Below, piece by piece: positions 1 through 64,000 of a stretch of DNA of 64,000 nt. Position numbers and translations under genes: made by a program. The notes under the pieces were generated by a model. The model did not search any database and was not told the origin of the DNA. It worked only from the letters and a program-made list of their open reading frames with translations. Source of the stretch: Lachnospiraceae bacterium JLR.KK008 (lineage in GTDB: Bacteria > Bacillota > Clostridia > Lachnospirales > Lachnospiraceae); the NCBI GenBank assembly GCA_037015955.1, contig CP143548.1, positions 3,032,001-3,096,000 on the forward strand, read 5' to 3'. The number at the start of each line of letters is the position of its first letter. Position 1 is the first letter of the stretch.

Positions 1-1
1 G

Positions 2-319
2 ATCAATGACGAAACTTCCGTCTTTTCTTATTATCAGGCACTCATCGCTCTGCGAAAAGATCCCCGCTATGCAGATACGATTGTCTATGGTATTTTGGAA
101 CCTTTTATGGAAGACACTGAAAATCTCATGGCCTTTTTCCGCAAAGGTGAGCGTCAGACGTTACTCGTACTTGCAAACTTCAGAAGGGAGCCGCGGAACC
201 TGACACTGCCATCCCCCTGCAAGAATATACTACTCAACAATTATGATACATTAACGATAGAAGATGACAAATCTGTCATATTAGACAATTACCAGTCTGT
301 AATTCTGGAACTGGAATAA
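2..319 (+). CDS. GH13 alpha-glucosidase, C-terminal fragment
   Basis: This is the last ~105 residues of a larger protein whose start lies before the window; the frame is open from base 2 to a TAA at 317-319. The text (SYYQALIALRKDPRYADTI, then a short beta-rich tail with LLVLANF) matches the end of the catalytic barrel and the C-terminal all-beta domain of GH13 oligo-1,6-glucosidase or trehalose-6-phosphate hydrolase type enzymes, where 'YY..LI.LR' is a family hallmark. The catalytic residues are outside the window, so substrate cannot be assigned. No operon partner is visible downstream: the next gene has its own ribosome site after a 66-bp gap. Confidence 0.8.
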   Translation: MNDETSVFSYYQALIALRKDPRYADTIVYGILEPFMEDTENLMAFFRKGERQTLLVLANFRREPRNLTLPSPCKNILLNNYDTLTIEDDKSVILDNYQSVILELE

Positions 320-385
320 TGGTTACAGGCAATTTATCTGTGTCCAATCAAAACTGCCTGCAAATCAATCCGGAGGATACGCTAC

Positions 386-1594
386 ATGATAAGGCAAAAC
401 ACATTTGTTACACTGAAAAAGGGCGAAGGCCGCACACTGAAAGCCGGCGGCATGTGGGTCTATGACAACGAGATCGACGCCGTCACTGGCAACTTTGAAA
501 ATGGGGATATTGTATCCATCCATGATTTTGACGGATATTTCATGGGCTATGGATTTCTCAATACCAATTCGAAAATTGCGGTCCGTCTGCTCTCCCGGCA
601 TAAAGACAATCCTGTCACGGAAGATTTTATCCACCGGAGGGTGCTGGATGCCTGGAATTATCGGAAAGAAACCGTAGACACCTCCTGCTGCCGTATCATT
701 TTCGGAGAAGCAGACTTTCTCCCCGGTATTGTCGTCGATAAATTCGCAGATGTCCTTGTAGTGGAGTCTCTCGCCCTTGGAATTGACCGTCTGAAATCTC
801 TGATTCTCACGGCTCTCGTTGATATTTTAAACAATGACGGCATCTCTGTACGCGGTATTTACGAGCGAAGCGATGCGAAAGTGAGAGAACAGGAGGGAAT
901 GACGCGCTGCAAAGGTTTTATCGGCACGCCTTTTGATACGAACGTGGAGATCTCGGAAAATGGAGTCAAATACCTTGTCGACGTAAAAGACGGGCAGAAG
1001 ACCGGATTTTTCCTCGATCAGAAATATAACCGGGCCGCCATCCATAAGATATGTAAAAACAAAAAAGTACTGGACTGCTTTACGCATACCGGCTCCTTTG
1101 CCCTCAATGCGGCAGTGGCCGGCGCCGCCTCCGTGCTTGGTGTCGATGCCTCGGAAACGGCCATCAGGCAGGCGCAAAAAAATGCGGCCCTTAACCATCT
1201 TGAATCGGTCGTACAGTTTCAGACTGCCGACGTCTTTGATCTGCTTCCTGCACTCGAACGTGCAGAGAAGTCTTATGATGTCGTCATTCTGGACCCTCCT
1301 GCTTTCACCAAATCCAGAAATTCCGTGAAAAATGCGATCAAAGGATACCGCGAGATTAACATGCGCGGCCTCAGACTTGTGAGAAACGGAGGTTTTCTTG
1401 CCACTTGCTCCTGTTCTCATTTTATGGATCCGGAACTGTTCGCAAAGACTATCAAAGAAGCTGCCAGAAGCGCTCACAAACGTCTGCGCCAGGTAGAGTT
1501 TCGTACCCAGGCGCCCGATCATCCAATTCTCTGGGCTGCTGACAGCTCTTATTACTTAAAATTTTATATTTTCCAGGTGGTGGAAGAAAGATGA
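386..1594 (+). CDS. rlmI: Class I SAM-dependent rRNA (cytosine-5) methyltransferase, RlmI/RlmK-like
   Basis: Predicted cytosolic 402-aa enzyme that methylates C5 of a 23S rRNA cytosine (RlmI family). An N-terminal PUA-like RNA-binding domain (about residues 1-80, with KKGEGRTLKAGGMWVYDNEI) is followed by a Rossmann methyltransferase domain: 'DCFTHTGSFALNA' SAM-binding loop, 'VLGVDASETAI' acidic loop, 'VILDPPAF' motif IV and 'ATCSCSHFM', whose Cys is the expected catalytic residue. Length is typical. A GGAGG ribosome site at 372-376 supports the ATG at 386. It converges on the glycan operon and ends in a hairpin. The exact target base is inferred from the family. Confidence 0.9.
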   Translation: MIRQNTFVTLKKGEGRTLKAGGMWVYDNEIDAVTGNFENGDIVSIHDFDGYFMGYGFLNTNSKIAVRLLSRHKDNPVTEDFIHRRVLDAWNYRKETVDTSCCRIIFGEADFLPGIVVDKFADVLVVESLALGIDRLKSLILTALVDILNNDGISVRGIYERSDAKVREQEGMTRCKGFIGTPFDTNVEISENGVKYLVDVKDGQKTGFFLDQKYNRAAIHKICKNKKVLDCFTHTGSFALNAAVAGAASVLGVDASETAIRQAQKNAALNHLESVVQFQTADVFDLLPALERAEKSYDVVILDPPAFTKSRNSVKNAIKGYREINMRGLRLVRNGGFLATCSCSHFMDPELFAKTIKEAARSAHKRLRQVEFRTQAPDHPILWAADSSYYLKFYIFQVVEER

Positions 1595-1605
1595 CTTCTT
1601 CCACC
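1579..1605. terminator. Hairpin between convergent genes
   Basis: GGTGGAAGAA at 1579-1588 pairs perfectly with TTCTTCCACC at 1596-1605 around a 7-nt loop that contains the rlmI stop codon. It sits exactly between the convergent rlmI and the last gene of the glycan operon, so it probably ends transcripts from both sides. The U-tract is weak on either strand. Confidence 0.5.
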
Positions 1606-3054
1606 TTATTCCCTCATTTCATCCATAATTTCCGCCAGTCCCGCTTCAAACTGTCGCATGGAAAAGCATCTTTCATATATGCCTCTTGCCCGCCTGCCTA
1701 TCTCCCGCAAGACGTCTCTGTGAGTCAGGCAGTATCTCAGCTTTTTCCGCAGTTCCTCCGCATTTTCTGTAGCAAAAATAAGTCCGTCTTTTCCATCTCT
1801 CATGTATTCGGCAATCCCCGCGCCGCTGCTCACAACCGTGGGCTTTCCGTACATCATTGCCTCTATTACCACCATTGATACCGTTTCCTGCCTTGACGCA
1901 CAGACCAGCACATCCGCTTCCTGAATCATTCGCAGCGTCTCTTCATGTGGCAGCGCTCCGAAAAACCGGACTGGCAGATGCAGCCTCTCACTGATCTCGC
2001 GCAGAGATGCGGCATATCGCGTATCTGCTTCTCCCACTAGCCAGAACTCGCAGACTGCTACTTCCTCACTTGTCAGATCACTGACCGCGTTCAACAGAAT
2101 ATCCTGTCCTTTCAGAGCACACACACCACCGATGAGCAGAAACGTGCAGCACCGCTTTTTCTCATTCCCGATCTCTCTGTCCGGCAGTCCGAACATCAGT
2201 CGTTTCACCGGAAACGAAGGGCATACTGCCCGGAATGCTCTCTCTGCCACTCCACTGACTGTGACGACCTTCAAATGTCCTGTTGGAATCGCACACACAC
2301 GCTCAGGAACTACGTTGTGGTACAGTGACTGCGGTTCGTGCAGCCACCAGATCACAGGAACAGACAAATTTCTCTCCAGCAACAGATAAAAAAGCTGCAC
2401 TGTATTGACAAAAAGCAGTCCGGCTCCCTGCGCCCACTCCATATCTTTCAGCCTGCCCATCCGCAGACGCTCATCAATTATGACGTCTGCCCCTGCTGCC
2501 AGAAAGCATTCTCTCATAGGGCCGTCTTCCGGTGCCCCTACGGTCAGACAGTAACCTTGTCGGACATATATCTCTGCCGCATACAGGAGACAGTTCGGTG
2601 CCCCGGTAACGGTCAGGTCATGCGAGATCATTACAATTCGCTCTCCCGCCATCCTTTCCTTCCCGTCAGTCCACTTCTCTGTACCGGTTTCACGCGCTCC
2701 CGCAATACTTTCCCGCACAGCTATTCTCTGTTCCCTCTCTCCCCGCTGCGCATGATAGACCCGCCAGGGGTCTGCTCTGTCCGCAGGAAGTTCAAACACA
2801 TAACGGATCTTCTCTTCCCCAATGCCCAGTTTCAACAACTGCTCTTTCATTTCCTTTGTATACAATAAGCTGCACAGATAAATCTGATCATACTCATAAT
2901 TGCCGATCTCACTGGGTGCAATAATGCGATGTCCATCCAGTTTCTTTCCCCATTTCACAGTATCATTGTCTACAAGGGCAACAATCTCTTCCCCCATGGT
3001 ATATTTTTTGTAGTGCAGATAATAGGTTCCGGTCCCAAATATCAGGATTTTCAT
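1606..3054 (-). CDS. GT4 glycosyltransferase with N-terminal Rossmann module
   Basis: 482-aa predicted retaining glycosyltransferase, last gene of the glycan operon. Residues ~1-90 form a Rossmann-like module ('ILIFGTGTYYLHY', 'VALVDND') like that in its operon neighbours. Residues ~135-480 are GT-B: an N-terminal 'TVTGAPNCLLYAAEIYVRQG' acceptor region, a 'IGGVCALKGQDIL' donor-domain start, and the EX7E motif in 'ETVSMVVIEAMMYGKP' followed by 'SSGAGIAEYMRDGKDGLIF', the nucleotide-sugar binding end typical of GT4. AAAGGAAG upstream supports the ATG at 3054. Donor and acceptor sugars cannot be read from sequence. Expected to add a sugar to the surface polymer or its lipid-linked precursor. Confidence 0.85.
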   Translation of the reverse strand: MKILIFGTGTYYLHYKKYTMGEEIVALVDNDTVKWGKKLDGHRIIAPSEIGNYEYDQIYLCSLLYTKEMKEQLLKLGIGEEKIRYVFELPADRADPWRVYHAQRGEREQRIAVRESIAGARETGTEKWTDGKERMAGERIVMISHDLTVTGAPNCLLYAAEIYVRQGYCLTVGAPEDGPMRECFLAAGADVIIDERLRMGRLKDMEWAQGAGLLFVNTVQLFYLLLERNLSVPVIWWLHEPQSLYHNVVPERVCAIPTGHLKVVTVSGVAERAFRAVCPSFPVKRLMFGLPDREIGNEKKRCCTFLLIGGVCALKGQDILLNAVSDLTSEEVAVCEFWLVGEADTRYAASLREISERLHLPVRFFGALPHEETLRMIQEADVLVCASRQETVSMVVIEAMMYGKPTVVSSGAGIAEYMRDGKDGLIFATENAEELRKKLRYCLTHRDVLREIGRRARGIYERCFSMRQFEAGLAEIMDEMRE

Positions 3055-3108
3055 AGACTTCCTTTCTATGGTCCCGTCCTGCCTGCTCCTGATCTGTCAG
3101 CGCAGTGC

Positions 3109-5423
3109 TTACTTCAATATTTTTGCCACGATCTGCCTCTCATATGTTTCATCAGGGATCGCATCCGGTGCATGATGCCAGGAAAGTTCCGCAACACCTT
3201 TTCCGGCAATGGGCACCCGGGTTTCTGCCTTGCACAGGGACCATTCATACTCGTTGTCAAGCTGACCTATGTCGACCGCCTGTATTCCATGACAAGTCAG
3301 ATCATAAGCCAACACAGTAGCTGTCGGTCCCAGACTGATCAGGGCAAGCATATCCTTAACTTTATGGGCAAGCGCACATTCCAGTATTCTATCATAACAG
3401 GCAAACGCATCCTGAGCCGGAGCAATGATACGTCTGACAGATTTTGTTCCTTCCAGTAGTCTGTTGCCAACCCCTGTCCTCGAATATTCCCCCTCGATAA
3501 GCAGTACATTGCGTCCTTTCCAGATGTCCTGAAATAATTTGAAAATCACATTGGCATGTTCTTTGTCCCGATAGATCAGATATGGCCTTGTGACATAAGC
3601 GTCATAAAAAGTCCGATTCGCCGGAATCAATCTGCCAACCTCCTCTCTTGTCTCCAAGTCTAAATACTGACGTATCTTATCGGCGGCATATTCCGTATAA
3701 ACTTCCAAAGAACCGAAAATGTCCGGTATGGCGAGCAGCACATTTTTTTCTTCCGAATGCAGGATCTCAAACAGCCTGTCACTCAGACATCTGTCCGGCT
3801 TTTGGAACCAGGGTCTTTCTTTTCCGCGTATCATCTCAAACTCCCCGTCTCCAAAACGGCACAGGGAGGCTTTCTCATGTTTCAGCCGTATTAATAATTC
3901 CTCCGCCGGAAGTACCGAAAAAGTCTGCTTTATATGATATTCATAGGGTGTATTGGCAAGACGCAGTTGATATTCTTCCAATAACAGGCGCTGCAGTAAC
4001 AATGTAACCCTGTTTTGTTCAAACACTTCCGCACCTCTGTCCTCTTCGTTCCAGAAAAAAAGCAATTTGTCTCTGCGGAGACCAACATTTGATGCAGTTT
4101 TTATAATATCACCGTAATTCTTTACGGACACGATGATCAGATCATAAACAAGCGGCTTCACCTCCTCCGGGCGGCAGACAGGCCATTCATTCATCCAAAG
4201 ACCGCCACTTTCAGAACCCATACTGTCTATCATTCCCCGTATCACAGCCTTTTCCTGATCGATACAGTTTATGACGTCGGCAGCATAAGCGCCGATTCCC
4301 CATACAAAAACCTTTTTCCTGACAGATTTCTTCCCAAGAACCAGACCATGTCGAAGCTGCGGCATGATCTCTTCCCCATAAGGAAAGAACATATACCCAT
4401 CAGAGAAAGAGACCGTAAAATGATGCCGCAGCAGATAATCAGATAAGGCTCTGCTTTGCCCCCCCCCCTATGGTATGTACAGGCTATCACCCGCAGATCC
4501 GTATTGTGATACAACATGTTTTCTCCGCCTTTTAGAGCCGCCATCTCGTCTCCTTCTATATCCATTTTCAGAAATGTGATCGGTGTTTGGGCATACTGAT
4601 TCAAAGTATCCAGCGTGATACATTCCCCGTCGTCTCTGTCCGACAACCTTCTCTCCACAATTTCCACTTTCTCTTTCCAATCTGCAAATGTATGCTGCAA
4701 TGCCTCGACCCACTCGGGATCGCTCTCAATCACATATATTTTCTTCGCCCGATCAATGCATTCCAGGGAGAAAAAGCCTTCCGCCGCACCGGCATCTGCC
4801 ACTACGTCTTTTTCCATTATGGCAAAACCCGGCTGACAGTAACAATGCGGCGAACATGCCGACTGCTCCCTGACAATCCCTGCAAGATAACTCACTGCCA
4901 TCTGTTCACTCATGCTTCGCTTGAAATATATTTTTTTTCCTTTCCAGCGAGAACAGACCAGTCCGTTCTCTTCCTCCCTCCAGACAGGGAATTCCGGGCA
5001 CTTCTCCGAATTGCCCTCTCCCGCGAAGTCAAAGAAAACATTCAGTTCATGGGATTCCAGATATTCCATCACAGACCTGATCTGCGGGTCCGCACTGTCA
5101 TGATACCGTTTCCTGATCTCCGCTTTGATTTTACTCAGGCAATACTGCCACGGCACAATATTGTCCTCCGGGATTTCTAATTGTTCCGTCAACTGTGCCC
5201 GGATCTGTTCATAAAAATGTTCCGGCAGGATCAAAACCGGAACTGCTTCCTCATAATGAGGCGCCCTGACTGCCACCTCACGGCCGCAGACAGAAACTAT
5301 ATTTCCCCACAGCCTTTTATCGTTGTCCCAAATCTCTGTCACGATAAATTCCTGCAGTTTATTCAAAATTGTCACAACTGTTTTCAGACGCCTGCCCGCG
5401 CCGAATAAAATAATCTTTTTCAT
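3109..5423 (-). CDS. FkbM methyltransferase fused to GT-D glycosyltransferase, out of frame at a G10 tract
   Basis: Two reading frames meet at the poly-G run (4459-4468). The upstream frame encodes a Rossmann module ('KIILFGAGRR', ~residues 1-100) and an FkbM-type O-methyltransferase ('DAGAAEGFFSLE' SAM loop, 'LKMDIEGDEMAALKG', 'VIACTYHR'). The downstream frame supplies the missing FkbM tail ('DYLLRHHFTVSFSDGYMFF'), then a second module ('VFVWGIGAYAADVI') and a GT-D (DUF1792) domain with 'CRFGDGEFEMIRG' and 'DIGQLDNEYEW', a family that transfers sugars onto glycans of surface proteins. With one more G the protein is 771 aa. As assembled, FkbM runs 60+ residues into a wrong tail ending at 4269. 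The ATG at 5423 is preferred; 5459 is possible. A GGGGAAGAG before an ATG at about 4362 could allow separate GT-D initiation. Confidence 0.8.
4459..4468 (-). repeat. Poly-G tract (G10 on coding strand) inside FkbM/GT-D gene
   Basis: Ten consecutive C on the plus strand, i.e. G10 on the coding strand. It lies exactly where the FkbM reading frame is lost: upstream 'ACTYHR', downstream in a different frame 'SRALSDYLLRHHF', which is the natural continuation of FkbM proteins. Tract lengths of 8 or 11 restore the frame. Long G runs of this kind are classical slipped-strand phase-variation sites in surface-glycan genes. Confidence 0.8.
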
Positions 5424-5460
5424 AGATACCAATCTCTTTTCTGATTGCATGATTCTCATA

Positions 5461-6572
5461 TTACATATGAGAAAATAGTAACTGTTCTTTTCTTAACCGC
5501 TCTTCCAAACATGGTTTTACTTCTAATGTATTTCTTACGCCAAGCGCTACGATAAGTCCGTCTGTCTCTTCACATACAAAATCATCCAAACGAATCTCCC
5601 CTTCCTCCCTGGGCTCCGAAACGACAAATCCGCTCAGCTCCCAGTTTTTCATCCGAAAATAATCCTCCAACCCTTTTCCATACTGGCCATGCCCGAAAAC
5701 ATATACTTTGCGATGCTCTTTTACAAATGCTGCTAACCCTGATGCACCCCACGGCCTCATACGCCCTTCCTGCTCCACCCGCTCCAGGTGTCGTAAGATC
5801 AGGTTATGATCATAATCGGTATGGTTTTCGATATAGTTTAATACGAGTCCTGCACTTTTACAATTAGCAGGCGTCATAGACCGATACTTTATAACAGGAA
5901 ATTTACTGTCGTTGATCATTTCATATGTGTAAACCATATAAGGGTTTCTTTTATTTTTTATGTACTGCCCGCCTCCATTTTCATCCAGATAAGAGGAAAA
6001 CCGAAATCCCTTACCGGAAAACCACACCGTAAACGCTATTTCGAACAGTTCGATCGCTTCCCGATATTTTTCAGGATAAACAAAACAGTTCCAGAACTCC
6101 TGCCAATAACGACTCATAAACATTCTTCTGTTTATAACAAGAAAGTAAGCCTGTATGTGCTCAGGCTCGTCCGAACCATCCTGCATAATCTTAGCCCCGC
6201 CGGCATTTCTGCTAAGTCCCCAGAAATCAAGCTCTTTTTCCTCCATCAACGAGAAAATTGTCTTCCATGGATACAGCGGTCCATAAAAGGTATCATTGCA
6301 CAGGACGATCTCATCCCACTGCCGCCAGTCTAGCTCTTTATATCGGTTGATTAGTACCTCCCTGTACCCCCCCCGTCGAATCCTATATTATCTCTGATAT
6401 AAATGTCTTCGCTGAACCTTCGCAGTACAGCCAGTCCATCGTCACAGATTTTGCCATTTACAACAATGATCAAGTCCGCCAACATCTGCTTCAGGCTGTC
6501 TAATAAGTAGACTTTGTATTCATCTATGATTCCTTTCGAATCATAGAATAAAAAGATGCCGATTCTTTTCAT
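5461..6572 (-). CDS. RgpF-like (rhamnan synthesis F) protein with C-terminal Rossmann module, out of frame at a G8 tract
   Basis: Two adjoining frames (6351-6572 and 5461-~6366) form one RgpF-family protein interrupted at the G8 run 6367-6374. The first frame gives 'IGIFLFYDSKGIIDEY', 'LIIVVNG' and 'IRDNIGFDGG'. The second continues 'YREVLINRY', 'DEIVLCNDTFYGPLYPW', 'DFWGLSRN' and 'HIQAYFLV', the diagnostic motifs of rhamnan/polysaccharide RgpF proteins. Nine G (or six) restores a 370-aa protein. After ~residue 285 a Rossmann-like module follows ('VYVFGHGQYGKGL', 'LIVALG'). The gene starts 6 bp after the methyltransferase gene, so translation is probably coupled. As assembled only a 73-aa stub is made from the normal start. 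Confidence 0.82.
6367..6374 (-). repeat. Poly-G tract (G8) inside RgpF-like gene
   Basis: Eight C on the plus strand (G8 on the coding strand) follow codons for 'NIGFD'. In the present register translation stops four codons later (TGRY-stop). With 9 or 6 G the frame continues into 'YREVLINRY', which is the expected family sequence. Confidence 0.8.
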
Positions 6573-6578
6573 CTATTT

Positions 6579-7498
6579 TTATTCCTTTCGTGGATATTTT
6601 GTTGCTCCGGTCACATCTTCCAGACAAATGTTTTTCCAGTCAAGATATTCTTCTTTTATCTGCATTGTTTTTTGCCCCAAAAATTCACTGTGACAATAGA
6701 GCCCGCCCACACACTGCCCCTGCAAATATCCACAGGCTTCTTCCGAAAACTCCGCTCCGGAAAGCAGATTGCTGCACCCTTTTTTCAGACACCTCATGCC
6801 AAACTTTTCCGGGAACAATACATGCAACGCATTTTCACTATACTGGAAAAAATGCCACGGCCTGTCGTGACTGCCGAACGCATAATGTGTCTCAATAAAC
6901 ACATAACCACCTGGTTTTAGTAATTTGATGATTTCCAATGCCGCCTGCCATGGCATAGCCAGATGTTCGAATACTGCACTGGAAAAAATCAGGTCAAACT
7001 GATGATCAAAATATTGACTTACCCTGTGAATATCTCCTACAATGTCAACGTTTTCTCCTTCATAATAGTCAAACCCTACATATCTCGCCTTAGAAAACAA
7101 GGAGCGAAAGTTGGCTCCTGTCACTACTCTGCTGCCAAGCTCCAGCACATCCATTCCCGGTTTGTCACAAAGCCTTTGCAAATATAAAGGCCATTTTTCA
7201 TGTGCAATCTCATCATCTGAAAGAACATCTTCCCGTTTCCATACTTCCACCGGTATCTCGTATTGATAAATGCCCTTTTGCTTCAGTATCTCTGCCATCT
7301 CGTTCGCATAAATCGAACAAAGCAAAATTTTTCTTCCCGCATAATCCCTTATATAGTCGTCCATCAAGATAAACGGTACTCCATCGGCAAATACCCCCCC
7401 CGGACAGAATCAATAACAGCCTCTACCCGATCACTACCAAGACGCTGAAATACCCGCTTTCCGATTTTTCCGCCACCAAACAATACTAATTTTTCCAT
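6579..7498 (-). CDS. SAM-dependent methyltransferase with N-terminal Rossmann module, out of frame at a G8 tract
   Basis: An ATG at 7498 opens a Rossmann-like module ('EKLVLFGGGKIGKRVFQRL', 'VEAVIDS') that runs into the G8 run at 7394-7401. As assembled, translation ends 14 codons later. The other frame continues 'VFADGVPFILMDDY', the expected rest of the module, and then a class I methyltransferase: 'DVLELGSRVVTG' SAM motif, 'YVGFDYYEGENVDIVGD', 'FDLIFSSAVFEHLAMPW' and 'LLKPGGYVFIET'. Nine G gives a continuous 306-aa protein. The domain resembles Methyltransf_11/Ubie-type enzymes; the substrate, probably a sugar or polyol in this locus, is unknown. The next gene follows after 6 bp. Confidence 0.8.
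7394..7401 (-). repeat. Poly-G tract (G8) inside methyltransferase gene
   Basis: Eight C on the plus strand (G8 coding) follow codons for 'VIDSV'. A length of 9 (or 6) joins the upstream 'MEKLVLFGGGKIG' frame to the downstream 'VFADGVPFILMDDY' frame. Confidence 0.8.
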
Positions 7499-7518
7499 AC
7501 TTTCCTTAGGCCTCATAA

Positions 7519-8664
7519 CTATAACCACTCCTCAATCCTCTTTTCCGTCTGTCCCCAGGACATGGCATGTTTCACACCTCTGTCCTGGTTACAGTACCGG
7601 CAGAAAGGAATCGGCCTTGCAAGACTCATCAAAATTTCTTCCGCCGAACCTGTCTGATAGATGTCAATAAAGTCTTGTTCGGACACTGTAAGATTTTTTT
7701 TGAAATAGTTGTTGAATTTATAAATTGCCGCCGGCCTTGTGCATGTATACAGCCTGCCATTTGACAGCTTGATACAATTATTTGCTTCAATACAACAGGC
7801 AAAGCTTTCTTCCGGTAGCTGATTACCGCTCAGATCCAACCCCATATTAGTCATAAACTTAAAGTCTTCGGAGGCGCCGAAGAATTCAAATGTAACGTTT
7901 TCTTCTATGGCTTTCTGCGATATTTTTTCATAATCGAGCACGATCGGATATTTTGTCACAATGATCGTAATTCTGTTGTCCCGACACACTCTCCAAAAGT
8001 CCTCATTACAACTTCCTAACAAAATGCCATTCGTAAAGACAGATATTTTTCCGACAGGAAACGCATTCCGCGCGATCTCCATGCACTCCGGCAGACGGGG
8101 ATGCAGCAGCGGTTCCCCGCCGATCAGATAAATACGTTCACATTCTCTGTCAAACAGCGTCCCTAATCTTTCAAAGTCACGCCGCATCTGATCGACATCA
8201 ATGAATTCCTCGTCCGCTATACAGGAAAACTGAGAACAGCACTTGCAGTTTAAATTGCAATGGGATGCTATGTCCACTTCAAACTGCAGTTTCTGTTTCG
8301 GTGTCAGTTTTTTCTTTCTCTGCTGTTCGTTCAGAAAAATTTCTGTTTCTTCCGTAACCGCCAAGATGATATTTTTTTCTTTAATTCCCAAAGCTATCAG
8401 TTGATCCCGCATCATATTCTCGTGAATCGAAGAAGTCAGCAGAAATATTCCGTCCTGATAACGCCTCGCCATTTCTTCCACCGGATAAACTTCATATTCT
8501 CCGTATCTGCCTTGTTTTTTATGCGAATTGTCACACAGAAATATGCTTTTCTCCGCAGCTTCTTTTCTGAGCATACGATACAGATAAAGCCCTGCATCTC
8601 CCCCTCCTGTTATGACAACAATGCTTTTCTCCTCTATTCTGCCAAGCAGCATTTTGTTATCCAT
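7519..8664 (-). CDS. Radical SAM protein with N-terminal Rossmann module (1 of 4)
   Basis: 381 aa. Residues ~13-110 form the Rossmann-like module ('IVVITGGGDAGLYLYRML', 'FLCDNS'). The radical SAM core starts at ~128 with the [4Fe-4S] motif CX3CX2C at C136, C140 and C143 (CNLNCKCC), then 'YLIGGEPLLHP' and 'ISVFTNGILL'. C-terminal cysteines (CCIEANNC, 'LYTCTRP', 'FCRYCNQDRG') suggest a SPASM-like auxiliary cluster region. 'GGEP' is the usual SAM-binding motif. GGGAGAG precedes the ATG at 8664. It sits between another radical SAM gene and the phase-variable methyltransferase. Reaction unknown; oxidation, epimerisation or C-C chemistry on a glycan or polyol precursor is an inference. Confidence 0.88.
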   Translation of the reverse strand: MDNKMLLGRIEEKSIVVITGGGDAGLYLYRMLRKEAAEKSIFLCDNSHKKQGRYGEYEVYPVEEMARRYQDGIFLLTSSIHENMMRDQLIALGIKEKNIILAVTEETEIFLNEQQRKKKLTPKQKLQFEVDIASHCNLNCKCCSQFSCIADEEFIDVDQMRRDFERLGTLFDRECERIYLIGGEPLLHPRLPECMEIARNAFPVGKISVFTNGILLGSCNEDFWRVCRDNRITIIVTKYPIVLDYEKISQKAIEENVTFEFFGASEDFKFMTNMGLDLSGNQLPEESFACCIEANNCIKLSNGRLYTCTRPAAIYKFNNYFKKNLTVSEQDFIDIYQTGSAEEILMSLARPIPFCRYCNQDRGVKHAMSWGQTEKRIEEWL

Positions 8665-8707
8665 CTAATCTCTCCCGTTTTTCCGTCTCCTGAGCCGTTC
8701 TTGCGTT

Positions 8708-9856
8708 CTAGCCTACGCTGAAAAAGTCACAATGTTGGCAATGCTTCCACTCTGACCGCCCTCTGTGCAGACATTCTCTGACCATACGAAACCGATCATT
8801 ATTCCATACATCCAATACAGAATCCTTTGACACATCTCCCAATGTATTTCTGCCAAGTGCATCATTGCAGCAAAGTGATACTTTCCCGTCCGGACGGATG
8901 ATCAACTGTCGGTAAGGAAGCACACACTTCGCCCCGGGATAAGACACCAGTCTCGCATTTGGCGCATCTCCACCTCTCGTCGTCAATACTTCATCCACTT
9001 TGCGCAATACGATTGTCACTTTCGACTTCAGCTGCGGATGTTCTTCACAGTAAGCCTTGATCTTCCGGCATGGCCCAATCAATTTTAACTCCTGATGATA
9101 ATTGTCGATGACCAGCTCATCCAGATATTCCATGATCTGTACAAATCGTTCAACTGTCAGTAATGTGCCATTTGTAAACAGGTGCATTCTTGCCCGCGGC
9201 AGCCTTTCCCTCGCATACTGATGAAACTTTATGATTCGTTCATCCAGAAAAGGCTCATTATTGGAGAAAAGCGCCAGTCTCCCACTGTAGGATAGTCTTT
9301 CAAGCTCGTTGATTATTTTATAAAATAGCTCTTCTTCCATCTTTTTGAATTCTCTGGTATCATTTTTAACACTGACCGGGCAAAAAGAGCAGCCACCGTT
9401 GCAGCGATTCACTGTCTCAATCTCCACATGGTCAAATAGATGATCGGTTCCATAAAGCTCATCGACCTGATTGTTGATGGCATTGATTTTATTTGTAACC
9501 GCAATACCTGAAGTGTCAATATAATCATTGTCTATACCTTCATCCATTTCATAGGGATTGACAATCAATTCATTGGTGGGGTAGTAGCACCATTTATCTG
9601 TTTTAAAGTTTGTATAATGATATATTCCCTGTCTGTTGAGTTGATTTTCCACCTCTTTTACATATTGTGTGGAAATGACGATCTCGAAATCTCTGTATAT
9701 TTCAAGGAATCGGGCAAAACTGATGATCTCGATCCCATCAATTCGATTACCGACCCGAGTCACATTGTTGTCCACAAAATAAGCGACATTTTCTCTTCCA
9801 TATTTAAGCAAAGCATATTTTCCGTATTTACCTGCTCCGAATAATATCTTTTTCAT
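8708..9856 (-). CDS. Radical SAM/SPASM protein with N-terminal Rossmann module (2 of 4)
   Basis: 382 aa. 'KKILFGAGKYGKYALL' with 'AYFVDNN' at residues 1-85 is the shared module. The radical SAM motif is at C152, C156 and C159 (CNGGCSFC), followed by 'ALFSNNEPFLDERI' (in place of the usual GGEP) and 'MHLFTNGTLL'. The C-terminal half has 'CVLPYRQLIIRPDGKVSLCCND', 'TLGDV' and 'HCQHCDF', a clear SPASM arrangement of cysteines for extra Fe-S clusters. SPASM enzymes act on peptides, sugars and cyclitols; the glycan-operon setting favours a sugar or polyol substrate, but this is inference. The gap to the upstream GT2 gene is 45 bp, in the same direction. Confidence 0.88.
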   Translation of the reverse strand: MKKILFGAGKYGKYALLKYGRENVAYFVDNNVTRVGNRIDGIEIISFARFLEIYRDFEIVISTQYVKEVENQLNRQGIYHYTNFKTDKWCYYPTNELIVNPYEMDEGIDNDYIDTSGIAVTNKINAINNQVDELYGTDHLFDHVEIETVNRCNGGCSFCPVSVKNDTREFKKMEEELFYKIINELERLSYSGRLALFSNNEPFLDERIIKFHQYARERLPRARMHLFTNGTLLTVERFVQIMEYLDELVIDNYHQELKLIGPCRKIKAYCEEHPQLKSKVTIVLRKVDEVLTTRGGDAPNARLVSYPGAKCVLPYRQLIIRPDGKVSLCCNDALGRNTLGDVSKDSVLDVWNNDRFRMVRECLHRGRSEWKHCQHCDFFSVG

Positions 9857-9901
9857 CTCAGCTTTTATCCCTTTTCCGATATATCATTTTGCTGTCAGAT
9901 G

Positions 9902-11107
9902 CTACCCTATCTCAAATCCTTCCGGAAACTTCACATTATTGATCGTTTCCGCATCAATAAGTACAATTTTCTCTTCCACAGCTCCTGCTCTAATCAAATC
10001 ATTTTTTATTTGCTCCGACAAATAAGTACGGATATTCGCAATGACTATATAATCATATTCAACTTTACAAATCTCATCTATACCGCTTATTTTATAATTA
10101 TCAATCATCCTCCCGCTATTTTTATCGATCCAGAGTACCATATTGTAATTCTCACATCCATTTTGCAGTACTTGAGCAATCTTCCTCCCCAGGTTCCCCA
10201 CACCATAAAGAATCACTCTGCTGCCGGGAATCACTTCTGGAAATGGAAATAAATAATTTTTCTCTCTCTTAAAAAATGCCTGATAATTTGCCCCCAGCAA
10301 ATGAAGCATGACTGTCTGATTTAACAGAAAATGAAGACGTCCCAATAAATCATGCTCTTCTAAAAGTTTATAATACTGCTGATACCACAGTTTTAACTCG
10401 TCGGTGTGAAAACAACAGACAATGGAATTATCTCTTTGGATATAATGATAACTGTTATCTGCCATACACGAAATTTTACTGCTCTCTAAAATACACGCTG
10501 TTATGCACAAAACGTCTTCACACATATTGATCCTGTTATCGATCTGTTTCTGTACTTTTTTATATAATTCCCGTCGAACCGCCCAGCACCACTGGGTAAA
10601 GGGTATCTTCTGTGTGTAGAAATGTTTACTGTCGAGCGCGTTTTCCAGAAATTCTCTGATTTTCTCTCTTCCCACATATACGGCTCTTTTTATATCGAGA
10701 AAGTTTACCGTTACATGATATGTCTCACCATACTCCCGAACAAATCCATCTATACAAACCATATCAGGCGAATTTTTCTTTATTTCATTGACCAGATTTT
10801 GTAATCGTTCTCTTTCTATCCAGTCGTCTCCATCCACATTTATAACATATTCCCCCGCAGCAGCCTCCGCTCCTGCCTTACGGGCGCTCACCAATCCGCC
10901 ATTTTCCTTATGGATAACATGAATTCTGGGATCTTTTTCAGCATAATCGTCACAAATTTGTGAGCATCCATCCGTCGAGCCGTCATCTACAAGTATAATC
11001 TCCAGGTTTTTGTAGCTCTGCTTGCATATACTTGCAATACATTTGTCTATGTACTCTTTTATATTGTAAATTGGTACGATTACACTCAATAATATATTAT
11101 CCCTCAT
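9902..11107 (-). CDS. GT2 glycosyltransferase with C-terminal Rossmann module
   Basis: 401 aa. The N-terminal ~230 residues are a GT-A fold family 2 transferase: 'SVIVPIYNIKEYIDKCIAS', 'EIILVDDGSTDGC' and the metal-binding DxD in 'VINVDGDDWIERE'. No membrane helices are obvious. After ~residue 290 the shared module appears at the C-terminus ('RVILYGVGNLGRKIAQVL', 'MVLWIDKNSG', 'YDYIVIAN'). Having the module at the end rather than the start shows it is a mobile building block within this operon. AGGAAA precedes the ATG at 11107. Donor sugar unknown. Confidence 0.88.
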   Translation of the reverse strand: MRDNILLSVIVPIYNIKEYIDKCIASICKQSYKNLEIILVDDGSTDGCSQICDDYAEKDPRIHVIHKENGGLVSARKAGAEAAAGEYVINVDGDDWIERERLQNLVNEIKKNSPDMVCIDGFVREYGETYHVTVNFLDIKRAVYVGREKIREFLENALDSKHFYTQKIPFTQWCWAVRRELYKKVQKQIDNRINMCEDVLCITACILESSKISCMADNSYHYIQRDNSIVCCFHTDELKLWYQQYYKLLEEHDLLGRLHFLLNQTVMLHLLGANYQAFFKREKNYLFPFPEVIPGSRVILYGVGNLGRKIAQVLQNGCENYNMVLWIDKNSGRMIDNYKISGIDEICKVEYDYIVIANIRTYLSEQIKNDLIRAGAVEEKIVLIDAETINNVKFPEGFEIG

Positions 11108-11139
11108 TATGATTTCCTACTGCCTCATTCCACTGTCAA

Positions 11140-12327
11140 CTATATCAATTTAGCGCAGGAACATTTCCGGCACAATATATCTCTGGAAAAGTCAGACAAC
11201 ATTCCTTCTTTGATCCGTTTCATTTCCTGCCCACGCATGATCTCTTCGTACGACTGTTCCCTCAAATTTCCCAATACATGTTTCATACCATAATCCATAC
11301 AGCATAAAAGCAACGTCCCATCCGGTAACAGTTCATTTTTATTCAACCCACTGCCGCACACACCACAGGAGATTTTTCCTTCTCCGATTGACTTACTGAC
11401 GAGTTCCTCACCTTCCAGATTTCCAGCCCGATCAAACAGAGAACTTGTAATCACATACTTTTTTCCACATATTTTCTCTGCCCTCTTGTCTGGCCGTGCC
11501 TGTGCATTACACATGCCGACGAATGGTCTTCCGTCGCTGCGTTTATGTTCTATTATAATCTCTAACAGTTTATAATACTCATCTGTCAATGGTATGTTTG
11601 CGTACTGCTTTTCGTCAGCTATATGTAAAGTAACGAATCCAATCGGCAGCTCCAGGACTTCTTTTAACATCTTTTCGTTTAATCCGACGAGTGTTGTATA
11701 CAGGTCGACCGTTTTACCCATTTCACAGACTTTTCTGATCATCGGCACACACTGCGGATTCAAAAATGGTTCCGCAAATCCGCCGAACTGGAACACCGCA
11801 TTTGAAGGCATATGTTCTATGCACCGGATTAATGTTTCCATAGTCATCAGACATGCTCTGTCTTTATTGTCTTTCAAATATTCCCGCAGAAATACATCCT
11901 GTGGGCAGTACTTACAATTTATACTACAGCCAATTTTCATTGTGATGTCGATACAGGGTGTCTCATCGTACCCACATCTTTCATCCTCGTTACCCATGAT
12001 CACACCGGAAGATATGATCTGTTCCTGTTTGATATGATGCGATACAAGATATGCTGTCACTTCTTTTGTGTTGTGCTGATTAAGAGCTAATATAAATATG
12101 CTGTCCTTAACCTGCCTGTCTGCTGCTATCTCTGCAAACTCATAGACAGGCAGATCGAAAAGACTGTGTTCACTTCTTATCGTAACAACAAAGCCATGAA
12201 CGAATATACCCTGTTGCTCTAATGCCTGGTAGATATTTCGTCCCCATATCCCTGTCCCATAAATATAAATTTTTTTCCCCTGTTTTATATACTTTTGAAT
12301 TTGTTCCATTCCCTGTGTCAATATCAT
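11140..12327 (-). CDS. Radical SAM protein with N-terminal Rossmann module (3 of 4)
   Basis: 395 aa from the ATG at 12327, chosen because GGAG lies 10 nt upstream; a GTG at 12333 is less well spaced. The module is at residues ~18-110 ('KIYIYGTGIWGRNIYQAL'). The [4Fe-4S] motif is C134, C138, C141 (CSINCKYC), followed by 'AVFQFGGFAEPFLNP' and 'VDLYTTLVGL'. C-terminal cysteines ('ISCGVCGSG', 'TLLLCCMDYG', 'CRKCSCAKL') form a SPASM-like cluster region with 'DGTLLLCC' and 'LGNLREQSYEEIMRG'. Spacing of module and iron-sulfur motif is very close to that of radical SAM proteins 1 and 4. Substrate unknown. Confidence 0.87.
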   Translation of the reverse strand: MILTQGMEQIQKYIKQGKKIYIYGTGIWGRNIYQALEQQGIFVHGFVVTIRSEHSLFDLPVYEFAEIAADRQVKDSIFILALNQHNTKEVTAYLVSHHIKQEQIISSGVIMGNEDERCGYDETPCIDITMKIGCSINCKYCPQDVFLREYLKDNKDRACLMTMETLIRCIEHMPSNAVFQFGGFAEPFLNPQCVPMIRKVCEMGKTVDLYTTLVGLNEKMLKEVLELPIGFVTLHIADEKQYANIPLTDEYYKLLEIIIEHKRSDGRPFVGMCNAQARPDKRAEKICGKKYVITSSLFDRAGNLEGEELVSKSIGEGKISCGVCGSGLNKNELLPDGTLLLCCMDYGMKHVLGNLREQSYEEIMRGQEMKRIKEGMLSDFSRDILCRKCSCAKLI

Positions 12328-12346
12328 GATCACTTGTCTCCAGTTC

Positions 12347-13489
12347 TTATGCCATGTCGTTGTTTATCTGTAATCCTGCCGGTATATAATTGGTATTATC
12401 TTTTCCACAGCCACCACATATTCTGCAAAAGCTGCTTGTCCCTCTGCTCAACTCTACCAGCTTATGGCACGCATATTTATCCTCCGGATCAATCTCCTCC
12501 AAAATAATATAGTCCTCCGGACAGAGCTTGTATCGTCCGCTTTTTTCAGCACTCCACGACACATTACAGTAATAAAATTTGCCATCATTGAGTCCATTCC
12601 ATTCCGGTCTGCAGCATGCCAAATGTTCCTTCAGTTCTATCTCATTACGTCTGAACGGCGACTCCGGAAATCCAAAGTCACACCATATAATAGAAGGTTT
12701 TCTATCATAGTGAATTCCATATTCTTTGAATCTGGCCTCCAGCAGATCCAGCCTCTCCTGATAAGGAATCTGATCGGAATAATCACTTACTACAATATGT
12801 GTTCCATATTTTTTCATAACTTCCAGGATTTCGTACGATGGCAGCACACTTCCATTTGAGGCATAAGAGATTGTTCCAAATTGACTTCCGTAATTTTCCT
12901 CCAGATAGACAATAACATCTTTCAGAACCGGATTTAACATCGGTTCTCCACCGATCAAACCAAAATAAACAACATAGTCGATTCGCGAAAAGAACTGATC
13001 GATATTTCGCTTTAATTGTTCCAATGTATAATGAAAATGTTTCTCATAATACGGAATGAACATATTGCAGCCCTGACAGTTGAATGTACATTTTGTTGTC
13101 ACTGTCATATCTACATGATAGACACAGTTCATACCTCTTGCATTCCAAAACCATTCACAGATGAATTGTCCGAGCCTGCAATAATCTTCAAATTCTGTCA
13201 ACCCTTGCCTGTCCAAAAATACAGAAATATCATTGTAAGCGGCATGGGCCGTCATGACTACAATCTTTTTACCAATTATTTTTTCCTTCGCTTCTGTATA
13301 TGAAATAATCGGAATGCCATTCCATTCTTTTCCCTGTTTATCCGTATCCTGATCGATGACACAAATAATATTAACATTTACTTTTTCAAACAGACCTTTA
13401 CATATTTTAGACACGGTACCTGCGCCATAGAGCACGATTTCATTGATTTCCTTCCAGTCTTCTGACAATCTTCCCAAATCACTCTGCAT
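12347..13489 (-). CDS. Radical SAM protein with N-terminal Rossmann module (4 of 4)
   Basis: 380 aa. The module is at ~16-105 ('EIVLYGAGTVSKICKGLF', 'CVIDQDTDKQG'). The radical SAM motif is C134, C138, C141 (CTFNCQGC), with 'VVYFGLIGGEPMLNPVL' and 'ISYASNGSVLPSYE'. The C-terminal part has 'LACCRPEWNGLNDGKFYYCNVSW', shortened here as CC...YYC, and 'FCRICGGCG', consistent with an auxiliary cluster. GGGAGATC precedes the ATG at 13489. It is the first of the radical SAM genes after the HAD-domain gene (11-bp gap). The 'LIGGEP' text is closest to protein 1, so the two may be paralogues or partners. Confidence 0.87.
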   Translation of the reverse strand: MQSDLGRLSEDWKEINEIVLYGAGTVSKICKGLFEKVNVNIICVIDQDTDKQGKEWNGIPIISYTEAKEKIIGKKIVVMTAHAAYNDISVFLDRQGLTEFEDYCRLGQFICEWFWNARGMNCVYHVDMTVTTKCTFNCQGCNMFIPYYEKHFHYTLEQLKRNIDQFFSRIDYVVYFGLIGGEPMLNPVLKDVIVYLEENYGSQFGTISYASNGSVLPSYEILEVMKKYGTHIVVSDYSDQIPYQERLDLLEARFKEYGIHYDRKPSIIWCDFGFPESPFRRNEIELKEHLACCRPEWNGLNDGKFYYCNVSWSAEKSGRYKLCPEDYIILEEIDPEDKYACHKLVELSRGTSSFCRICGGCGKDNTNYIPAGLQINNDMA

Positions 13490-13500
13490 TTCTGATCTCC

Positions 13501-15603
13501 CTAATAAAACAGCATCGATTCAATCCGGTTCATCATTCCGTTATCGTTATAAAAGCTTCTCTTTATGTCATCCGAAAATTCCATCGTTCCACTAAAGCAA
13601 AAGCCATAATACCAATCAACAAATTGTCTGTCCGGATTCAGTCCAAGCGTTCCAAACAGTCTGACATAATCGTAAATGAATTCTTTAATCCCCTCATTGA
13701 TTTCACGTTTATCGTCGAAATAATTTTGATTATTCTTTTTTTCCGCACAGACAAAATTGCCTTCAGCATCAACCGCCCTTACCATTCCGTAAGGCGCTGT
13801 CAAAACGCTTTCAATATAAATCATCCGCTTTAATATCTGACTGTTCTTTCCCGTTTTGTCATGCTCCTGCTGAAAACAGGCTTTCATCTCCGGCTTTTGC
13901 TCATCTCTTTCCTGCCTGGAAAGATCCGCATTAAAATAGTACCCTCGTATCCTCTTACCTGTTAATTGATTCAGATATTTTTGGTTATTGCCATAATACC
14001 CCAGGTCTACAACTGCACAATCATTGTCCAGATTCATTCTCTCTAAATAACACAGATAATTCTTTCTGATTTCACGGATATGATTCTGTATCTCAGTAAA
14101 ATGTATTTTTATCTGTTCCTCCAGAGATCGCCCTTCTGCTCTCGTTACGCCTTTTATGCCAAGCCTGTCCTCAAACAATTCTTCCATGCTTCCGGTATAT
14201 GGCATAGACATATAGTCCAGAAGTTCTTCCCCGGAAGTGACAGACGCCGACATGACAAGCTGCCTTGAAATTCCAAGGTAGCAATTTTCTCTTTTTTCTC
14301 CCAGAAGCTCACACAAAAATGTAAAATCTTCCTGCAAAAAGTATCCATCCCGTGACATAAATACCAGCTTTTTGATCTGATCCCGTTTGCTCTCCTGTAA
14401 CAGCCATAAAAGAAATGTCAAAATAACCGGTCCAAACACGGCATATCCCATTTCCTGATTGCTTTTGAGCACAGTCATTCCATCTCTGCGCAAAAGTGTA
14501 TACACATTTCTGAATAATTTCTGTCGAACACAACCTGCAATCGCTGCCGCATAATTACTGCAGACATTTGTTAAAAGACCATGCATGGAAGAGGCTGACA
14601 ATATTTCTCCGGAAGATGGCGCCAAATACGTATTTATTCCATACTTCCGTGGTATCTCTATATCTGCCTTTTGATGATCCCCAATATGTAAAGCGGCTCT
14701 CTCCTTTATAATCCGTTTGTTGTAGTAATCCCATAAAGAGCCATCTTTTTTAGAACAGTCTAATACGCAGGAAACCAGGATGTTTTCCTCTGGTAATTTA
14801 ATCTGGCAGCTATTCAACATTTCTGCAAAGAAGTGCAGCGGCAAATACATATCGCTGACCACATATACTGCTTTTTTCTTTCGAAGTGCATACTGCATCA
14901 CTTCCACACTCTCCGGACGCGGCACCAACAGTTTTTTCTCCACCTGCAATTCTTTTTTCTTAATGCTTTGGATCACCGGTCCGGGAAGCGCACTCAGTTT
15001 TTCTATTTCTTTGTATAGATCATCAAGCGAATACTGTTTTTTGAGCCTTTTTTTTGCTTCATTTCTTATTTCGATGAAATTGTTTGCACACTGCCACTCT
15101 TCTTGGATTTCTACCTCCAACAGGCGGAATATATCTTCAGGATCACAAACAGCACGCATAAACAAAGTATCAAAGAAATCAAACGATATAACCTGCGCCT
15201 GATCGATACGGTTGTATAAACTTTCAACAGAAAGATCATAAAAAGGATTCTCTGATCCGCACTTTAACCTCTTTTTTGCTCTTTTCCCGTTCTTATAATA
15301 AACAGGAATTTTTAAATCAGAGATACGATCATAAATGACATCCCAGTAAGTCTCCGATGTATTGATAATGACCAGATCGCCCATCTTTTCTGCCATAACC
15401 GGATCGATAACCGGCAGTCCAAAAAACGTTTTTCCGATATTTTCAGAACTTTTATCCATCAGGCCTGCAAAATGAAATCCTTTCACTCCTTCAACCAATG
15501 TCGCCGTATATCTGCCAATTCCATAAAGAATGATATTCTCATTCCTATATGACATAAAGTTGTTTGTAAAGTCGTCTATTTCATTTTGATATTTATGATC
15601 CAT
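13501..15603 (-). CDS. HAD-like polysaccharide-locus protein, three-part, with N-terminal Rossmann module
   Basis: 700 aa. Residues ~20-110 are the shared module ('IILYGIGRYTATLVEGV'). A HAD-like domain begins at ~135 with 'VISFDFFDTLFMR' and later 'VYVVSDMYLP' and 'LHIGDHQKADIEIPRKYG'. The usual second Asp (D+2) of phosphatase-type HADs is Phe here, as in the wider 'SFDxFDTLxxR' family of surface-glycan loci. A second large domain from ~380 contains 'KLVFMSRDGYFLQEDF' and 'CAVVDLGYYGNNQ', a conserved pairing with this HAD type. No membrane helices are seen. Role unknown; probably a transferase or phosphate-chemistry enzyme in glycan assembly. Long AT-rich gene with good coding character. Confidence 0.75.
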   Translation of the reverse strand: MDHKYQNEIDDFTNNFMSYRNENIILYGIGRYTATLVEGVKGFHFAGLMDKSSENIGKTFFGLPVIDPVMAEKMGDLVIINTSETYWDVIYDRISDLKIPVYYKNGKRAKKRLKCGSENPFYDLSVESLYNRIDQAQVISFDFFDTLFMRAVCDPEDIFRLLEVEIQEEWQCANNFIEIRNEAKKRLKKQYSLDDLYKEIEKLSALPGPVIQSIKKKELQVEKKLLVPRPESVEVMQYALRKKKAVYVVSDMYLPLHFFAEMLNSCQIKLPEENILVSCVLDCSKKDGSLWDYYNKRIIKERAALHIGDHQKADIEIPRKYGINTYLAPSSGEILSASSMHGLLTNVCSNYAAAIAGCVRQKLFRNVYTLLRRDGMTVLKSNQEMGYAVFGPVILTFLLWLLQESKRDQIKKLVFMSRDGYFLQEDFTFLCELLGEKRENCYLGISRQLVMSASVTSGEELLDYMSMPYTGSMEELFEDRLGIKGVTRAEGRSLEEQIKIHFTEIQNHIREIRKNYLCYLERMNLDNDCAVVDLGYYGNNQKYLNQLTGKRIRGYYFNADLSRQERDEQKPEMKACFQQEHDKTGKNSQILKRMIYIESVLTAPYGMVRAVDAEGNFVCAEKKNNQNYFDDKREINEGIKEFIYDYVRLFGTLGLNPDRQFVDWYYGFCFSGTMEFSDDIKRSFYNDNGMMNRIESMLFY

Positions 15604-15615
15604 TTGTGACCAGTT

Positions 15616-16800
15616 TCATCCTTTCATCCTGGCAATCAGGTCGCAGACCCGCGCTGCGGCTTTTCCGTCCTCTTTCATTCCGGTCTCTTCAAACAGTCTC
15701 TCCAGCCCCTGCTGGTAGTCCTCATCCTCAAAAGACGTTATCTTTTCCCAAAGGCCTGCCTCATCCTCTGCAAACGGAAATGGCAGTTTCCGAAGATCCC
15801 ACAGCAGCTTCCCCCGCTCTCCCGTATATTCCTGATAGTCATCTGCGTATAAAAATACCGGAATACGCATCACTGCCGCGTCAAAAGCTGCACTCGAATA
15901 ATCTGTCAAAAAAGCGTCGCATCCTGCCAGCACTTCATACAAGTCATCCACTCTGCTCACGTCCACAGCGCCCTCTCCGACCGCTCCTCCATCAAGATTT
16001 CTGGCTACAAGCTGGGGATGCAGACGCACAAAGACCGTCCAGCTCCCACCAAAACGCTCCGCCAAAACTGCCCGCAGTCTCCCATAGTCAGGAAATCTCT
16101 GCCCGGCTGCCACTTTGCGCTCCGTCCCCTGACTCCCGCCACGAAAAGTCGGTGCATACAGAATAACCCTTTCTTCCTGCGGTAAATGAAACTTCTTCCG
16201 CACTGCCTTTGCGGCCTTCCGTCTGCCATTCACAAGGATGTCACATCTGGGAGACCCGGTCCGCAGTACCGGACCTTCATAGATCATACCTCTTGGAAGG
16301 GTCGCATCGTACCAGTCAGAGTTTGAGAGCACATAGTCAATCATCTCCGAGTCATGCCGGCTCACCAGATAGGCAATCTTTGAAAAGGACGCACCACGAT
16401 CCAGGCACGTCGGCTTAAACCCCAGCTTCGCATGCCATGTCTGGATATAGACCTGCCCCCTGCGCTTTCTTGCCTCCAGCTGTTTCCTGCTGTTATCGAT
16501 CCAAAATCCTGCGGTCGTGAGGTGATATGCCCTCCTCCACAGACTGTTATGCACTGGCCTTATATAAGACGGAAACGATTTTGATCTGTCATTCACCAGC
16601 CAGATCAGTTCATATCCTCCTCGTCTGTGCAGCTCTTCCGCAATGTATTTGGGATTGCATGTATACCCGGTTGTCCCCTCGATACAGCAAAAAACTGCTT
16701 TCTTTCTTTTGATCGGAAATACCCGGCAGACATAGAATGCCAGGCTCTGAACCCGTGCCTTCCACAGCCGTTTTTTTATGTATCTCTCTTCCTGATTCAT
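15616..16800 (-). CDS. CDP-glycerol/ribitol glycerophosphotransferase family protein
   Basis: ~394 aa, TagB/TagF/TarL-type (PF04464) enzyme that moves polyol-phosphate from a CDP-polyol to a lipid-linked glycan or growing teichoic chain on the inner membrane face. Visible motifs: 'GTTGYTCNPKYIAEEL', 'IQTWHAKLGFKPT', 'TGSPRCDILVNG', 'RVILYAPTFRGG', 'FVRLHPQL' and 'CDAFLTDYSSAAFDAAV', which carry the conserved His and Asp-Ser residues of the family. The ATG at 16800 is preferred; a GTG at 16842 is in frame but has a stop codon directly before it. It fits the cytidylyltransferase two genes upstream, which would make the CDP-polyol. Confidence 0.87.
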   Translation of the reverse strand: MNQEERYIKKRLWKARVQSLAFYVCRVFPIKRKKAVFCCIEGTTGYTCNPKYIAEELHRRGGYELIWLVNDRSKSFPSYIRPVHNSLWRRAYHLTTAGFWIDNSRKQLEARKRRGQVYIQTWHAKLGFKPTCLDRGASFSKIAYLVSRHDSEMIDYVLSNSDWYDATLPRGMIYEGPVLRTGSPRCDILVNGRRKAAKAVRKKFHLPQEERVILYAPTFRGGSQGTERKVAAGQRFPDYGRLRAVLAERFGGSWTVFVRLHPQLVARNLDGGAVGEGAVDVSRVDDLYEVLAGCDAFLTDYSSAAFDAAVMRIPVFLYADDYQEYTGERGKLLWDLRKLPFPFAEDEAGLWEKITSFEDEDYQQGLERLFEETGMKEDGKAAARVCDLIARMKG

Positions 16801-16869
16801 GTTATTGCCAACCTGTCCCCTTCCTCTCCTCTTCCACCCCACTCCTCAGACGGCCGCTTGACACCTGCT

Positions 16870-16877
16870 CCCCCCCC
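16870..16877 (-). repeat. Poly-G tract (G8) in the leader of the glycerophosphotransferase gene
   Basis: Eight C on the plus strand, 70 nt before the ATG at 16800. The run lies within a small open frame starting at an ATG at 16882 (MAGGEQ...). With 8 G that frame ends in TAA two bases before the gene's ATG; with 9 G it would end in a TGA overlapping the ATG (ATGA). Its length could therefore alter translational coupling. The small ORF's own ribosome site is weak. Confidence 0.5.
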
Positions 16878-16916
16878 GCCATCTCTGTCCGTCATCAGCG
16901 CTCAAAATAGCAGGTT

Positions 16917-17969
16917 TCAACTATTTCTCTGCTGAAAAGATTCCAGCGTATAACGTAGTGCGTCCCTGATTCCTACCTGCGGCCGCCACCCCAGCATGCG
17001 GATCCGTTCGGTATCCATGACCCCCAGCAGAAACGGCAGATACTGCAGCCGCTCTTTTTCCTGTTCCTGATTGCCAGCCTCAGTCCTCACCTTAGTTCTG
17101 CCGCTCTCATCCAGTCCTGCAATTATCTCTGCCAGTTCCCGCACACTCACAAGGTTTTCAGTATTAGCGATATTGTAGTAATGCTCTCTGCCCTTAGTAA
17201 ATGCAAGCAGCATCGCTCCTGTCGCGTCCGCCACATAAGTATAAGTCCTTGTAGCCAGCCCGTCCGTCTGCAATACAATATCCTCTCCATGCAATGCATT
17301 CTCAAGGAATTCTGAAAAAGCCCTTCCGTCATCCAGAGTAATCCCCGGCCCGAATGTATGGCACAGCCGCACGCCAACATATGGGATCTGATACTGAGCT
17401 TCATAAGCTGCAAGCATCGCCTCACACAGTCTTTTGGCCTCCGGATAGCACATCCTCGCCTCGTTGCAGCCTGCCACGCCCATGTCACTTTCCCGAATAC
17501 CTTTTTCGTCCTTCCATTCCCCGTAAATCTCCACTGTGGACACATACAGTACTTTCTCGCTCTTTTTCGCTCTCGCCAGCTCCAATACATTATGCGTCCC
17601 CTGTACATGACTCCATAGCGTATCAACCGGATGATCCGTAAAGTCCCGCGGGCTGGCAGGCCCCGCCGTATGGAAAATATAGTGGACTTCTCCCTCCCAA
17701 CAAATCGGCTGCGTAATGTCCTGAATCAATGTATGAACATAGGGAAGCTGTAACGATTCTCCAAACACCTTCCGCATCTTCTCTTCATTCCTTGCCAGTG
17801 CCACGATCGTCGTATTCAGATTCCAGTCGATATTCGCCTTGCTGACTGCTTCCAGAAGATACATTCCCAGCCGCCCGCTCGCCCCCGTAATCAGCACTGT
17901 CTTATCCCGAAACTTTTCCCAGTCAATGGGGCTGTTCCCTATAATTTTCAGATCTCTTTCCTCTACCAT
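16917..17969 (-). CDS. NAD-dependent epimerase/dehydratase (extended SDR)
   Basis: 350 aa Rossmann enzyme of the extended SDR family. 'VLITGASGRLGMYLLEAV' near residue 25 is the NAD(P)-binding glycine motif, 'YIFHTAGPASPRDF' and 'VLYVSTVEIYGEW' are the conserved core with the catalytic Ser region, and 'YPEAKRLCEAML' holds the YxxxK dyad. 'GVRLCHTFGPGITLDDGR' and 'RTYTYVADATGAM' match nucleotide-sugar epimerases and decarboxylases. AGGAGAGAG precedes the ATG. It lies 9 bp after the TarI-type cytidylyltransferase, a pairing that suggests action on a CDP-activated intermediate, although a UDP- or dTDP-sugar is equally possible. Confidence 0.87.
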   Translation of the reverse strand: MVEERDLKIIGNSPIDWEKFRDKTVLITGASGRLGMYLLEAVSKANIDWNLNTTIVALARNEEKMRKVFGESLQLPYVHTLIQDITQPICWEGEVHYIFHTAGPASPRDFTDHPVDTLWSHVQGTHNVLELARAKKSEKVLYVSTVEIYGEWKDEKGIRESDMGVAGCNEARMCYPEAKRLCEAMLAAYEAQYQIPYVGVRLCHTFGPGITLDDGRAFSEFLENALHGEDIVLQTDGLATRTYTYVADATGAMLLAFTKGREHYYNIANTENLVSVRELAEIIAGLDESGRTKVRTEAGNQEQEKERLQYLPFLLGVMDTERIRMLGWRPQVGIRDALRYTLESFQQRNS

Positions 17970-17978
17970 GTCTCTCTC

Positions 17979-18707
17979 CTATAATCCGAATATATATCTG
18001 TTCTCTTCCAGCTCCAGAATCGCTTTCAGATAATAAAAGTCTTCCGGCGTCGTGATTTTGATATTCACTCCCTGTTCTTTCACAAGATGAACTTCCCCTC
18101 CTGCCTCTGCATATACCATTGCTGCATCTAAGAGCGGCATCCCCCGCTCCTGCCTGCCAGCCTTACGGTACGCTTCCAGAATCTTTCCCAATCGGAATGT
18201 CTGCGGAGCCGTCATCGAATACGTATCCGCCCTCTTTTTGAAATCCGACATGTCCGCTTCCTCTGACTGCGTAATCACGACTGATTCTGATACCGGATGT
18301 ACCGTTACCGCGCAGCCATACTGCCTGGCCACACGAATGTTTTCTTGAATTGTTGTCAGATCCACCAGCGGTCTTACGCCGTCATGAATCACGACAATGT
18401 CCTCTGGCTTTCCCCCGTCTCTGACGATCTCTTCCAGTCCTTTTACCAGACTTCCCTGCCTGTCGCTTCCTCCTACAATAACTTTGCTCACTTTCCTGAT
18501 CTGATACAATTCCAACAGCCCTCTCATATATTCAGTATAGCTACTGTGACAGACAACGAGCACCTTCTCGATTTCTCTGCTCGCCTCAAACTTCTCTAAC
18601 GTATAGATCACGATGGGCTTTCCCATCAGCTTCAAAAACTGTTTTGGCAGTCCGCCGTTTCTCATTCTCTGTCCCACGCCTGCCGCCAGTACAATCGCTA
18701 TATTCAC
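17979..18707 (-). CDS. IspD/TarI family cytidylyltransferase, first gene of the glycan operon
   Basis: 242 aa. 'IVLAAGVGQRMRNGGLPKQF' is the CTP-binding signature, with 'GGSDRQGSLVKGL', 'VVIHDGVRPLVD' and 'APQTFRLGKILEAY' also conserved. The C-terminal 'LKAILELEENRYIFGL' resembles TarI-type ribitol-5-phosphate cytidylyltransferases more than the isoprenoid enzyme IspD, and the nearby polyol-phosphate transferase gene supports that. It would make CDP-ribitol or a similar CDP-polyol. The start is GTG (18705-18707) with AGGAG at 18714-18718. That ribosome site directly touches the left inverted repeat of the invertible element, so transcription of the operon must cross or begin in that element. 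Confidence 0.88.
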   Translation of the reverse strand: MNIAIVLAAGVGQRMRNGGLPKQFLKLMGKPIVIYTLEKFEASREIEKVLVVCHSSYTEYMRGLLELYQIRKVSKVIVGGSDRQGSLVKGLEEIVRDGGKPEDIVVIHDGVRPLVDLTTIQENIRVARQYGCAVTVHPVSESVVITQSEEADMSDFKKRADTYSMTAPQTFRLGKILEAYRKAGRQERGMPLLDAAMVYAEAGGEVHLVKEQGVNIKITTPEDFYYLKAILELEENRYIFGL

Positions 18708-18717
18708 CTTTTTCTCC

Positions 18718-18747
18718 TATTTTTTTAATGTGTACTTTTTTAAAATC
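18718..18747. repeat. Left inverted repeat (IRL) of an invertible promoter element
   Basis: A 30-bp arm with core GTGTACTTTTTT at 18730-18741. Read as its reverse complement it matches the right arm at 18842-18871 at 25 of 30 positions, with the 12-bp core identical. It abuts the Shine-Dalgarno of the cytidylyltransferase gene. Confidence 0.85.
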
Positions 18748-18841
18748 GTCATACACAGCGAAAAACAACGAAAAAAATGACATATTCTTGTATATCCCTG
18801 GGTTTTATGATAGAATGACAACGTAAAACCTGATTATGTAA
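18748..18841. other. Invertible segment (94 bp) between inverted repeats
   Basis: The spacer between the two 30-bp arms holds a single good promoter pointing right, away from the glycan operon. I found no equally good promoter facing left: the best is TTGTCA with a 21-bp spacer before TATACA. If flipped, the promoter would sit about 60 nt before the GTG start of the first operon gene. The adjacent serine recombinase gene is the obvious candidate inverting enzyme. Orientation OFF is inferred for this assembly. Confidence 0.8.
18788..18816 (+). promoter_or_regulatory. Sigma-A promoter inside the invertible segment
   Basis: TTGTAT at 18788-18793, a 17-bp spacer and TAGAAT at 18811-18816. It reads rightward into the 3' end of the recombinase gene (antisense) in the present orientation. 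Confidence 0.75.
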
Positions 18842-18871
18842 GATTCCAAAAAAGTACACCTTTCAAAAATA
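18842..18871. repeat. Right inverted repeat (IRR) of the invertible promoter element
   Basis: A 30-bp arm (core AAAAAAGTACAC at 18848-18859), inverted copy of the arm at 18718-18747 with five mismatches. It ends 33 bp before the stop codon of the recombinase gene. Confidence 0.85.
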
Positions 18872-18904
18872 TGTGAGAAAACTTTATTTTCTTCGACACA
18901 ACTC

Positions 18905-19504
18905 TTATTTCATTTTTAATTTCCTGCTCTTGTTATAAAATGTCGATAACGGCATTCCACAGCTCATGGATGCTTCTTTTGCGCTGATTTCTTTTAGTAT
19001 CCACCGCTGATACACAACAGGAAAATTTTCCGGCACCGGTTTTCTTGGCCTTCCGAATTTCACACCTCTCAGTCTGGCTGCTTCGATCCCTTCTCTCTGT
19101 CTCTGTTTGATATTCTTTCTCTCATTTTCTGCTACAAAGGACAATAATTGTAAAACAATATCACTTAAAAATGTACCGATCAAATCTTTTCCTCTTCTCG
19201 TATCAAGGAGCGGCATATCCAGTACGATGATGTCCGCTTTTTTGTCTTTTGTCAGAATACGCCATTGTTCCAGGATTTCTTCATAGTTTCTTCCCAGCCT
19301 GTCAATACTCTTGATATAAATCAGATCATCCTTTTTTAGCTTTTTTAACAGCTTTTTGTACATAGGCCGATTGAAATCTTTTCCCGACTGTTTATCCACA
19401 TAGATATTTTTTTCTTCGATTCCGATCTCTTCCATTGCTACGATTTGTCTGTCCTCATTTTGATCCTTTGAGCTTACACGCACATAACCATAAGAAACAC
19501 TCAT
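18905..19504 (-). CDS. Small serine recombinase (resolvase/invertase), candidate operon invertase
   Basis: 199 aa from the ATG at 19504, chosen for AAAGGAGAGAG directly upstream; an ATG at 19546 is in frame. The N-terminal catalytic domain has 'YGYVRVSSKDQNEDRQ' with the nucleophilic Ser, and 'IKSIDRLGRNYEEIL' with the conserved Arg of small serine recombinases. The long helix contains 'VAENERKNIKQRQREGIEAA', and the C-terminal helix-turn-helix follows 'GRPRKP' ('SAKEASMSCGMPLSTFYN'). Size and layout match Hin/Gin/Tn3-resolvase type enzymes, which act on short paired sites. The inverted repeats 33-186 bp from its 3' end are the natural substrates. It is intact, with no transposase or integron context. 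Confidence 0.9.
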   Translation of the reverse strand: MSVSYGYVRVSSKDQNEDRQIVAMEEIGIEEKNIYVDKQSGKDFNRPMYKKLLKKLKKDDLIYIKSIDRLGRNYEEILEQWRILTKDKKADIIVLDMPLLDTRRGKDLIGTFLSDIVLQLLSFVAENERKNIKQRQREGIEAARLRGVKFGRPRKPVPENFPVVYQRWILKEISAKEASMSCGMPLSTFYNKSRKLKMK

Positions 19505-19587
19505 ACGACTCTCTCCTTTCTCTTTTGAATAGAAATCTCCTTTCACTAGAATTTTATTCTATTTTCATATATTTTTATAAAGGAAAA

Positions 19588-19624
19588 AAGCAGGAAATCT
19601 TATATTTCACAAGATTTCCTGCTT
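19588..19624 (-). terminator. Rho-independent terminator
   Basis: AAGCAGGAAATCTT (19588-19601) pairs perfectly with AAGATTTCCTGCTT (19611-19624). On the minus strand a T6 run follows, so it ends transcripts of the Rpn-type gene and separates it from the recombinase gene. Confidence 0.85.
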
Positions 19625-19656
19625 CTATTTTACTGATATTATTATTTTTCAAATGA

Positions 19657-20634
19657 TCATTCCGATCGCAACTGTGCCAATCTTTCAACCTCTTCAATAG
19701 ACAAACCAGTACCATCTGCAATCTCTTGAATCGACAACTTTCCCATTTGCAAAAATCGTCGGGCTGTTTCTACTCCGGCAGCATATTTTCCTTCACGCAT
19801 GCCTTCACGCATGCCTTCACGCATGCCTTCACGTCTGCCTTCACGCATACCTTCACGTCTGCCTTCACGTCTGCCTTCACACATGCCTTTTTGTATCGCC
19901 TTCTGGCTCGCTTCTTCTATTTCACTTTCCAGATAAGATCGCATGATTTCCTGCTCGTCGTACAATACCATCATAATATCGATGACCTCCTTTTCCCTGC
20001 TTTCCAGATATTCCTTCAACACATCTCTGTCTTTGCAGATTCGGATCGTCTCTAAAACCGCTTTTTTTGTTCTTCCATATAAGGCAATCTGTCCATTGCA
20101 TACCTGTGTGAAAACGATATATTGGTTGATGATATCGCCCTCTTTTCCGTCGTAGATCATCTTTACTTTTATATCAATGGAACATTCTTCTCCGCCAAAA
20201 AACTCTTCTGACAATGAGACCTCTGATGGTTTCGCTTTCCTGTCACCAGCATAGATTACATAGACTTCCGGTATTGGCAACTGTACCTTTTTTGATTTAT
20301 ATAAATTTTGTTTGGTACGTTCCAAATAATCATGATACGTTTGCGCCAAATACAACATGGCTCTGACTATAATATTCATTGTCCATGTAGACTGTGCTTC
20401 CACTAAGATCATCAGGCGATTTCCAACCATAAAGCCAAGATCATTGTATATATTGTCTGTCAGTACGTTACGAATCGTGACGTCTGACAATTCTGTCTCC
20501 GTAATATCATTGTCCTCAGGATGAAGCGCTTTATACAACTGCATCAAATATTTTTTATCTTGAAACAGATTCGTAAAAACACTGTCTTTTATTGTATGTT
20601 TTGCCACATATCTGTTTTTCTCCGAAGTACCCAT
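19657..20634 (-). CDS. Rpn/PD-(D/E)XK nuclease family transposase-like protein
   Basis: ~325 aa from the ATG at 20634 (MGTSEKNR); a longer start at 20673 is possible. The core ('KHTIKDSVFTNLF', 'DNIYNDLGFMVGNRLMILVEAQSTWTMN', 'RAMLYLAQTY', 'VPEVYVIYAGD'-like text) fits the recombination-promoting nuclease family, in which the Asp, Glu and Gln of 'ND...LVEAQ' form the PD-(D/E)XK site. A charged stretch of about eight tetrapeptides (REGM/REGR) precedes a C-terminal helix-turn-helix-like end ('SIQEIADGTGLSIEEVERL'). These genes are scattered in many copies in Clostridia genomes. Function is probably DNA nuclease activity; mobility is not shown. Confidence 0.82.
   Translation of the reverse strand: MGTSEKNRYVAKHTIKDSVFTNLFQDKKYLMQLYKALHPEDNDITETELSDVTIRNVLTDNIYNDLGFMVGNRLMILVEAQSTWTMNIIVRAMLYLAQTYHDYLERTKQNLYKSKKVQLPIPEVYVIYAGDRKAKPSEVSLSEEFFGGEECSIDIKVKMIYDGKEGDIINQYIVFTQVCNGQIALYGRTKKAVLETIRICKDRDVLKEYLESREKEVIDIMMVLYDEQEIMRSYLESEIEEASQKAIQKGMCEGRREGRREGMREGRREGMREGMREGMREGKYAAGVETARRFLQMGKLSIQEIADGTGLSIEEVERLAQLRSE
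19790..19885 (-). repeat. 12-bp tandem repeat inside the Rpn-type gene (8 units)
   Basis: Eight 12-bp units of the form CCTTCACGCATG, with CGTCTG, CGCATA and CACATG variants, lie head to tail. They encode REGM/REGR tetrapeptides. The unit length keeps the frame, so copy-number change would only lengthen or shorten a charged linker. Confidence 0.9.
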
Positions 20635-20736
20635 AACGGACCCTTCCCGAACAATTTCTGATTGCTCCAACACTTCACCTGCCTGGAATTATGCTTTTTC
20701 TTTCAAAATGATCTGGCTGTCAAAAGATTTTTTTGC

Positions 20737-21621
20737 TTACACCATCGCCGCTTTTACTTCCTCCATCGTTGGAATGGAATCTGTAGCCCCCATCCGTGAC
20801 ACAGTGATAGAAGAAGCTCTGGCACACATTTTAAGTGCTTCCTGAACCGGCATATTTTCTAACATGGATGCAATGAAGTATCCGGTAAAGGTATCTCCCG
20901 CCGCTGTCGTATCTACCGCCTGTACTTTATAGATTTCCTGCCTGCATGTCTGGGTTTTATCACGATAAACAGCCCCATCCGAGCCAAGAGTCAAGACAAC
21001 TTTTGCCTCCGGAAATTTATTCATCATCACATCCAAAATTTTATCCGGTTCCTTCTCTCCGGAAATCTGCCCTCCCTCAATCTCATTCAGAAGGAATACA
21101 GAAATCTTCGTCAGATCACAGGCATCCAGTGCGCTGTCGAGCGGAGAAGGATTCAATGCGATCTGCATACCGCGTTCATACGCCTTGTCAATGATATAGT
21201 CCAGTTCATTGACTTCATTCTGCAATAAGAGAATATCTCCCTTTTCAAAATTTGCAAGTACTTCATCCACAAATTCTTTCGTGATGCTGCGGTTGCTGCC
21301 TCCAAAAAGAAGGATACAATTTTGTGCATTTTTATCTAACTGTATGATCGTATGCCCACTCTTGCCTGGAATTTGCCTGATAAATGTCGTATCTACATTG
21401 CTTTTCCTGCATGTATCAAGAAATTGCTGTCCATCTTCCCCAATCATACCGGCATGATAAACAGGTACACCGGCTCTTGCAAGAGAGATTGACTGATTCA
21501 ATCCTTTTCCGCCAAGGAACGTTTCCATCCCGAATGAACTCAGTGTCTCTCCCGGCAATACCGCGTGATCTACTTTATATACATAGTCATAATTCAATGA
21601 CCCAAAATTCAATACCCTCAT
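20737..21621 (-). CDS. rbsK: PfkB-family carbohydrate kinase, ribokinase-like
   Basis: 294 aa. 'FGSLNYDYVYKVDH' at the N-terminus and 'FLGGKGLNQSISLARAG' (PfkB signature 1) precede the C-terminal signature 2 'VDTTAAGDTFTGYFIA' with the catalytic Asp. The pattern is that of ribokinases, which phosphorylate a pentose at O5 in the cytosol. GGAGGATAAAAG precedes the ATG. No ribose transporter or rbsD is adjacent. The neighbours are glucan hydrolases and a chemoreceptor, so the true sugar is uncertain. Confidence 0.82.
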   Translation of the reverse strand: MRVLNFGSLNYDYVYKVDHAVLPGETLSSFGMETFLGGKGLNQSISLARAGVPVYHAGMIGEDGQQFLDTCRKSNVDTTFIRQIPGKSGHTIIQLDKNAQNCILLFGGSNRSITKEFVDEVLANFEKGDILLLQNEVNELDYIIDKAYERGMQIALNPSPLDSALDACDLTKISVFLLNEIEGGQISGEKEPDKILDVMMNKFPEAKVVLTLGSDGAVYRDKTQTCRQEIYKVQAVDTTAAGDTFTGYFIASMLENMPVQEALKMCARASSITVSRMGATDSIPTMEEVKAAMV

Positions 21622-21672
21622 CTTTTATCCTCCAGTTATTCCCTTTTATTTTAAACCAATCCTCAAACTGCT

Positions 21673-22980
21673 TTACTCTGTTTTCCAAAAAAAGCAAGAA
21701 TAAGGAGGTAAATCACTGCCACCGCCAAAATCGTGCATTTCTCCGGTGATCAGATCCCATCCTCGTCCTGACTGTGCATTGAAATCTGCATGATACGTAT
21801 TTTCATCTGCATTGATCGCCACAAGCACACGCTCTCCTTCTGTTTTCCGCTCAAAGATCAGCTGCTTTGGCTGTACCATCACATTTCGATAACTTCCATA
21901 GCAGAGTGCTTTGCTGGCTGTTCTGGCTTCCGCCAGACTTTTGATCCATGTCGTTAGTTCATTTGTTTCCGGCTGCTCTATTGCAGGCCGCAGAGAAGGA
22001 TCGCCATTTTTCTTGTCTCCTTCCACGCCCCACTCACTTCCATAATATACGGAAGGCACTCCAGGCATTCCAAACAGCATACCATAAGCCGGACGAATAC
22101 AATTTTTATCTGTGAGGATCGTTGCGATCCGGCTCACATCATGATTGTCCAAAAAGCTGAGCAGATGTTTCCCTGTATACAGGCACCACTGTTCTCCGCC
22201 AAATTGGCGATTTAAACTATAGGAAATCTCGTGCATATTTCCCGTATTAAAGCTGGAATACAGCCCTTTATAGCACTCATAGTTCGTTACGCTATGGCAG
22301 GCATGATCATTCATCCATCTGTTGTAATCTCCATGTAAGGTCTCACCCATCAGAACAAAATCCGGTTTCACACTGTCTGCCAGTCCCCGCAGAGCTTCCA
22401 AAAATCCCAGATCCAGACAGTATGCCACATCCAGTCTCAACCCGTCGATGTCATAGTCTCCGACCCAGTTTCGTACAGCATCAAATAAATAATCTCTGAC
22501 AGCCGGATTGTGCAGATTTAATTTGACCAGTTCATTACACCCTTCCCAGGCCTCATACCAAAAACCATCATTATAATTGGTATTTCCATCAAATGAAATA
22601 TGAAACCAGTCTTTATAAGCGCTGTCCCATTTTTTCTCCCTGACATCCTCAAACGCCCAGAAACCTCTGCCGGCATGATTAAACACGCCGTCCAGCATAA
22701 TTTTCAGGCCTGCCTCATGCAGTGCATCACATACTTTCTGAAAATCTTCTTTCGTCCCAAGCCGACAATCTACTTTATTATAATCCCGCGTATCATAACC
22801 ATGTGCATCACTTTCAAACAAAGGATTAAACAATACGCAGGTTGCGCCTGTCTCCTTAATATGATCCACCCAGTCCAGTACGCGCAGGATGCGGTGTTCC
22901 TCTACACCATCATTGTGCAGAGGTGCGCCACACATTCCCAGAGGATATATCTGATATACAACTGCTTCATCAAACCACAT
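21673..22980 (-). CDS. GH13 alpha-amylase family glycosidase
   Basis: 435 aa, cytosolic (no signal peptide). The four GH13 regions are visible: 'MLDGVFNHAG', 'IDGLRLDVAYCLD' (nucleophile Asp), 'FVLMGETLHGD' (acid/base Glu) and 'LSFLDNHDVSRI' (transition-state Asp). The protein is compact, without an N-terminal CBM, and has a short C-terminal beta domain. Likely acts on maltodextrins or cyclomaltodextrins taken into the cell. Same direction as the MCP gene upstream (58-bp gap) and rbsK downstream, so possibly one operon. Confidence 0.88.
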   Translation of the reverse strand: MWFDEAVVYQIYPLGMCGAPLHNDGVEEHRILRVLDWVDHIKETGATCVLFNPLFESDAHGYDTRDYNKVDCRLGTKEDFQKVCDALHEAGLKIMLDGVFNHAGRGFWAFEDVREKKWDSAYKDWFHISFDGNTNYNDGFWYEAWEGCNELVKLNLHNPAVRDYLFDAVRNWVGDYDIDGLRLDVAYCLDLGFLEALRGLADSVKPDFVLMGETLHGDYNRWMNDHACHSVTNYECYKGLYSSFNTGNMHEISYSLNRQFGGEQWCLYTGKHLLSFLDNHDVSRIATILTDKNCIRPAYGMLFGMPGVPSVYYGSEWGVEGDKKNGDPSLRPAIEQPETNELTTWIKSLAEARTASKALCYGSYRNVMVQPKQLIFERKTEGERVLVAINADENTYHADFNAQSGRGWDLITGEMHDFGGGSDLPPYSCFFWKTE

Positions 22981-23038
22981 GTATTCGTACCTCGTTTTAT
23001 TTTTATTTTGCCCCGGAATTCAGGCGTTTACTGTCACA

Positions 23039-24736
23039 TCAGATGTTAAACTTATTCATCAGCTCTACCATTGTGTCCACTTGCGCTTTCTGCTGTTCAC
23101 TGACTGCAGCAGTTTCCTCGGATGTGGCGGAATTGTTGTCCACAATCGCCGATACCTGAGAAATACTATCATCCACATTATGCATACTAGTTACATCCTG
23201 CTTCAGCAATTCTGCGATCTGCTCCATTTTTCCGATCGCCATTTGAGCGCCTTCCATGACTTCATCAAGATTTGCCGCTGTCTCATCCGCAATAGAGATA
23301 CCTTTTTCCACAGCCTGAATCGTTGTCTCAATGAGTTTTGTCGTTCTTCCCACAGCTTTTGACGATTCTTCGGACAGGTTTTTCACCTGCTCTGCAACCA
23401 CGGCAAACCCTCTACCTGCTTCCCCTGCTCTCGCCGCCTCAATAGAAGCATTTAGCGATAAGAGATTCGTCTGAGAAGCAATGTCTTCAATCGCATTAAT
23501 GATTGTGCCAATCTGTTCGCTGCATTTGCTAATTTCGCCAATGGCTTCTTTTAACTCCTGCATTTTCTCATTGCTTCTCTGTAATGTGCCGCCTGCACGA
23601 TTGGAAATCTCAACAGACTCCTCCGCTCCGACTACGTTTTCCTCCATGCTGGCAGATAATATCTTGAACGCCTCCACGACATCTGTCAACTGTACGGCCT
23701 GATTCGTACTTCCTTCAGCCAGATCCTCCGCTGCTGATGCCAGCTGCTCTGCTCCCTTGTCAATTTCTCCGACTGCATCGCGGATTGTTGTCAACATATC
23801 CCGCATCTTTTCTGCAATCTTAAGGAAAGACTCTTTGATACGAACAAATTCACCGACATATTCCTGATTAATCTGTATGTTGTAATCACCGCCGCCCATC
23901 TGCTCCAAAACTTCCGATATTTCTTTGATCATCTGGTACAGGTTGATGCGCATAAATGCGGCGGCTCCTACCATTTTTCCGACCTCACTGTCATCCTGAC
24001 GCATATCCATTTCCATGCTGAAGTCTCCTCTGGCAAGCGCTTCCATCTGCGTCGAAATTTTCTTAATTGGTATCAGAAGCTCTCTGTTGGCAAACTGTGT
24101 AATTCTGATAATCCCCCATACAACATAAGAGAATGCAATTACAAATATGATCTCGATCAATATCTTTGCCAATTTCAGCATTTTGACAATTTCTTCTTTC
24201 CGGTTTTCAATTTCTGTGATTGTCTGATCTGTCAGCTCACTGATCTCATCGATCACACTGCCATATTCCGGGCTGAACACGGCGTTCATTGCAGACTCTA
24301 CGTCTCCGTTTCCGGCGTGCGCAATCGCCTCCTCTTCCAAAGGCACTAAATTGTCCGACAAAGAGGCAATCTCTGCCAGTTTCCCCCATTCTTCTTCCGT
24401 GATCCGGCAAGTTTCCAAAATCGCCAATGCCTTATCTCTGTTTTTATCTTCATTCAGCTCTCTCAGATAAGCGTCATAATATTTCTGATCTTGTGTCGCC
24501 GCATAGGATTGTACGGCATAAGTCAGTGCTTTCGAGCCGAGCCGATATTGATTCAACGCAATAGAAACATTAAGCTGTTCCTCCTGAACAGATGACAAAA
24601 CAAATGTAGACAAGGTAAATACGATCAGCATCACAATCCCCAAGGCTACTGCGGCAATTACCTCAATCACCAGTTTCTTAAGCTGTGCGGCCTGACCGGT
24701 CTTTTTCCTCTGTGTTCCTGTTTGGTTTATTCCCAT
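23039..24736 (-). CDS. Methyl-accepting chemotaxis protein
   Basis: 565 aa. Transmembrane helix 1 is at ~22-50 and helix 2 at ~190-212, enclosing a ~140-residue, mainly helical sensor domain. A HAMP linker follows ('[20 protein letters not shown]'). A second HAMP-like stretch precedes the cytoplasmic signalling hairpin, whose tip '[21 protein letters not shown]' is the CheA/CheW contact region. The C-terminus ends without a CheR pentapeptide. AAGGAGAAAGG precedes the ATG, and a consensus promoter lies at 24784-24812. Its place between two GH13 genes suggests it senses maltodextrins or a breakdown product; that is inference. Confidence 0.93.
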
Positions 24737-24783
24737 ATTTCCTTTCTCCTTATCATGTGCGCCTCTTACTCGCTTACAATTTT

Positions 24784-24812
24784 ATTATATGCCCATCGAC
24801 AAAGCCGGTCAA
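24784..24812 (-). promoter_or_regulatory. Sigma-A promoter for the MCP gene
   Basis: On the minus strand: TTGACC (24812-24807), a 17-bp spacer and a perfect TATAAT (24789-24784), about 48 bp before the MCP start. Confidence 0.8.
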
Positions 24813-24867
24813 CACTTTACATTAGAATCACTATGCAATATGGGAATTTTACCGGTTCCAAATATTG

Positions 24868-26997
24868 TCACAGAAATTGCAGGAAACCTCTTTTTTCTTT
24901 CTTTTTGTGTTTGAGTACAACAGCGGACGTAGGCGGCAATGTAATCGACACTTTTCCCGATCTTACCGGATAATAAACCGCTTTTGTCGTAAAACCACTC
25001 TGATCCGTCATAATCAGCTGCTCCAGGATCACTTCCTTTGGAATGCCGGCCTCCCATACGCTGATTTCTTTCTTTATTTCTGTCTCATTATTATTCAATA
25101 TGACAACAGACTGTTCCTCTTTTACGAATCTGCCATATGCGATCACATTGTAATCATCATGCAGTCTCAATAAAGACCCCCAGATAAATTCCGGGTTTTC
25201 CTTATGAATTCGTATCATCTGCCTGTGAAATTCAATCAGCTCTTTATCCTCATGCCCCCAGGGATAGGTGCGTCTGTTATCCGGGTCCGTAAATCCGCAT
25301 ACACCGGCTTCATCTCCATAGTAGATCGTAGGAGCTCCAATCCATGTCATCTGTAACAGTACCGCTTCCCGGAATACCGGTTTGCTGATTCCTTCATTGG
25401 CTGCCTCCGGCCCCAATGTATTCGTTCGTCCAACCTTGTGATTCGTCCTTGTCAAAAAGCGCGAATGGTCGTGATTGGACAGTTCATTCATGGCAACCTG
25501 CCAGGACGGCATCGTATAATCAACATTGTGATATTTCATAGTCTCCCAGAAGCTGAACGCATTTCCGTACAGATCCGCCCGATAATCATCACTGTGCTTC
25601 TGCATCCCGGTCAGGAACCAGGAAACCGGTTCCATAAAAGCATCATAATTCATGACGGAATCCCACTCATTTCCTCTCAGCCAGCTCTCCGGGCTTCCAT
25701 AATGCTCCGCCAGAATCAGCGCCTCGGGATTGACGCCTTTTACTGCCCTGCGAAACTCCTGCCAGAATTTGTGATTCTCTTCCGGGCTGTGGGCCAGATC
25801 CGCCGCCACATCCAGTCTCCAGCCATCCACACAATAAGGCGCTGATAACCATTTTTTCGCCACTCGTAAGACATAATCATATAGTTCTCTGGAACCTTCA
25901 TAATTCAGTTTCGGAAGCGTGTCATGGCCCCACCATCCATCATATGTATGATTGTAAGGCCACTTGTCTGTCTCATAAAAGCGAAAGTAATTCCGATATG
26001 GACTGTCCGGCGAAACATATGCGCCTTTTTCATACCCTTTAGCGTTTTCATAGATCCGCTCCCGGTCCATCCACTTGTTAAAGGAACCGCAATGATTGAA
26101 CACGCCATCAAGTATGACTTTCATTCCCCGCTTGTGGATTTCCTCCACAAGTTTTGCAAATAATCGATTGCTCGCTTCCAGATTTTCCTTATCTGTCACT
26201 CTTGTAATATAACGGCCTGCAAGCCTGTTTTCCCTTTCATGCGGCTGAAGCAATTCCCCCTCTTCTTTCACAATCTTTCCCAAATGGGGGTCAACATAAT
26301 CATAGTCCTGAATATCGTATTTATGATTGGAAGGAGAGACAAAAATGGGATTTAAATAGATCACATCTATCCCCAGATTTTCCAGATAATCGAGCTTATC
26401 GATAATTCCCTGCAAATCTCCGCCATAAAATCTACGCACATCCATACTGTCCGGATATGCATCCCAGTCTTCCGCTTTTACGACTGGTTCCCCGATATAC
26501 CGATATTCATTTGTCAGAACGTCATTAGAAGGATCTCCGTTATAAAAGCGGTCTGTAAATATCTGATACATAACCGCCCCTTTTGCCCAGGAAGGCGTTC
26601 GAAAGCCTGGATAGACGCGGAAGCAAAAGTGCTCCTCTGCGCTCTTTACCGCTCCCCGCATATCATAACAACAAATGATCTTTCCCGCTTTTATCTCAAA
26701 ATAATAGACTAACGGTTCATTCTCCAACTGTACTTTCACCGCATAGTAGTCAAACTGTTCATCTGATGACTCCAACATCATCAATTCCTTTTGTCCCTTA
26801 CAGACAAAATAAACTCTGTCAATATTTCTTCTTCCAGAACGAAATCTCACTGTGATTTCGTCGTAGGGCGCCGGTTCCTGGGGTATTACATAATTTTGTG
26901 TCGTATCACTAAAAAGCGCTTTTTTTCGAAATACCGGACGCATATTGGCAACATATTCCTGCTGCTGCTGCGCTTTCAGAAATCGGTCAAATTCCAT
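24868..26997 (-). CDS. GH13 neopullulanase/cyclomaltodextrinase-type glycosidase
   Basis: ~709 aa from the ATG at 26997, since AGGTGAG is well placed; GTG at 27003 is the alternative. The first ~120 residues form a beta-sandwich CBM34-like domain ('EITVRFRSGRRNIDRVYFV'), typical of neopullulanases. The catalytic barrel shows 'VILDGVFNHCG', 'DGWRLDVAADLAH', 'LILAEHYGSPESW' and 'MNELSNHDHSRF'. No signal peptide, so it is a cytosolic maltodextrin or cyclodextrin hydrolase. A C-terminal beta domain with 'VVILNNNETE' follows. The MCP gene downstream has its own promoter. Confidence 0.88.
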   Translation of the reverse strand: MEFDRFLKAQQQQEYVANMRPVFRKKALFSDTTQNYVIPQEPAPYDEITVRFRSGRRNIDRVYFVCKGQKELMMLESSDEQFDYYAVKVQLENEPLVYYFEIKAGKIICCYDMRGAVKSAEEHFCFRVYPGFRTPSWAKGAVMYQIFTDRFYNGDPSNDVLTNEYRYIGEPVVKAEDWDAYPDSMDVRRFYGGDLQGIIDKLDYLENLGIDVIYLNPIFVSPSNHKYDIQDYDYVDPHLGKIVKEEGELLQPHERENRLAGRYITRVTDKENLEASNRLFAKLVEEIHKRGMKVILDGVFNHCGSFNKWMDRERIYENAKGYEKGAYVSPDSPYRNYFRFYETDKWPYNHTYDGWWGHDTLPKLNYEGSRELYDYVLRVAKKWLSAPYCVDGWRLDVAADLAHSPEENHKFWQEFRRAVKGVNPEALILAEHYGSPESWLRGNEWDSVMNYDAFMEPVSWFLTGMQKHSDDYRADLYGNAFSFWETMKYHNVDYTMPSWQVAMNELSNHDHSRFLTRTNHKVGRTNTLGPEAANEGISKPVFREAVLLQMTWIGAPTIYYGDEAGVCGFTDPDNRRTYPWGHEDKELIEFHRQMIRIHKENPEFIWGSLLRLHDDYNVIAYGRFVKEEQSVVILNNNETEIKKEISVWEAGIPKEVILEQLIMTDQSGFTTKAVYYPVRSGKVSITLPPTSAVVLKHKKKEKRGFLQFL

Positions 26998-27003
26998 AAT
27001 CAC

Positions 27004-27231
27004 TCACCTTTCCTGTTTTTTCGCAGTCACCCGTGCCTGCTTTTCAGTCGCACTGCTTTACAATCGCAGTGCCGCGCAAAGCCGCTTCGCGTCTTTTCGC
27101 TCACGGGCTCTCGCCCTATGAAGAAACTCAGAGATACAGCCGCTTATGTGCAAGCACAACGCAGCTGTATCTCTGAGTTTCTTCGCACTGCTCATTGCTT
27201 ACGTGCATAGTATATCATAATTTTTGGTAGT
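27004..27231. other. Structured non-coding stretch upstream of the neopullulanase-type gene
   Basis: No credible gene. It holds a 7-bp hairpin (GCACTGC at 27050-27056 with GCAGTGC at 27066-27072), a strong 21-bp inverted repeat (see separate entry), and TCGCACTGCT present twice as a direct repeat (near 27048 and 27183). The shape resembles a small repeat element or an untranslated structured leader. Identity unknown. Confidence 0.5.
27120..27184. repeat. Perfect 21-bp inverted repeat
   Basis: Arms 27120-27140 and 27164-27184 are perfectly complementary (core AGAAACTCAGAGATACAGC), separated by 23 nt that itself contains GTGCAAGCAC. There is no T-run on either side, so it is not a plain terminator. 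Confidence 0.85.
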
Positions 27232-27265
27232 AAAAAAGACAGCATTTTAACTTGCTGTCTTTTTT
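27232..27265 (-). terminator. Rho-independent terminator after ftsH
   Basis: AAAAAAGACAGCA (27232-27244) pairs perfectly with TGCTGTCTTTTTT (27253-27265), giving a T-run on both strands. On the minus strand it lies about 160 bp after the ftsH stop codon. Confidence 0.8.
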
Positions 27266-27317
27266 AGAGAAGGTATTTCTTTCTTATGGGGTATAGCAAA
27301 AAACTATATAATGTATT

Positions 27318-27325
27318 GGGGGGGG
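27318..27325 (+). repeat. Intergenic poly-G tract (G8)
   Basis: Eight G in an AT-rich gap 100 bp after the ftsH stop. No reading frame or promoter spacing that it would control was found. Confidence 0.7.
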
Positions 27326-27426
27326 TTACAAATAGTATAATAGCAAAGGTCCCGCCAAATGTCTATACTCTCAATTCACAATTATACCAAAAACAGATGC
27401 TTATTTTTGGTAATATTGCATAATCC

Positions 27427-29229
27427 CTAGGCAAACAACTGCTCAAACTCGGTTCTGGAGATCTTTTCTTTCTCGATCAGCAAGTCTGCACATCTGTGCA
27501 GAATCTCATTATGCTCTTCGATGATTTGTTTTGCTTTCGCATAGCATTCATCTATAATCCGCTTGACCTCCACATCAATCTCATTGGCGACAACTTCGCT
27601 GTGACTCCTTGTATGTGCCAGATCCCGTCCGATAAACACTTCGTCGTCGTCATCATCGTAATTGATAAGACCGATACGTTCCGACATACCAAACCGGGTC
27701 ACCATCTTTCTCGCAACTTTTGTGGCCTTCTTGATGTCGCTGGAGGCGCCGGTTGTAATGTCCCCAAAGATCATTTCCTCGGCGATCCTGCCACCCAGGC
27801 TCACCATAATCTCCTGGATCATCCGGCCTTTTGTCATAAATACCTCATCCTTTTCCGGAAGCGGCATCGTATAGCCAGCCGCACCAATACCGGTCGGAAT
27901 AATAGAAACTGTATACACAGGCCCCACATCCGGCAGCACATGAAACAAGATCGCGTGACCTGCCTCGTGGAACGCCGTAATCTTCTTTTCCTTGTCCGAA
28001 ATGATACGGCTTTTCTTTTCCGAACCAATCCCGACTTTAATAAATGCTTTTTTAATATCGTCCTGTTTGACAAAACCTCTGTTATTTTTTGCAGCTACAA
28101 TCGCAGACTCATTCAACAGATTTTCCAGATCGGCCCCAGTAAATCCTGCCGTCGTCTGCGCGATCTGTTTCAAATCAACATCATCTGCAAGGGGTTTATT
28201 TTTGGCATGTACTTTCAGAATATCTTCCCTGCCGCCTACATCAGGCGAGCTGACCGTGATTTTCCTGTCAAACCGGCCTGGACGAAGGATCGCCGGGTCA
28301 AGAATGTCCACTCTGTTTGTCGCTGCCAAGACGATAATCCCTTCATTGACTCCAAATCCATCCATCTCCACAAGAAGCTGGTTCAGCGTCTGTTCTCTCT
28401 CGTCGTGGCCGCCGCCCATACCGGTTCCCCGACGTCTTGCCACAGCATCAATTTCATCGATAAACACGATACAGGGAGCATTCCTCTTCGCGTTTAAAAA
28501 CAGATCCCGGACACGGGATGCACCCACACCTACAAACATCTCCACAAAATCTGATCCTGAAATACTGAAAAAGGGAACATTGGCTTCCCCGGCTATGGCT
28601 TTTGCAAGCAACGTCTTACCGGTTCCCGGAGGTCCCTCCAACAAGACGCCTTTCGGTATCCTCGCGCCCACCTTCGTAAATTTAGCGGGTTCCCGTAAAA
28701 ATTCTATAATTTCTTCCAGCTCTTCCTTTTCTTCTTTCAGACCTGCAACGTCTTTCAGCGTGATTGTGCCCTCTCCCATGGAAAGTTTTGCCCGGCTCTT
28801 GCCGAAATTCATCATTTTCCCGTTGCCACCTGAATTTTGTGAATTCATCATCACAAAGAAAAAGACGCCGATAATCAGCACTACCAACATTGGCAGCATG
28901 TAAGTCATAAACCAGCTTTCTTTCGGAACATCACGCATAATCGGGTTGATTCCGTTCTCAGACAACAAACGCTCGATCTCTTTAACATCAGACACATATG
29001 CCACTCTCACGCTGCCGTCTGATAAAGCTACTTTTACTGCACCTGTGGGCGTCTCTTTATTTGGCTGTATTTCCACATGCGTGACCCGCCCGTTTTCCAG
29101 GTCTGCTGTCAGCTCCGCTTTTGTATAAACGTCCTGCTTTTCATTCAGCGTACTAATAAAAAAAGTCAATCCCAAAAGAATCAGTATGACAATAAAATAA
29201 GTATTCAGACTTCTGCTGTTTTTGTTCAA
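27427..29229 (-). CDS. ftsH: ATP-dependent zinc metalloprotease FtsH
   Basis: 600 aa membrane AAA+ protease that degrades misfolded and regulatory membrane proteins. An N-terminal helix (~10-26) and a second (~108-126, '[18 protein letters not shown]') bracket the extracytoplasmic domain. The AAA domain has '[15 protein letters not shown]' (Walker A), '[14 protein letters not shown]' (Walker B) and '[20 protein letters not shown]'. The zinc site is '[10 protein letters not shown]'. The start appears to be TTG at 29229, with GGAGG upstream. It follows hpt with a 34-bp gap, the order typical of Firmicutes (tilS-hpt-ftsH). Confidence 0.97.
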
Positions 29230-29263
29230 TGCTTTTCCTCCCAGGAGTGAAGCGCCGCTTCCC

Positions 29264-29788
29264 TCAATCTAATTCTACAATACCAATGTATGGAAGATTC
29301 CTGTATTTTTGATCATAATCCAGTCCATACCCCACTACAAATTCATCCGGGATCTGGAATCCGGTATAGTCTACGTGAACATCCACCACCCTGCGTTCCG
29401 GCTTATCGAGCAGCGTGCACAGTGCAAGACTTTTCGGTCCCCGGTCTCTGAGCATTTCAATCAGATAACTGAGTGTCCTGCCGGAATCTACAATATCTTC
29501 TATAATTATGACTTCCTTATCTTTCAATGGCTCATCCAGATCTTTGACAATCTTGACAACACCGCTGGATTTCGTCGCACTGCCATAGCTGGAAACCGAC
29601 ATAAAGTCAAGAGATACCGGTATCGTGATCCTTTTGGCCAGCTCACACATAAAAAAGCTCCCGCCTTTTAAAACACACACGAGATGCACCTGCTTCCCCG
29701 CATAATCCCGGCTGATCTGCTCCCCGATCTCCTGGATCTTTTCATCAACTTCTTTCTCTGTCAACAGTACTCTGATCTTTTCCGCCAT
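29264..29788 (-). CDS. hpt: Hypoxanthine phosphoribosyltransferase
   Basis: 174 aa purine salvage enzyme converting hypoxanthine or guanine plus PRPP to IMP or GMP. The PRPP-binding motif 'EVIIIEDIVDSGRTLSYL' is present, as are 'CVLKGGSFFMCELAKR' and the C-terminal 'DEFVVGYGLDYDQKYRNLPYIG'. GGAGGAACTACAG precedes the ATG. Its first 44 bases overlap the end of tilS, implying translational coupling, as often seen in this conserved block. Confidence 0.96.
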   Translation of the reverse strand: MAEKIRVLLTEKEVDEKIQEIGEQISRDYAGKQVHLVCVLKGGSFFMCELAKRITIPVSLDFMSVSSYGSATKSSGVVKIVKDLDEPLKDKEVIIIEDIVDSGRTLSYLIEMLRDRGPKSLALCTLLDKPERRVVDVHVDYTGFQIPDEFVVGYGLDYDQKYRNLPYIGIVELD

Positions 29789-31178
29789 CTGTAGTTCCTC
29801 CTGTGACCTGTATCTGTAATACGGTCTTTGTCTCTTTGTCTACTTTATAATACTCACTGATCCGCTGTCCGACTACCCACAGGATATGATCTCCGTCTGC
29901 CAGGACAGGGATATGATCTCTTTGTGCTCTCGGTATCTTTTCTTCTATATAATATGCTTTCAGCGATTTTTTGCCGCCATTCGCATAGGCCTGCAGATAA
30001 TCGCCGGTTTGCCGCGTTCGGAGCATCAAAGATTTAATTATTTTATCATAATCAAACCATTTCGTATATGTTTTTACGGGAATAATTTGGCTTTTTTCAC
30101 AGGATAACAGACTGGCCTCAAACGCCATGCCCTGGTACCAGGTAACACCCGGAATAACAAGCTGTTTTTTATCCCCCTGGTCATCTGCTCTCTCAACAGT
30201 TTCGCCGCAGGTAAGCCGCACTTTGTCATATTCCCGATAAACGGCCATACCGCCCGGAAGCTGCACACTCGCGTTCCCATCTCTGTAAAACATCTGTAAT
30301 AACATGCTTACATGCACTGCCGTGATATTTTTTCTGCTGCCCACGACATCCTCCATTGCCAGCAGCAACATTTGCTTTTGCAGGAAAGGGTCTTCTCTCA
30401 TGAAAACTGCCACATCCAGTATGATTTCCCGCTGTAAATACTTCGCGCATCCTGAAAGTGCCTTGCCTGCACTCTCACGGATAAACGTTTCCGCCTCCCC
30501 TGCTATAATGCTGGTTTCATATATATGGGACACCGCTCTTTCACAGATCTCTTTTTGGGCATAGGATACGATATGATGCCGGATTCGGTTTCTTGTATAA
30601 GTATCCTCGCTATTTGTTTTATCTATACAATAGGCAATCTGATTTTTTCCAAGAAATTCCTCAATTTCCTCCCGGGTCGCACACAGAAGCGGTCTTATGA
30701 TATTTCCCCGCACCGCCCGGATACCCGACAGACCCGCAATCCCTGTCCCTCTAAACAGGTGGAACAATACCGTCTCCGCATTATCATTCTGATTATGAGC
30801 GACTGCGATCTTGCCATCCGGCGCGCCTGCCCCTGCAAGAACATCCGCAAATGCCCCATAGCGGACAATGCGCCCCGCCTCCTCCGTGGAAATATGCTGT
30901 ACTCTGGCATATTCTTCCACGTTTTCTTCTATATAATAGTAGGGACAATTCCACTGCCTGCACAGCGTCTCGACATATGCAGCGTCTTCCTCTGCTTCCT
31001 TTCTTATTTTATGGTTGATATGGACAGCCAGCAGCTGAAACGGAATGCGCTCTCTTATTTTAAGTAATACAAAGAGAAGGCAGACAGAATCTGCCCCTCC
31101 CGAAATGCCAGCCACGACCGTATCGTCCGACTTCAACATATGATTGTCTCTGATAAAATTTTCCACCTTTGTGATCAT
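29745..31178 (-). CDS. tilS: tRNA(Ile)-lysidine synthase
   Basis: ~477 aa enzyme that attaches lysine to C34 of the CAU-anticodon tRNA(Ile), changing its reading from AUG to AUA. The PP-loop 'VVAGISGGADSVCLLFVLL' lies ~20 residues after the ATG at 31178; a longer in-frame start at 31247 would overlap the SpoIIE gene. 'AVHINHKIRKEAEEDA' and 'AVAHNQNDNAETVLFHLFRG' are TilS signatures, and the C-terminal substrate-binding domain is present ('MLRTRQTGDYLQ'). No strong ribosome site, so coupling to the upstream gene is likely. Confidence 0.94.
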   Translation of the reverse strand: MITKVENFIRDNHMLKSDDTVVAGISGGADSVCLLFVLLKIRERIPFQLLAVHINHKIRKEAEEDAAYVETLCRQWNCPYYYIEENVEEYARVQHISTEEAGRIVRYGAFADVLAGAGAPDGKIAVAHNQNDNAETVLFHLFRGTGIAGLSGIRAVRGNIIRPLLCATREEIEEFLGKNQIAYCIDKTNSEDTYTRNRIRHHIVSYAQKEICERAVSHIYETSIIAGEAETFIRESAGKALSGCAKYLQREIILDVAVFMREDPFLQKQMLLLAMEDVVGSRKNITAVHVSMLLQMFYRDGNASVQLPGGMAVYREYDKVRLTCGETVERADDQGDKKQLVIPGVTWYQGMAFEASLLSCEKSQIIPVKTYTKWFDYDKIIKSLMLRTRQTGDYLQAYANGGKKSLKAYYIEEKIPRAQRDHIPVLADGDHILWVVGQRISEYYKVDKETKTVLQIQVTGGTTDGGKDQSTVDRERS

Positions 31179-31218
31179 AGCATAACTATAATCAATTTCA
31201 AATAAAAAATCAACCCAT

Positions 31219-32406
31219 CTACAGGCTCGCATTTTCCCAAATGCCAAGAGTCAGCACCGTCATGTCATCCTGTATCTTCCCTTTTGTCCTGTGCAGGACA
31301 AACCGTAAGATATAATTGGCCATTTCCTGTGGATTTTGTACATCCATCTGGCTCAAAACTTCCCGGAACAGATCTTCGTTTCCCACGCCGTCTATGATGC
31401 CATCAGACACCATGATGATGAAGTCTCCATCCCGCAGCCGACATACCTGCTTGTCCACTTCCATCTTATGAAAAATGCCTAGCGGCAGATTATCAGCGGC
31501 TATCTGTTCCACTATATCATCCTGCTTAATATAAGTATAAGAAGAGCCTATTTTCATCATTTCGCACTCTCCTGTATACAGATTAATGTCGCAAATATCG
31601 AGCGTCGACATATTTTCTTCCTCACAGCGGGCAACGAGTACTCCATTGATCATTTCCACTGCCACTTCTTTTGAAAAGCCACTTTCCAGCAGTTTTTCCA
31701 GCAGGTCAATCACCGTCTCACTGTCCCCCATTGCCTTTTCTCCGGAGCCCATGCCATCTGACAGCGCCATCGTAATGCCGCCGTTGCCTTTTTCAATAAA
31801 ACAATAGGTGTCCCCGGATACCTTCTCATTCTCTCTCGTGGCTTTCGCCGCCCCTGTCAGCACATTAAAGGAAGGCTCCTCTTCAAACAGGATCATCTCA
31901 TACTCTTTCGAGAGGAAAAACAGGCTGTCTTTTTCCGGCAGCAGTTTTCTCTTAAACAAAAATGACAAAAGTTCTGCCGCATCTTCCGCAGTCATCACAT
32001 GTCTGTCATCGACACATAATTCGACGGCCAGCTTCAGACCGCTCTCGTCCTCTTCCGCCTGGTAAATTTCTCTGACCAGTATACCATTTTCCTTACAGGC
32101 ATGGACGATCTTTTTCTGTTCCTTCGCCTTTAGCGGATAAAAGTGATAGGTTTCTTCCGCCATCGTCCTTATAATACGGGCGACTTCTTTGAGATTGTCT
32201 GCCAATATCTCACGGTCTTCCAGTAATCTTTTTTTGAACAGGCTTGTCTCTCTGTCCGACATCTCTCCTTCATCCGTTTCTCCTCTATATGTAAATGTTT
32301 TTGCTAAAACATGAAACGAGTCCGCATAGCCAAGTAATTTTTTCCTTCCATAAGCAGGAAGCAGAACGTCCTGCGTCCGCACGCCTATCGCATTTGCCTT
32401 TCTCAT
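31219..32406 (-). CDS. spoIIE: SpoIIE-type PP2C serine phosphatase, short form without membrane domain
   Basis: 395 aa. In B. subtilis, SpoIIE (about 830 aa) dephosphorylates SpoIIAA to activate sigma-F in the forespore. Here the C-terminal PP2C domain is complete ('ATRENEKVSGDTYCF', 'ALSDGMGSGEKA', 'FIIMVSDGIIDGVGNED', 'DDMTVLTLGIW'), preceded by ~180 residues matching the central domain. The N-terminal multi-spanning membrane part is absent: the upstream gap has stops and a terminator. The gene context (divIC upstream, tilS downstream) is the standard one, so this is the true orthologue. Confidence 0.88.
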   Translation of the reverse strand: MRKANAIGVRTQDVLLPAYGRKKLLGYADSFHVLAKTFTYRGETDEGEMSDRETSLFKKRLLEDREILADNLKEVARIIRTMAEETYHFYPLKAKEQKKIVHACKENGILVREIYQAEEDESGLKLAVELCVDDRHVMTAEDAAELLSFLFKRKLLPEKDSLFFLSKEYEMILFEEEPSFNVLTGAAKATRENEKVSGDTYCFIEKGNGGITMALSDGMGSGEKAMGDSETVIDLLEKLLESGFSKEVAVEMINGVLVARCEEENMSTLDICDINLYTGECEMMKIGSSYTYIKQDDIVEQIAADNLPLGIFHKMEVDKQVCRLRDGDFIIMVSDGIIDGVGNEDLFREVLSQMDVQNPQEMANYILRFVLHRTKGKIQDDMTVLTLGIWENASL

Positions 32407-32465
32407 TTTACAATGTCCCTTCCTTTTATAAAGCAGTTAATTCCTCTGCCCTCTGTTAAGAATAC

Positions 32466-32498
32466 AGTATAGCAAATGCAGCCCGCATAGTTTGTCAT
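32466..32498 (-). promoter_or_regulatory. Candidate Spo0A-type promoter of spoIIE with 21-bp spacer
   Basis: On the minus strand, ATGACA (32498-32493) and TATACT (32471-32466) are 21 bp apart. Unusually long -35/-10 spacing is known for the Spo0A-activated, sigma-A-dependent spoIIE and spoIIG promoters of B. subtilis. The plus-strand TTTGTCATA over the -35 partly matches a 0A box. Confidence 0.5.
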
Positions 32499-32533
32499 AA
32501 TATGAATCGCATCCGGTCTTTTTTCAGACAAAA

Positions 32534-32571
32534 AAATGCGAACCATGAATCTTTCGATCCGGTCCGCATTT
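32534..32571 (-). terminator. Rho-independent terminator after divIC
   Basis: AAATGCGAACC (32534-32544) pairs with GGTCCGCATTT (32561-32571), one G-U pair. A T-run follows on the minus strand. The stem overlaps the divIC stop codon and isolates spoIIE from the upstream operon. Confidence 0.8.
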
Positions 32572-32878
32572 AATTTTTTTCTTTAAAAATGATCTCCCCG
32601 TCATATACAAGGCCGAGCTTGTCTTTTGCCACTTCCTCCGCATATTTTTTCGTCTTTGTATATTTACGGAATTCTTCGATCTCTTCCGTTCTCTTCTGCT
32701 CCTGCAGAATCTGCTCTTCCAATGCGATCTCTTTTGCCGCATACAGTTTTTGTTTATTATAAAGTTCGATACTTCTGATCCCGACTACAAGAAGAAGCAT
32801 CAACACCGCAACTGTCACGAGAAACATACCAAGGCGATTCTGTCTTTTTCTGCGGAAGGCCAGTCTTCTCTTTACCAT
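32570..32878 (-). CDS. divIC: Septum formation initiator DivIC/FtsL family
   Basis: 102 aa bitopic divisome protein. A basic N-terminus ('KRRLAFRRKRQNRLG') precedes one membrane helix (~18-38), then an extracellular coiled coil ('KEIALEEQILQEQKRTEEIEE') and the conserved 'AEEVAKDKLGLVYDGEIIF' end. GGAGAATGCGTT precedes the ATG. It lies after yabP-yabQ, the standard position of divIC in Clostridia and Bacilli, and acts with FtsL/DivIB in septal wall synthesis. Confidence 0.9.
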   Translation of the reverse strand: MVKRRLAFRRKRQNRLGMFLVTVAVLMLLLVVGIRSIELYNKQKLYAAKEIALEEQILQEQKRTEEIEEFRKYTKTKKYAEEVAKDKLGLVYDGEIIFKEKN

Positions 32879-32901
32879 AACGCATTCTCCTATTGCTTCC
32901 T

Positions 32902-33390
32902 TTAATGTTTATATAAAATCATTCTAAGCTTTTTTTTACCGAGCGTCAACTTCTTCTTCACCTTAGAAGTTCCCGCCCTCAAGCGGCTTCGAGATTGTTT
33001 CCCCTGCCATTCGAGCCGCTTTTTTATGAATTTTAACGGACGCAGTATCAGTCTGATCAGTTTTCCCATGATGTGCAGTACCTTTATTAATAGAAGAGAG
33101 ACATACTTTACAAACAGAAAGCCGATCGTTATCTTGTATAAAAACATACCTGCCATGGCTCCTGCTACTGCAAACCAGCGGAGCGTGCCGTTATTTTCTC
33201 TGATCAGCATACCAAAAATGATCAGAGAGCAGGCTGTCCAGTACAGGAAATCTTCCACGGAAACCGCCAGAATGTTGTGGCGAATCATTCTCCGCAAAAT
33301 GCGCAGTATATCGTATAAAACAGTAATCAATATACCCATGAGAAAAGAATGGAACAGAAAATAAATCTCCAGTGTAATATCAGGACTCAT
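32902..33390 (-). CDS. yabQ: Spore cortex biosynthesis protein YabQ
   Basis: 162 aa membrane protein of the sporulation YabQ family, needed in B. subtilis for spore cortex formation. Helices at ~8-28, ~48-62 and ~70-100 ('WFAVAGAMAGMFLYKITIGFLFV') and a basic C-terminal tail. The N-terminal 'YFLFHSFLMGILITVLYDILRILRR' is characteristic. It begins 7 bp after yabP and is probably transcribed in the mother cell (sigma-E) by analogy. Confidence 0.88.
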   Translation of the reverse strand: MSPDITLEIYFLFHSFLMGILITVLYDILRILRRMIRHNILAVSVEDFLYWTACSLIIFGMLIRENNGTLRWFAVAGAMAGMFLYKITIGFLFVKYVSLLLIKVLHIMGKLIRLILRPLKFIKKRLEWQGKQSRSRLRAGTSKVKKKLTLGKKKLRMILYKH

Positions 33391-33397
33391 ATTCCAC

Positions 33398-33703
33398 CTA
33401 CTTAAACAGTTTTGCTAAAAAAGATTCCCCTGACTTCCCATATCCTCCGCTTTCCGAATAGGTCAGACTGTCAACCTTTCCCTCAATATCCACTTCCCCT
33501 TTATCAAGACTCAAACGGTTTACATGCAGGTCGCTCCCTTTGATCATCAGCATCCCCTGATCTGTCTCCAACAGGATCTCGTTCAGATCAAAGGACAGCA
33601 CATCCACCACCCCGTTCAAATTACAGATATTTCGATTGGTAAGCATACATTTATGCTGTTTTTGCTTGTTGTTGATCAAATCCTCCATGAAAAAAGCCCC
33701 CAT
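33398..33703 (-). CDS. yabP: Sporulation protein YabP
   Basis: 101 aa YabP/YqfC family protein. 'HKCMLTNRNICNLNGVVDVLSFD' (the family's fingerprint), 'ILLETDQGMLMIKGSDLHVNRL' and 'GEVDIEGKVDSLTY' are all present. Start at 33703 or, less likely, 33688. Works with YabQ at the outer forespore membrane during cortex assembly. Confidence 0.9.
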   Translation of the reverse strand: MGAFFMEDLINNKQKQHKCMLTNRNICNLNGVVDVLSFDLNEILLETDQGMLMIKGSDLHVNRLSLDKGEVDIEGKVDSLTYSESGGYGKSGESFLAKLFK

Positions 33704-33781
33704 TTCATTCCTGATACATTGTATGACGGAATGTTCAGACTTATGTCTGAAAACGGGGACTTTGTCCTGTTCTTATTCGTT

Positions 33782-34021
33782 TTACAGGTAGCGGTACAAC
33801 TGCGCTGCCTCTTCTTTCTTCACTGTCTCCTGGACATTCAGCACTTCCACTTTCACATCTTTGTTGCCGAACTGAATCGTCAGAATATCGCCAGCCTTTA
33901 CATTGGCAGATGCCTTTGCCGGCTTGTCATTGATCAAAACCCTGCCTGCATCACATGCCTCGTTGGCCACCGTGCGCCGCTTGATCAGACGGGACACCTT
34001 CAAATATTTGTCAAGTCTCAT
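33782..34021 (-). CDS. rqcP: S4-domain RNA-binding protein RqcP
   Basis: 79 aa, essentially one S4 domain ('MRLDKYLKVSRLIKRRTVANEACDAG', shortened: RLDKYLKVSRLIKRR) and a short tail. This is the YlmH/Hsp15-like protein RqcP, which helps RqcH add alanine tails to nascent chains stalled on 50S subunits. Its position between hup and yabP is conserved in Firmicutes. GAGGCGAGACCACA precedes the ATG. Confidence 0.92.
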   Translation of the reverse strand: MRLDKYLKVSRLIKRRTVANEACDAGRVLINDKPAKASANVKAGDILTIQFGNKDVKVEVLNVQETVKKEEAAQLYRYL

Positions 34022-34045
34022 TGTGGTCTCGCCTCTGTAATTATC

Positions 34046-34321
34046 TTATGCGTTAATCAGATCTTTTAATGCTTTACCGGCTTTGAATTTAGGAGCTTTG
34101 GAAGCCTCGATCTTCATCACTTCTCCGGTCTGAGGATTTCTTCCCTCTCTTGCAGCTCTCTCGGACACTTCAAATGTACCGAACCCAACCAGCTGAACTT
34201 TTTCTCCTTTTTTCAATTCCTCTGAAATAACATCAGTAAAAGCCTTTAATGCTTTTTCTGCATCCTTCTTAGAAAGTTCTGCCTGATCAGCAATCGCTGC
34301 AATTAATTCTGTTTTGTTCAT
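34046..34321 (-). CDS. hup: HU family DNA-binding protein
   Basis: 91 aa histone-like protein. '[20 protein letters not shown]' start and the DNA-binding arm signature '[22 protein letters not shown]', ending '[14 protein letters not shown]'. Very strong ribosome site AGAGGAGGAG and its own consensus promoter (34395-34423) suggest high expression. Confidence 0.97.
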
Positions 34322-34394
34322 TCCGAACTCCTCCTCTTAATTGAGTTTATATGTTTGTGTATCCGGACGTTTCCTCTCGGAAAGCCTATATATA

Positions 34395-34423
34395 TTTATA
34401 GACATATTTCCATTGTTTGTCAA
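34395..34423 (-). promoter_or_regulatory. Sigma-A promoter of hup
   Basis: Minus strand: a perfect TTGACA (34423-34418), a 17-bp spacer and TATAAA (34400-34395), about 75 bp before the hup start. The leader can form a TTTCC/GGAAA hairpin. Confidence 0.8.
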
Positions 34424-34426
34424 GAA

Positions 34427-35140
34427 TTATTCATGTGCAGGCTCGAAAAACTCCACTTTTTCCACGATTCTATCCGCCAGTATCTGCTCCGGCGCCAGCC
34501 TCTTTCTGTAGGCAAATTCAGACAGCAGCCAGAGCATATCGGCAAACATTTCCTCCACACACTTCTGTCCGCCTTCCTCATCCGCCGCCTTTAATTTGGC
34601 CAAAACAGACTCCATGCGTTCCCAGAACGTCTCCGCCTGCTCATGCAGACCATAGAGCTTGTCCGCTTTTTTGATAACTTTACAGGCTCTTGCAAGCGCC
34701 GGAAGCTCCTCCGGGATTTCCCGCAGCGGTGAGGCAATCCAGCTCTTGCCCTCTTTTTCTTTTTTCTTGATCGCTTCCCAGCTCGAGAGCGCCTGTTCCG
34801 CATTTTCCGCCTGAATTGTGCCGAACACATGCGGGTGACGCCGGATCATCTTTTGCGACACTTCCTCTATCACATCACCTATCGTGAACAGACCTTCTTC
34901 CTCAGCGATCACGCTGTGCATCACTGCCTGCAATAAAATATCGCCGAGCTCTTCTCTCATATTTTCCGCATCGCCCGTTTTTTCATAAATGCGAATCGCC
35001 GCCAGTAGTTCTGCCGCCTCCTCTGTCATACACGGTTTTAAACTTTCATGAGTCTGTTCCCTGTCCCAGGGACAGCCATTTTCAGCACGAAGCGCTCTGA
35101 TTAATTGTACAAATTCTGTGAAAGTATGTTGTCTGTCCAT
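34427..35140 (-). CDS. mazG: Nucleoside triphosphate pyrophosphohydrolase MazG
   Basis: 237 aa NTP-to-NMP hydrolase that cleanses aberrant nucleotides. The N-terminal MazG domain has 'LRAENGCPWDREQTHESLKP' and the metal-binding 'EEAAELLAAI' and 'EELGDILLQAVMHS' motifs. A second MazG-like half follows ('DADKLYGLHEQ'-like text, 'ADMLWLLSEFAYR'). The ATG at 35140 lies within the end of the lipoprotein gene (40-bp overlap), indicating coupling. Confidence 0.93.
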   Translation of the reverse strand: MDRQHTFTEFVQLIRALRAENGCPWDREQTHESLKPCMTEEAAELLAAIRIYEKTGDAENMREELGDILLQAVMHSVIAEEEGLFTIGDVIEEVSQKMIRRHPHVFGTIQAENAEQALSSWEAIKKKEKEGKSWIASPLREIPEELPALARACKVIKKADKLYGLHEQAETFWERMESVLAKLKAADEEGGQKCVEEMFADMLWLLSEFAYRKRLAPEQILADRIVEKVEFFEPAHE

Positions 35141-36633
35141 GCTCCGTCTCCTAATCCTAATGTATTTAAATCAGGCTCGACTTTCCTGACAAGCTCAGAA
35201 AAAGAAAGTTCCATATCCTTTTGTTCTTCATCGACCTGTATCGTATAGCTTCTTGTCTGATAACCATTCCTGCGCAGAGAAATCACATGGCTGCCCGCTT
35301 TCTTGGGGAAGCTGACCGGAGCAAGCCCGACATAGTTACCGTCTACATACACCTCAGCATCTCTGGGGGCGTTGACCTTCACATTCCATGTCCCGTTTCC
35401 TGCGCTTACCTCTCCCGCCGGCTCCATATCCGGTATTTCTTCTTCCCTCCCGGTATCGCCTTCACCGGGCTCCAGCGGCAGATTTTCATAAGCCTCATAG
35501 TTGTCCGTATCTTCCTCATCAAGATCTTCGTCGCCCATATCTTCGTCTATCTCTTCCTCATCGTCCTCTTTGTCGCTTTCCACACCTTCGCCATCCTTTT
35601 CCATCTCCACGTTCAGATTGGCATTTTCCTGCCCTACTTTCAGATATTGGCTGATCGTTTCGTACCCTTCCGCCTTGACGATCATCTGATGCACCCCGTA
35701 TTCCAGCGTCACATAAGTGGAAGTGTCTATCTTCTCCCCATCGATATAGACACTGGCATCCGCCGGCGTGAGTGTGAAAAACACATTGCCTGTCTTTACT
35801 TCCTCTCCTTTGAGATCAGAAATGTCCAGCACCGTTTCTTCGTCTCTGTAGACGACCGTCTCTTTGCTGCCTCCATGGATTCCGTTGCGCACAACGACAG
35901 TGTAAGCGCCTTCCGGTACGGTGAGCATCATATCCTGTGTAATCTTCTGCACCATTTTCTGTCCGACTTCGATAAAACCATCAACGAAATATTCGGTTCC
36001 TGTCAATCGCAAATACCCATGTCCTTTTTCCACCTGGATACTGTAGATCGTATTTTCAATCCCCTTGACAGACAGTACATCTCTTTCGTTCAGATCTGTC
36101 AGCTCGATCTCTTCCCCCTCCGACAGAAGAACCATCCGTTCTGCCAGTGTATACACTTCTCCGTTAAACGTAAGCTGTCCTCTCACCTGATTCATCTCAA
36201 ATCCCGATGGTGTCTCCGCCTCCCACGCGGACGGCGAGATCGCAACGGAAACACACCGCTTCGGAATATGCTGAAAATTCACATCGACAATGTCTCCGGG
36301 AGACAGTTGGGCCACAGACATCGCCTGCCCATATTTATCTGTAATCACCGTTGTTCCGTCATAGTACAGAGTATAATTTTTGTTGACGATCCGGTTGAGA
36401 AATGTGATCTTGTGGTCTGCTTCGGATACTTTGACGACCACTGCCGTATCCTTGGAATCATACTCTCCCCGCTCCATGACACGAAAGCCCGTATCCGCAT
36501 TTTCCGTCTTTGCCGCTTCCCCGGTTCCGCCCTTCAGGAAATCAATATTGACGCCGCCTGCGCTTCCGCACCCTGACAGCGCCAGCAAACTGAGCACAAA
36601 CAGTGCCATAATTATACTCCATCGTTTTTTCAT
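35101..36633 (-). CDS. PEGA-domain lipoprotein
   Basis: 510 aa, exported and lipid-anchored: signal peptide with lipobox 'LLALSGC' (Cys ~22). A large beta-rich central part is followed by two PEGA repeats, one at ~290-350 ('TPADASVYIDGEKID') and one at ~420-490 ('APRDAEVYVDGNYVGLAPVSF'). They are separated by a ~70-residue Asp/Glu-rich linker. PEGA domains are found in surface proteins and may bind cell-wall or protein partners; the role here is unknown. AAGGATAGAG precedes the ATG. Confidence 0.82.
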   Translation of the reverse strand: MKKRWSIIMALFVLSLLALSGCGSAGGVNIDFLKGGTGEAAKTENADTGFRVMERGEYDSKDTAVVVKVSEADHKITFLNRIVNKNYTLYYDGTTVITDKYGQAMSVAQLSPGDIVDVNFQHIPKRCVSVAISPSAWEAETPSGFEMNQVRGQLTFNGEVYTLAERMVLLSEGEEIELTDLNERDVLSVKGIENTIYSIQVEKGHGYLRLTGTEYFVDGFIEVGQKMVQKITQDMMLTVPEGAYTVVVRNGIHGGSKETVVYRDEETVLDISDLKGEEVKTGNVFFTLTPADASVYIDGEKIDTSTYVTLEYGVHQMIVKAEGYETISQYLKVGQENANLNVEMEKDGEGVESDKEDDEEEIDEDMGDEDLDEEDTDNYEAYENLPLEPGEGDTGREEEIPDMEPAGEVSAGNGTWNVKVNAPRDAEVYVDGNYVGLAPVSFPKKAGSHVISLRRNGYQTRSYTIQVDEEQKDMELSFSELVRKVEPDLNTLGLGDGAWTDNILSQNLYN

Positions 36634-36720
36634 TTCTCTATCCTTTGCTTTTCCTTCCCATTTGTCCCTAATTTATATCTTTCGCCTCTGTCCCCGCTTC
36701 TTCCTGCGCCGTTTTCCCTG

Positions 36721-37704
36721 TTACCCGGGCAACAACTCACGCAAAAACAGTTCCTTGTCTTTCTCCTGTCGAAGCAGCTTTTCAAATTTCTCCATATTTC
36801 TCCCGGGAATCCACGCCTTACCAGCGTTGAAATAAAAATTGACGATCTTCCAGAATTTCTCCGGATAGGCAAGGCGGTAATAAAGCTGCAATATTTCTTC
36901 TTTCTCCAGCGGATTTTCCTCCTGATATGCTTCAAGAAGACCCATGCCGACCGAAAGTCCCCAATTATTTTTCTCCAGCAGTTTTCTTAAAAACAGATAC
37001 AGATCCCGGACCTGACTGTCGCACACACATTTTTCAAAATTAATGACATGAATGCAGTTCTCCTCAAACAGCAGATTATGGTACTGATAATCCCCATGGC
37101 ACCATATCCCCTGTGCCGCTATTTTCTCATAAAAATCCGATTTCTGACACAACTGCCATTTTTCCGCTATTTCGAACGCTTTTTCCATATAGCGGTCATA
37201 ATATTTTAACAGATAGATCTCAAAATCATTTTTCTGGCTCTTCCCGCGCAGGAATCTGCGGACTTTTTTCAGTTCCCGGTTATGTTTTTCGTATTCTTTA
37301 TCCATCTGAGAGACGGACACAAACATTCCCGGCTCCACAGGCATACGCATCGCTTTATGCAGCCTGGCGAGAATGCGCATTGCTTCTCTGCATTCTTCAT
37401 GATCCCGCACACTGCACTCCCGGCCGCCAAAATAGGTCTTTACAAAATAAGTATTCTGGCTCTGGTCCTTTGTCCACAGCATGCCCTCTTTATTAGGAAG
37501 AATCTCTTCCACCGGAATGCCGCTTATATTCCGGACATGGGACAGCAATGTATTCTGCAGGATCAGTTTATCCGTAAACCCTGTATATTCTTTTAAGATC
37601 CGTATTCCTTCCGGCGTCTCAAAAAGAATGGATCCTCTGCCTTTCCATGTCCGAATCACTTCAAAATCATATTCCGAAAGCACGCTGATAGCTCTGTCAT
37701 TCAC
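36721..37704 (-). CDS. CotS-family spore coat protein / kinase-like phosphotransferase
   Basis: 327 aa protein with an aminoglycoside-phosphotransferase fold. 'WCHGDYQYHNLLFEENCIHVINFEKC' is the catalytic loop region; the metal-site Asp of the usual 'IDFE/D' is replaced by Asn ('VINFE'), as is common in CotS/YutH proteins. A Lys in 'RILKEYTGF' may bind ATP. Probably a sporulation protein in the coat. Start is GTG at 37704 with GGGGG upstream. Confidence 0.82.
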   Translation of the reverse strand: MNDRAISVLSEYDFEVIRTWKGRGSILFETPEGIRILKEYTGFTDKLILQNTLLSHVRNISGIPVEEILPNKEGMLWTKDQSQNTYFVKTYFGGRECSVRDHEECREAMRILARLHKAMRMPVEPGMFVSVSQMDKEYEKHNRELKKVRRFLRGKSQKNDFEIYLLKYYDRYMEKAFEIAEKWQLCQKSDFYEKIAAQGIWCHGDYQYHNLLFEENCIHVINFEKCVCDSQVRDLYLFLRKLLEKNNWGLSVGMGLLEAYQEENPLEKEEILQLYYRLAYPEKFWKIVNFYFNAGKAWIPGRNMEKFEKLLRQEKDKELFLRELLPG

Positions 37705-37764
37705 GTATATTCCCCCTAAGATTGGTCCTTACCTATCTTATGAGGCATGATTCGGAAAAATGCG

Positions 37765-39081
37765 CTAAATCTTTGTCAAAAGATATTCCTTTGTGTTACA
37801 TTCGGGATCTTCCAATACAAGGTCCAAAAGGCGCTGCAATGTATCGCCGATCTCTTTGCCTGGCTTCATACCGGCGGCAATCAGATCACGACCGCCCACT
37901 GCCAGGTCCTTCAGAGAGAGACATTGCCCCTGTTCCAGTACGTACCGGTAAATCTCTTCCAGATGCGTCAGTGTCTCCAGCTTCTCCTGTTCCAGATAAC
38001 CGCTCTGCGCCGCCACATCCGCCCTCTTTACCAAAAAGAGCAGCGGCATCAGCTCTGTCCCGATCCTGTTCGCCGCTCTGCGGATTCCTTTTTCTGACTC
38101 CGGCACGGGATAATCATGATATTGTACGAGCTTTGTCACTTTGTCTCTTGTATCGTTGTCAAACTTCAGCCGGCCAAGCACCGCCCCTGCAATCTCTGTG
38201 CCGACCGCTCCATGTCCTTTGAAATGGTCCATCCCGCTGTCATCTGTCGTGCGGACAGACGGCTTCCCCAGGTCATGAAAAAGCATTGTCAGCCGCAGTA
38301 TTTTGTCAGGTTCGATCGCCGCCATACTGTGCAGGATATGCTCGCCTACCGAATATTTATGATGCCGGTGATTTTGCGGCGTTTTCATAGCCGCATCAAA
38401 TTCCGGTAAAACAATCGCCGTAATACCGGTCTCATATGCCATGCGCAGGTATTCCGGATGAGAGGAAACCAGCAGCTTCACAAGCTCTGTCTGGATTCGC
38501 TCGGCGCTCACGTTTCGCAGATTGCCAGCCAGTTCCCTGATTGCTTCCTTAGTCTGTCGTTCCACCTCAAACCCAAGCTGCGCAGAAAAACGTACAGCCC
38601 GCATCATCCGCAGCGCATCTTCTTCAAATCGTTCCCTGGCGCTTCCGACACAGCGGATCATGCGTCCGTCCAGATCAGCCATCCCTCCGAAAATATCGAC
38701 CAATCCGTCCATATCATTATAGGCCATGGCATTAATTGTGAAATCTCTGCGCCGCAGGTCCTCTCTCAGACTCGCGGTAAACGTCACTTCAGTTGGATGC
38801 CTGCCGTCCTCATACGCTCCGTCAATCCGATAGGTCGTCACCTCAAAGCCTTCCTTTTGCAGCATCACTGTCACTGTGCCGTGTTGGATTCCGGTATCAA
38901 TTGTCCGTCGAAAAATCGCTTTCACTTCTTCCGGTCTGGCAGATGTCGTAATATCCCAGTCTTCCGGCATTCTGCCGAGCAGACAGTCACGCACACAACC
39001 ACCCACCGCATATGCTTCATATCCAGCTTGTTGTAATTTATTAAGGATAAATTTAACTTTTTCAGGACATTCTATTTTCAT
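37765..39081 (-). CDS. CCA tRNA nucleotidyltransferase with HD domain
   Basis: ~438 aa from the ATG at 39081 (MKIECPEKV, GGGAA upstream); an in-frame extension to 39192 lacks family similarity. The class II nucleotidyltransferase head has 'AYAVGGCVRDCLLGRMPEDWDITTSA' (GGxVRD and DxD), 'RRDFTINAMAYN' and 'RFEEDALRMMRAVRFSAQLG'. A C-terminal HD phosphohydrolase domain follows ('LTMLFHDLGKP'). It adds or repairs the 3'-CCA end of tRNAs. Confidence 0.94.
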   Translation of the reverse strand: MKIECPEKVKFILNKLQQAGYEAYAVGGCVRDCLLGRMPEDWDITTSARPEEVKAIFRRTIDTGIQHGTVTVMLQKEGFEVTTYRIDGAYEDGRHPTEVTFTASLREDLRRRDFTINAMAYNDMDGLVDIFGGMADLDGRMIRCVGSARERFEEDALRMMRAVRFSAQLGFEVERQTKEAIRELAGNLRNVSAERIQTELVKLLVSSHPEYLRMAYETGITAIVLPEFDAAMKTPQNHRHHKYSVGEHILHSMAAIEPDKILRLTMLFHDLGKPSVRTTDDSGMDHFKGHGAVGTEIAGAVLGRLKFDNDTRDKVTKLVQYHDYPVPESEKGIRRAANRIGTELMPLLFLVKRADVAAQSGYLEQEKLETLTHLEEIYRYVLEQGQCLSLKDLAVGGRDLIAAGMKPGKEIGDTLQRLLDLVLEDPECNTKEYLLTKI

Positions 39082-39243
39082 GCGTTGTTCCCTGCTTGTT
39101 TTATTTTTTTCCCGACAAAAAAATGGTATTCCTTCTTTATTATCATATCGCACCTGCGACATTTTGAACATACGGAATCTTTTTCCTGCCACACTGCCCG
39201 CCCTTGCATAAGCAGCCTATCCCTTATAAAGCCAATCAGCCGC

Positions 39244-39858
39244 CTAAAACAGCACCGGTAAAATACTGGCACCGGCGAGCAGTCCAATAACTGTCAGGAT
39301 CACCCCTGCTGCTGCCGCTCCGATTCTCGCATGTTTTTCGAGTACGGCGCCAGATTGCGGGTCATAATACAGGTTCATATGTTCCCCGGTCCGAAACGTG
39401 TGCTGTCCACTGGAATTAATGTTACATTTTCGTGTTTTTTCTACATTATTTAATCTATATTTAACTATCGGATAGTATGTAAACTTTGCTCCTCTGATGA
39501 TTTTCGTCTCCTGAGAAAGCTGACGCGAATCAATGGCAACAATCTCCGCATCGATCACTTGCAAATTCCGTCTCTTTAACGACACATAGTCTGCAATCAG
39601 GCTCACTCCGGCCCCGGCCAGTACAAGCGCCAGACAAAACATTGCCTGCACCTGTCTTCCAAGATTCTGCTCAAGTGCAAGAATGATCAGCAGCGCCCCT
39701 TCCACCATCATCATCCAGGGATGGAATAAAACTTCATCTCCATTCTCCGCAGAGTTTCCACTTTTACGTGTTCTGTTCCGCTTTCTCACCTGGCCGGACC
39801 CGACAAGAAAAATAACGATGCCCGGTATATATAAGAACAGTTGTGACAAATCTGTCAT
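39244..39858 (-). CDS. Membrane protein of unknown function (DUF3592-like)
   Basis: 204 aa from the ATG at 39858, chosen because GGAGGAAAAT lies directly upstream. Four membrane helices: ~7-22, ~50-68, ~73-95 and ~180-200. Between helices 3 and 4 lies a beta-rich, probably extracytoplasmic domain ('YYPIVKYRLNN', 'GEHMNLYYDP'), a pattern like DUF3592 proteins. No function can be given. Not clearly in an operon; the DeoR-type gene ends 14 bp upstream in the same direction. Confidence 0.7.
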   Translation of the reverse strand: MTDLSQLFLYIPGIVIFLVGSGQVRKRNRTRKSGNSAENGDEVLFHPWMMMVEGALLIILALEQNLGRQVQAMFCLALVLAGAGVSLIADYVSLKRRNLQVIDAEIVAIDSRQLSQETKIIRGAKFTYYPIVKYRLNNVEKTRKCNINSSGQHTFRTGEHMNLYYDPQSGAVLEKHARIGAAAAGVILTVIGLLAGASILPVLF

Positions 39859-39872
39859 ATTTTCCTCCATAT

Positions 39873-40652
39873 CTATTTGGTGGGGACAAGAATAACCTTA
39901 ATCCCATACCGCCGGAGTTTCTCAACAACGATCATACTGGCATTATCATCGGTAATCAGCGTGCATGGACAGTCATAGGCGCAGCTTCCATACGTATTTT
40001 CCAAAGTTTCCCGTTTCTGGATCTTCGTGTGATCCGCCAGTATATACAGTTCCTTGCTCGTACGGCTTATCATCGCCTCATTAATGCCGATTTCCGTAGG
40101 AATATCATACCTGAATTCCCCGTCTTCATAGACTGCCGCACAGCCAAGGAACGTTTTGTCTGCGGTCATCGACAGGAGATTGCGCATCACATATTCTCCT
40201 ACCATCACATTGCTGCGCACTTCTCCCCCGGTAAAGCGGATTGTCACATCCTCCGGATATTTCGCACCGATCCCCCAGCAGTTATTTGTGTATACAGATA
40301 CCTTTTTACCCACTACAAATCGCAGCATGTTCAGAGCAGTCCGGCTGCCATTGATAAACAGCGTGTCCCCGTCATCAATAAAGCGGGAAGCATACTCGGA
40401 TATTTTGTCTCTGCACATGGCGATCTTTTCGTCCTGAGAGATCATCGCGTGAGCTTTCTCAATCGAAACCGCTCCTCCGTGAACCCGTGAAAGCAGCTTC
40501 TCCTGCTCCAAAAGCTGCAGATCGCGCCGCACGGTCATCAGAGAGATCTGAAACGTCTTTGCGAGTTCCTCCACTTTGACTTCACCGCGTTCACGAACCA
40601 GATTCAGGATCCGCAACTGACGTTCATCGACAGCTTTTCGATTGTTCTTCAT
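39873..40652 (-). CDS. DeoR/GlpR-family transcriptional regulator
   Basis: ~259 aa. N-terminal DeoR helix-turn-helix ('RQLRILNLVRERGEVKVEELAKTFQISLMTVRRDL', recognition helix SLMTVRRDL) and a C-terminal sugar-phosphate-sensing domain with 'DDGDTLFINGSRTAL' and 'LADHTKI'. The ATG at 40652 has AAAGGAG at good spacing. It is the nearest regulator to the ascorbate genes, and the repeated TGTTCGT sites in the ula divergent region are of DeoR type, so it may be their UlaR-like repressor. A HAD gene and a terminator lie between. Confidence 0.85.
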   Translation of the reverse strand: MKNNRKAVDERQLRILNLVRERGEVKVEELAKTFQISLMTVRRDLQLLEQEKLLSRVHGGAVSIEKAHAMISQDEKIAMCRDKISEYASRFIDDGDTLFINGSRTALNMLRFVVGKKVSVYTNNCWGIGAKYPEDVTIRFTGGEVRSNVMVGEYVMRNLLSMTADKTFLGCAAVYEDGEFRYDIPTEIGINEAMISRTSKELYILADHTKIQKRETLENTYGSCAYDCPCTLITDDNASMIVVEKLRRYGIKVILVPTK

Positions 40653-40696
40653 AATCATGATCTCCTTTAATATCGCTTCCTAAATTATCATTATCA

Positions 40697-41380
40697 TCAT
40701 TCTGAAATGATGTCTAATATCTCCAAAAAATGATGAATCTGTCTGACACATGCCCCCGCCTCATATCCCTGCGGTCGATACCAGACAGCCTGCAGCCCGG
40801 CCTTTTCGGCGCCAAGCACATCTTTTTCCAGATTGTCTCCGACAAACAGGCATTCTTCTTTTCCGCATCCCGCTTTGTCTACACACTGCGCAAAGAAAAC
40901 CGGATCAGGTTTTTCGGCGCCCACCTCTTCACTGGACACCATAAAATCAATATCAGAGAGCAGCCCCAGTTTTTCCAGTTTACGAAACTGTGTGAACGCA
41001 GTCATGTCTGTGCCGATGCCGATCCGTACTCCTCTCTGCCTGAGTCCTCGCATCGCTTCCGGAGCTCCCGCAGACACTTCTGCCTTTTCGATCAGCGTAT
41101 CCCAGTAAATATGACTCATCTCCAGCACATGCGGGTGCAATGGCAGACCTCTGCGCTCGAGCATGTTCTGATAGCGTATGGTGCGGTTATGCACCGCCGC
41201 CACCTCTCCCATCCTCTCTTTCAGTTCCGCTCCTGTTTCTCTGTGCAGTCCGGAAAATTCTTCCGCAGACAGTCCCAGCTCACGCTCCGCATATTCCGTC
41301 AATTTTGCAAATGCCGCTGTATGTGCCTTATCATAACTATAGAGCGTATTGTCTATATCAAAAACTACCGTTTTTATCAT
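40697..41380 (-). CDS. HAD-IA family hydrolase
   Basis: 227 aa. 'TVVFDIDNTLYSYDKAH' (motif I with both catalytic Asp), 'GIGTDMTAFTQ' (motif II region), 'GAEKPDPVFFAQ' (motif III Lys) and 'LFVGDNLEKDVLGAEKAGL' (motif IV) make it a complete phosphatase-type HAD, similar to YjjG/pyrimidine 5'-nucleotidases or 2-haloacid-type enzymes. Substrate unknown. It follows the ula terminator. Confidence 0.85.
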   Translation of the reverse strand: MIKTVVFDIDNTLYSYDKAHTAAFAKLTEYAERELGLSAEEFSGLHRETGAELKERMGEVAAVHNRTIRYQNMLERRGLPLHPHVLEMSHIYWDTLIEKAEVSAGAPEAMRGLRQRGVRIGIGTDMTAFTQFRKLEKLGLLSDIDFMVSSEEVGAEKPDPVFFAQCVDKAGCGKEECLFVGDNLEKDVLGAEKAGLQAVWYRPQGYEAGACVRQIHHFLEILDIISE

Positions 41381-41425
41381 ATTATCTCAAACTCCTATTT
41401 GCGTCAATCAAAAAGCAATGGCAAA

Positions 41426-41467
41426 AACCGGGCCCGGAATATATCTCATATATCACCGGGTCCGGTT
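41426..41467 (-). terminator. Rho-independent terminator of the ulaGCAB operon
   Basis: AACCGGGCCCGG (41426-41437) pairs with CCGGGTCCGGTT (41456-41467), one G-U pair. A T5 run follows on the minus strand. It lies 52 bp after the ulaB stop. Confidence 0.85.
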
Positions 41468-41518
41468 CTCCTCATCCTGATTTTGACTTATCATCTGTGA
41501 TAAGTAACGATTGTGTAA

Positions 41519-41827
41519 CTAGTCCAATAATCCGGCTTCTTTCAAACCACTTTCGATCTCCGGCGCAGACATGACATTTTTCAGAGGAATCAACACAGTA
41601 CCGTTTTTCTCCACACCGTCGAATGTCTTTGCGAATGTACGCGCACAGAAAACGACATCATAACTGCGGGATGCTGTCTTTCCTTCCGACACCGGACAAT
41701 GACGAAGCTCCGCCGGTTTGATCCCATATTTTGTCAGTACCTTCTTGATCGCATTCTCCATCATCAGTGAAGAACCCGCACCGTTCGCGCAGCAAGCTAA
41801 AATCTTTTTTCCGTCTAATTTTGCCAT
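41519..41827 (-). CDS. ulaB: PTS ascorbate-type EIIB
   Basis: 102 aa. 'KILACCANGAGSSLMMENAIKKVL' contains the phosphorylated Cys of the EIIB active loop at residues ~11-12. 'YDVVFCARTFAKTF' and 'PLKNVMSAPEIESGL' fit UlaB/SgaB. It passes phosphate from UlaC to L-ascorbate carried by UlaA. Last gene of the minus-strand ula operon, before a strong terminator. Confidence 0.93.
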   Translation of the reverse strand: MAKLDGKKILACCANGAGSSLMMENAIKKVLTKYGIKPAELRHCPVSEGKTASRSYDVVFCARTFAKTFDGVEKNGTVLIPLKNVMSAPEIESGLKEAGLLD

Positions 41828-41880
41828 AACACCCGTTTCCTTTCATTTATTAATTAATTTTAAATTTAATATTTTTATTT

Positions 41881-43380
41881 TCAACCCTCTACTGATTGTT
41901 TCGCCTTGCGCTCCGCGTATGCTTCGTAATTTTCTGTGATCAGGAAATAACCTTCCGGGTCCATACGGTATTCGATCTGCGGAATCGCAAGCAGTACGAT
42001 AACAACGATCGCAACGCCGATATAGCCAAGGTAACGCATGATTACCGTAAATGCCGGCCATACCGTATCCCAGTCAAACATGCCCAGGTACCCGCCATAA
42101 GAAGCCAGACCTACCCAGCCGGCAATAAGCGCAGCTCCGAACACCTGGATCATACCGGCAAAAAACGGAATCGTCAGGCAGGCTTTCAGGCCACCCTTCT
42201 CATTTGCCACAAGCCCCATCGTCGCATTGTCAAAAAATACCGGCACAAACCCACAGATAATGATCGTCGGAGAACCGATGACGATCAGAACGATGATCGC
42301 GATAATCTGCCCCACGAGACCTGCCAGAAAACCAAAGGTAACTGCATTGGAATCACCAAAGCCAAAGCAGACCGCGCAATCCACACCCGGAATAGAGTCC
42401 GGAAGCAGTTTGTCCGCAATCCCCTGGAAGGACGCTGTCAGCTCCGTCACGAACGTCCGCACACCGAGCTGTAAAACTGCCAGATAGACTGCAAAGTTCA
42501 GCGACGTATTGAAGCAATAAAATACAAAGTTCTCGCCTTCTGTTGTCGCACCTGATTCTACAAAGAAAGGTTTCCCAATGATCGCCATAATGATTCCGAA
42601 AAATACCGTCATCAAAATAGCGGTGCAGACCATGTTTTCATTGAAAATCGAGAAGAAACCAGGCATCTCCATCTCCCCGACTTTTTTGATTTTACGCTTT
42701 CCGTCCTTTTCCCCGAACAATTTATCTGACAGGAAATATGCCAGCCGGATTCCGAACATCTGCTGATGAGCGATTGCAAAACCGGCGCCCTCACTCAATT
42801 CCTGCATCGGCTTTACAGTCAGGTTGGAACCTACCGCCCAATACGCGCCAAGAATGACCGACATCACGATCATCAGAGCGATATTGTTCTGTAAAAGTCC
42901 CGGCAGCGCAAACATAATCAGCCAATATGCGGTCGCTGCCTGCTGCACCTGTACGTGGCCTGTCGTAAACAGGGTACGACATTTTGTTATCTTATTAAAA
43001 CGCACGAGCAAAATATTGACAATAAACGCGATGAGCAGCAATGTCATCGCCTGCGAAAAGCCCTTGCCAAACACTTCTTCCACACCGGCTGTCACCGCAT
43101 TCTGTCCATAATACGGATCAATCACACACGCCGTAAGGTTAAAACGATCCTTGAGTCCCGCCAGTATCGGGCGGAATGTGCTTGTCAGGCCGCCGGACCC
43201 GGCATTGAGAATCAGCATACCGATAATCGCCTTCAGTGTCCCGGCCACCGTATCGTACCACTTCTTCCCCATCAGGCAATAGCCAAGCAGAGTCAGAAAC
43301 CCAACCATATAAGGCGCTTTCTGCAAAATATAGGTGGCAAAAAAAGTCCAAATCGCATTCAATATATCTAATACTACCAT
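41881..43380 (-). CDS. ulaA: PTS L-ascorbate-specific EIIC permease
   Basis: 499 aa integral membrane transporter with about 10-11 hydrophobic segments. 'LNAGSGGLTSTFRPILAGL' and 'LFTTGHVQVQQAATAYWL' are the substrate-site signatures of UlaA, which imports L-ascorbate as its 6-phosphate. AAGGAGGAGG precedes the ATG. Lies between ulaC and ulaB. Confidence 0.95.
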   Translation of the reverse strand: MVVLDILNAIWTFFATYILQKAPYMVGFLTLLGYCLMGKKWYDTVAGTLKAIIGMLILNAGSGGLTSTFRPILAGLKDRFNLTACVIDPYYGQNAVTAGVEEVFGKGFSQAMTLLLIAFIVNILLVRFNKITKCRTLFTTGHVQVQQAATAYWLIMFALPGLLQNNIALMIVMSVILGAYWAVGSNLTVKPMQELSEGAGFAIAHQQMFGIRLAYFLSDKLFGEKDGKRKIKKVGEMEMPGFFSIFNENMVCTAILMTVFFGIIMAIIGKPFFVESGATTEGENFVFYCFNTSLNFAVYLAVLQLGVRTFVTELTASFQGIADKLLPDSIPGVDCAVCFGFGDSNAVTFGFLAGLVGQIIAIIVLIVIGSPTIIICGFVPVFFDNATMGLVANEKGGLKACLTIPFFAGMIQVFGAALIAGWVGLASYGGYLGMFDWDTVWPAFTVIMRYLGYIGVAIVVIVLLAIPQIEYRMDPEGYFLITENYEAYAERKAKQSVEG

Positions 43381-43415
43381 AATCCTCCTCCTTTTTCACC
43401 TGATAGCCGGAGCTA

Positions 43416-43898
43416 TCAATCTTCTTCACATGGGTATTTTTTCTCGGCGTCCAGTATGTCTTCCGGCGTTCTGGCCACAGCCAGCGCATCCAGAAGTTTG
43501 TCATTCATAAAAATAGCCGATAACTGCTGAATATTATCCATGTGTTCATCCGGATTGGCCGCGGAGAGTGTGAAAAACAGGTTGGCCTCCTTTTTCTCTC
43601 CATCCTCATCCTCACCGAAGTCGATCATTTTTTCAGACACCATAAAGCCGATGCCTGTCCTGTTCGCTCCGACTGCATTTTCTGTTGTATGTGGCATGGC
43701 CACATGATGTTCAAACACGACATACGGGCCATATTTCTCAATGCAGGCTACAATCTGTTTATAATAGTCCGCATCCACACTTCCATCTTCCACAAGAGAT
43801 TCGGCGCTCAGGCGGATCGCCTCTTTCCAGTCCACTCCTTCGCCATTGATAAACCGATAATGTTTCTTTTCCACAATCGTCTGTAACACGGTAGCCAT
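43416..43898 (-). CDS. ulaC: PTS ascorbate-type EIIA
   Basis: 160 aa EIIA of the mannitol/fructose/ascorbate type. 'YVVFEHHVAMPHTTENAVG' contains the phospho-accepting His in the 'MPH' motif. 'FTLSAANPDEHMDNIQQL' is also conserved. It takes phosphate from HPr and gives it to UlaB. Confidence 0.92.
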   Translation of the reverse strand: MATVLQTIVEKKHYRFINGEGVDWKEAIRLSAESLVEDGSVDADYYKQIVACIEKYGPYVVFEHHVAMPHTTENAVGANRTGIGFMVSEKMIDFGEDEDGEKKEANLFFTLSAANPDEHMDNIQQLSAIFMNDKLLDALAVARTPEDILDAEKKYPCEED

Positions 43899-43920
43899 AA
43901 GCCTTATCTCCTCCTTTTAT

Positions 43921-45024
43921 TTACAGGCAGGATCTGTATGGAATGTTCTGCGGTGCTTCGAAACAATCCTCAAAACCTCTCTGGTGATGATAATACAGCT
44001 TGTCTTTATCCTGAGGATATACATACTTTCCACCTACCTGCCAGAAGAACGGGTGGAACTGATATTCGTTGCGGTCTTTCTTGAAATCATATAAGAGCCT
44101 GATCTCCTCACAGTCCGCCTGGAAGTTTGTCCAAACATCCCAGTGAATGGGAACGACCACTTTACATTTCAAGTTCTCAGCCATGCGCAGAATGTCAGTC
44201 GATGTCATCTTATCCTGCATACCGACCGGATTTTCTCCGAAAGAACCGAAAGCCACATCAATGTCATAATCTTTGCCGTGTTTCGCAAAATAGATAGAGA
44301 AATGAGAATCTCCCGAATGATAAATATTGCCGCCCGGCGTTTTCACGAGATAATTAACTGCCTTATCATCCATATCGGTAGGACAGACGCCGGTCAGTTC
44401 TTCACGGTCAGGACCTGTGGAATCCGTCGTCACAATGCAGGTGCGGTCAAAACTGTCGAGCGCCACAATCTCAATATCTTTAATTTTCACTGTGTCCCCC
44501 GGCTTTACCGTGATGCAGCGGTCTTCAGGAACCCCCCACTTCACCCATGTCTCCACTGATTTTTTCGGTCCGATAAACGGTACCGGAATCTCTTTACCGT
44601 TTTCATCGATCGTCTTCATCCCGCTCTGCAATACATGCGCCGCCCATTCGGCTGACATATGATCCTGATGATAATGTGTGGCCAGTACGGCGTCCACCTG
44701 CCGGAAGGCAAACGGATCGATGACAAACGGGACATTGCGCAGATTCGGCTGCATCGCCCGGCCACCGCACATATTCGCCATCTGATGTCCTACCTTCATC
44801 TTACCATCGCCATGAGTACGCTTGCCGTTGCCACACCAGAGATCAATCGTGATATTCGCCCCGGCCGGTGTCTTAAACCATACGCCCGTGCACCCAAGCC
44901 ACCACATTGCCACATTGCCTGCGGCAACAGTCTCTTTCTCGATGTCCTCTACCAGCCACGTACCCCACTCCGGGAACGTGCTCATAATCCAGCTTTCCCG
45001 GGTCATTTCAGAAACTTTGCTCAT
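43921..45024 (-). CDS. ulaG: L-ascorbate-6-phosphate lactonase
   Basis: 367 aa metallo-beta-lactamase-fold enzyme that opens ascorbate-6-phosphate to 3-keto-L-gulonate-6-phosphate. The metal site is '[15 protein letters not shown]'; '[20 protein letters not shown]' and '[20 protein letters not shown]' match UlaG closely. First gene of the minus-strand operon, AAGGAGG ribosome site, promoter at 45066-45094. A UlaD decarboxylase is not in the window. Confidence 0.95.
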
Positions 45025-45065
45025 ATTTTTCCTCCTTTAATTGGCATTTCTTTTCAGTTTTACTA

Positions 45066-45094
45066 AATATATCCTATCTCATTTCAAATTGCAA
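45066..45094 (-). promoter_or_regulatory. Promoter of the ulaGCAB operon
   Basis: Minus strand: TTGCAA (45094-45089), a 17-bp spacer and TATATT (45071-45066), 42 bp before ulaG. Two TGTTYGT repeats lie just upstream. Confidence 0.65.
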
Positions 45095-45102
45095 TAGATA
45101 TT

Positions 45103-45121
45103 TGTTCGTTTTTATGTTTGT
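45103..45121. promoter_or_regulatory. Candidate operator pair next to the ulaG promoter
   Basis: TGTTCGT (45103-45109) and TGTTTGT (45115-45121), 12 bp apart start to start. These direct repeats resemble DeoR/GlpR-family operators and recur at the ulaE side. Confidence 0.5.
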
Positions 45122-45341
45122 TATTTTATAAATTTCTACATATTCTTTCATTATTTGTGCAATTCATACATTTCTTTTGAAATCTCATTTTTCTTTATTT
45201 TTCGACATTTTCTTGTATTAATTTTGTTTTTAATCTTTTATTTTTATTTTTATGTGCGTTTTTATAGTTAATATAACGAATTTTAAATTGTAACATTTTT
45301 CACAAAAATAGATAACGCCATAAAAATCATCCTTTTTTCAG
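45122..45341. other. AT-rich intergenic core of the ula divergent region
   Basis: About 220 bp of very AT-rich sequence between the two operator/promoter sets, with no open frame and no hairpin worth naming. It probably serves only as spacing, bending or looping DNA between the divergent promoters. Confidence 0.5.
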
Positions 45342-45370
45342 TTGAAAATGTCTAATTTAGCTATTATAAT
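45342..45370 (+). promoter_or_regulatory. Sigma-A promoter of the ulaE operon
   Basis: TTGAAA (45342-45347), a 17-bp spacer and a perfect TATAAT (45365-45370). The start point would be near 45377, leaving a ~150-nt leader before ulaE. Confidence 0.8.
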
Positions 45371-45444
45371 CAACTTTATCAAAAAATATGTGCGCATTTT
45401 TATTTTTTCAGAAAATGTTTTATTTTCTTTTATGACGAATTTTA

Positions 45445-45473
45445 TGTTCGTATAAATGTTCGTTCATGTTTGT
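45445..45473. promoter_or_regulatory. Candidate triple operator in the ulaE leader
   Basis: TGTTCGT at 45445 and 45457, and TGTTTGT at 45467, spaced 12 and 10 bp. They lie downstream of the promoter, where a bound DeoR-type repressor could block elongation. Confidence 0.5.
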
Positions 45474-45530
45474 TTTTCAGAATGCGACTGCGCCATATTT
45501 CATATACTAAACACGAAAGGAAGGTTGTAC

Positions 45531-46373
45531 ATGAGAGCTTATTTGATTGGCTTATATGAAAAAGCCATGCCCAAAACAATGAACTGGAAAGAAAAGCTGG
45601 AATGTGCCAAAGAATGCGGCTATGACTTTGTCGAAATCAGTATTGATGAGACCGACGAAAAGCTGGCAAGATTGGACTGGAGCAGTTCACAGCGGTCGGA
45701 ACTTGTCAGGACCATGCAGGAAGTAGGCGTTCCGCTGCGCAGCATGTGCCTGTCCGGCCACCGCAAATATGCCTTTGGAGATCCTGACCCCGATATTCGC
45801 AGACGCAGTATGGAGATCATGGAAAAGGCAATCCAGTTGGCCGATGATCTTGGCATCCGCATCATCCAACTGGCCGGATATGATGTCTATTATGAACCCC
45901 GGACCGAAGAGAGCGAGCGTCTGTTTCGCGAGAATCTGGAAAAAGCTACATTGATGGCAGCGGAAAAAGGGATCGTTATGGGGTTTGAGACTATGGAGAC
46001 AGAGTTCATGAATACGACGGAAAAGGCCATGAAGTATGTAAAAATTATTAATAATCCCTATCTGGGTATTTATCCCGATTCCGGCAATCTGACCAACGCC
46101 GCCGTCAGTTATCATTCCAGCGTCTTAGACGATCTGGAGACCGGACGCGGCCACATTTTTGCCCTCCATTTAAAAGAAACCGTCCCCGGAAAATTCAGAG
46201 AAATTCCTTTTCTCACCGGACATGTAGATTTTGAAGCGATTATCAGAAAAGCCTGGGATCTTGGCATTCGTCGTTTTGTCACGGAAATGTGGGATGTGGG
46301 CCGGACTGACTGGATGAATGATATTAAATTTGCATGCAGCAACATGCGCGTTATTCTGGACAAACAACAGTAG
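45531..46373 (+). CDS. ulaE: L-ribulose/L-xylulose-5-phosphate 3-epimerase
   Basis: 280 aa TIM-barrel enzyme converting L-xylulose-5-phosphate to L-ribulose-5-phosphate in ascorbate breakdown. 'CAKECGYDFVEISIDETDEKL', 'RSMCLSGHRKYAFG', 'MGFETMETEFMN' (metal-binding Glu), 'GIYPDSGNLTNA' and 'VTEMWDVGRTDW' match UlaE/SgbU. The ATG at 45531 has GAAAGGAAGG upstream; the reading frame extends back to 45456 without a ribosome site. First gene of the plus-strand operon. Confidence 0.95.
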   Translation: MRAYLIGLYEKAMPKTMNWKEKLECAKECGYDFVEISIDETDEKLARLDWSSSQRSELVRTMQEVGVPLRSMCLSGHRKYAFGDPDPDIRRRSMEIMEKAIQLADDLGIRIIQLAGYDVYYEPRTEESERLFRENLEKATLMAAEKGIVMGFETMETEFMNTTEKAMKYVKIINNPYLGIYPDSGNLTNAAVSYHSSVLDDLETGRGHIFALHLKETVPGKFREIPFLTGHVDFEAIIRKAWDLGIRRFVTEMWDVGRTDWMNDIKFACSNMRVILDKQQ

Positions 46374-46404
46374 CTCTGTTATTCTATAGTATAAGGAGAA
46401 TTGA

Positions 46405-47469
46405 ATGAAAATTGAAAAAAAAGTCATTTCCGATCTTAACAAATGTTATTCCATTGCGCAGCTTACTTATCAGGGAGAACATTGTTTTCTCGTAGCCGCA
46501 GAAAAGCAGGACCCCTGCTATCTTTTTGCAGAAGACGGGACACAGCTTGAAACCGTGTGGACACAGCCCGGCGGGGTTATGACAATGGCCCAGGTTCCCG
46601 GCTCTGACGGCCAGTTTCTCGCCACACATAAATTTTATTCTCCCAATGATTCTCTGGAGGCCAGAATCGTGATCGCTACTCCCAGGGCAAAAAATGACTG
46701 GGAAATACGCACTTTGTGCAGCGCTCCTTTTGTCCATCGCTTTGGTATTTTAAAGCGTGGCGGAATCAATTATCTGATCGTCTGTTGCCTGAAGACCGGG
46801 CATGAATATAAAAATGACTGGCGTTTTAAGGGTGCCTGTTATGGCGCACCATTGCCATCCGACCTGTCCGCTTTTGATAATGAGCATCCACTGAGATTGA
46901 CTCTTATCAAAGATGGCATGTTAAAAAATCACGGATATTCCCTTGTAAAGCACGGCGGGCACGATGCCGCTCTTGTTGGCTGTGAAGAAGGTGCCTTTCT
47001 CTTTGATCCGCCGGCTGTTCCCGGTGCGGACTGGGCGGTGACACAGATCAGCAGCGTTCCCTGCAGTGATGCCGTTCTTCTGGATTTCGACGGGGACGGA
47101 AAAGCGGAACTTGGCTGCATTGGTCCTTTTCATGGTTCTTCCCTGACTATTTATCATTTAGATGAGCATAATAACTATGTTCCCCAATGGAAATATGACC
47201 GGCCTGAATCGGAAACTGAGATGATTCACGCTACCTGGGCATGTGAACTTCTCGGCAGGCCGACATGGATTGTGGGATGGCGTAAGGGAACCAAAAATAC
47301 CATAGCCATCACCTGGGACGCACAGGCAGGAACCTATCGCACCGAATCGATTGATGAAAACACAGGGTGCGCAAACGCGCTGCATTTTGTCAACAAAGCC
47401 GGAAATGACGTAATCGTGGCAACGAATCGTGAGATCAACGAAGTTGCTCTGTATACCATTACAAACTAG
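46405..47469 (+). CDS. Unknown beta-propeller-like protein in the ascorbate operon
   Basis: 354 aa, cytosolic by sequence (no signal peptide or helix). Repeated short beta blades with Gly-rich turns and one 'LDFDGDGKAELGCIGPFHG' stretch resemble FG-GAP/VCBS propellers and their Asp-rich calcium loops. Other features: 'VHRFGILKRGGINYLIVCCLK' (shortened: FGILKRGG) and a C-terminal 'VIVATNREINEVALYTI'. AAGGAGAATTG precedes the ATG. It sits between ulaE and ulaF with short gaps, so it is co-expressed. I do not recognise a known enzyme; a sugar-phosphate or regulator-binding role is speculation. Confidence 0.65.
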   Translation: MKIEKKVISDLNKCYSIAQLTYQGEHCFLVAAEKQDPCYLFAEDGTQLETVWTQPGGVMTMAQVPGSDGQFLATHKFYSPNDSLEARIVIATPRAKNDWEIRTLCSAPFVHRFGILKRGGINYLIVCCLKTGHEYKNDWRFKGACYGAPLPSDLSAFDNEHPLRLTLIKDGMLKNHGYSLVKHGGHDAALVGCEEGAFLFDPPAVPGADWAVTQISSVPCSDAVLLDFDGDGKAELGCIGPFHGSSLTIYHLDEHNNYVPQWKYDRPESETEMIHATWACELLGRPTWIVGWRKGTKNTIAITWDAQAGTYRTESIDENTGCANALHFVNKAGNDVIVATNREINEVALYTITN

Positions 47470-47478
47470 GAGGTATTC

Positions 47479-48183
47479 ATGATGCTGGAAGAACTGAAAA
47501 AAATAGTATATGATGCAAACATGGAACTGCCGCGCAGGGGCCTCGTCACATATACATGGGGAAATGTAAGCGGAATCGACCGGGAAAAGGGACTCTTTGT
47601 TATTAAACCTTCCGGTGTTGAATATGAAGATCTCACGCCGGAAGATATGGTCGTCATGGACCTGCAGGGCAATAAAGTCGAAGGAAAACTCAACCCCTCT
47701 TCCGACACGAAGACTCACCGTATTCTCTACAACGCTTTTCCCGAGATCGGCGGTATTGTCCATACACACAGTCCTCATGCGGTTGCATGGGCACAGGCCG
47801 GCCGTGATATTCCCGCATATGGCACGACTCATGCGGATTACTTCTATGGTCCGGTACCTTGTGCGCGCAATCTGACTCCGGAAGAAATCAAAGAAGACTA
47901 TGAATCCAACACCGGAAATGTGATCGTGGAAACATTTCATCAAAGAGGCATCAATCCGGTGCATGTACCCGGCGTCATTTGCCACAACCATGGTCCTTTC
48001 AGTTGGGGAAAAGATGCCGCACAGGCTGTTTACCACTCTGTCGTTCTGGAAGAAGTCGCAAAAATGGATATGTTCACCGAGCTGATCAACCCCAAAGCAG
48101 AACCGGCCCCGTCCTGCATTCTGGACAAACATTTTATGCGCAAGCATGGACCAAACGCTTATTATGGTCAGGGAGATCACTGA
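47479..48183 (+). CDS. ulaF: L-ribulose-5-phosphate 4-epimerase
   Basis: 234 aa class II aldolase-type zinc enzyme converting L-ribulose-5-phosphate to D-xylulose-5-phosphate. '[21 protein letters not shown]', '[25 protein letters not shown]' (metal His pair) and '[20 protein letters not shown]' are the AraD/UlaF signatures, with the third His in '[12 protein letters not shown]'. It completes the link from ascorbate to the pentose phosphate pathway. AGGAGG ribosome site. Confidence 0.95.
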
Positions 48184-48231
48184 CAATAATGATACATGCA
48201 AAAAATTATATTATGTAAAGGAGAGAAACTT

Positions 48232-48489
48232 ATGAAATCATTCGAGTACACAGTTACAGATCCTGTAGGTATCCACGCAAGACCGGCAGGAAATCTGGCA
48301 AAAGAGGCAAAACAGTATGACTCTGTGATTACCATCACCAAGAACGGAAAAAGTGCAGAGGCAAAAAAGCTGATGGCTCTTATGGGACTTGGCGTAAAAC
48401 AGGGGGATACTGTTACCGTGACGATCGAAGGTGGCGATGAAGCGGCAAACGCTGCAAAAATGGAAGCGTTCTTTAAAGCTAACCTGTAG
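48232..48489 (+). CDS. HPr family phosphocarrier protein with Lys at the Ser46 position
   Basis: 85 aa from the ATG at 48232 (AAAGGAGAG upstream). 'DPVGIHARPAGNLAKEA' holds the active-site His15. Aligned to B. subtilis HPr, the regulatory region reads 'AKKLMALMGLGV' where the usual is 'LKSIMGVMSLGI': Ser46, the HPr-kinase target, is Lys. It should carry phosphate for transport but not act with CcpA through Ser46 phosphorylation. It is cotranscribed with the ascorbate genes and Enzyme I. Confidence 0.92.
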   Translation: MKSFEYTVTDPVGIHARPAGNLAKEAKQYDSVITITKNGKSAEAKKLMALMGLGVKQGDTVTVTIEGGDEAANAAKMEAFFKANL

Positions 48490-48500
48490 GGAGGAACAGA

Positions 48501-50114
48501 ATGGAAGAAAGAACAGGAAAGAAGATTTTTAATGGCATCGCCATTGGTAAAATCAAATTCCATGTCAAGTCAGAAAACAAAGTCGCCCGTATCAAAATCG
48601 AAAACCCTGATGATGAGATCAAACGATACGAGTCAGCGAAAGAGACTGCTATTGAGCAGTTGAATGCACTGTATGAAAAGGCACTCGTGGAAGTCGGCGA
48701 GGCGAACGCAGAAATCTTTAACGTACACGCTATGATGTTAGAGGATGATGATTACAATGAATCCATACATAACATCATTACGACACAGAGTGTCAATGCG
48801 GAATACGCCGCAGCAATTACCGGTGATAATTTCGCAGAGATGTTTGCTAATATGGATGATGAGTATTTCAAAGCCCGTTCCGCAGATGTCAAAGATATTA
48901 CGGAACGTGTCGTTACTATTTTATGCGGTGGCACGGAAGACAATGACATCGGCGACGAGCCGGTAATCATCGTTGCCGAGGATCTGGCTCCCAGCGAAAC
49001 GGTACAGATGGATAAAAGCAAGTTGCTGGCATTTGTTACCCGGCTCGGTTCCGCCAACTCTCACACTGCCATTCTTGCCAGAACAATGGGAATCCCTGCG
49101 CTGGTAGGTGTGGACATCGATTCGTCATGGGATGGCAAGATCGGTGTTGTTGACGGTTATGAAGGCAAATTCCTGATTGATCCCGATATGGATACTTTGG
49201 AAGGCTATTTCAAGAAGAAGTCAGAGGATGATCAGCAGAAACAGCTGCTTCAAACACTAAAGGGAAAAGAAAACGTCACAAAATCAGGAAAAAAGATCAA
49301 GCTGTATGCCAATATTGGTAATCCGGGCGATCTTGTATCCGTACTGGAAAATGATGCCGGCGGCATTGGGCTGTTCCGCAGTGAATTCCTGTATCTGGAG
49401 TCCGACAATTATCCTACCGAGGAGGAACAGTTCCAGGCATACAAAAAAGTTGTGGAAACGATGGGCGGCAGAAAAGTTATTATCCGTACACTCGACATCG
49501 GCGCTGACAAACAGGTCGATTACTTCCACTTAGACAAAGAGGACAACCCGGCTCTTGGCTATCGCGCGATCCGTATCTGCCTTACTCAGCCTGAGATTTT
49601 CCGCACGCAGCTTCGTGCTCTCTTCCGCGCAAGCGCATATGGAAATCTCGCGATCATGTATCCGATGATCATTTCCGTAAAAGAAGTTCGCCAGATTAAA
49701 GAAATCTCCAAATCAGTGAGAGAAGAGCTGATCGCAGAAGGCTTTACTTTAGGGCATGTGGAAGAAGGGATTATGATCGAGACACCGGCGGCGGCTCTCA
49801 TGAGCGATGAGCTGGCAAAAGAAGTAGATTTCTTCAGTATCGGCACGAATGATCTGACCCAGTATACACTGGCCATTGATCGTCAGAACGCAAAACTTGA
49901 CGTATTTTATGATGCTCACCATCCGGCTGTGCTTCGCTTTATCCAGATGGTAGCAGACAACGCTCACAAAGCGGGCATCTGGGCGGGTATCTGCGGTGAA
50001 CTTGGCGCCGATCTTGCATTGACAGAAACATTCCTCAAGATGGGACTCGACGAGCTTTCCGTATCACCGGGATGTATTCTTCCGGTACGCAAAGCGATCC
50101 GGGAAACAGAGTAA
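48501..50114 (+). CDS. ptsI: PEP-protein phosphotransferase, Enzyme I
   Basis: 537 aa. The N-terminal HPr-binding and phosphohistidine domain has 'RLGSANSHTAILARTMGIPALVG' with the phosphorylated His. The C-terminal PEP-binding barrel has 'GIGLFRSEFLYLESD', 'IRTLDIGADKQVDYF', 'EEGIMIETPAAALMS' and 'FFSIGTNDLTQYTLAIDR', and the active Cys in 'GICGELGADLAL'. Length is slightly below E. coli EI. GGGAGGAACAG precedes the ATG. It feeds phosphate from PEP to the neighbouring HPr. Last gene of the operon. Confidence 0.95.
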   Translation: MEERTGKKIFNGIAIGKIKFHVKSENKVARIKIENPDDEIKRYESAKETAIEQLNALYEKALVEVGEANAEIFNVHAMMLEDDDYNESIHNIITTQSVNAEYAAAITGDNFAEMFANMDDEYFKARSADVKDITERVVTILCGGTEDNDIGDEPVIIVAEDLAPSETVQMDKSKLLAFVTRLGSANSHTAILARTMGIPALVGVDIDSSWDGKIGVVDGYEGKFLIDPDMDTLEGYFKKKSEDDQQKQLLQTLKGKENVTKSGKKIKLYANIGNPGDLVSVLENDAGGIGLFRSEFLYLESDNYPTEEEQFQAYKKVVETMGGRKVIIRTLDIGADKQVDYFHLDKEDNPALGYRAIRICLTQPEIFRTQLRALFRASAYGNLAIMYPMIISVKEVRQIKEISKSVREELIAEGFTLGHVEEGIMIETPAAALMSDELAKEVDFFSIGTNDLTQYTLAIDRQNAKLDVFYDAHHPAVLRFIQMVADNAHKAGIWAGICGELGADLALTETFLKMGLDELSVSPGCILPVRKAIRETE

Positions 50115-50142
50115 AAAACTGAATCAATAACAAGATAAAACA

Positions 50143-50184
50143 AATACGGCGGACGGGAATTAATTACCTGTCTGCCGTATTTTT
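50143..50184 (+). terminator. Rho-independent terminator after ptsI
   Basis: AATACGGCGGACGGG pairs with CCTGTCTGCCGTATT (two G-U pairs) around a 9-nt loop, followed by a T-run. It closes the ulaE-ptsI operon. Confidence 0.88.
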
Positions 50185-50187
50185 ATG

Positions 50188-50384
50188 CGCAGGAACGCAC
50201 AGATGAACGTATCACTTACACAATATGCGCTTCTTATCTCAGAGAAGTATTGGGAGGATAAAAGTAATCCCACCTGCCGATACCGAAGGAGCTCCCGGCA
50301 GGAACGTCGTAAGCACTTTGGACATGCAGTATTTCTTCTTTCCTGCTATCATAAGCAGCACTAGGCAGACGAGGCAATGCCCTT
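50188..50384. other. Unassigned intergenic stretch with two tandem hairpins
   Basis: No confident gene. It can fold as TGGGA/TCCCA (50251-50255 with 50268-50272) directly followed by CCTGCCG/CGGCAGG (50273-50279 with 50296-50302) with GGAGCTCC in the loop. A 66-codon plus-strand frame crosses it but continues antisense into the lipoprotein gene and has no family likeness. It could be a small RNA, the 3' end of the lipoprotein transcript, or a gene remnant. Confidence 0.4.
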
Positions 50385-51557
50385 TTATTCTCCATAGGAT
50401 AGATTACCTCCCGTTATCGCATTGATCCGCTCCGCACTGCTGTTTCCCGAAGGCGAATCTATCTGCACACACCAATAAGGCACCAGCTTATACTGTTCCT
50501 TCTCTTCCCAGTCCGGTACAACGACATATTCCAGCCATATCCGGGAGATTGTAATCTGCGAGCTCAATATGGTATTTATATAAATTTCCTCTACCGCTTC
50601 CAGTGCGGCCTCCGCTGAGATAATCGTCTGCGCCTCTGCTTCCGGGCTGACATCAAAAATTCCACCCCTACTGACTATATAGCGAATCCCATCCTTATCA
50701 AGCAACATAGTGATTCGGGTTTCAGCCGTCCAAAAGGTTTCCACTGCCATGGATATGCCCGGCTCATTGATGCCGCTATAAATTGGCAGACCATCCTTCG
50801 TCAGTTCATACTCCATATAGTATATCTCATCTGCGTCCGACCAGCCATCGACCGTAGTTTCTTTTCCTCTCTGTGCATCTTCCTGGTATTTCTTAGTCTG
50901 CCTATACTCCTCCTCCAACTCTGTCAGTATTTCCCGGTTCAGAGCATAAGCAACAAGAACCTCTGAATCCTGTCCGGTCAGTTCCTTAATCTTTTCCTTA
51001 CCCATCTGAATGGCATTGTCTGCGTTTAGGAAGGACAAATCCGGTATTTCTTCCTTCTGGAAAGAACAACTGCCAGCATTATAATATGCGGATTCCACCA
51101 AATATACGATGTAGTTGTCCCTTTCCTCGTCCTTGGCATATGTAAAATTTCCATAGGGATCCGTACTAAAGTATCCGCCCTCTTCCGTTTTTGCAGAATA
51201 TGCCCCCACCCATTCCGGGTGAACCGTTACGACTGCTTCCGACGCTCCGAAAAAAACATCTAAATCTTCTCTCGGAAACGCTTGCTTTGTCAACGCATAC
51301 ACGCTATATACCTGCTCTTTCGGCAAAACTATCTCCGCATCAATTACCAATTTATCGGACAACTTATCACTGATATGGTTTGTTCCGGATTCCGCCCCTC
51401 CTGCACTCGAGGCACTCCCCTGCATCGCGTCTGTGCTGCTTCCCGTCGGTGTACTCTCCAAAGGTCCTGCTGCTGTACCAGAGCAGCCAGTCAACAGAAT
51501 ACCAACAGACATAAGCACAGACAACGCAAACATCTTTTTTAATACGCTCTTTTTCAT
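50385..51557 (-). CDS. Lipoprotein of unknown function
   Basis: 390 aa with a signal peptide and lipobox 'ILLTGC' (Cys ~25), then a Ser/Thr/Gly-rich spacer (~26-60), so exported and membrane-anchored. The mature part has a mixed alpha/beta layout. The last ~90 residues ('ISAEAALEAVEEIY', 'LEYVVVPDW', 'KLVPYWCVQID') look like PepSY/YycH-type beta sheets. I do not recognise a characterised family. GGAGGAGATATT precedes the ATG. Standalone, reading toward the ptsI terminator. Confidence 0.75.
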   Translation of the reverse strand: MKKSVLKKMFALSVLMSVGILLTGCSGTAAGPLESTPTGSSTDAMQGSASSAGGAESGTNHISDKLSDKLVIDAEIVLPKEQVYSVYALTKQAFPREDLDVFFGASEAVVTVHPEWVGAYSAKTEEGGYFSTDPYGNFTYAKDEERDNYIVYLVESAYYNAGSCSFQKEEIPDLSFLNADNAIQMGKEKIKELTGQDSEVLVAYALNREILTELEEEYRQTKKYQEDAQRGKETTVDGWSDADEIYYMEYELTKDGLPIYSGINEPGISMAVETFWTAETRITMLLDKDGIRYIVSRGGIFDVSPEAEAQTIISAEAALEAVEEIYINTILSSQITISRIWLEYVVVPDWEEKEQYKLVPYWCVQIDSPSGNSSAERINAITGGNLSYGE

Positions 51558-52029
51558 AATATCTCCTCCATTTGATCAGCAATATTTTCTTTTTTCCGTT
51601 CTGTGAAATCAATGACAATTTCCATTATCCCTATTTTTGCCACAATCACAACCTTTTCTGCATAAAACGACATTATTTTCCCTTTTTTGGTCAATTCACA
51701 AATATTCGTCTCATTTTTCCCAAAATTTATGAATAAATCTCTTTTATTTAACCATGCTGAAAATGAAAGGAAATATCTGTATGATATTCTGGCAATAAAA
51801 AAAGAAACGAGCAAGCCGTAACAAGATGTACGGTGAAAACTCATTTCTTCTGTTCTGTCAATCCCTGATATTGAATTTTTCAAAATTACACATTGGTATT
51901 TTTAATGCAATGGGGGAATTTTGTTCCCCCTTAACCACTTCATAGCATTGCATTCTTCATCACTTTCCATATACAACTGCTTTCTTCGTGCTAAACTGTT
52001 TACATCTACAGTTCACAACATATCACATC
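51558..52029. other. Gene-free stretch between lipoprotein and GltB-like gene
   Basis: AT-rich. A 109-codon minus-strand frame (51554-51883) has no ribosome site, unlikely composition and overlaps the lipoprotein start, so I do not call it. A hairpin GGGGGAA/TTCCCCC (51912-51918 with 51924-51930) and an interrupted one at about 51801-51848 are present. The first may end GltB-like transcripts but has no T-run. Confidence 0.5.
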
Positions 52030-53361
52030 TCAGACGTGTACAATGTCCGTATACTCTGAAATTTCTCTGCTGATCGTTGCCAGATCTTCCAGATTCAGAT
52101 CATGCAGCCGTTCATGTCCCGTGATTCTCGCAAATGTCTTCAGTTCCTCAAAAGAACAGTTCAAAAAGTTAGCAACCCTCTGTGCACAGGCATCCACCTT
52201 TAATCTTTCACGGAGCGCCGGGTCCTGCGTTGCCACGCCTACCGGGCACTTTCCGCTGCCGCAAATGCGATATTGTCTGCAGGCTGCCGCCACCATCGCT
52301 GCACTGGCAATCGCTACCGCATCCGCTCCCATCGCCAATGCTTTGGCAAAATCTGATGACACCCGCAGACCGCCTGTGATCACAAGACTGATGTCGCTTC
52401 CCACACTGTCAAGATATTTTCTGGCGCGGTGCAGGGCATATACGGTCGGTACACTCGTCGCATCGCGGACAAGACGCGGACTTGCACCCGTGGCGCCACC
52501 CCGTCCGTCGATCGTAATGAAATCCGGCTGCGCAAATACACAATATTCCAGATCTTTCTCAATCTTTCCTGCCGCTATCTTAATACCGATTGGCCTGCCG
52601 TCAGAAGCAAACCGAAGCTGATCCACCAGGTCTTTCAAATCTTCTTTTGTATTGATGTCCGGAAATTTAGACGGACTGATAATATCCTGACCCAACGGTT
52701 TGTTCCTGATCTTTGCAATCTCCGGTGTGACCTTTTCGCCTGGCAGATGACCTCCCATGCCGGGCTTTGTTCCCTGGCCGATCTTGATCTCAATGGCGTC
52801 CGCATTCTTCAGATTATCCGGCGTCACACTGTACAGATTCGGCACATACTCAAATATGTACTTTGCAGCTGCGTCTCGTTCCTCCGGAAGGATGCCTCCC
52901 TCGCCGCTGCAAATGGCGGTTCCCGCCATGGTGCTGCCCTTTGCCAGGGCTGTTTTCACTTCTTTTGACAACGCACCAAACGACATATGGGAAATGTACA
53001 CCGGACCCGACAGCACCATTGGTTTTTTCGCATGTCTTCCGATCACAGTCACTGAATCCACCGGCGCATGTTCCTCCAGCGGAGGAGGATTGAGCTGTGC
53101 CCCGAGAATCACAATGTCATCCCAGTCCGGCATTTTCATCTTCGTGCCCATCGCCTCAATGACAGGTTTGCCGGTAGCCGCCATCTGCTGTATTTCTTTC
53201 ATATAACGATATTCATTTGTCTGGATCGTTATCTCTTTCTGTTCTTCAAATACGGCTGCTGCCTGTCCGCAGATCGGACACTGTTCCAATTCAGCAAAAG
53301 GCTTTCCTTCTTTCTCTTCATCATATAGGTAGCCACACACACTGCATTTATATTTTGCCAT
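52030..53361 (-). CDS. Rubredoxin-fused glutamate synthase-like FMN protein
   Basis: 443 aa. Residues 1-45 are a rubredoxin domain with two CxxC pairs ('YKCSVCGYLY', 'CPICGQ') that bind one iron. Residues ~90-430 are the FMN-binding barrel of glutamate synthase large subunits ('SHMSFGALSKEVKTALAKG', 'EIKIGQGTKPGMGGHLPGEK', 'ITIDGRGGATGASPRLV', 'GGLRVSSDFAKALAMGAD') with an Fe-S-type cysteine cluster ('CRQYRICGSGKCPVG'). There is no glutaminase domain, so glutamate synthesis is doubtful. With rubrerythrin next door (40-bp gap) an oxidative-stress electron-transfer role is plausible. Confidence 0.85.
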   Translation of the reverse strand: MAKYKCSVCGYLYDEEKEGKPFAELEQCPICGQAAAVFEEQKEITIQTNEYRYMKEIQQMAATGKPVIEAMGTKMKMPDWDDIVILGAQLNPPPLEEHAPVDSVTVIGRHAKKPMVLSGPVYISHMSFGALSKEVKTALAKGSTMAGTAICSGEGGILPEERDAAAKYIFEYVPNLYSVTPDNLKNADAIEIKIGQGTKPGMGGHLPGEKVTPEIAKIRNKPLGQDIISPSKFPDINTKEDLKDLVDQLRFASDGRPIGIKIAAGKIEKDLEYCVFAQPDFITIDGRGGATGASPRLVRDATSVPTVYALHRARKYLDSVGSDISLVITGGLRVSSDFAKALAMGADAVAIASAAMVAAACRQYRICGSGKCPVGVATQDPALRERLKVDACAQRVANFLNCSFEELKTFARITGHERLHDLNLEDLATISREISEYTDIVHV

Positions 53362-53401
53362 AGATCCTCCTCGCCGCCACTGTCAGCGGCGGCGTCTGTC
53401 T

Positions 53402-53941
53402 TTAATAATTGTCCGCCTTCACCTGGAAATACGCCTGAGGATGTGCACATACCGGACAAACTTCCGGCGCTTTCTTCCCGACACAGATATGGCCGCAGTT
53501 TGTGCACTGCCATACGACATCACCGTCCCTGGAGAACACCAGATCTCCTTCTATATTGGCGAGCAGTTTCCGATACCGTTCCTCATGCTCTTTCTCGATC
53601 GCTGCCACTCCTTCGAACAAAACGGCGATCTCCTCAAATCCCTCTTCTCTCGCTTCTTTCGCAAACCCGGCATACATATCTGTCCACTCAAAATTCTCGC
53701 CCTCTGCTGCTGCCTTCAGATTGTCGATTGTGGAACCGATACCGTCATGCAGCAGCTTGTACCACATCTTTGCATGTTCCTTTTCATTGGCCGCCGTCTC
53801 TTCAAATATATTGGCAATCTGCACATATCCGTCTTTACGCGCTTTGGAAGCATAGTACGTATATTTGTTTCGTGCCTGTGACTCTCCTGCAAATGCTGCC
53901 TGTAAGTTAGCTTCTGTCTTTGTTCCTTTTAAATCTGCCAT
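53402..53941 (-). CDS. Rubrerythrin
   Basis: 179 aa peroxide-reducing diiron protein. The ferritin-like domain carries '[16 protein letters not shown]' and '[18 protein letters not shown]', and the second half '[16 protein letters not shown]', giving the ExxH diiron ligands. The C-terminal rubredoxin domain ('[10 protein letters not shown]', '[11 protein letters not shown]') supplies electrons. AAAAGGAG precedes the ATG. Probably cotranscribed with the rubredoxin-GltB protein. Confidence 0.95.
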
Positions 53942-53997
53942 CTTTTTTCTCCTTTTGTATCACCCTAAAACTGTTTTTGCCTTTGTATCCTTTTCCG

Positions 53998-55188
53998 CTA
54001 TTTCACCAGACGCACCGTTTCTCTTGCGATCGCAAGTTCCTCGTTGGTCGGTACCACCATCGTTACCACCCGGGAACCTTCATCCGATAAAATGACTTCC
54101 TCACCTCTCATTTTATTTTTTTCCGGATCGATATTAGTACCCAAATATCCGATATATTGCCCGATCAACGTTCTGATCTCCGCATTGTTTTCTCCGGCAC
54201 CCGCCGTAAAAGCGATCACATCGACACCGTTCATCGCTGCGGTGTAAGCGCCGATATATTTTCCTACCCGGTACGCATAAGCCTCCAGCGCAGTCTTTGC
54301 CTTCTCATTGTTCTCCGCCGCCTCAGCGAGATCGCGGAAGTCACTGGAAAATTCCGATAACCCGAGGACGCCTGATTTTTTATTACAGATAGAAATGACT
54401 TCCTCAGCGCTCACTTCCAGTTTACCTGCAAGAAAAGAGATGATCGCCGGGTCCAGATCCCCACAGCGGGTTCCCATAATCAGACCCTCCAATGGAGTCA
54501 GACCCATGGAAGTATCCACACTTTTTCCATGGTCCACCGCAGATACCGACGCGCCATTCCCCAGGTGGCAGACAATGATCTTCAGCTCCTCTCTGTTTTT
54601 GCCAACAATCTCTGCCGCACGTGTCGATACAAAATCATGACTTGTACCATGAAAGCCGTAACGCCGTACTTTGAATTTCTCATAGTACTCATGGGGAAGC
54701 CCATATAAATAAGCCTTTTTTGGCATTGTCTGATGAAAGGCCGTATCAAATACGCCAACCATCGGTACGCCCGGCATATTTTTCTGACAGGAACGGATTC
54801 CGATCAGATTGGCCGGATTATGAAGGGGTGCCAGGTCGCTGCACGCCTCAATCTCTTTCATCACTTCCTCATTGATGATCACACTGCCCGCGAATTTCTC
54901 GCCGCCGTGCACGATGCGATGACCCACCGCATCAATCTCATCCAGACTTTTTATTACACCAACTGACGGATCTGTCAGTTTTTCAATGACATATTTAACA
55001 GCCATCGTGTGGTCCGGCATGTCCACTTCCGTTTTCACTTTGCTTCCACCCACAGGCTGATGGGTGATCGCACTGCCGTCGATGCCGATTCTCTCACACA
55101 ATCCTTTGGCCAGAACTTCTTCCGTGTCACTGTCGATCAGTTGGTACTTCAGGGAAGAACTTCCACAGTTGATCACTAATACTCGCAT
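53998..55188 (-). CDS. ackA: Acetate kinase
   Basis: 396 aa from the ATG at 55188 (GAGGAAAC upstream). 'VLVINCGSSSLKYQLID' (ASKHA phosphate-1 motif), 'VGHRIVHGGEKF', 'VFDTAFHQTMP', 'RRYGFHGTSHDFVS' and 'GIGAYTAAMNGVDVIAFTAGAGEN' (shortened: VDVIAFTAGAGEN) are complete signatures. Makes ATP and acetate from acetyl phosphate in fermentation. No pta gene is adjacent in the window. Confidence 0.96.
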   Translation of the reverse strand: MRVLVINCGSSSLKYQLIDSDTEEVLAKGLCERIGIDGSAITHQPVGGSKVKTEVDMPDHTMAVKYVIEKLTDPSVGVIKSLDEIDAVGHRIVHGGEKFAGSVIINEEVMKEIEACSDLAPLHNPANLIGIRSCQKNMPGVPMVGVFDTAFHQTMPKKAYLYGLPHEYYEKFKVRRYGFHGTSHDFVSTRAAEIVGKNREELKIIVCHLGNGASVSAVDHGKSVDTSMGLTPLEGLIMGTRCGDLDPAIISFLAGKLEVSAEEVISICNKKSGVLGLSEFSSDFRDLAEAAENNEKAKTALEAYAYRVGKYIGAYTAAMNGVDVIAFTAGAGENNAEIRTLIGQYIGYLGTNIDPEKNKMRGEEVILSDEGSRVVTMVVPTNEELAIARETVRLVK

Positions 55189-55262
55189 ATGTTTCCTCTT
55201 TTCCTTTATTTGGTTAATACCAGAATACTCTATCCATATTCTCATATAAAGCTATGAAAATG

Positions 55263-56324
55263 TCAATCATTCTCCTGCAAATACACTACTTTTTGATAAA
55301 TTTCCCTGATGAGCAGAAAAGAAAAAGGCCCCCAGATCACACCGGACAATCCATACAGTTTGATTCCTGTATAAATGGCCATCAGTATAATAACCGGATA
55401 GATACCCATTTTTTCACCGATCAGTTTCGGTTCCAGAAATTCACGCGAAAGCGCACAGCCACCGTAAAGCAGTACAATCCAGCCTGACAGCCAGAAATTC
55501 CCCTGGACCAACTGCCAGATGGCCATTGGAATCAATACACAGCCTGTCCCAATAAAAGGCAGCGCATCAAGTACCCCCGCCAGAATGCCAGCCATTACAC
55601 CGTACCTGATCCCCGACGACCAAAGGCCGGTGACACAGATGGCGGTGATCACACACATAATAATCGCCTGCGCCTTCAAATAATGCGCTGCCATTCCCAA
55701 AATTTCCGTCCCAACTTCCTCCGCTCTCGTATACCATCCAAACCGTCGCAGATCCGCCCGTATTTTTCGAAAATCTTTAGCCAGCAGAATCGTCGCGATA
55801 AAGGTCATAAGCAAAAAAGCCGCCCCTGAACAGACCATTTTCGCATATGAAACCGAATGATTCATCAGTTTTGGAAACGCTTTGACTTTCATATCCGCTG
55901 TAAAGCTGTCCACCCGTGCCAATATCAGCTCTTCCATCGCACCCGCATTGATACCCATTCCTCTCTCCATGCGGTAACAGCAATTATGAATGAATCTGGA
56001 GAAATATGCCTCATACATATCAATATTTTTTGCCATGATCCGAACCTGCTCCAACAAAACCGTAGCCGTATACCATAGGAGAGCAGTAATCACGCAGAGT
56101 ACTGTCAGCAAAATCACACCGACGAGAATATTTTTACCGATATGCAGTCTGCACTCTAATTTCCGCAGCAGTGGCTGCATCACAGAGATCAGACACAGAG
56201 CAATAAAAAAGGGCATGACAAGCGGCAGTATATATTTCACACAAAGAAAAACCGACACCGCTGTCATAACCCCTGTTATGTATTTTTTATAGTTTCCCGA
56301 CCAGAACTGTCTCAATACAATCAC
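55263..56324 (-). CDS. AI-2E/YtvI-family membrane permease
   Basis: 353 aa with about 7-8 membrane helices. An N-terminal pair is followed by a ~100-residue amphipathic region, then 'GILAGVLDALPFIGTGCVLIPMAIWQLV', the AI-2E/PerM fingerprint (DALPFIGTG). The closest described relative is sporulation membrane protein YtvI. The start appears to be GTG at 56324, 6 bp after the RluA stop. Transport role unproven in this family. Confidence 0.83.
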   Translation of the reverse strand: MIVLRQFWSGNYKKYITGVMTAVSVFLCVKYILPLVMPFFIALCLISVMQPLLRKLECRLHIGKNILVGVILLTVLCVITALLWYTATVLLEQVRIMAKNIDMYEAYFSRFIHNCCYRMERGMGINAGAMEELILARVDSFTADMKVKAFPKLMNHSVSYAKMVCSGAAFLLMTFIATILLAKDFRKIRADLRRFGWYTRAEEVGTEILGMAAHYLKAQAIIMCVITAICVTGLWSSGIRYGVMAGILAGVLDALPFIGTGCVLIPMAIWQLVQGNFWLSGWIVLLYGGCALSREFLEPKLIGEKMGIYPVIILMAIYTGIKLYGLSGVIWGPFSFLLIREIYQKVVYLQEND

Positions 56325-56329
56325 CCTGA

Positions 56330-57076
56330 TTAGTATCCTGCGGTTTCCATCATTTTATACGTGAATCTTGCAAAAGCCGCATTTTCCGGCCTCACGGCAA
56401 ACTGCTGCCGCTTTCCGGTCAAAGGATTTTCAAATGACAGTTCATTCGCGCAGAGAGCCAGCCCGCTGTCTGTCAGCCCGATTCCCTGATGCCCGATGAT
56501 CCCTTTCTCACTGCCATCTTCCGTCTTTCCATATTTTCTGTCTCCAGACAGCGGACACCCCATGTGCGCCATCTGTACGCGGATCTGATGGAAGCGGCCT
56601 GTCCGAATCTCGATCTCCGCCAGTGCGTAAGGCTCCCGCTCTTCCACGACCCGGTAAAACAATTCTGCCCGTTTCCCTTCCTGATCCCGCTCCGGCACTA
56701 CCAGTGCCCGGTTGGTCCGACTGTCCTTTTTTAAATAATCAACTCTCTGCCCCTCCATTTCCTCCGGAATACGGGCGAGCACTGCCAGATATTTTTTATT
56801 CAATCTTCCTTCTGTGAGCTGTTTACTCAGGCTGGCGGCTGCTCTCTTTGATCTGGCAAATACAAGCAGCCCTTCCACCGGCTGGTCAAGCCGATGGACC
56901 ACTCCCAGATAAGGATTCTTTTCCCCTGTCATACGGCTGAGATAGTTTTTCAGCTCACTGACCATATCGCTCTGATACCCTGCGGCCGTCTGCACTGCAA
57001 GTCCGGCAGGCTTCCGGCATACAAGTATCCCGTTATCTTCATATATTATTTTTGTCTTTCTCTCGTTCCTGCACAT
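56330..57076 (-). CDS. RluA-family pseudouridine synthase
   Basis: ~248 aa from the ATG at 57076. 'IYEDNGILVCRKPAGLAVQ', 'YLGVVHRLDQPVEGLLVFARS' with the catalytic Asp in 'HRLDQ' (where many have HRLDR), 'LNKKYLAVL' and 'IRTGRFHQIRVQMAHMGCPLSGDRKYG' (shortened: GRFHQIRVQMAHMG) identify the RluA/RluD group. There is no S4 domain. It isomerises uridines in rRNA or tRNA; the exact site is unknown. Directly upstream of the YtvI-like gene. Confidence 0.92.
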   Translation of the reverse strand: MCRNERKTKIIYEDNGILVCRKPAGLAVQTAAGYQSDMVSELKNYLSRMTGEKNPYLGVVHRLDQPVEGLLVFARSKRAAASLSKQLTEGRLNKKYLAVLARIPEEMEGQRVDYLKKDSRTNRALVVPERDQEGKRAELFYRVVEEREPYALAEIEIRTGRFHQIRVQMAHMGCPLSGDRKYGKTEDGSEKGIIGHQGIGLTDSGLALCANELSFENPLTGKRQQFAVRPENAAFARFTYKMMETAGY

Positions 57077-57244
57077 CCTGTCCCCCCAATCATGCTGATT
57101 GATACCATACCAATCCCCGTAATCATAAATATTATAGCATGGCAATACCATCCGGCAAGGAATATGCGGATAAATCAGAACAATGTTGCAATAAAAACGG
57201 GTTTACGCTATGATGGGTACAAGAATATATCAAGGAGGACGCAG

Positions 57245-57847
57245 ATGGAATACACCATTCATATAATCAACGACACGTCGGAACTGGAACACTGCCCCGT
57301 TTTCCATGTCGATCAATTCAACTGGGGCGGAGATTACCGGCCGGAAACATTCGGGCAAATGGCATATCTGAACGGACAGGGCTTTTATCTGAAGATGAGC
57401 TGTATGGAAACCGATCCAGTCTGCCATTATGGCAGAGATAATGATCCGGTCTACCTGGACAGCGCCATGGAGGCCTTTCTGGCACTTTGCCCGCCTTCCA
57501 ATTTTTACTTTAACTTCGAGTTTAATTCCAGAGGCGCTCTTCTGGCCAAATACGGAGACGGCAGACATGGCCGCACTTTCTTTACGGAAGAACAGCTAAG
57601 TCAGATTACCCGTAATGTGGAGATCCTGCCGGACCGTTGGCAGATCACTCTGCTTTTTCCGCAGACTGTTCTCACTCAATATTTCCCGGATTTTCACGCG
57701 GAAAATGGAACGAATATACGCCTGAATTTCTTTAAACTCGCAGAGGGAGAAGAGATGACTCATTTTGCAAGTTATGCGCCGATCCAGTCCCCCAAACCGG
57801 ACTTTCATCTGCCGCAGTTTTTTGCCGGCGGCATTTTAAAGGCATAA
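57245..57847 (+). CDS. Carbohydrate-binding family 9-like protein
   Basis: 200 aa from the ATG at 57245, which has AAGGAGGACGCAG upstream; the frame opens earlier but antisense to rluA. 'FHVDQFNWGGDYRPETFGQMAYL', 'GFYLKMSCMETDPV', 'VYLDSAMEAFLAL' and 'YFNFEFNSRGALLAKYGDG' match the beta-sandwich CBM9-like (DOMON-related) family. No signal peptide, so intracellular and probably not a wall glucan binder. Monocistronic, ending at a bidirectional terminator. Confidence 0.72.
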   Translation: MEYTIHIINDTSELEHCPVFHVDQFNWGGDYRPETFGQMAYLNGQGFYLKMSCMETDPVCHYGRDNDPVYLDSAMEAFLALCPPSNFYFNFEFNSRGALLAKYGDGRHGRTFFTEEQLSQITRNVEILPDRWQITLLFPQTVLTQYFPDFHAENGTNIRLNFFKLAEGEEMTHFASYAPIQSPKPDFHLPQFFAGGILKA

Positions 57848-57854
57848 AATAAAA

Positions 57855-57890
57855 GGACGGTATCTTCCGGTCTGTTCCGAGATACCGTCC
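57855..57890. terminator. Bidirectional rho-independent terminator
   Basis: GGACGGTATCT (57855-57865) pairs perfectly with AGATACCGTCC (57880-57890), with T-runs on both strands. It serves the convergent CBM9-like and aldo/keto reductase genes. Confidence 0.88.
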
Positions 57891-57937
57891 CTTTTTTCAT
57901 TTCCGTTCCTGTTATCGATATACTTGTCTGTGTATAA

Positions 57938-58888
57938 TTAAGGCAGAAATCTCCCCCTGCAGGACAGATACAGATCATACCATTCCTGACGTGTCAGATC
58001 TATACCACTGCCCTTCGCCGCGTCCGCCAGATGCGCCGGATTCATTGTTCCCAGAAGCGGCTGCATATGTGCCGGATGGCGCAGGATCCAGGCGATCGCG
58101 ATTGCCGCCTGCGGAACCTCATATTTCTCTGCCAGCTCATCCAGTTTATCATTCAGCTCCGGAAACACATCTCTGCGCCCCAAAAAAGTCCCCTGCTTGA
58201 ACCCAAACTGGAGCGGCGACCATGGCTGAATCGTTATGTCATGAAGACGACAGTAATCCAGGACGTCGCCGTTTTGACAGTTTGCCAGTAAGCCCGCACT
58301 TCTCGGCCCCTCCGCCACCTGATCCATATATAAAATATGATCGATTAACTGTGCATCTGTCACCGAAAACTGTAACTGGTTAAAGATCAGTTTCTGACTG
58401 ACTGATTTCTCCAGCAGAGCAATCTGCATCGGTTTCAGATTGCTGACTCCAAAATATTTTACTTTACCGCTCGTATACAGCTTGTCAAACGCAGCAGCGA
58501 CTTCATCAGGGTCGAAGAGCAGATCCGGACGATGCAGAAGGAGCACATCCAGGTAATCCGTGTCCATTCGTCTCAAGCTCTCTTCCACGGAATCGAGAAT
58601 AAATTTCTCCGACCAGTCAAACTTGCCATTGACAGAATCGATCCCTACCTTACTCTGAATATAGATCTTCTCACGCTCCACCTTCAGTTCTCTCATCGCA
58701 TGACCAAAAAATGCTTCCGACTTCCCTCCCGCATAGCAGACAGCGTTATCAAAAAAATTGATTCCCTCTTCCAGCGCAGCCTCCACGACCGGTACCGCCT
58801 CCTCCAGCGGGAATTTTCCCATTCTCCAGGCTCCCAGCGCGACTTCCGAAATCTGGCTAGGTCCCTGCTTTATATTCATGTACCGCAT
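57938..58888 (-). CDS. Aldo/keto reductase
   Basis: ~316 aa (alpha/beta)8 NADPH-dependent carbonyl reductase. 'GINFFDNAVCYAGGKSEAFFG' contains the catalytic Asp and Tyr, 'IYIQSKVGI' the Lys region and 'LDVLLLHRPDLL' the His. 'KYFGVSNLKPMQIALLEK' and 'IAIAWILRHP' are also conserved. The ATG at 58888 has GGAGG at better spacing than the one at 58894. The NADP-binding end is typical. Substrate unknown; YdhF-like proteins are the nearest in layout. Confidence 0.9.
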   Translation of the reverse strand: MRYMNIKQGPSQISEVALGAWRMGKFPLEEAVPVVEAALEEGINFFDNAVCYAGGKSEAFFGHAMRELKVEREKIYIQSKVGIDSVNGKFDWSEKFILDSVEESLRRMDTDYLDVLLLHRPDLLFDPDEVAAAFDKLYTSGKVKYFGVSNLKPMQIALLEKSVSQKLIFNQLQFSVTDAQLIDHILYMDQVAEGPRSAGLLANCQNGDVLDYCRLHDITIQPWSPLQFGFKQGTFLGRRDVFPELNDKLDELAEKYEVPQAAIAIAWILRHPAHMQPLLGTMNPAHLADAAKGSGIDLTRQEWYDLYLSCRGRFLP

Positions 58889-58986
58889 TGCCATATCCTC
58901 CTTTTCTTCGTGTGATTATTATATAGATCGTATCATATACCCAATTATAAGTCCACGATATACGAACCGCAAATTTTAACAAAAAA

Positions 58987-59016
58987 GAGGAACAGATGTA
59001 TATACATCCATTCCTC
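58987..59016 (-). terminator. Terminator after the reverse rubrerythrin gene
   Basis: GAGGAA...GATGTATATACATC...TTCCTC forms a long stem with a self-complementary centre, followed by TTTTTT on the minus strand, 48 bp after the gene. Confidence 0.8.
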
Positions 59017-59063
59017 CACAATCTCTCATTCATAACCTTTTATTGTTCTGTGCAATTTCCGGA

Positions 59064-59603
59064 TTATCCGAAATATCTCTTTAACAATCCCGCAAACGCC
59101 TTGCCATGTCTCGCCTCATCTTTGGCCATCTCATGAACGGTATCATGAATGGCGTCCAGATTTTGCGCTTTCGCACGTTTTGCAAGGTCAAACTTGCCGC
59201 CGGTCGCACCGTGTTCCGCTTCCACCCTCATTTTCAGATTTTTCTCCGTGGAATCAGTTACGACTTCCCCTAACAGTTCGGCAAACTTGGCGGCATGTTC
59301 GGCTTCCTCCCAGGCTGCCTTCTCCCAGTAAAGCCCGATCTCCGGATACCCTTCTCTGTGCGCCACTCTCGACATCGCAAGATACATTCCGACTTCCGCG
59401 CACTCACCATTATAATTGGCCCGCAGGTCTGCCATAATGTCTTCGCTGACACCTTTGGCGATCCCTACCACATGTTCCGCTGCCCAGCTTTCTCCATCTG
59501 TCTGCGCGTTAAATTTCTCTGTCGGTGCATTGCAGACCGGGCATCTCTCCGGTGGTTTTTCTCCTTCATGGACATAACCGCACACCTGGCATACATATTT
59601 CAT
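59064..59603 (-). CDS. Reverse rubrerythrin
   Basis: 179 aa. The rubredoxin domain is N-terminal ('[22 protein letters not shown]', shortened: CQVCGY and CPVC) and the ferritin-like diiron domain C-terminal ('[23 protein letters not shown]', '[18 protein letters not shown]', '[18 protein letters not shown]'), the order called reverse rubrerythrin, which in Clostridia acts as an NADH-dependent peroxidase with very fast H2O2 turnover. It lies 84 bp downstream of a Fur/PerR-type gene in the same direction, so PerR control is likely. Confidence 0.93.
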
Positions 59604-59687
59604 ATGATTACTCCCTTTCTTTTGATGGCAATCTTTTCTATCTGCTTAAAGAATGCCCTGTAACAGGAGTTTTATTCCTGTTTTTAC

Positions 59688-60080
59688 TCAGGAGAGGTTC
59701 TTTTTCATACATTTTCCGCACGTACCATAAAAATATGTAACGCTGCCGCTGATCTCTCCGTCAAAACTCTTTGACGCCATTTCATTGATTTTTGTTATAT
59801 TCTCCAGCCCCAGATCCTGTACACAACCGCACTCTCTGCATATAAAATGATAGTGCATGGAAGTATTGGGGTCAAAATGATCAACACCATCTCCGACATT
59901 AATTCTCGCAACTTCACCAAGTTCTGCGAGTAATGTCAGGTTCCTGTATACGGTACCCAGACTGATATTGGGGAATTCTTTGCGCACTTCCATATATACC
60001 TGATCTGCTGTCGGATGATCTGTTCTCCCACAGAGAAATTCTTTGATCGCTTCTCGCTGCCTGCTGTATTTTATCGCCAT
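59688..60080 (-). CDS. Fur/PerR-family metalloregulator
   Basis: 130 aa. Winged-helix domain ('QREAIKEFLCGRTDHPTADQVYMEV', 'ISLGTVYRNLTLLAELGEV') then the metal-binding dimerisation domain ('HFDPNTSMHYHFICRECGCVQDL'). CxxC zinc pairs are present at 'CREC' and near the C-terminus ('CGKCMKK'). Asp and His ligands favour PerR over Fur, matching the reverse rubrerythrin gene that follows. TTAAGGAG precedes the ATG. Confidence 0.9.
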   Translation of the reverse strand: MAIKYSRQREAIKEFLCGRTDHPTADQVYMEVRKEFPNISLGTVYRNLTLLAELGEVARINVGDGVDHFDPNTSMHYHFICRECGCVQDLGLENITKINEMASKSFDGEISGSVTYFYGTCGKCMKKNLS

Positions 60081-60117
60081 AAATTCTCCTTAAACCTTAT
60101 ATTGTTATATAGATAAA

Positions 60118-60132
60118 TAATAGAAATTATTA
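60118..60132. promoter_or_regulatory. Candidate PerR/Fur box upstream of the regulator gene
   Basis: TAATAGAAATTATTA, a near-palindrome close to the PerR consensus TTATAATNATTATAA, about 38 bp before the start codon. Suggests autoregulation; the region is AT-rich, so chance is possible. Confidence 0.4.
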
Positions 60133-60280
60133 CTGTTTTTATATCTAATAATAAAATATTATATTTTTTCCTTATTGTCAATTCTTAATAAACATTTTAG
60201 AATAATATCATGTTGCTTTTATAAAAACTATGACAGACCATGATATACTCAACATAGGTATTTCGGAGAAGAGGTTTCTT

Positions 60281-61780
60281 ATGAAATTACGAACACGACT
60301 ATTTATAACGTTCGGTACGATGGTCATTTTACCCCTCGTTCTGATGACAGTTGTTTATCTGAGTCTCGGGCTGCATATTGTCCGTACGCTTCAGCGTGAA
60401 TATGGCTTCGAGACAATCGATTACGAAACATTCTCCAATTCCATTCAGTCAGGTGGAGAGCAGACCGCATCTTTATTTTATCGTTTTCTGGATATTATCG
60501 AAAAGACACCGGAAAAACTGGAAAAAGTGGATTTTCTGTCTGCTTTAAATGCAGAAGCCAGCGAAAAGGCTTCCTATATTATAGTACGAAAAGATGCGAC
60601 ACTCTATTATGCAGGCAATGTAAAGGCAGCCGAACGGATTTTTGAAGACTTGCCTTCCTATGGTCATGGTATTTCCCACCCTGACTCCGGTTACTATTAT
60701 AGTCAATTACAGAAACTTGTGAAGCAGGCCGATTTTCTCTTTGCAGATGGTTCGCAGGGCAGTTTTTTCCTCGTCACTCCAATCAACAACATGTCTTCCA
60801 AATCGTTTCTGACCGATATGATGATCGCCATCGCCCTGATCCTGATCTTCACGGCGGCCATGTTGACTAGATGGATACACAAAAGCGTATTTCAGCCGGT
60901 CCGCAATCTGAACATTGCTATGCAGAAAATTGCCGAAGGCAATCTCGACTATTCTCTCTCTACGGAGGAGAAAGGCGAGTTCGGCGATCTGTTTCGCAAC
61001 TATGAAGACATGCGTCTTCGTCTGAAGGAGAGTATCGAAGAACAGGTTATGGGAGAACGCCATAACAAGGAATTGATCAGTAACATTTCTCATGATCTGA
61101 AAACACCGATCACCGCCATCAAAGGGTATGTGGAAGGCCTCATGGACGGTGTCGCCGATACCCCGGAAAAAATGAAAAAATATATTCAGACGGTATACAA
61201 CAAAGCAAATGATATGGACCGGCTGATCAATGAGCTGACATTTTATTCAGGCATTAACTCCAACCGTATTCCTTACAATTTCCACAGAATCAATGTAAAC
61301 GAATACTTTCGGGACTGCGTGGAAGAAGTGGGGTTCGATCTGGAATCCGAACACATACAGTTAAATTATTCGAACCTCGTCAATCCCTCTACGAGAATTA
61401 TCGCCGATCCCGAACAGTTAAAGCGCGTGATTAACAATATTATCAGTAACAGCGTCAAATATATGGATAAGCCGCAAGGCGTCATAGACATCCGCATTTT
61501 AGATGAGATCGATTCGATCCGGGTCGAGATCGAAGACAATGGCAAAGGCATTGCCGCCAAAGATCTCAGCAATATCTTTGAGCGGTTTTACCGCACGGAC
61601 GCTTCCCGTAACTCGTCAAAAGGGGGAAGCGGTATCGGTCTTTCGATTGTCAAGAAGATCGTCGAAGACCACGGAGGATATATCTGGGCAACAAGCAAAG
61701 AAAATGAAGGCACCTGTCTCCATTTTGTAATCAGAAAATACAGAGAGGTAGATGACCATGAGCAGGATATTAATCATTGA
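60281..61780 (+). CDS. Sensor histidine kinase with HAMP domain
   Basis: ~499 aa from the ATG at 60281 (GGAGAAGAGG upstream). Two membrane helices (~8-32 and ~180-202) flank a ~145-residue extracytoplasmic sensor. A HAMP domain ('LNIAMQKIAEGNLDYSLS'), the HisKA box 'LISNISHDLKTPITAIKGYVEG' with the phospho-His, and an ATPase domain ('NNIISNSVKYMDKP', 'IEDNGKGIAAKDL', 'GGSGIGLSIVKKIVEDHGG') follow. Its end overlaps the start of the response regulator gene, a normal two-component pair. Confidence 0.95.
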   Translation: MKLRTRLFITFGTMVILPLVLMTVVYLSLGLHIVRTLQREYGFETIDYETFSNSIQSGGEQTASLFYRFLDIIEKTPEKLEKVDFLSALNAEASEKASYIIVRKDATLYYAGNVKAAERIFEDLPSYGHGISHPDSGYYYSQLQKLVKQADFLFADGSQGSFFLVTPINNMSSKSFLTDMMIAIALILIFTAAMLTRWIHKSVFQPVRNLNIAMQKIAEGNLDYSLSTEEKGEFGDLFRNYEDMRLRLKESIEEQVMGERHNKELISNISHDLKTPITAIKGYVEGLMDGVADTPEKMKKYIQTVYNKANDMDRLINELTFYSGINSNRIPYNFHRINVNEYFRDCVEEVGFDLESEHIQLNYSNLVNPSTRIIADPEQLKRVINNIISNSVKYMDKPQGVIDIRILDEIDSIRVEIEDNGKGIAAKDLSNIFERFYRTDASRNSSKGGSGIGLSIVKKIVEDHGGYIWATSKENEGTCLHFVIRKYREVDDHEQDINH

Positions 61781-62447
61781 AGATGAAGAAGCGATCGCTG
61801 ATCTGGAAAAAGATTATCTGGAATTGAGCGAATTCGAAGTGGAAATTGAGAATGCCGGAGATACAGGCCTTGCCAGAGCGCTGGCCGAGGATTTCGATCT
61901 GATCATCCTCGATCTTATGCTTCCGGGCATTGACGGATTTGAAGTGTGCCGGAAAATCCGCGGAACAAAAAATATTCCTATTTTAATGGTTTCCGCCAAA
62001 AAGGAAGACATTGATAAAATCAGGGGACTGGGACTGGGCGCCGACGACTATATTACCAAGCCGTTCAGCCCCAGCGAGCTGGTGGCCAGAGTCAAAGCCC
62101 ACATGTCGAGGTATCACCGGCTTGTCGGCTCTCAGGCACAGACTAACGACATCGTGGAGATCCGTGGTATCCGTATTGATAAAACCGCGCGCCGTGTGAT
62201 GATAGACGGAGAGGAAAAAAATTTTACGACAAAAGAATTTGACTTGCTCACCTTTCTCGCCGAACATCCAAACCATGTATTCACGAAAGAAGAACTTTTC
62301 CGTGAGATCTGGGATATGGACTCTATCGGAGACATCGCCACTGTTACCGTGCATATCAAAAAGATCCGTGAGAAAATAGAATTTGACACGTCAAAGCCTC
62401 AGTATATCGAAACAATCTGGGGCGTAGGCTATCGGTTTAAGGTCTGA
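61758..62447 (+). CDS. OmpR/PhoB-family response regulator
   Basis: 229 aa from the ATG at 61758 inside the kinase gene's end. The receiver domain has the acidic pair in 'ILIIEDEEAIAD', the phospho-Asp in 'FDLIILDLMLPGIDG' and the Lys in 'GADDYITKPFSPSELVARV'. The winged-helix DNA-binding domain includes 'FTTKEFDLLTFLAEHPNHVFTKEEL' and 'VTVHIKKIREKIE'. Partner of the upstream kinase; target genes unknown. Confidence 0.95.
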   Translation: MSRILIIEDEEAIADLEKDYLELSEFEVEIENAGDTGLARALAEDFDLIILDLMLPGIDGFEVCRKIRGTKNIPILMVSAKKEDIDKIRGLGLGADDYITKPFSPSELVARVKAHMSRYHRLVGSQAQTNDIVEIRGIRIDKTARRVMIDGEEKNFTTKEFDLLTFLAEHPNHVFTKEELFREIWDMDSIGDIATVTVHIKKIREKIEFDTSKPQYIETIWGVGYRFKV

Positions 62448-62476
62448 TTGACTTTTTCCGCCCTTTTTTGTATGAT
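62448..62476 (+). promoter_or_regulatory. Sigma-A promoter
   Basis: TTGACT (62448-62453), a 17-bp spacer and TATGAT (62471-62476), starting at the response-regulator stop codon and serving the membrane protein gene and perhaps luxS-mtnN. Confidence 0.7.
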
Positions 62477-62524
62477 GATATTGTTTCATTAACATGACGC
62501 TGCATACGAAAGAGGGGAATTAGA

Positions 62525-62950
62525 ATGGCATTTGCTACCGCATTTATTGGTATCTTACTTGTTGTCTCCGTTCTAGGCCTGATCTCAACAGTACTCTCTG
62601 TGATCGGTACCTGGAAAATATTGGAAAAAGCCGGAGAGGACGGATGGAAATCTCTGATACCATTTTACAGCGGATATATGTTGTACAAGATTTCCTGGGA
62701 TGTCAGGCCTTACTGGATCATGCTCGGTTGCACGATTATTAATTTTGTCTTGACCAGGATCAATGATCTGTTCCTATTTCTCAATCCGCTTTTTTCCCTG
62801 GTTATAACCGGTATTTTCGTTATCCAGCTTTATAAGCTGTCGAAGGCATTCGGACACGGGATCGGCTTTACGATCGGTCTGTTCCTGCTGAATCCGCTCT
62901 TTGTCTTTATCCTTGGTCTTGACAGCTCCACATATCAGGGACCCCAATAA
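62525..62950 (+). CDS. Small membrane protein, DUF5684-like
   Basis: 141 aa with four predicted membrane helices. 'TWKILEKAGEDGWKSLIPFYSGYMLYKI' is the signature of a widespread Gram-positive family in which an aromatic/PFY segment follows 'GxxGWxxLIP'; in other proteins this domain is fused to signal peptidase or Zn-ribbon modules. Function unknown. AAGAGGGG precedes the ATG; luxS follows after 30 bp. Confidence 0.8.
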   Translation: MAFATAFIGILLVVSVLGLISTVLSVIGTWKILEKAGEDGWKSLIPFYSGYMLYKISWDVRPYWIMLGCTIINFVLTRINDLFLFLNPLFSLVITGIFVIQLYKLSKAFGHGIGFTIGLFLLNPLFVFILGLDSSTYQGPQ

Positions 62951-62980
62951 AAATAATAACAATAAACAGGAGAGCACAAA

Positions 62981-63469
62981 ATGGAAAAAATTGCAAGTTT
63001 TACGATTGACCACATTAAATTACAGCCCGGTATCTATGTATCCAGAAAGGATACTTATGAAAATGCCACGATCACCACATTTGATCTGCGTATGACATCC
63101 CCGAATGACGAACCCTGCATGAATACGGCAGAAATGCACACATTGGAACATCTCTGTGCCACATACGCCAGAAATGACGAAACCTGGAAAGATAAAATTG
63201 TCTATTTCGGACCTATGGGCTGCCGTACCGGCTGCTATCTGCTGATGGCCGGAGATCTGGATTCCAAAGACATTGTATCCTTTATTACCGGAATGTTTGA
63301 GTTCGTCCGAGATTTCGAAGGTGAGCTCCCTGGGGCGGAGCCGATGGACTGCGGGAATTATCTCGACCACAATGTTCCGATGGCCAAATATGTCGCAAAC
63401 CGCTATCTGGAAAATACATTGTATCACATTGACGAGGCACATTTGATCTATCCTGAAAAGGACGTATAG
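62981..63469 (+). CDS. luxS: S-ribosylhomocysteine lyase
   Basis: 162 aa. Cleaves S-ribosylhomocysteine to homocysteine and DPD, the precursor of autoinducer 2. 'MHTLEHLCATYAR' contains the HxxEH metal site and 'MGCRTGCYLLMAGD' the catalytic Cys. The third metal ligand, a Cys, is in 'EPMDCGNYLDHN'. Length is typical. AGGAGAGCAC precedes the ATG. Followed after 12 bp by mtnN, which makes its substrate. Confidence 0.96.
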   Translation: MEKIASFTIDHIKLQPGIYVSRKDTYENATITTFDLRMTSPNDEPCMNTAEMHTLEHLCATYARNDETWKDKIVYFGPMGCRTGCYLLMAGDLDSKDIVSFITGMFEFVRDFEGELPGAEPMDCGNYLDHNVPMAKYVANRYLENTLYHIDEAHLIYPEKDV

Positions 63470-63481
63470 AAAGGACTTCCC

Positions 63482-64000
63482 ATGAACAAGATCGGTATCA
63501 TCGGCGCGATGGAGATCGAAGTAGAGACTTTAAAAAGTCATATGAAGATCACAGGTACGCTGGAAAAGGCTTCCATGAATTTTCTGGAAGGTACTTTAAA
63601 TGATGTTTCTGTCGTTATCGTCAGAAGCGGTATCGGAAAAGTCAACGCCGGCATCTGTGTCCAGATTCTGGCAGATGTTTTCCATGTCACACATATTATC
63701 AACACTGGCGTTGCCGGTTCCCTGAATGCTTCCATAGACATTGGGGACATTGTTGTCTCCACGGATACACTCTATCATGATGTAGATGCAACCGGTTTCG
63801 GTTATCCGGTCGGAGAAGTACCGCAGCTCGGCACACTCTCTTTCAAGGCTGACGAACAAATGGCATCTATTGCCAGATCCTCCTGCGAGATTGTCAATCC
63901 GGAGATTAAGGTGTTCGAGGGAAGAATCGTCAGCGGCGATCAGTTTGTCTCCAGCCCGGATGTAAAGAAAAGTATTCTCGGACATTTCCCGGACAGCCTT
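63482..64000 (+). CDS. mtnN: 5'-methylthioadenosine/S-adenosylhomocysteine nucleosidase, 5' part
   Basis: First ~173 residues; the gene runs off the window. 'MNKIGIIGAMEIEVETL' and 'VVIVRSGIGKVNAGICVQIL' (catalytic Glu of the first motif), 'IINTGVAGSLN' and 'IVVSTDTLYHDVDATGFGYPVG' match MtnN/Pfs. It splits adenine from SAH and MTA, feeding S-ribosylhomocysteine to LuxS. AGAAAGGAC precedes the ATG. Confidence 0.94.
   Translation, partial: MNKIGIIGAMEIEVETLKSHMKITGTLEKASMNFLEGTLNDVSVVIVRSGIGKVNAGICVQILADVFHVTHIINTGVAGSLNASIDIGDIVVSTDTLYHDVDATGFGYPVGEVPQLGTLSFKADEQMASIARSSCEIVNPEIKVFEGRIVSGDQFVSSPDVKKSILGHFPDSL

Follow-up and report, generated by a model that had tools for sequence, protein, structure and literature searches.

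Accessory Rossmann domains are already known from surface-glycan assembly, where they occur singly on a few enzymes. One of them, PF13727, is carried by WbaP and by dehydratases of the CapD/PglF type (3nkl, 30us, 8t53). The PF13727 domain of WbaP is stabilised by UMP, UDP and UTP, and full-length WbaP is inhibited by UMP with an IC50 of about 4 uM (PMC10942596). The authors of that study suggest that this common domain puts phosphoglycosyl transferases and dehydratases under feedback (PMC10942596). Another, PglD_N (PF17836), belongs to the sugar acyltransferases NeuD, PglB and VioB, and a structure of VioB contains a TDP-amino sugar. Methyltransf_14 (PF08484) forms the tail of sugar C-methyltransferases, and the NAD(H)-binding domain of Rex shares the common Rossmann core of Gly-x-Gly and Asp. 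The family PF22674 (C2185-like_N), represented by PDB 2g6t from Clostridium acetobutylicum, is uncharacterised.

Here we describe a module of this kind that is carried by eleven consecutive genes, one copy per gene, on the minus strand of a 64,000-nucleotide window from Lachnospiraceae bacterium JLR.KK008 (positions 1606-15603 of the whole stretch analysed; Table 1). A sequence-only reading of the window had counted eleven occurrences of a ~100-residue Rossmann-like segment, shared by ten unrelated enzymes. The eleven segments are confirmed and the enzyme classes are indeed unrelated; the figure of ten gives way to eleven carrier genes from about eight catalytic superfamilies, since radical SAM proteins, which fall into two groups, account for four of the carriers.

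Table 1. Module copies, homopolymer tracts and module-free core genes of the operon. E-values are those of the profile trained outside the locus.
Feature	Carrier or context	Position	Strand	E-value
Module, N-terminal	GT4 glycosyltransferase (gene 1606-3054)	2794..3054	-	2.7e-21
Module, before GT-D domain	SP_1767 family-like GT (ORF 3109-4392)	4051..4317	-	8.5e-13
G10 tract (C10 on +)	FkbM out of frame	4459..4468	-	
Module, N-terminal	FkbM methyltransferase (ORF 4269-5459)	5148..5423	-	4.7e-6
Module, C-terminal; V-S variant without Asp after strand 2	RgpF-type protein (ORF 5461-6249)	5467..5715	-	2.2e-6
G8 tract	RgpF frame broken	6367..6374	-	
Module, N-terminal	Class I methyltransferase (ORF 6579-7367 + upstream frame)	7245..7498	-	2.6e-8 (X at shift)
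G8 tract	Inside methyltransferase module, splitting the copy mid-module; frame broken	7394..7401	-	
Module, N-terminal	Radical SAM protein (7519-8664)	8359..8625	-	2.1e-10
Module, N-terminal	Radical SAM/SPASM protein (8708-9856)	9599..9856	-	7.7e-17
Module, C-terminal	GT2 (9902-11107)	9956..10222	-	4.5e-14
Module, N-terminal; V-T variant	Radical SAM/SPASM protein (11140-12333)	12007..12276	-	4.3e-13
Module, N-terminal	Radical SAM protein (12347-13489)	13175..13444	-	7.2e-15
Module, N-terminal	HAD-like 700-aa protein (13501-15603)	15304..15540	-	6.8e-14
TagF-like CDP-glycerol glycerophosphotransferase, no module	Upstream operon core	15616..16842	-	
SDR/epimerase, no module		16917-17969	-	
IspD-like cytidylyltransferase, no module		17979-18707	-	

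Are these segments homologous? In a MAFFT alignment of the eleven, both glycines of GxG are invariant. Leave-one-out HMMs give ten of the eleven segments 20-48 bits, against at most 14 bits in 2,000 shuffles and about 8 bits for other ORFs of the window; the RgpF segment scores lowest, at a marginal 12.1 bits. A stronger profile, trained solely on modules outside the operon and searched against 1,708 ORFs, recovers ten of the copies with E-values from 2.7e-21 to 4.7e-6, and the eleventh at 2.6e-8 if that copy, from the methyltransferase, is read as its two frameshift-cut pieces joined with X. Together, the leave-one-out and out-of-locus profiles rule out chance convergence of GxGxxG patterns. 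The eleven copies are homologous and form one module family. The sequence-only reading had named two outcomes that would count against it, profiles that fail to align the segments and predicted folds that differ; we looked for both and found neither.

Judged by residue conservation, the module keeps a nucleotide-cleft signature, and the predicted cleft is its most conserved part. Among 149 non-redundant copies, the aromatic residue that ends strand 1, just before the first Gly, is present in 97%, as is that Gly itself; the second Gly and the Asp that immediately follows strand 2 are each present in 87%. The conserved residues fall at the C-terminal ends of strands 1 and 2, with a small residue (A, T or S) after strand 4. 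In Rossmann folds these positions line the nucleotide crevice. Gly-x-Gly and the acid occur together in 113 of the 149 copies. Part of the signature is missing from about 24% of copies, RgpF and the majority of the rSAM_b group among them, and a subtype that keeps the glycines has V-S/T for D-N (RgpF, the rSAM_b group and some GT2s). Overall divergence is high, with a mean column identity of 25%.

The module is predicted to fold as a compact 90-residue Rossmann half-domain. An AF2 model of the GT4 copy (pLDDT 94.8) has the element order b-a-b-b-a-b-a-b. A model of the whole GT2, whose input alignment held GT2 proteins only, retains the module fold at its C-terminus (strand 297-301, helix 305-315, strand 322-327, helix 343-348, strand 353-356, helix 361-373), and the elements follow one another as in the GT4 copy. 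Searched against solved domains, the profile matches 3nkl (E 1e-12), Rex (1e-8), 2g6t (3e-7), VioB (2e-4), a mycarose C-methyltransferase (2.5e-3) and, as a weak sequence link, WbaP (7e-3). In Foldseek the GT4 copy finds 2g6t first, then Rex with NAD(H) and 3nkl, and VioB with a TDP-sugar lower down. These sequence and fold matches bear out the earlier assignment to Rossmann folds of the PglD_N/CoA-binding type, with no catalytic partner of its own. They are best explained if the module belongs with PF22674, PglD_N, PF13727, the Methyltransf_14 tail and the NAD domain of Rex.

Confinement of the module to this operon is ruled out by copies elsewhere in the genome and in relatives. The genome is a single contig of 3.19 Mb, in which the profile scores 43 copies at E<=1e-4 and 46 matches at E<=1. 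Four glycan regions account for nearly all of them: 446-460 kb, 2049-2070 kb, 2609-2644 kb and the operon described here. A few isolated matches lie elsewhere; one of these, in an ORF of 231 aa at 1813869, is perhaps Rex itself. Copy number ranges from 1 to 28 among species of the same genus. In the rest of the order, most genomes give 0 to 3 matches, often with E near 1e-6, which we regard as Rex background. In a survey of the phylum, 37 of 300 genomes match at 1e-9; copy numbers per genome there are to be read as 'at least', and where there are several copies they are mostly 10-30 kb or less apart. The locus has relatives in uncultured Lachnospiraceae, a Ruminococcus MAG and a Treponema MAG. 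We found no description of the module in the open-access literature; Pfam, NCBIfam and the PDB were also consulted for novelty.

The range of partner enzymes is wide. With the module masked, its carriers form 20 BLAST groups plus singletons, and at least 14 catalytic families carry it, fused at the N- or the C-terminus (73 copies N-terminal, 73 C-terminal, 9 internal). Pfam partners in this genome are GT2, GT4, GT8, GT11, GT-D, a WsaF-type GT, RgpF, LicD, MptE-like, TylF, FkbM, class I methyltransferase, radical SAM with and without SPASM, HAD-like, sulfatase-like (weak) and Methyltransf_14; relatives add a pyruvyl transferase. Two further genes, 2063402 and 2064276, have no Pfam match and look sulfotransferase-like on reading their sequences.

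Three carrier genes in the window are out of frame at runs of G (Table 1). The true C-terminal frame of FkbM is stop-free into the GT-D ORF, and for this reason the module of GT-D appears internal. In the whole genome, counting overlapping matches as one, there are 99 runs of six G, 14 of seven and 44 of eight or more; 22 of these 44 fall in glycan regions that make up about 3% of the genome, and long G runs in coding genes exceed chance. Poly-G tracts also occur in the module loci of related genomes, some leaving the gene in frame and others out of frame. For FkbM, and for the TylF gene at 2069200, the state was assigned by reading. Of 39 tracts examined, 3 lie inside the module in one frame and 2 more interrupt it between frames. 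The G8-G10 tracts, enriched in glycan loci, point to probable phase variation of these genes. Homopolymer sequencing error may fit a single case; as a general cause it does not fit the excess of long runs.

What does the module do? The sequence-only reading had offered a docking, nucleotide-sensing or scaffolding device. We favour nucleotide sensing because the cleft is the most conserved part of the module and because its profile relatives include the WbaP domain, a reported binder of uridine nucleotides (PMC10942596). With moderate confidence, we read the module as an accessory domain that would bind a nucleotide or nucleotide sugar on surface-glycan assembly enzymes and work like that of WbaP. 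A small, single-nucleotide-binding Rossmann half-domain would thus be plugged onto each enzyme. Each copy would bind a nucleotide, or the nucleotide part of a sugar donor shared by the pathway, with UMP/UDP or CMP/CDP the likeliest ligands. By analogy with what is reported for WbaP, the bound ligand may tune the attached catalytic domain to pathway flux. In a close variant, the module would instead hold a nucleotide-linked substrate. The V-S/T copies would read a different ligand, or none.

Several observations weigh against the nucleotide reading. The ligands of the relatives differ (NAD, UMP/UDP, TDP-sugar), and the copies with an incomplete signature count on the same side, as does the weakness of the sequence link to WbaP. 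We know of no use of nucleotide sugars by many of the partners (radical SAM, FkbM, HAD and sulfotransferase-like proteins). In addition, stand-alone, enzyme-free copies do not fit simple intramolecular regulation.

In a broader proposal, which we put forward only tentatively, a Rossmann domain that bound nucleotides would have been turned into an adaptor of universal use in the making of surface glycans. The module would tether or sense one shared molecule, which could be a nucleotide, a nucleotide-sugar or the phosphopolyol chain as it grows, and enzymes of at least 14 families would be plugged in by fusion and switched by poly-G phase variation.

The modules could alternatively dock, pairing with one another or with a stand-alone, membrane-anchored module and so building one membrane complex. 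The module does sit on most enzymes of the locus and at either terminus; in WbaP the related domain makes up the greater part of the dimer interface (PMC10942596), that of EpsZ has been modelled in a hetero-complex (PMC12802240), and stand-alone copies, often with a hydrophobic N-terminus, occur in five genomes of the genus. Against this, conservation peaks in the nucleotide cleft. Such a stand-alone copy is also missing from this locus and from most multi-module genomes outside the genus, so a stand-alone hub wherever modules occur is not found there. The module tree bears on the same question. It was built with FastTree from 95 columns of short sequences, and we trust its gross pattern alone: the partner class switches 31 times where shuffling gives a mean of 66, and the locus 126 times where it gives 133. 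The copies thus group by partner, with little grouping by locus, so most fusions were passed down together with the enzyme, and the eleven copies in the operon are not one another's closest relatives. This rules out recent duplication of one module inside the operon as the main route, and copies that track their partner enzyme rather than their locus argue against a locus-specific docking tag. With three member genes out of frame, moreover, an obligate complex is improbable. We consider docking unlikely, and as stated in the sequence-only reading, as assembly into one complex, it goes unsupported.

Rather less probable still is that the module tethers an acceptor. Here the Gly loop, as a phosphate-binding element, and the Asp would hold a shared phosphopolyol or glycan acceptor, as a carbohydrate-binding module does. 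It would then make sense that proteins as different as transferases, methyltransferases, LicD and sulfotransferase-like proteins carry one module. An IspD/SDR/TagF core is part of the locus, and the wall-teichoic-acid enzymes RmlT, TarS and TarP are among the structural neighbours of the window's GT2. To our knowledge, no relative of the module fold binds a glycan chain.

A redox or NAD(H)-sensing domain like that of Rex is highly improbable. Rex is among the best matches by sequence and by fold, and an Asp after strand 2 is the usual ligand of the NAD ribose. The module stops after five strands, however, without the second half of Rex, which completes the NAD site and the dimer, and the relatives on glycan enzymes bind UDP or TDP compounds. 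That the module is an inert fold, a vestigial or solubility domain with no ligand, would suit its low overall identity, yet this is highly improbable too when the cleft glycines and Asp stand at 87-97% despite divergence elsewhere.

The module matters beyond this operon. What stands out is the amplification of one domain, at either terminus, to about 43 copies in this genome, and the breadth of its fusions, which take in transferases, methyltransferases, radical SAM enzymes, LicD and HAD proteins. This suggests one common signal or substrate by which the whole set of enzymes is controlled or tethered. If the module does bind one ligand, it would offer a single handle on the coordination of a whole surface-glycan pathway or the recruitment of enzymes to it, and its sequence would mark out uncharacterised proteins as glycan enzymes. 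The poly-G tracts in module genes suggest that the glycome of this gut Firmicute is phase-variable.

How, then, does the module compare with the domains described? The N-terminal domain of 2g6t shares its 90-residue fold (TM 0.86; GT4 copy, 32% identity and rmsd 1.9 A over 92 columns by Foldseek). The GT4 copy is the sole one in the window above the PF22674 cut-off (36.1 against 27 bits); GT2 (23.1 bits) and GT-D (12.5 bits) score below it, and the other eight copies give no PF22674 row at E<=1. A role of this family as a multi-enzyme module is not described in the searchable, open-access literature. PglD_N matches in sequence and fold and serves one enzyme class, whereas the operon's carriers have no acyltransferase domain; its cut-off of 23.4 bits is not reached in the window (best 22.0, radical SAM protein 12347-13489), and one copy elsewhere in the genome scores 25.0 bits. 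Methyltransf_14 is tied to C-methyltransferases, unlike the module, and the genome copy at 2609011-2610249 is itself Methyltransf_14 (E 2e-19). Rex combines a full NAD domain with a winged helix and acts on DNA, whereas the module's carriers are enzymes, and Pfam lists no winged-helix family among those in the window. PF13727 gives no row at E<=1 for any window protein, and 3nkl, a CapD-type dehydrogenase, shares a related Rossmann core with the module (TM 0.68). Like the module, PF13727 is common to unrelated enzyme classes, in its case two. It sits after a four-helix membrane bundle and in WbaP bears a dimerising hairpin, whereas the operon module is shorter, dispenses with the membrane bundle and is found on many more types of enzyme.

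The glycan genes of the window carry poly-G tracts (table), and further clusters of such tracts lie in glycan genes elsewhere in the genome, at 164-176, 424-437, 2058-2069 and 2622-2645 kb. All are 8-10 nucleotides long with G on the coding strand, and about half leave the gene out of frame. In a bacterium of the Lachnospiraceae type, tracts of this kind in glycan genes likely bring about phase variation.

What might a change of phase produce? Past the G10 tract of FkbM, the second frame meets no stop before the GT-D ORF; read from the sequence, the other phase would therefore encode a module-FkbM-module-GT-D fusion (3109-5459). Some of the tracts lie in the coding sequence of the module itself, at least two of them at the W-G / x-G-G site that follows its strand 2.

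Poly-G tracts and unusual module proteins (bare coordinates, window; G000:C1, contig of the window's own genome; L-numbers, DNA from related genomes)
Feature	Position	Remark
Poly-G tract, glycan gene	4459-4468	G on coding strand
Poly-G tract, glycan gene	6367-6374	G on coding strand
Poly-G tract, glycan gene	7394-7401	G on coding strand; within module
Poly-G tract, glycan gene	16870-16877	G on coding strand
Poly-G tract within module	L102:6329-6336	
Poly-G tract within module	L101:1676-1683	
Poly-G tract within module	L108:3618-3629	
Poly-G tract within module	G000:C1:1307550-1307558	
Stand-alone module protein	G000:C1:446535-447032	
Stand-alone module protein	L091, L096, L097, L098, L100, L102	
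Module + MptE-like domain fusion	G000:C1:2642052-2643359	

The operon's core (12347-18707) comprises genes for a cytidylyltransferase, an SDR, the TagF-like protein, module-HAD and module-rSAM. Because the same core is kept in Lachnospiraceae and in one Treponema MAG (L087, L088, L089, L090), horizontal transfer is suggested.

The module also occurs without a catalytic domain: five genomes of the genus encode stand-alone proteins of about 130-165 residues, frequently with a hydrophobic N-terminus.

Next to the operon, the stretch 18905-20673 encodes a protein with a serine recombinase N-terminal domain and one that resembles PD-(D/E)XK transposases. Farther along, an intergenic G8 tract (27318-27325) directly 3' of a TATAAT may, judging by this arrangement, mark a phase-variable promoter.
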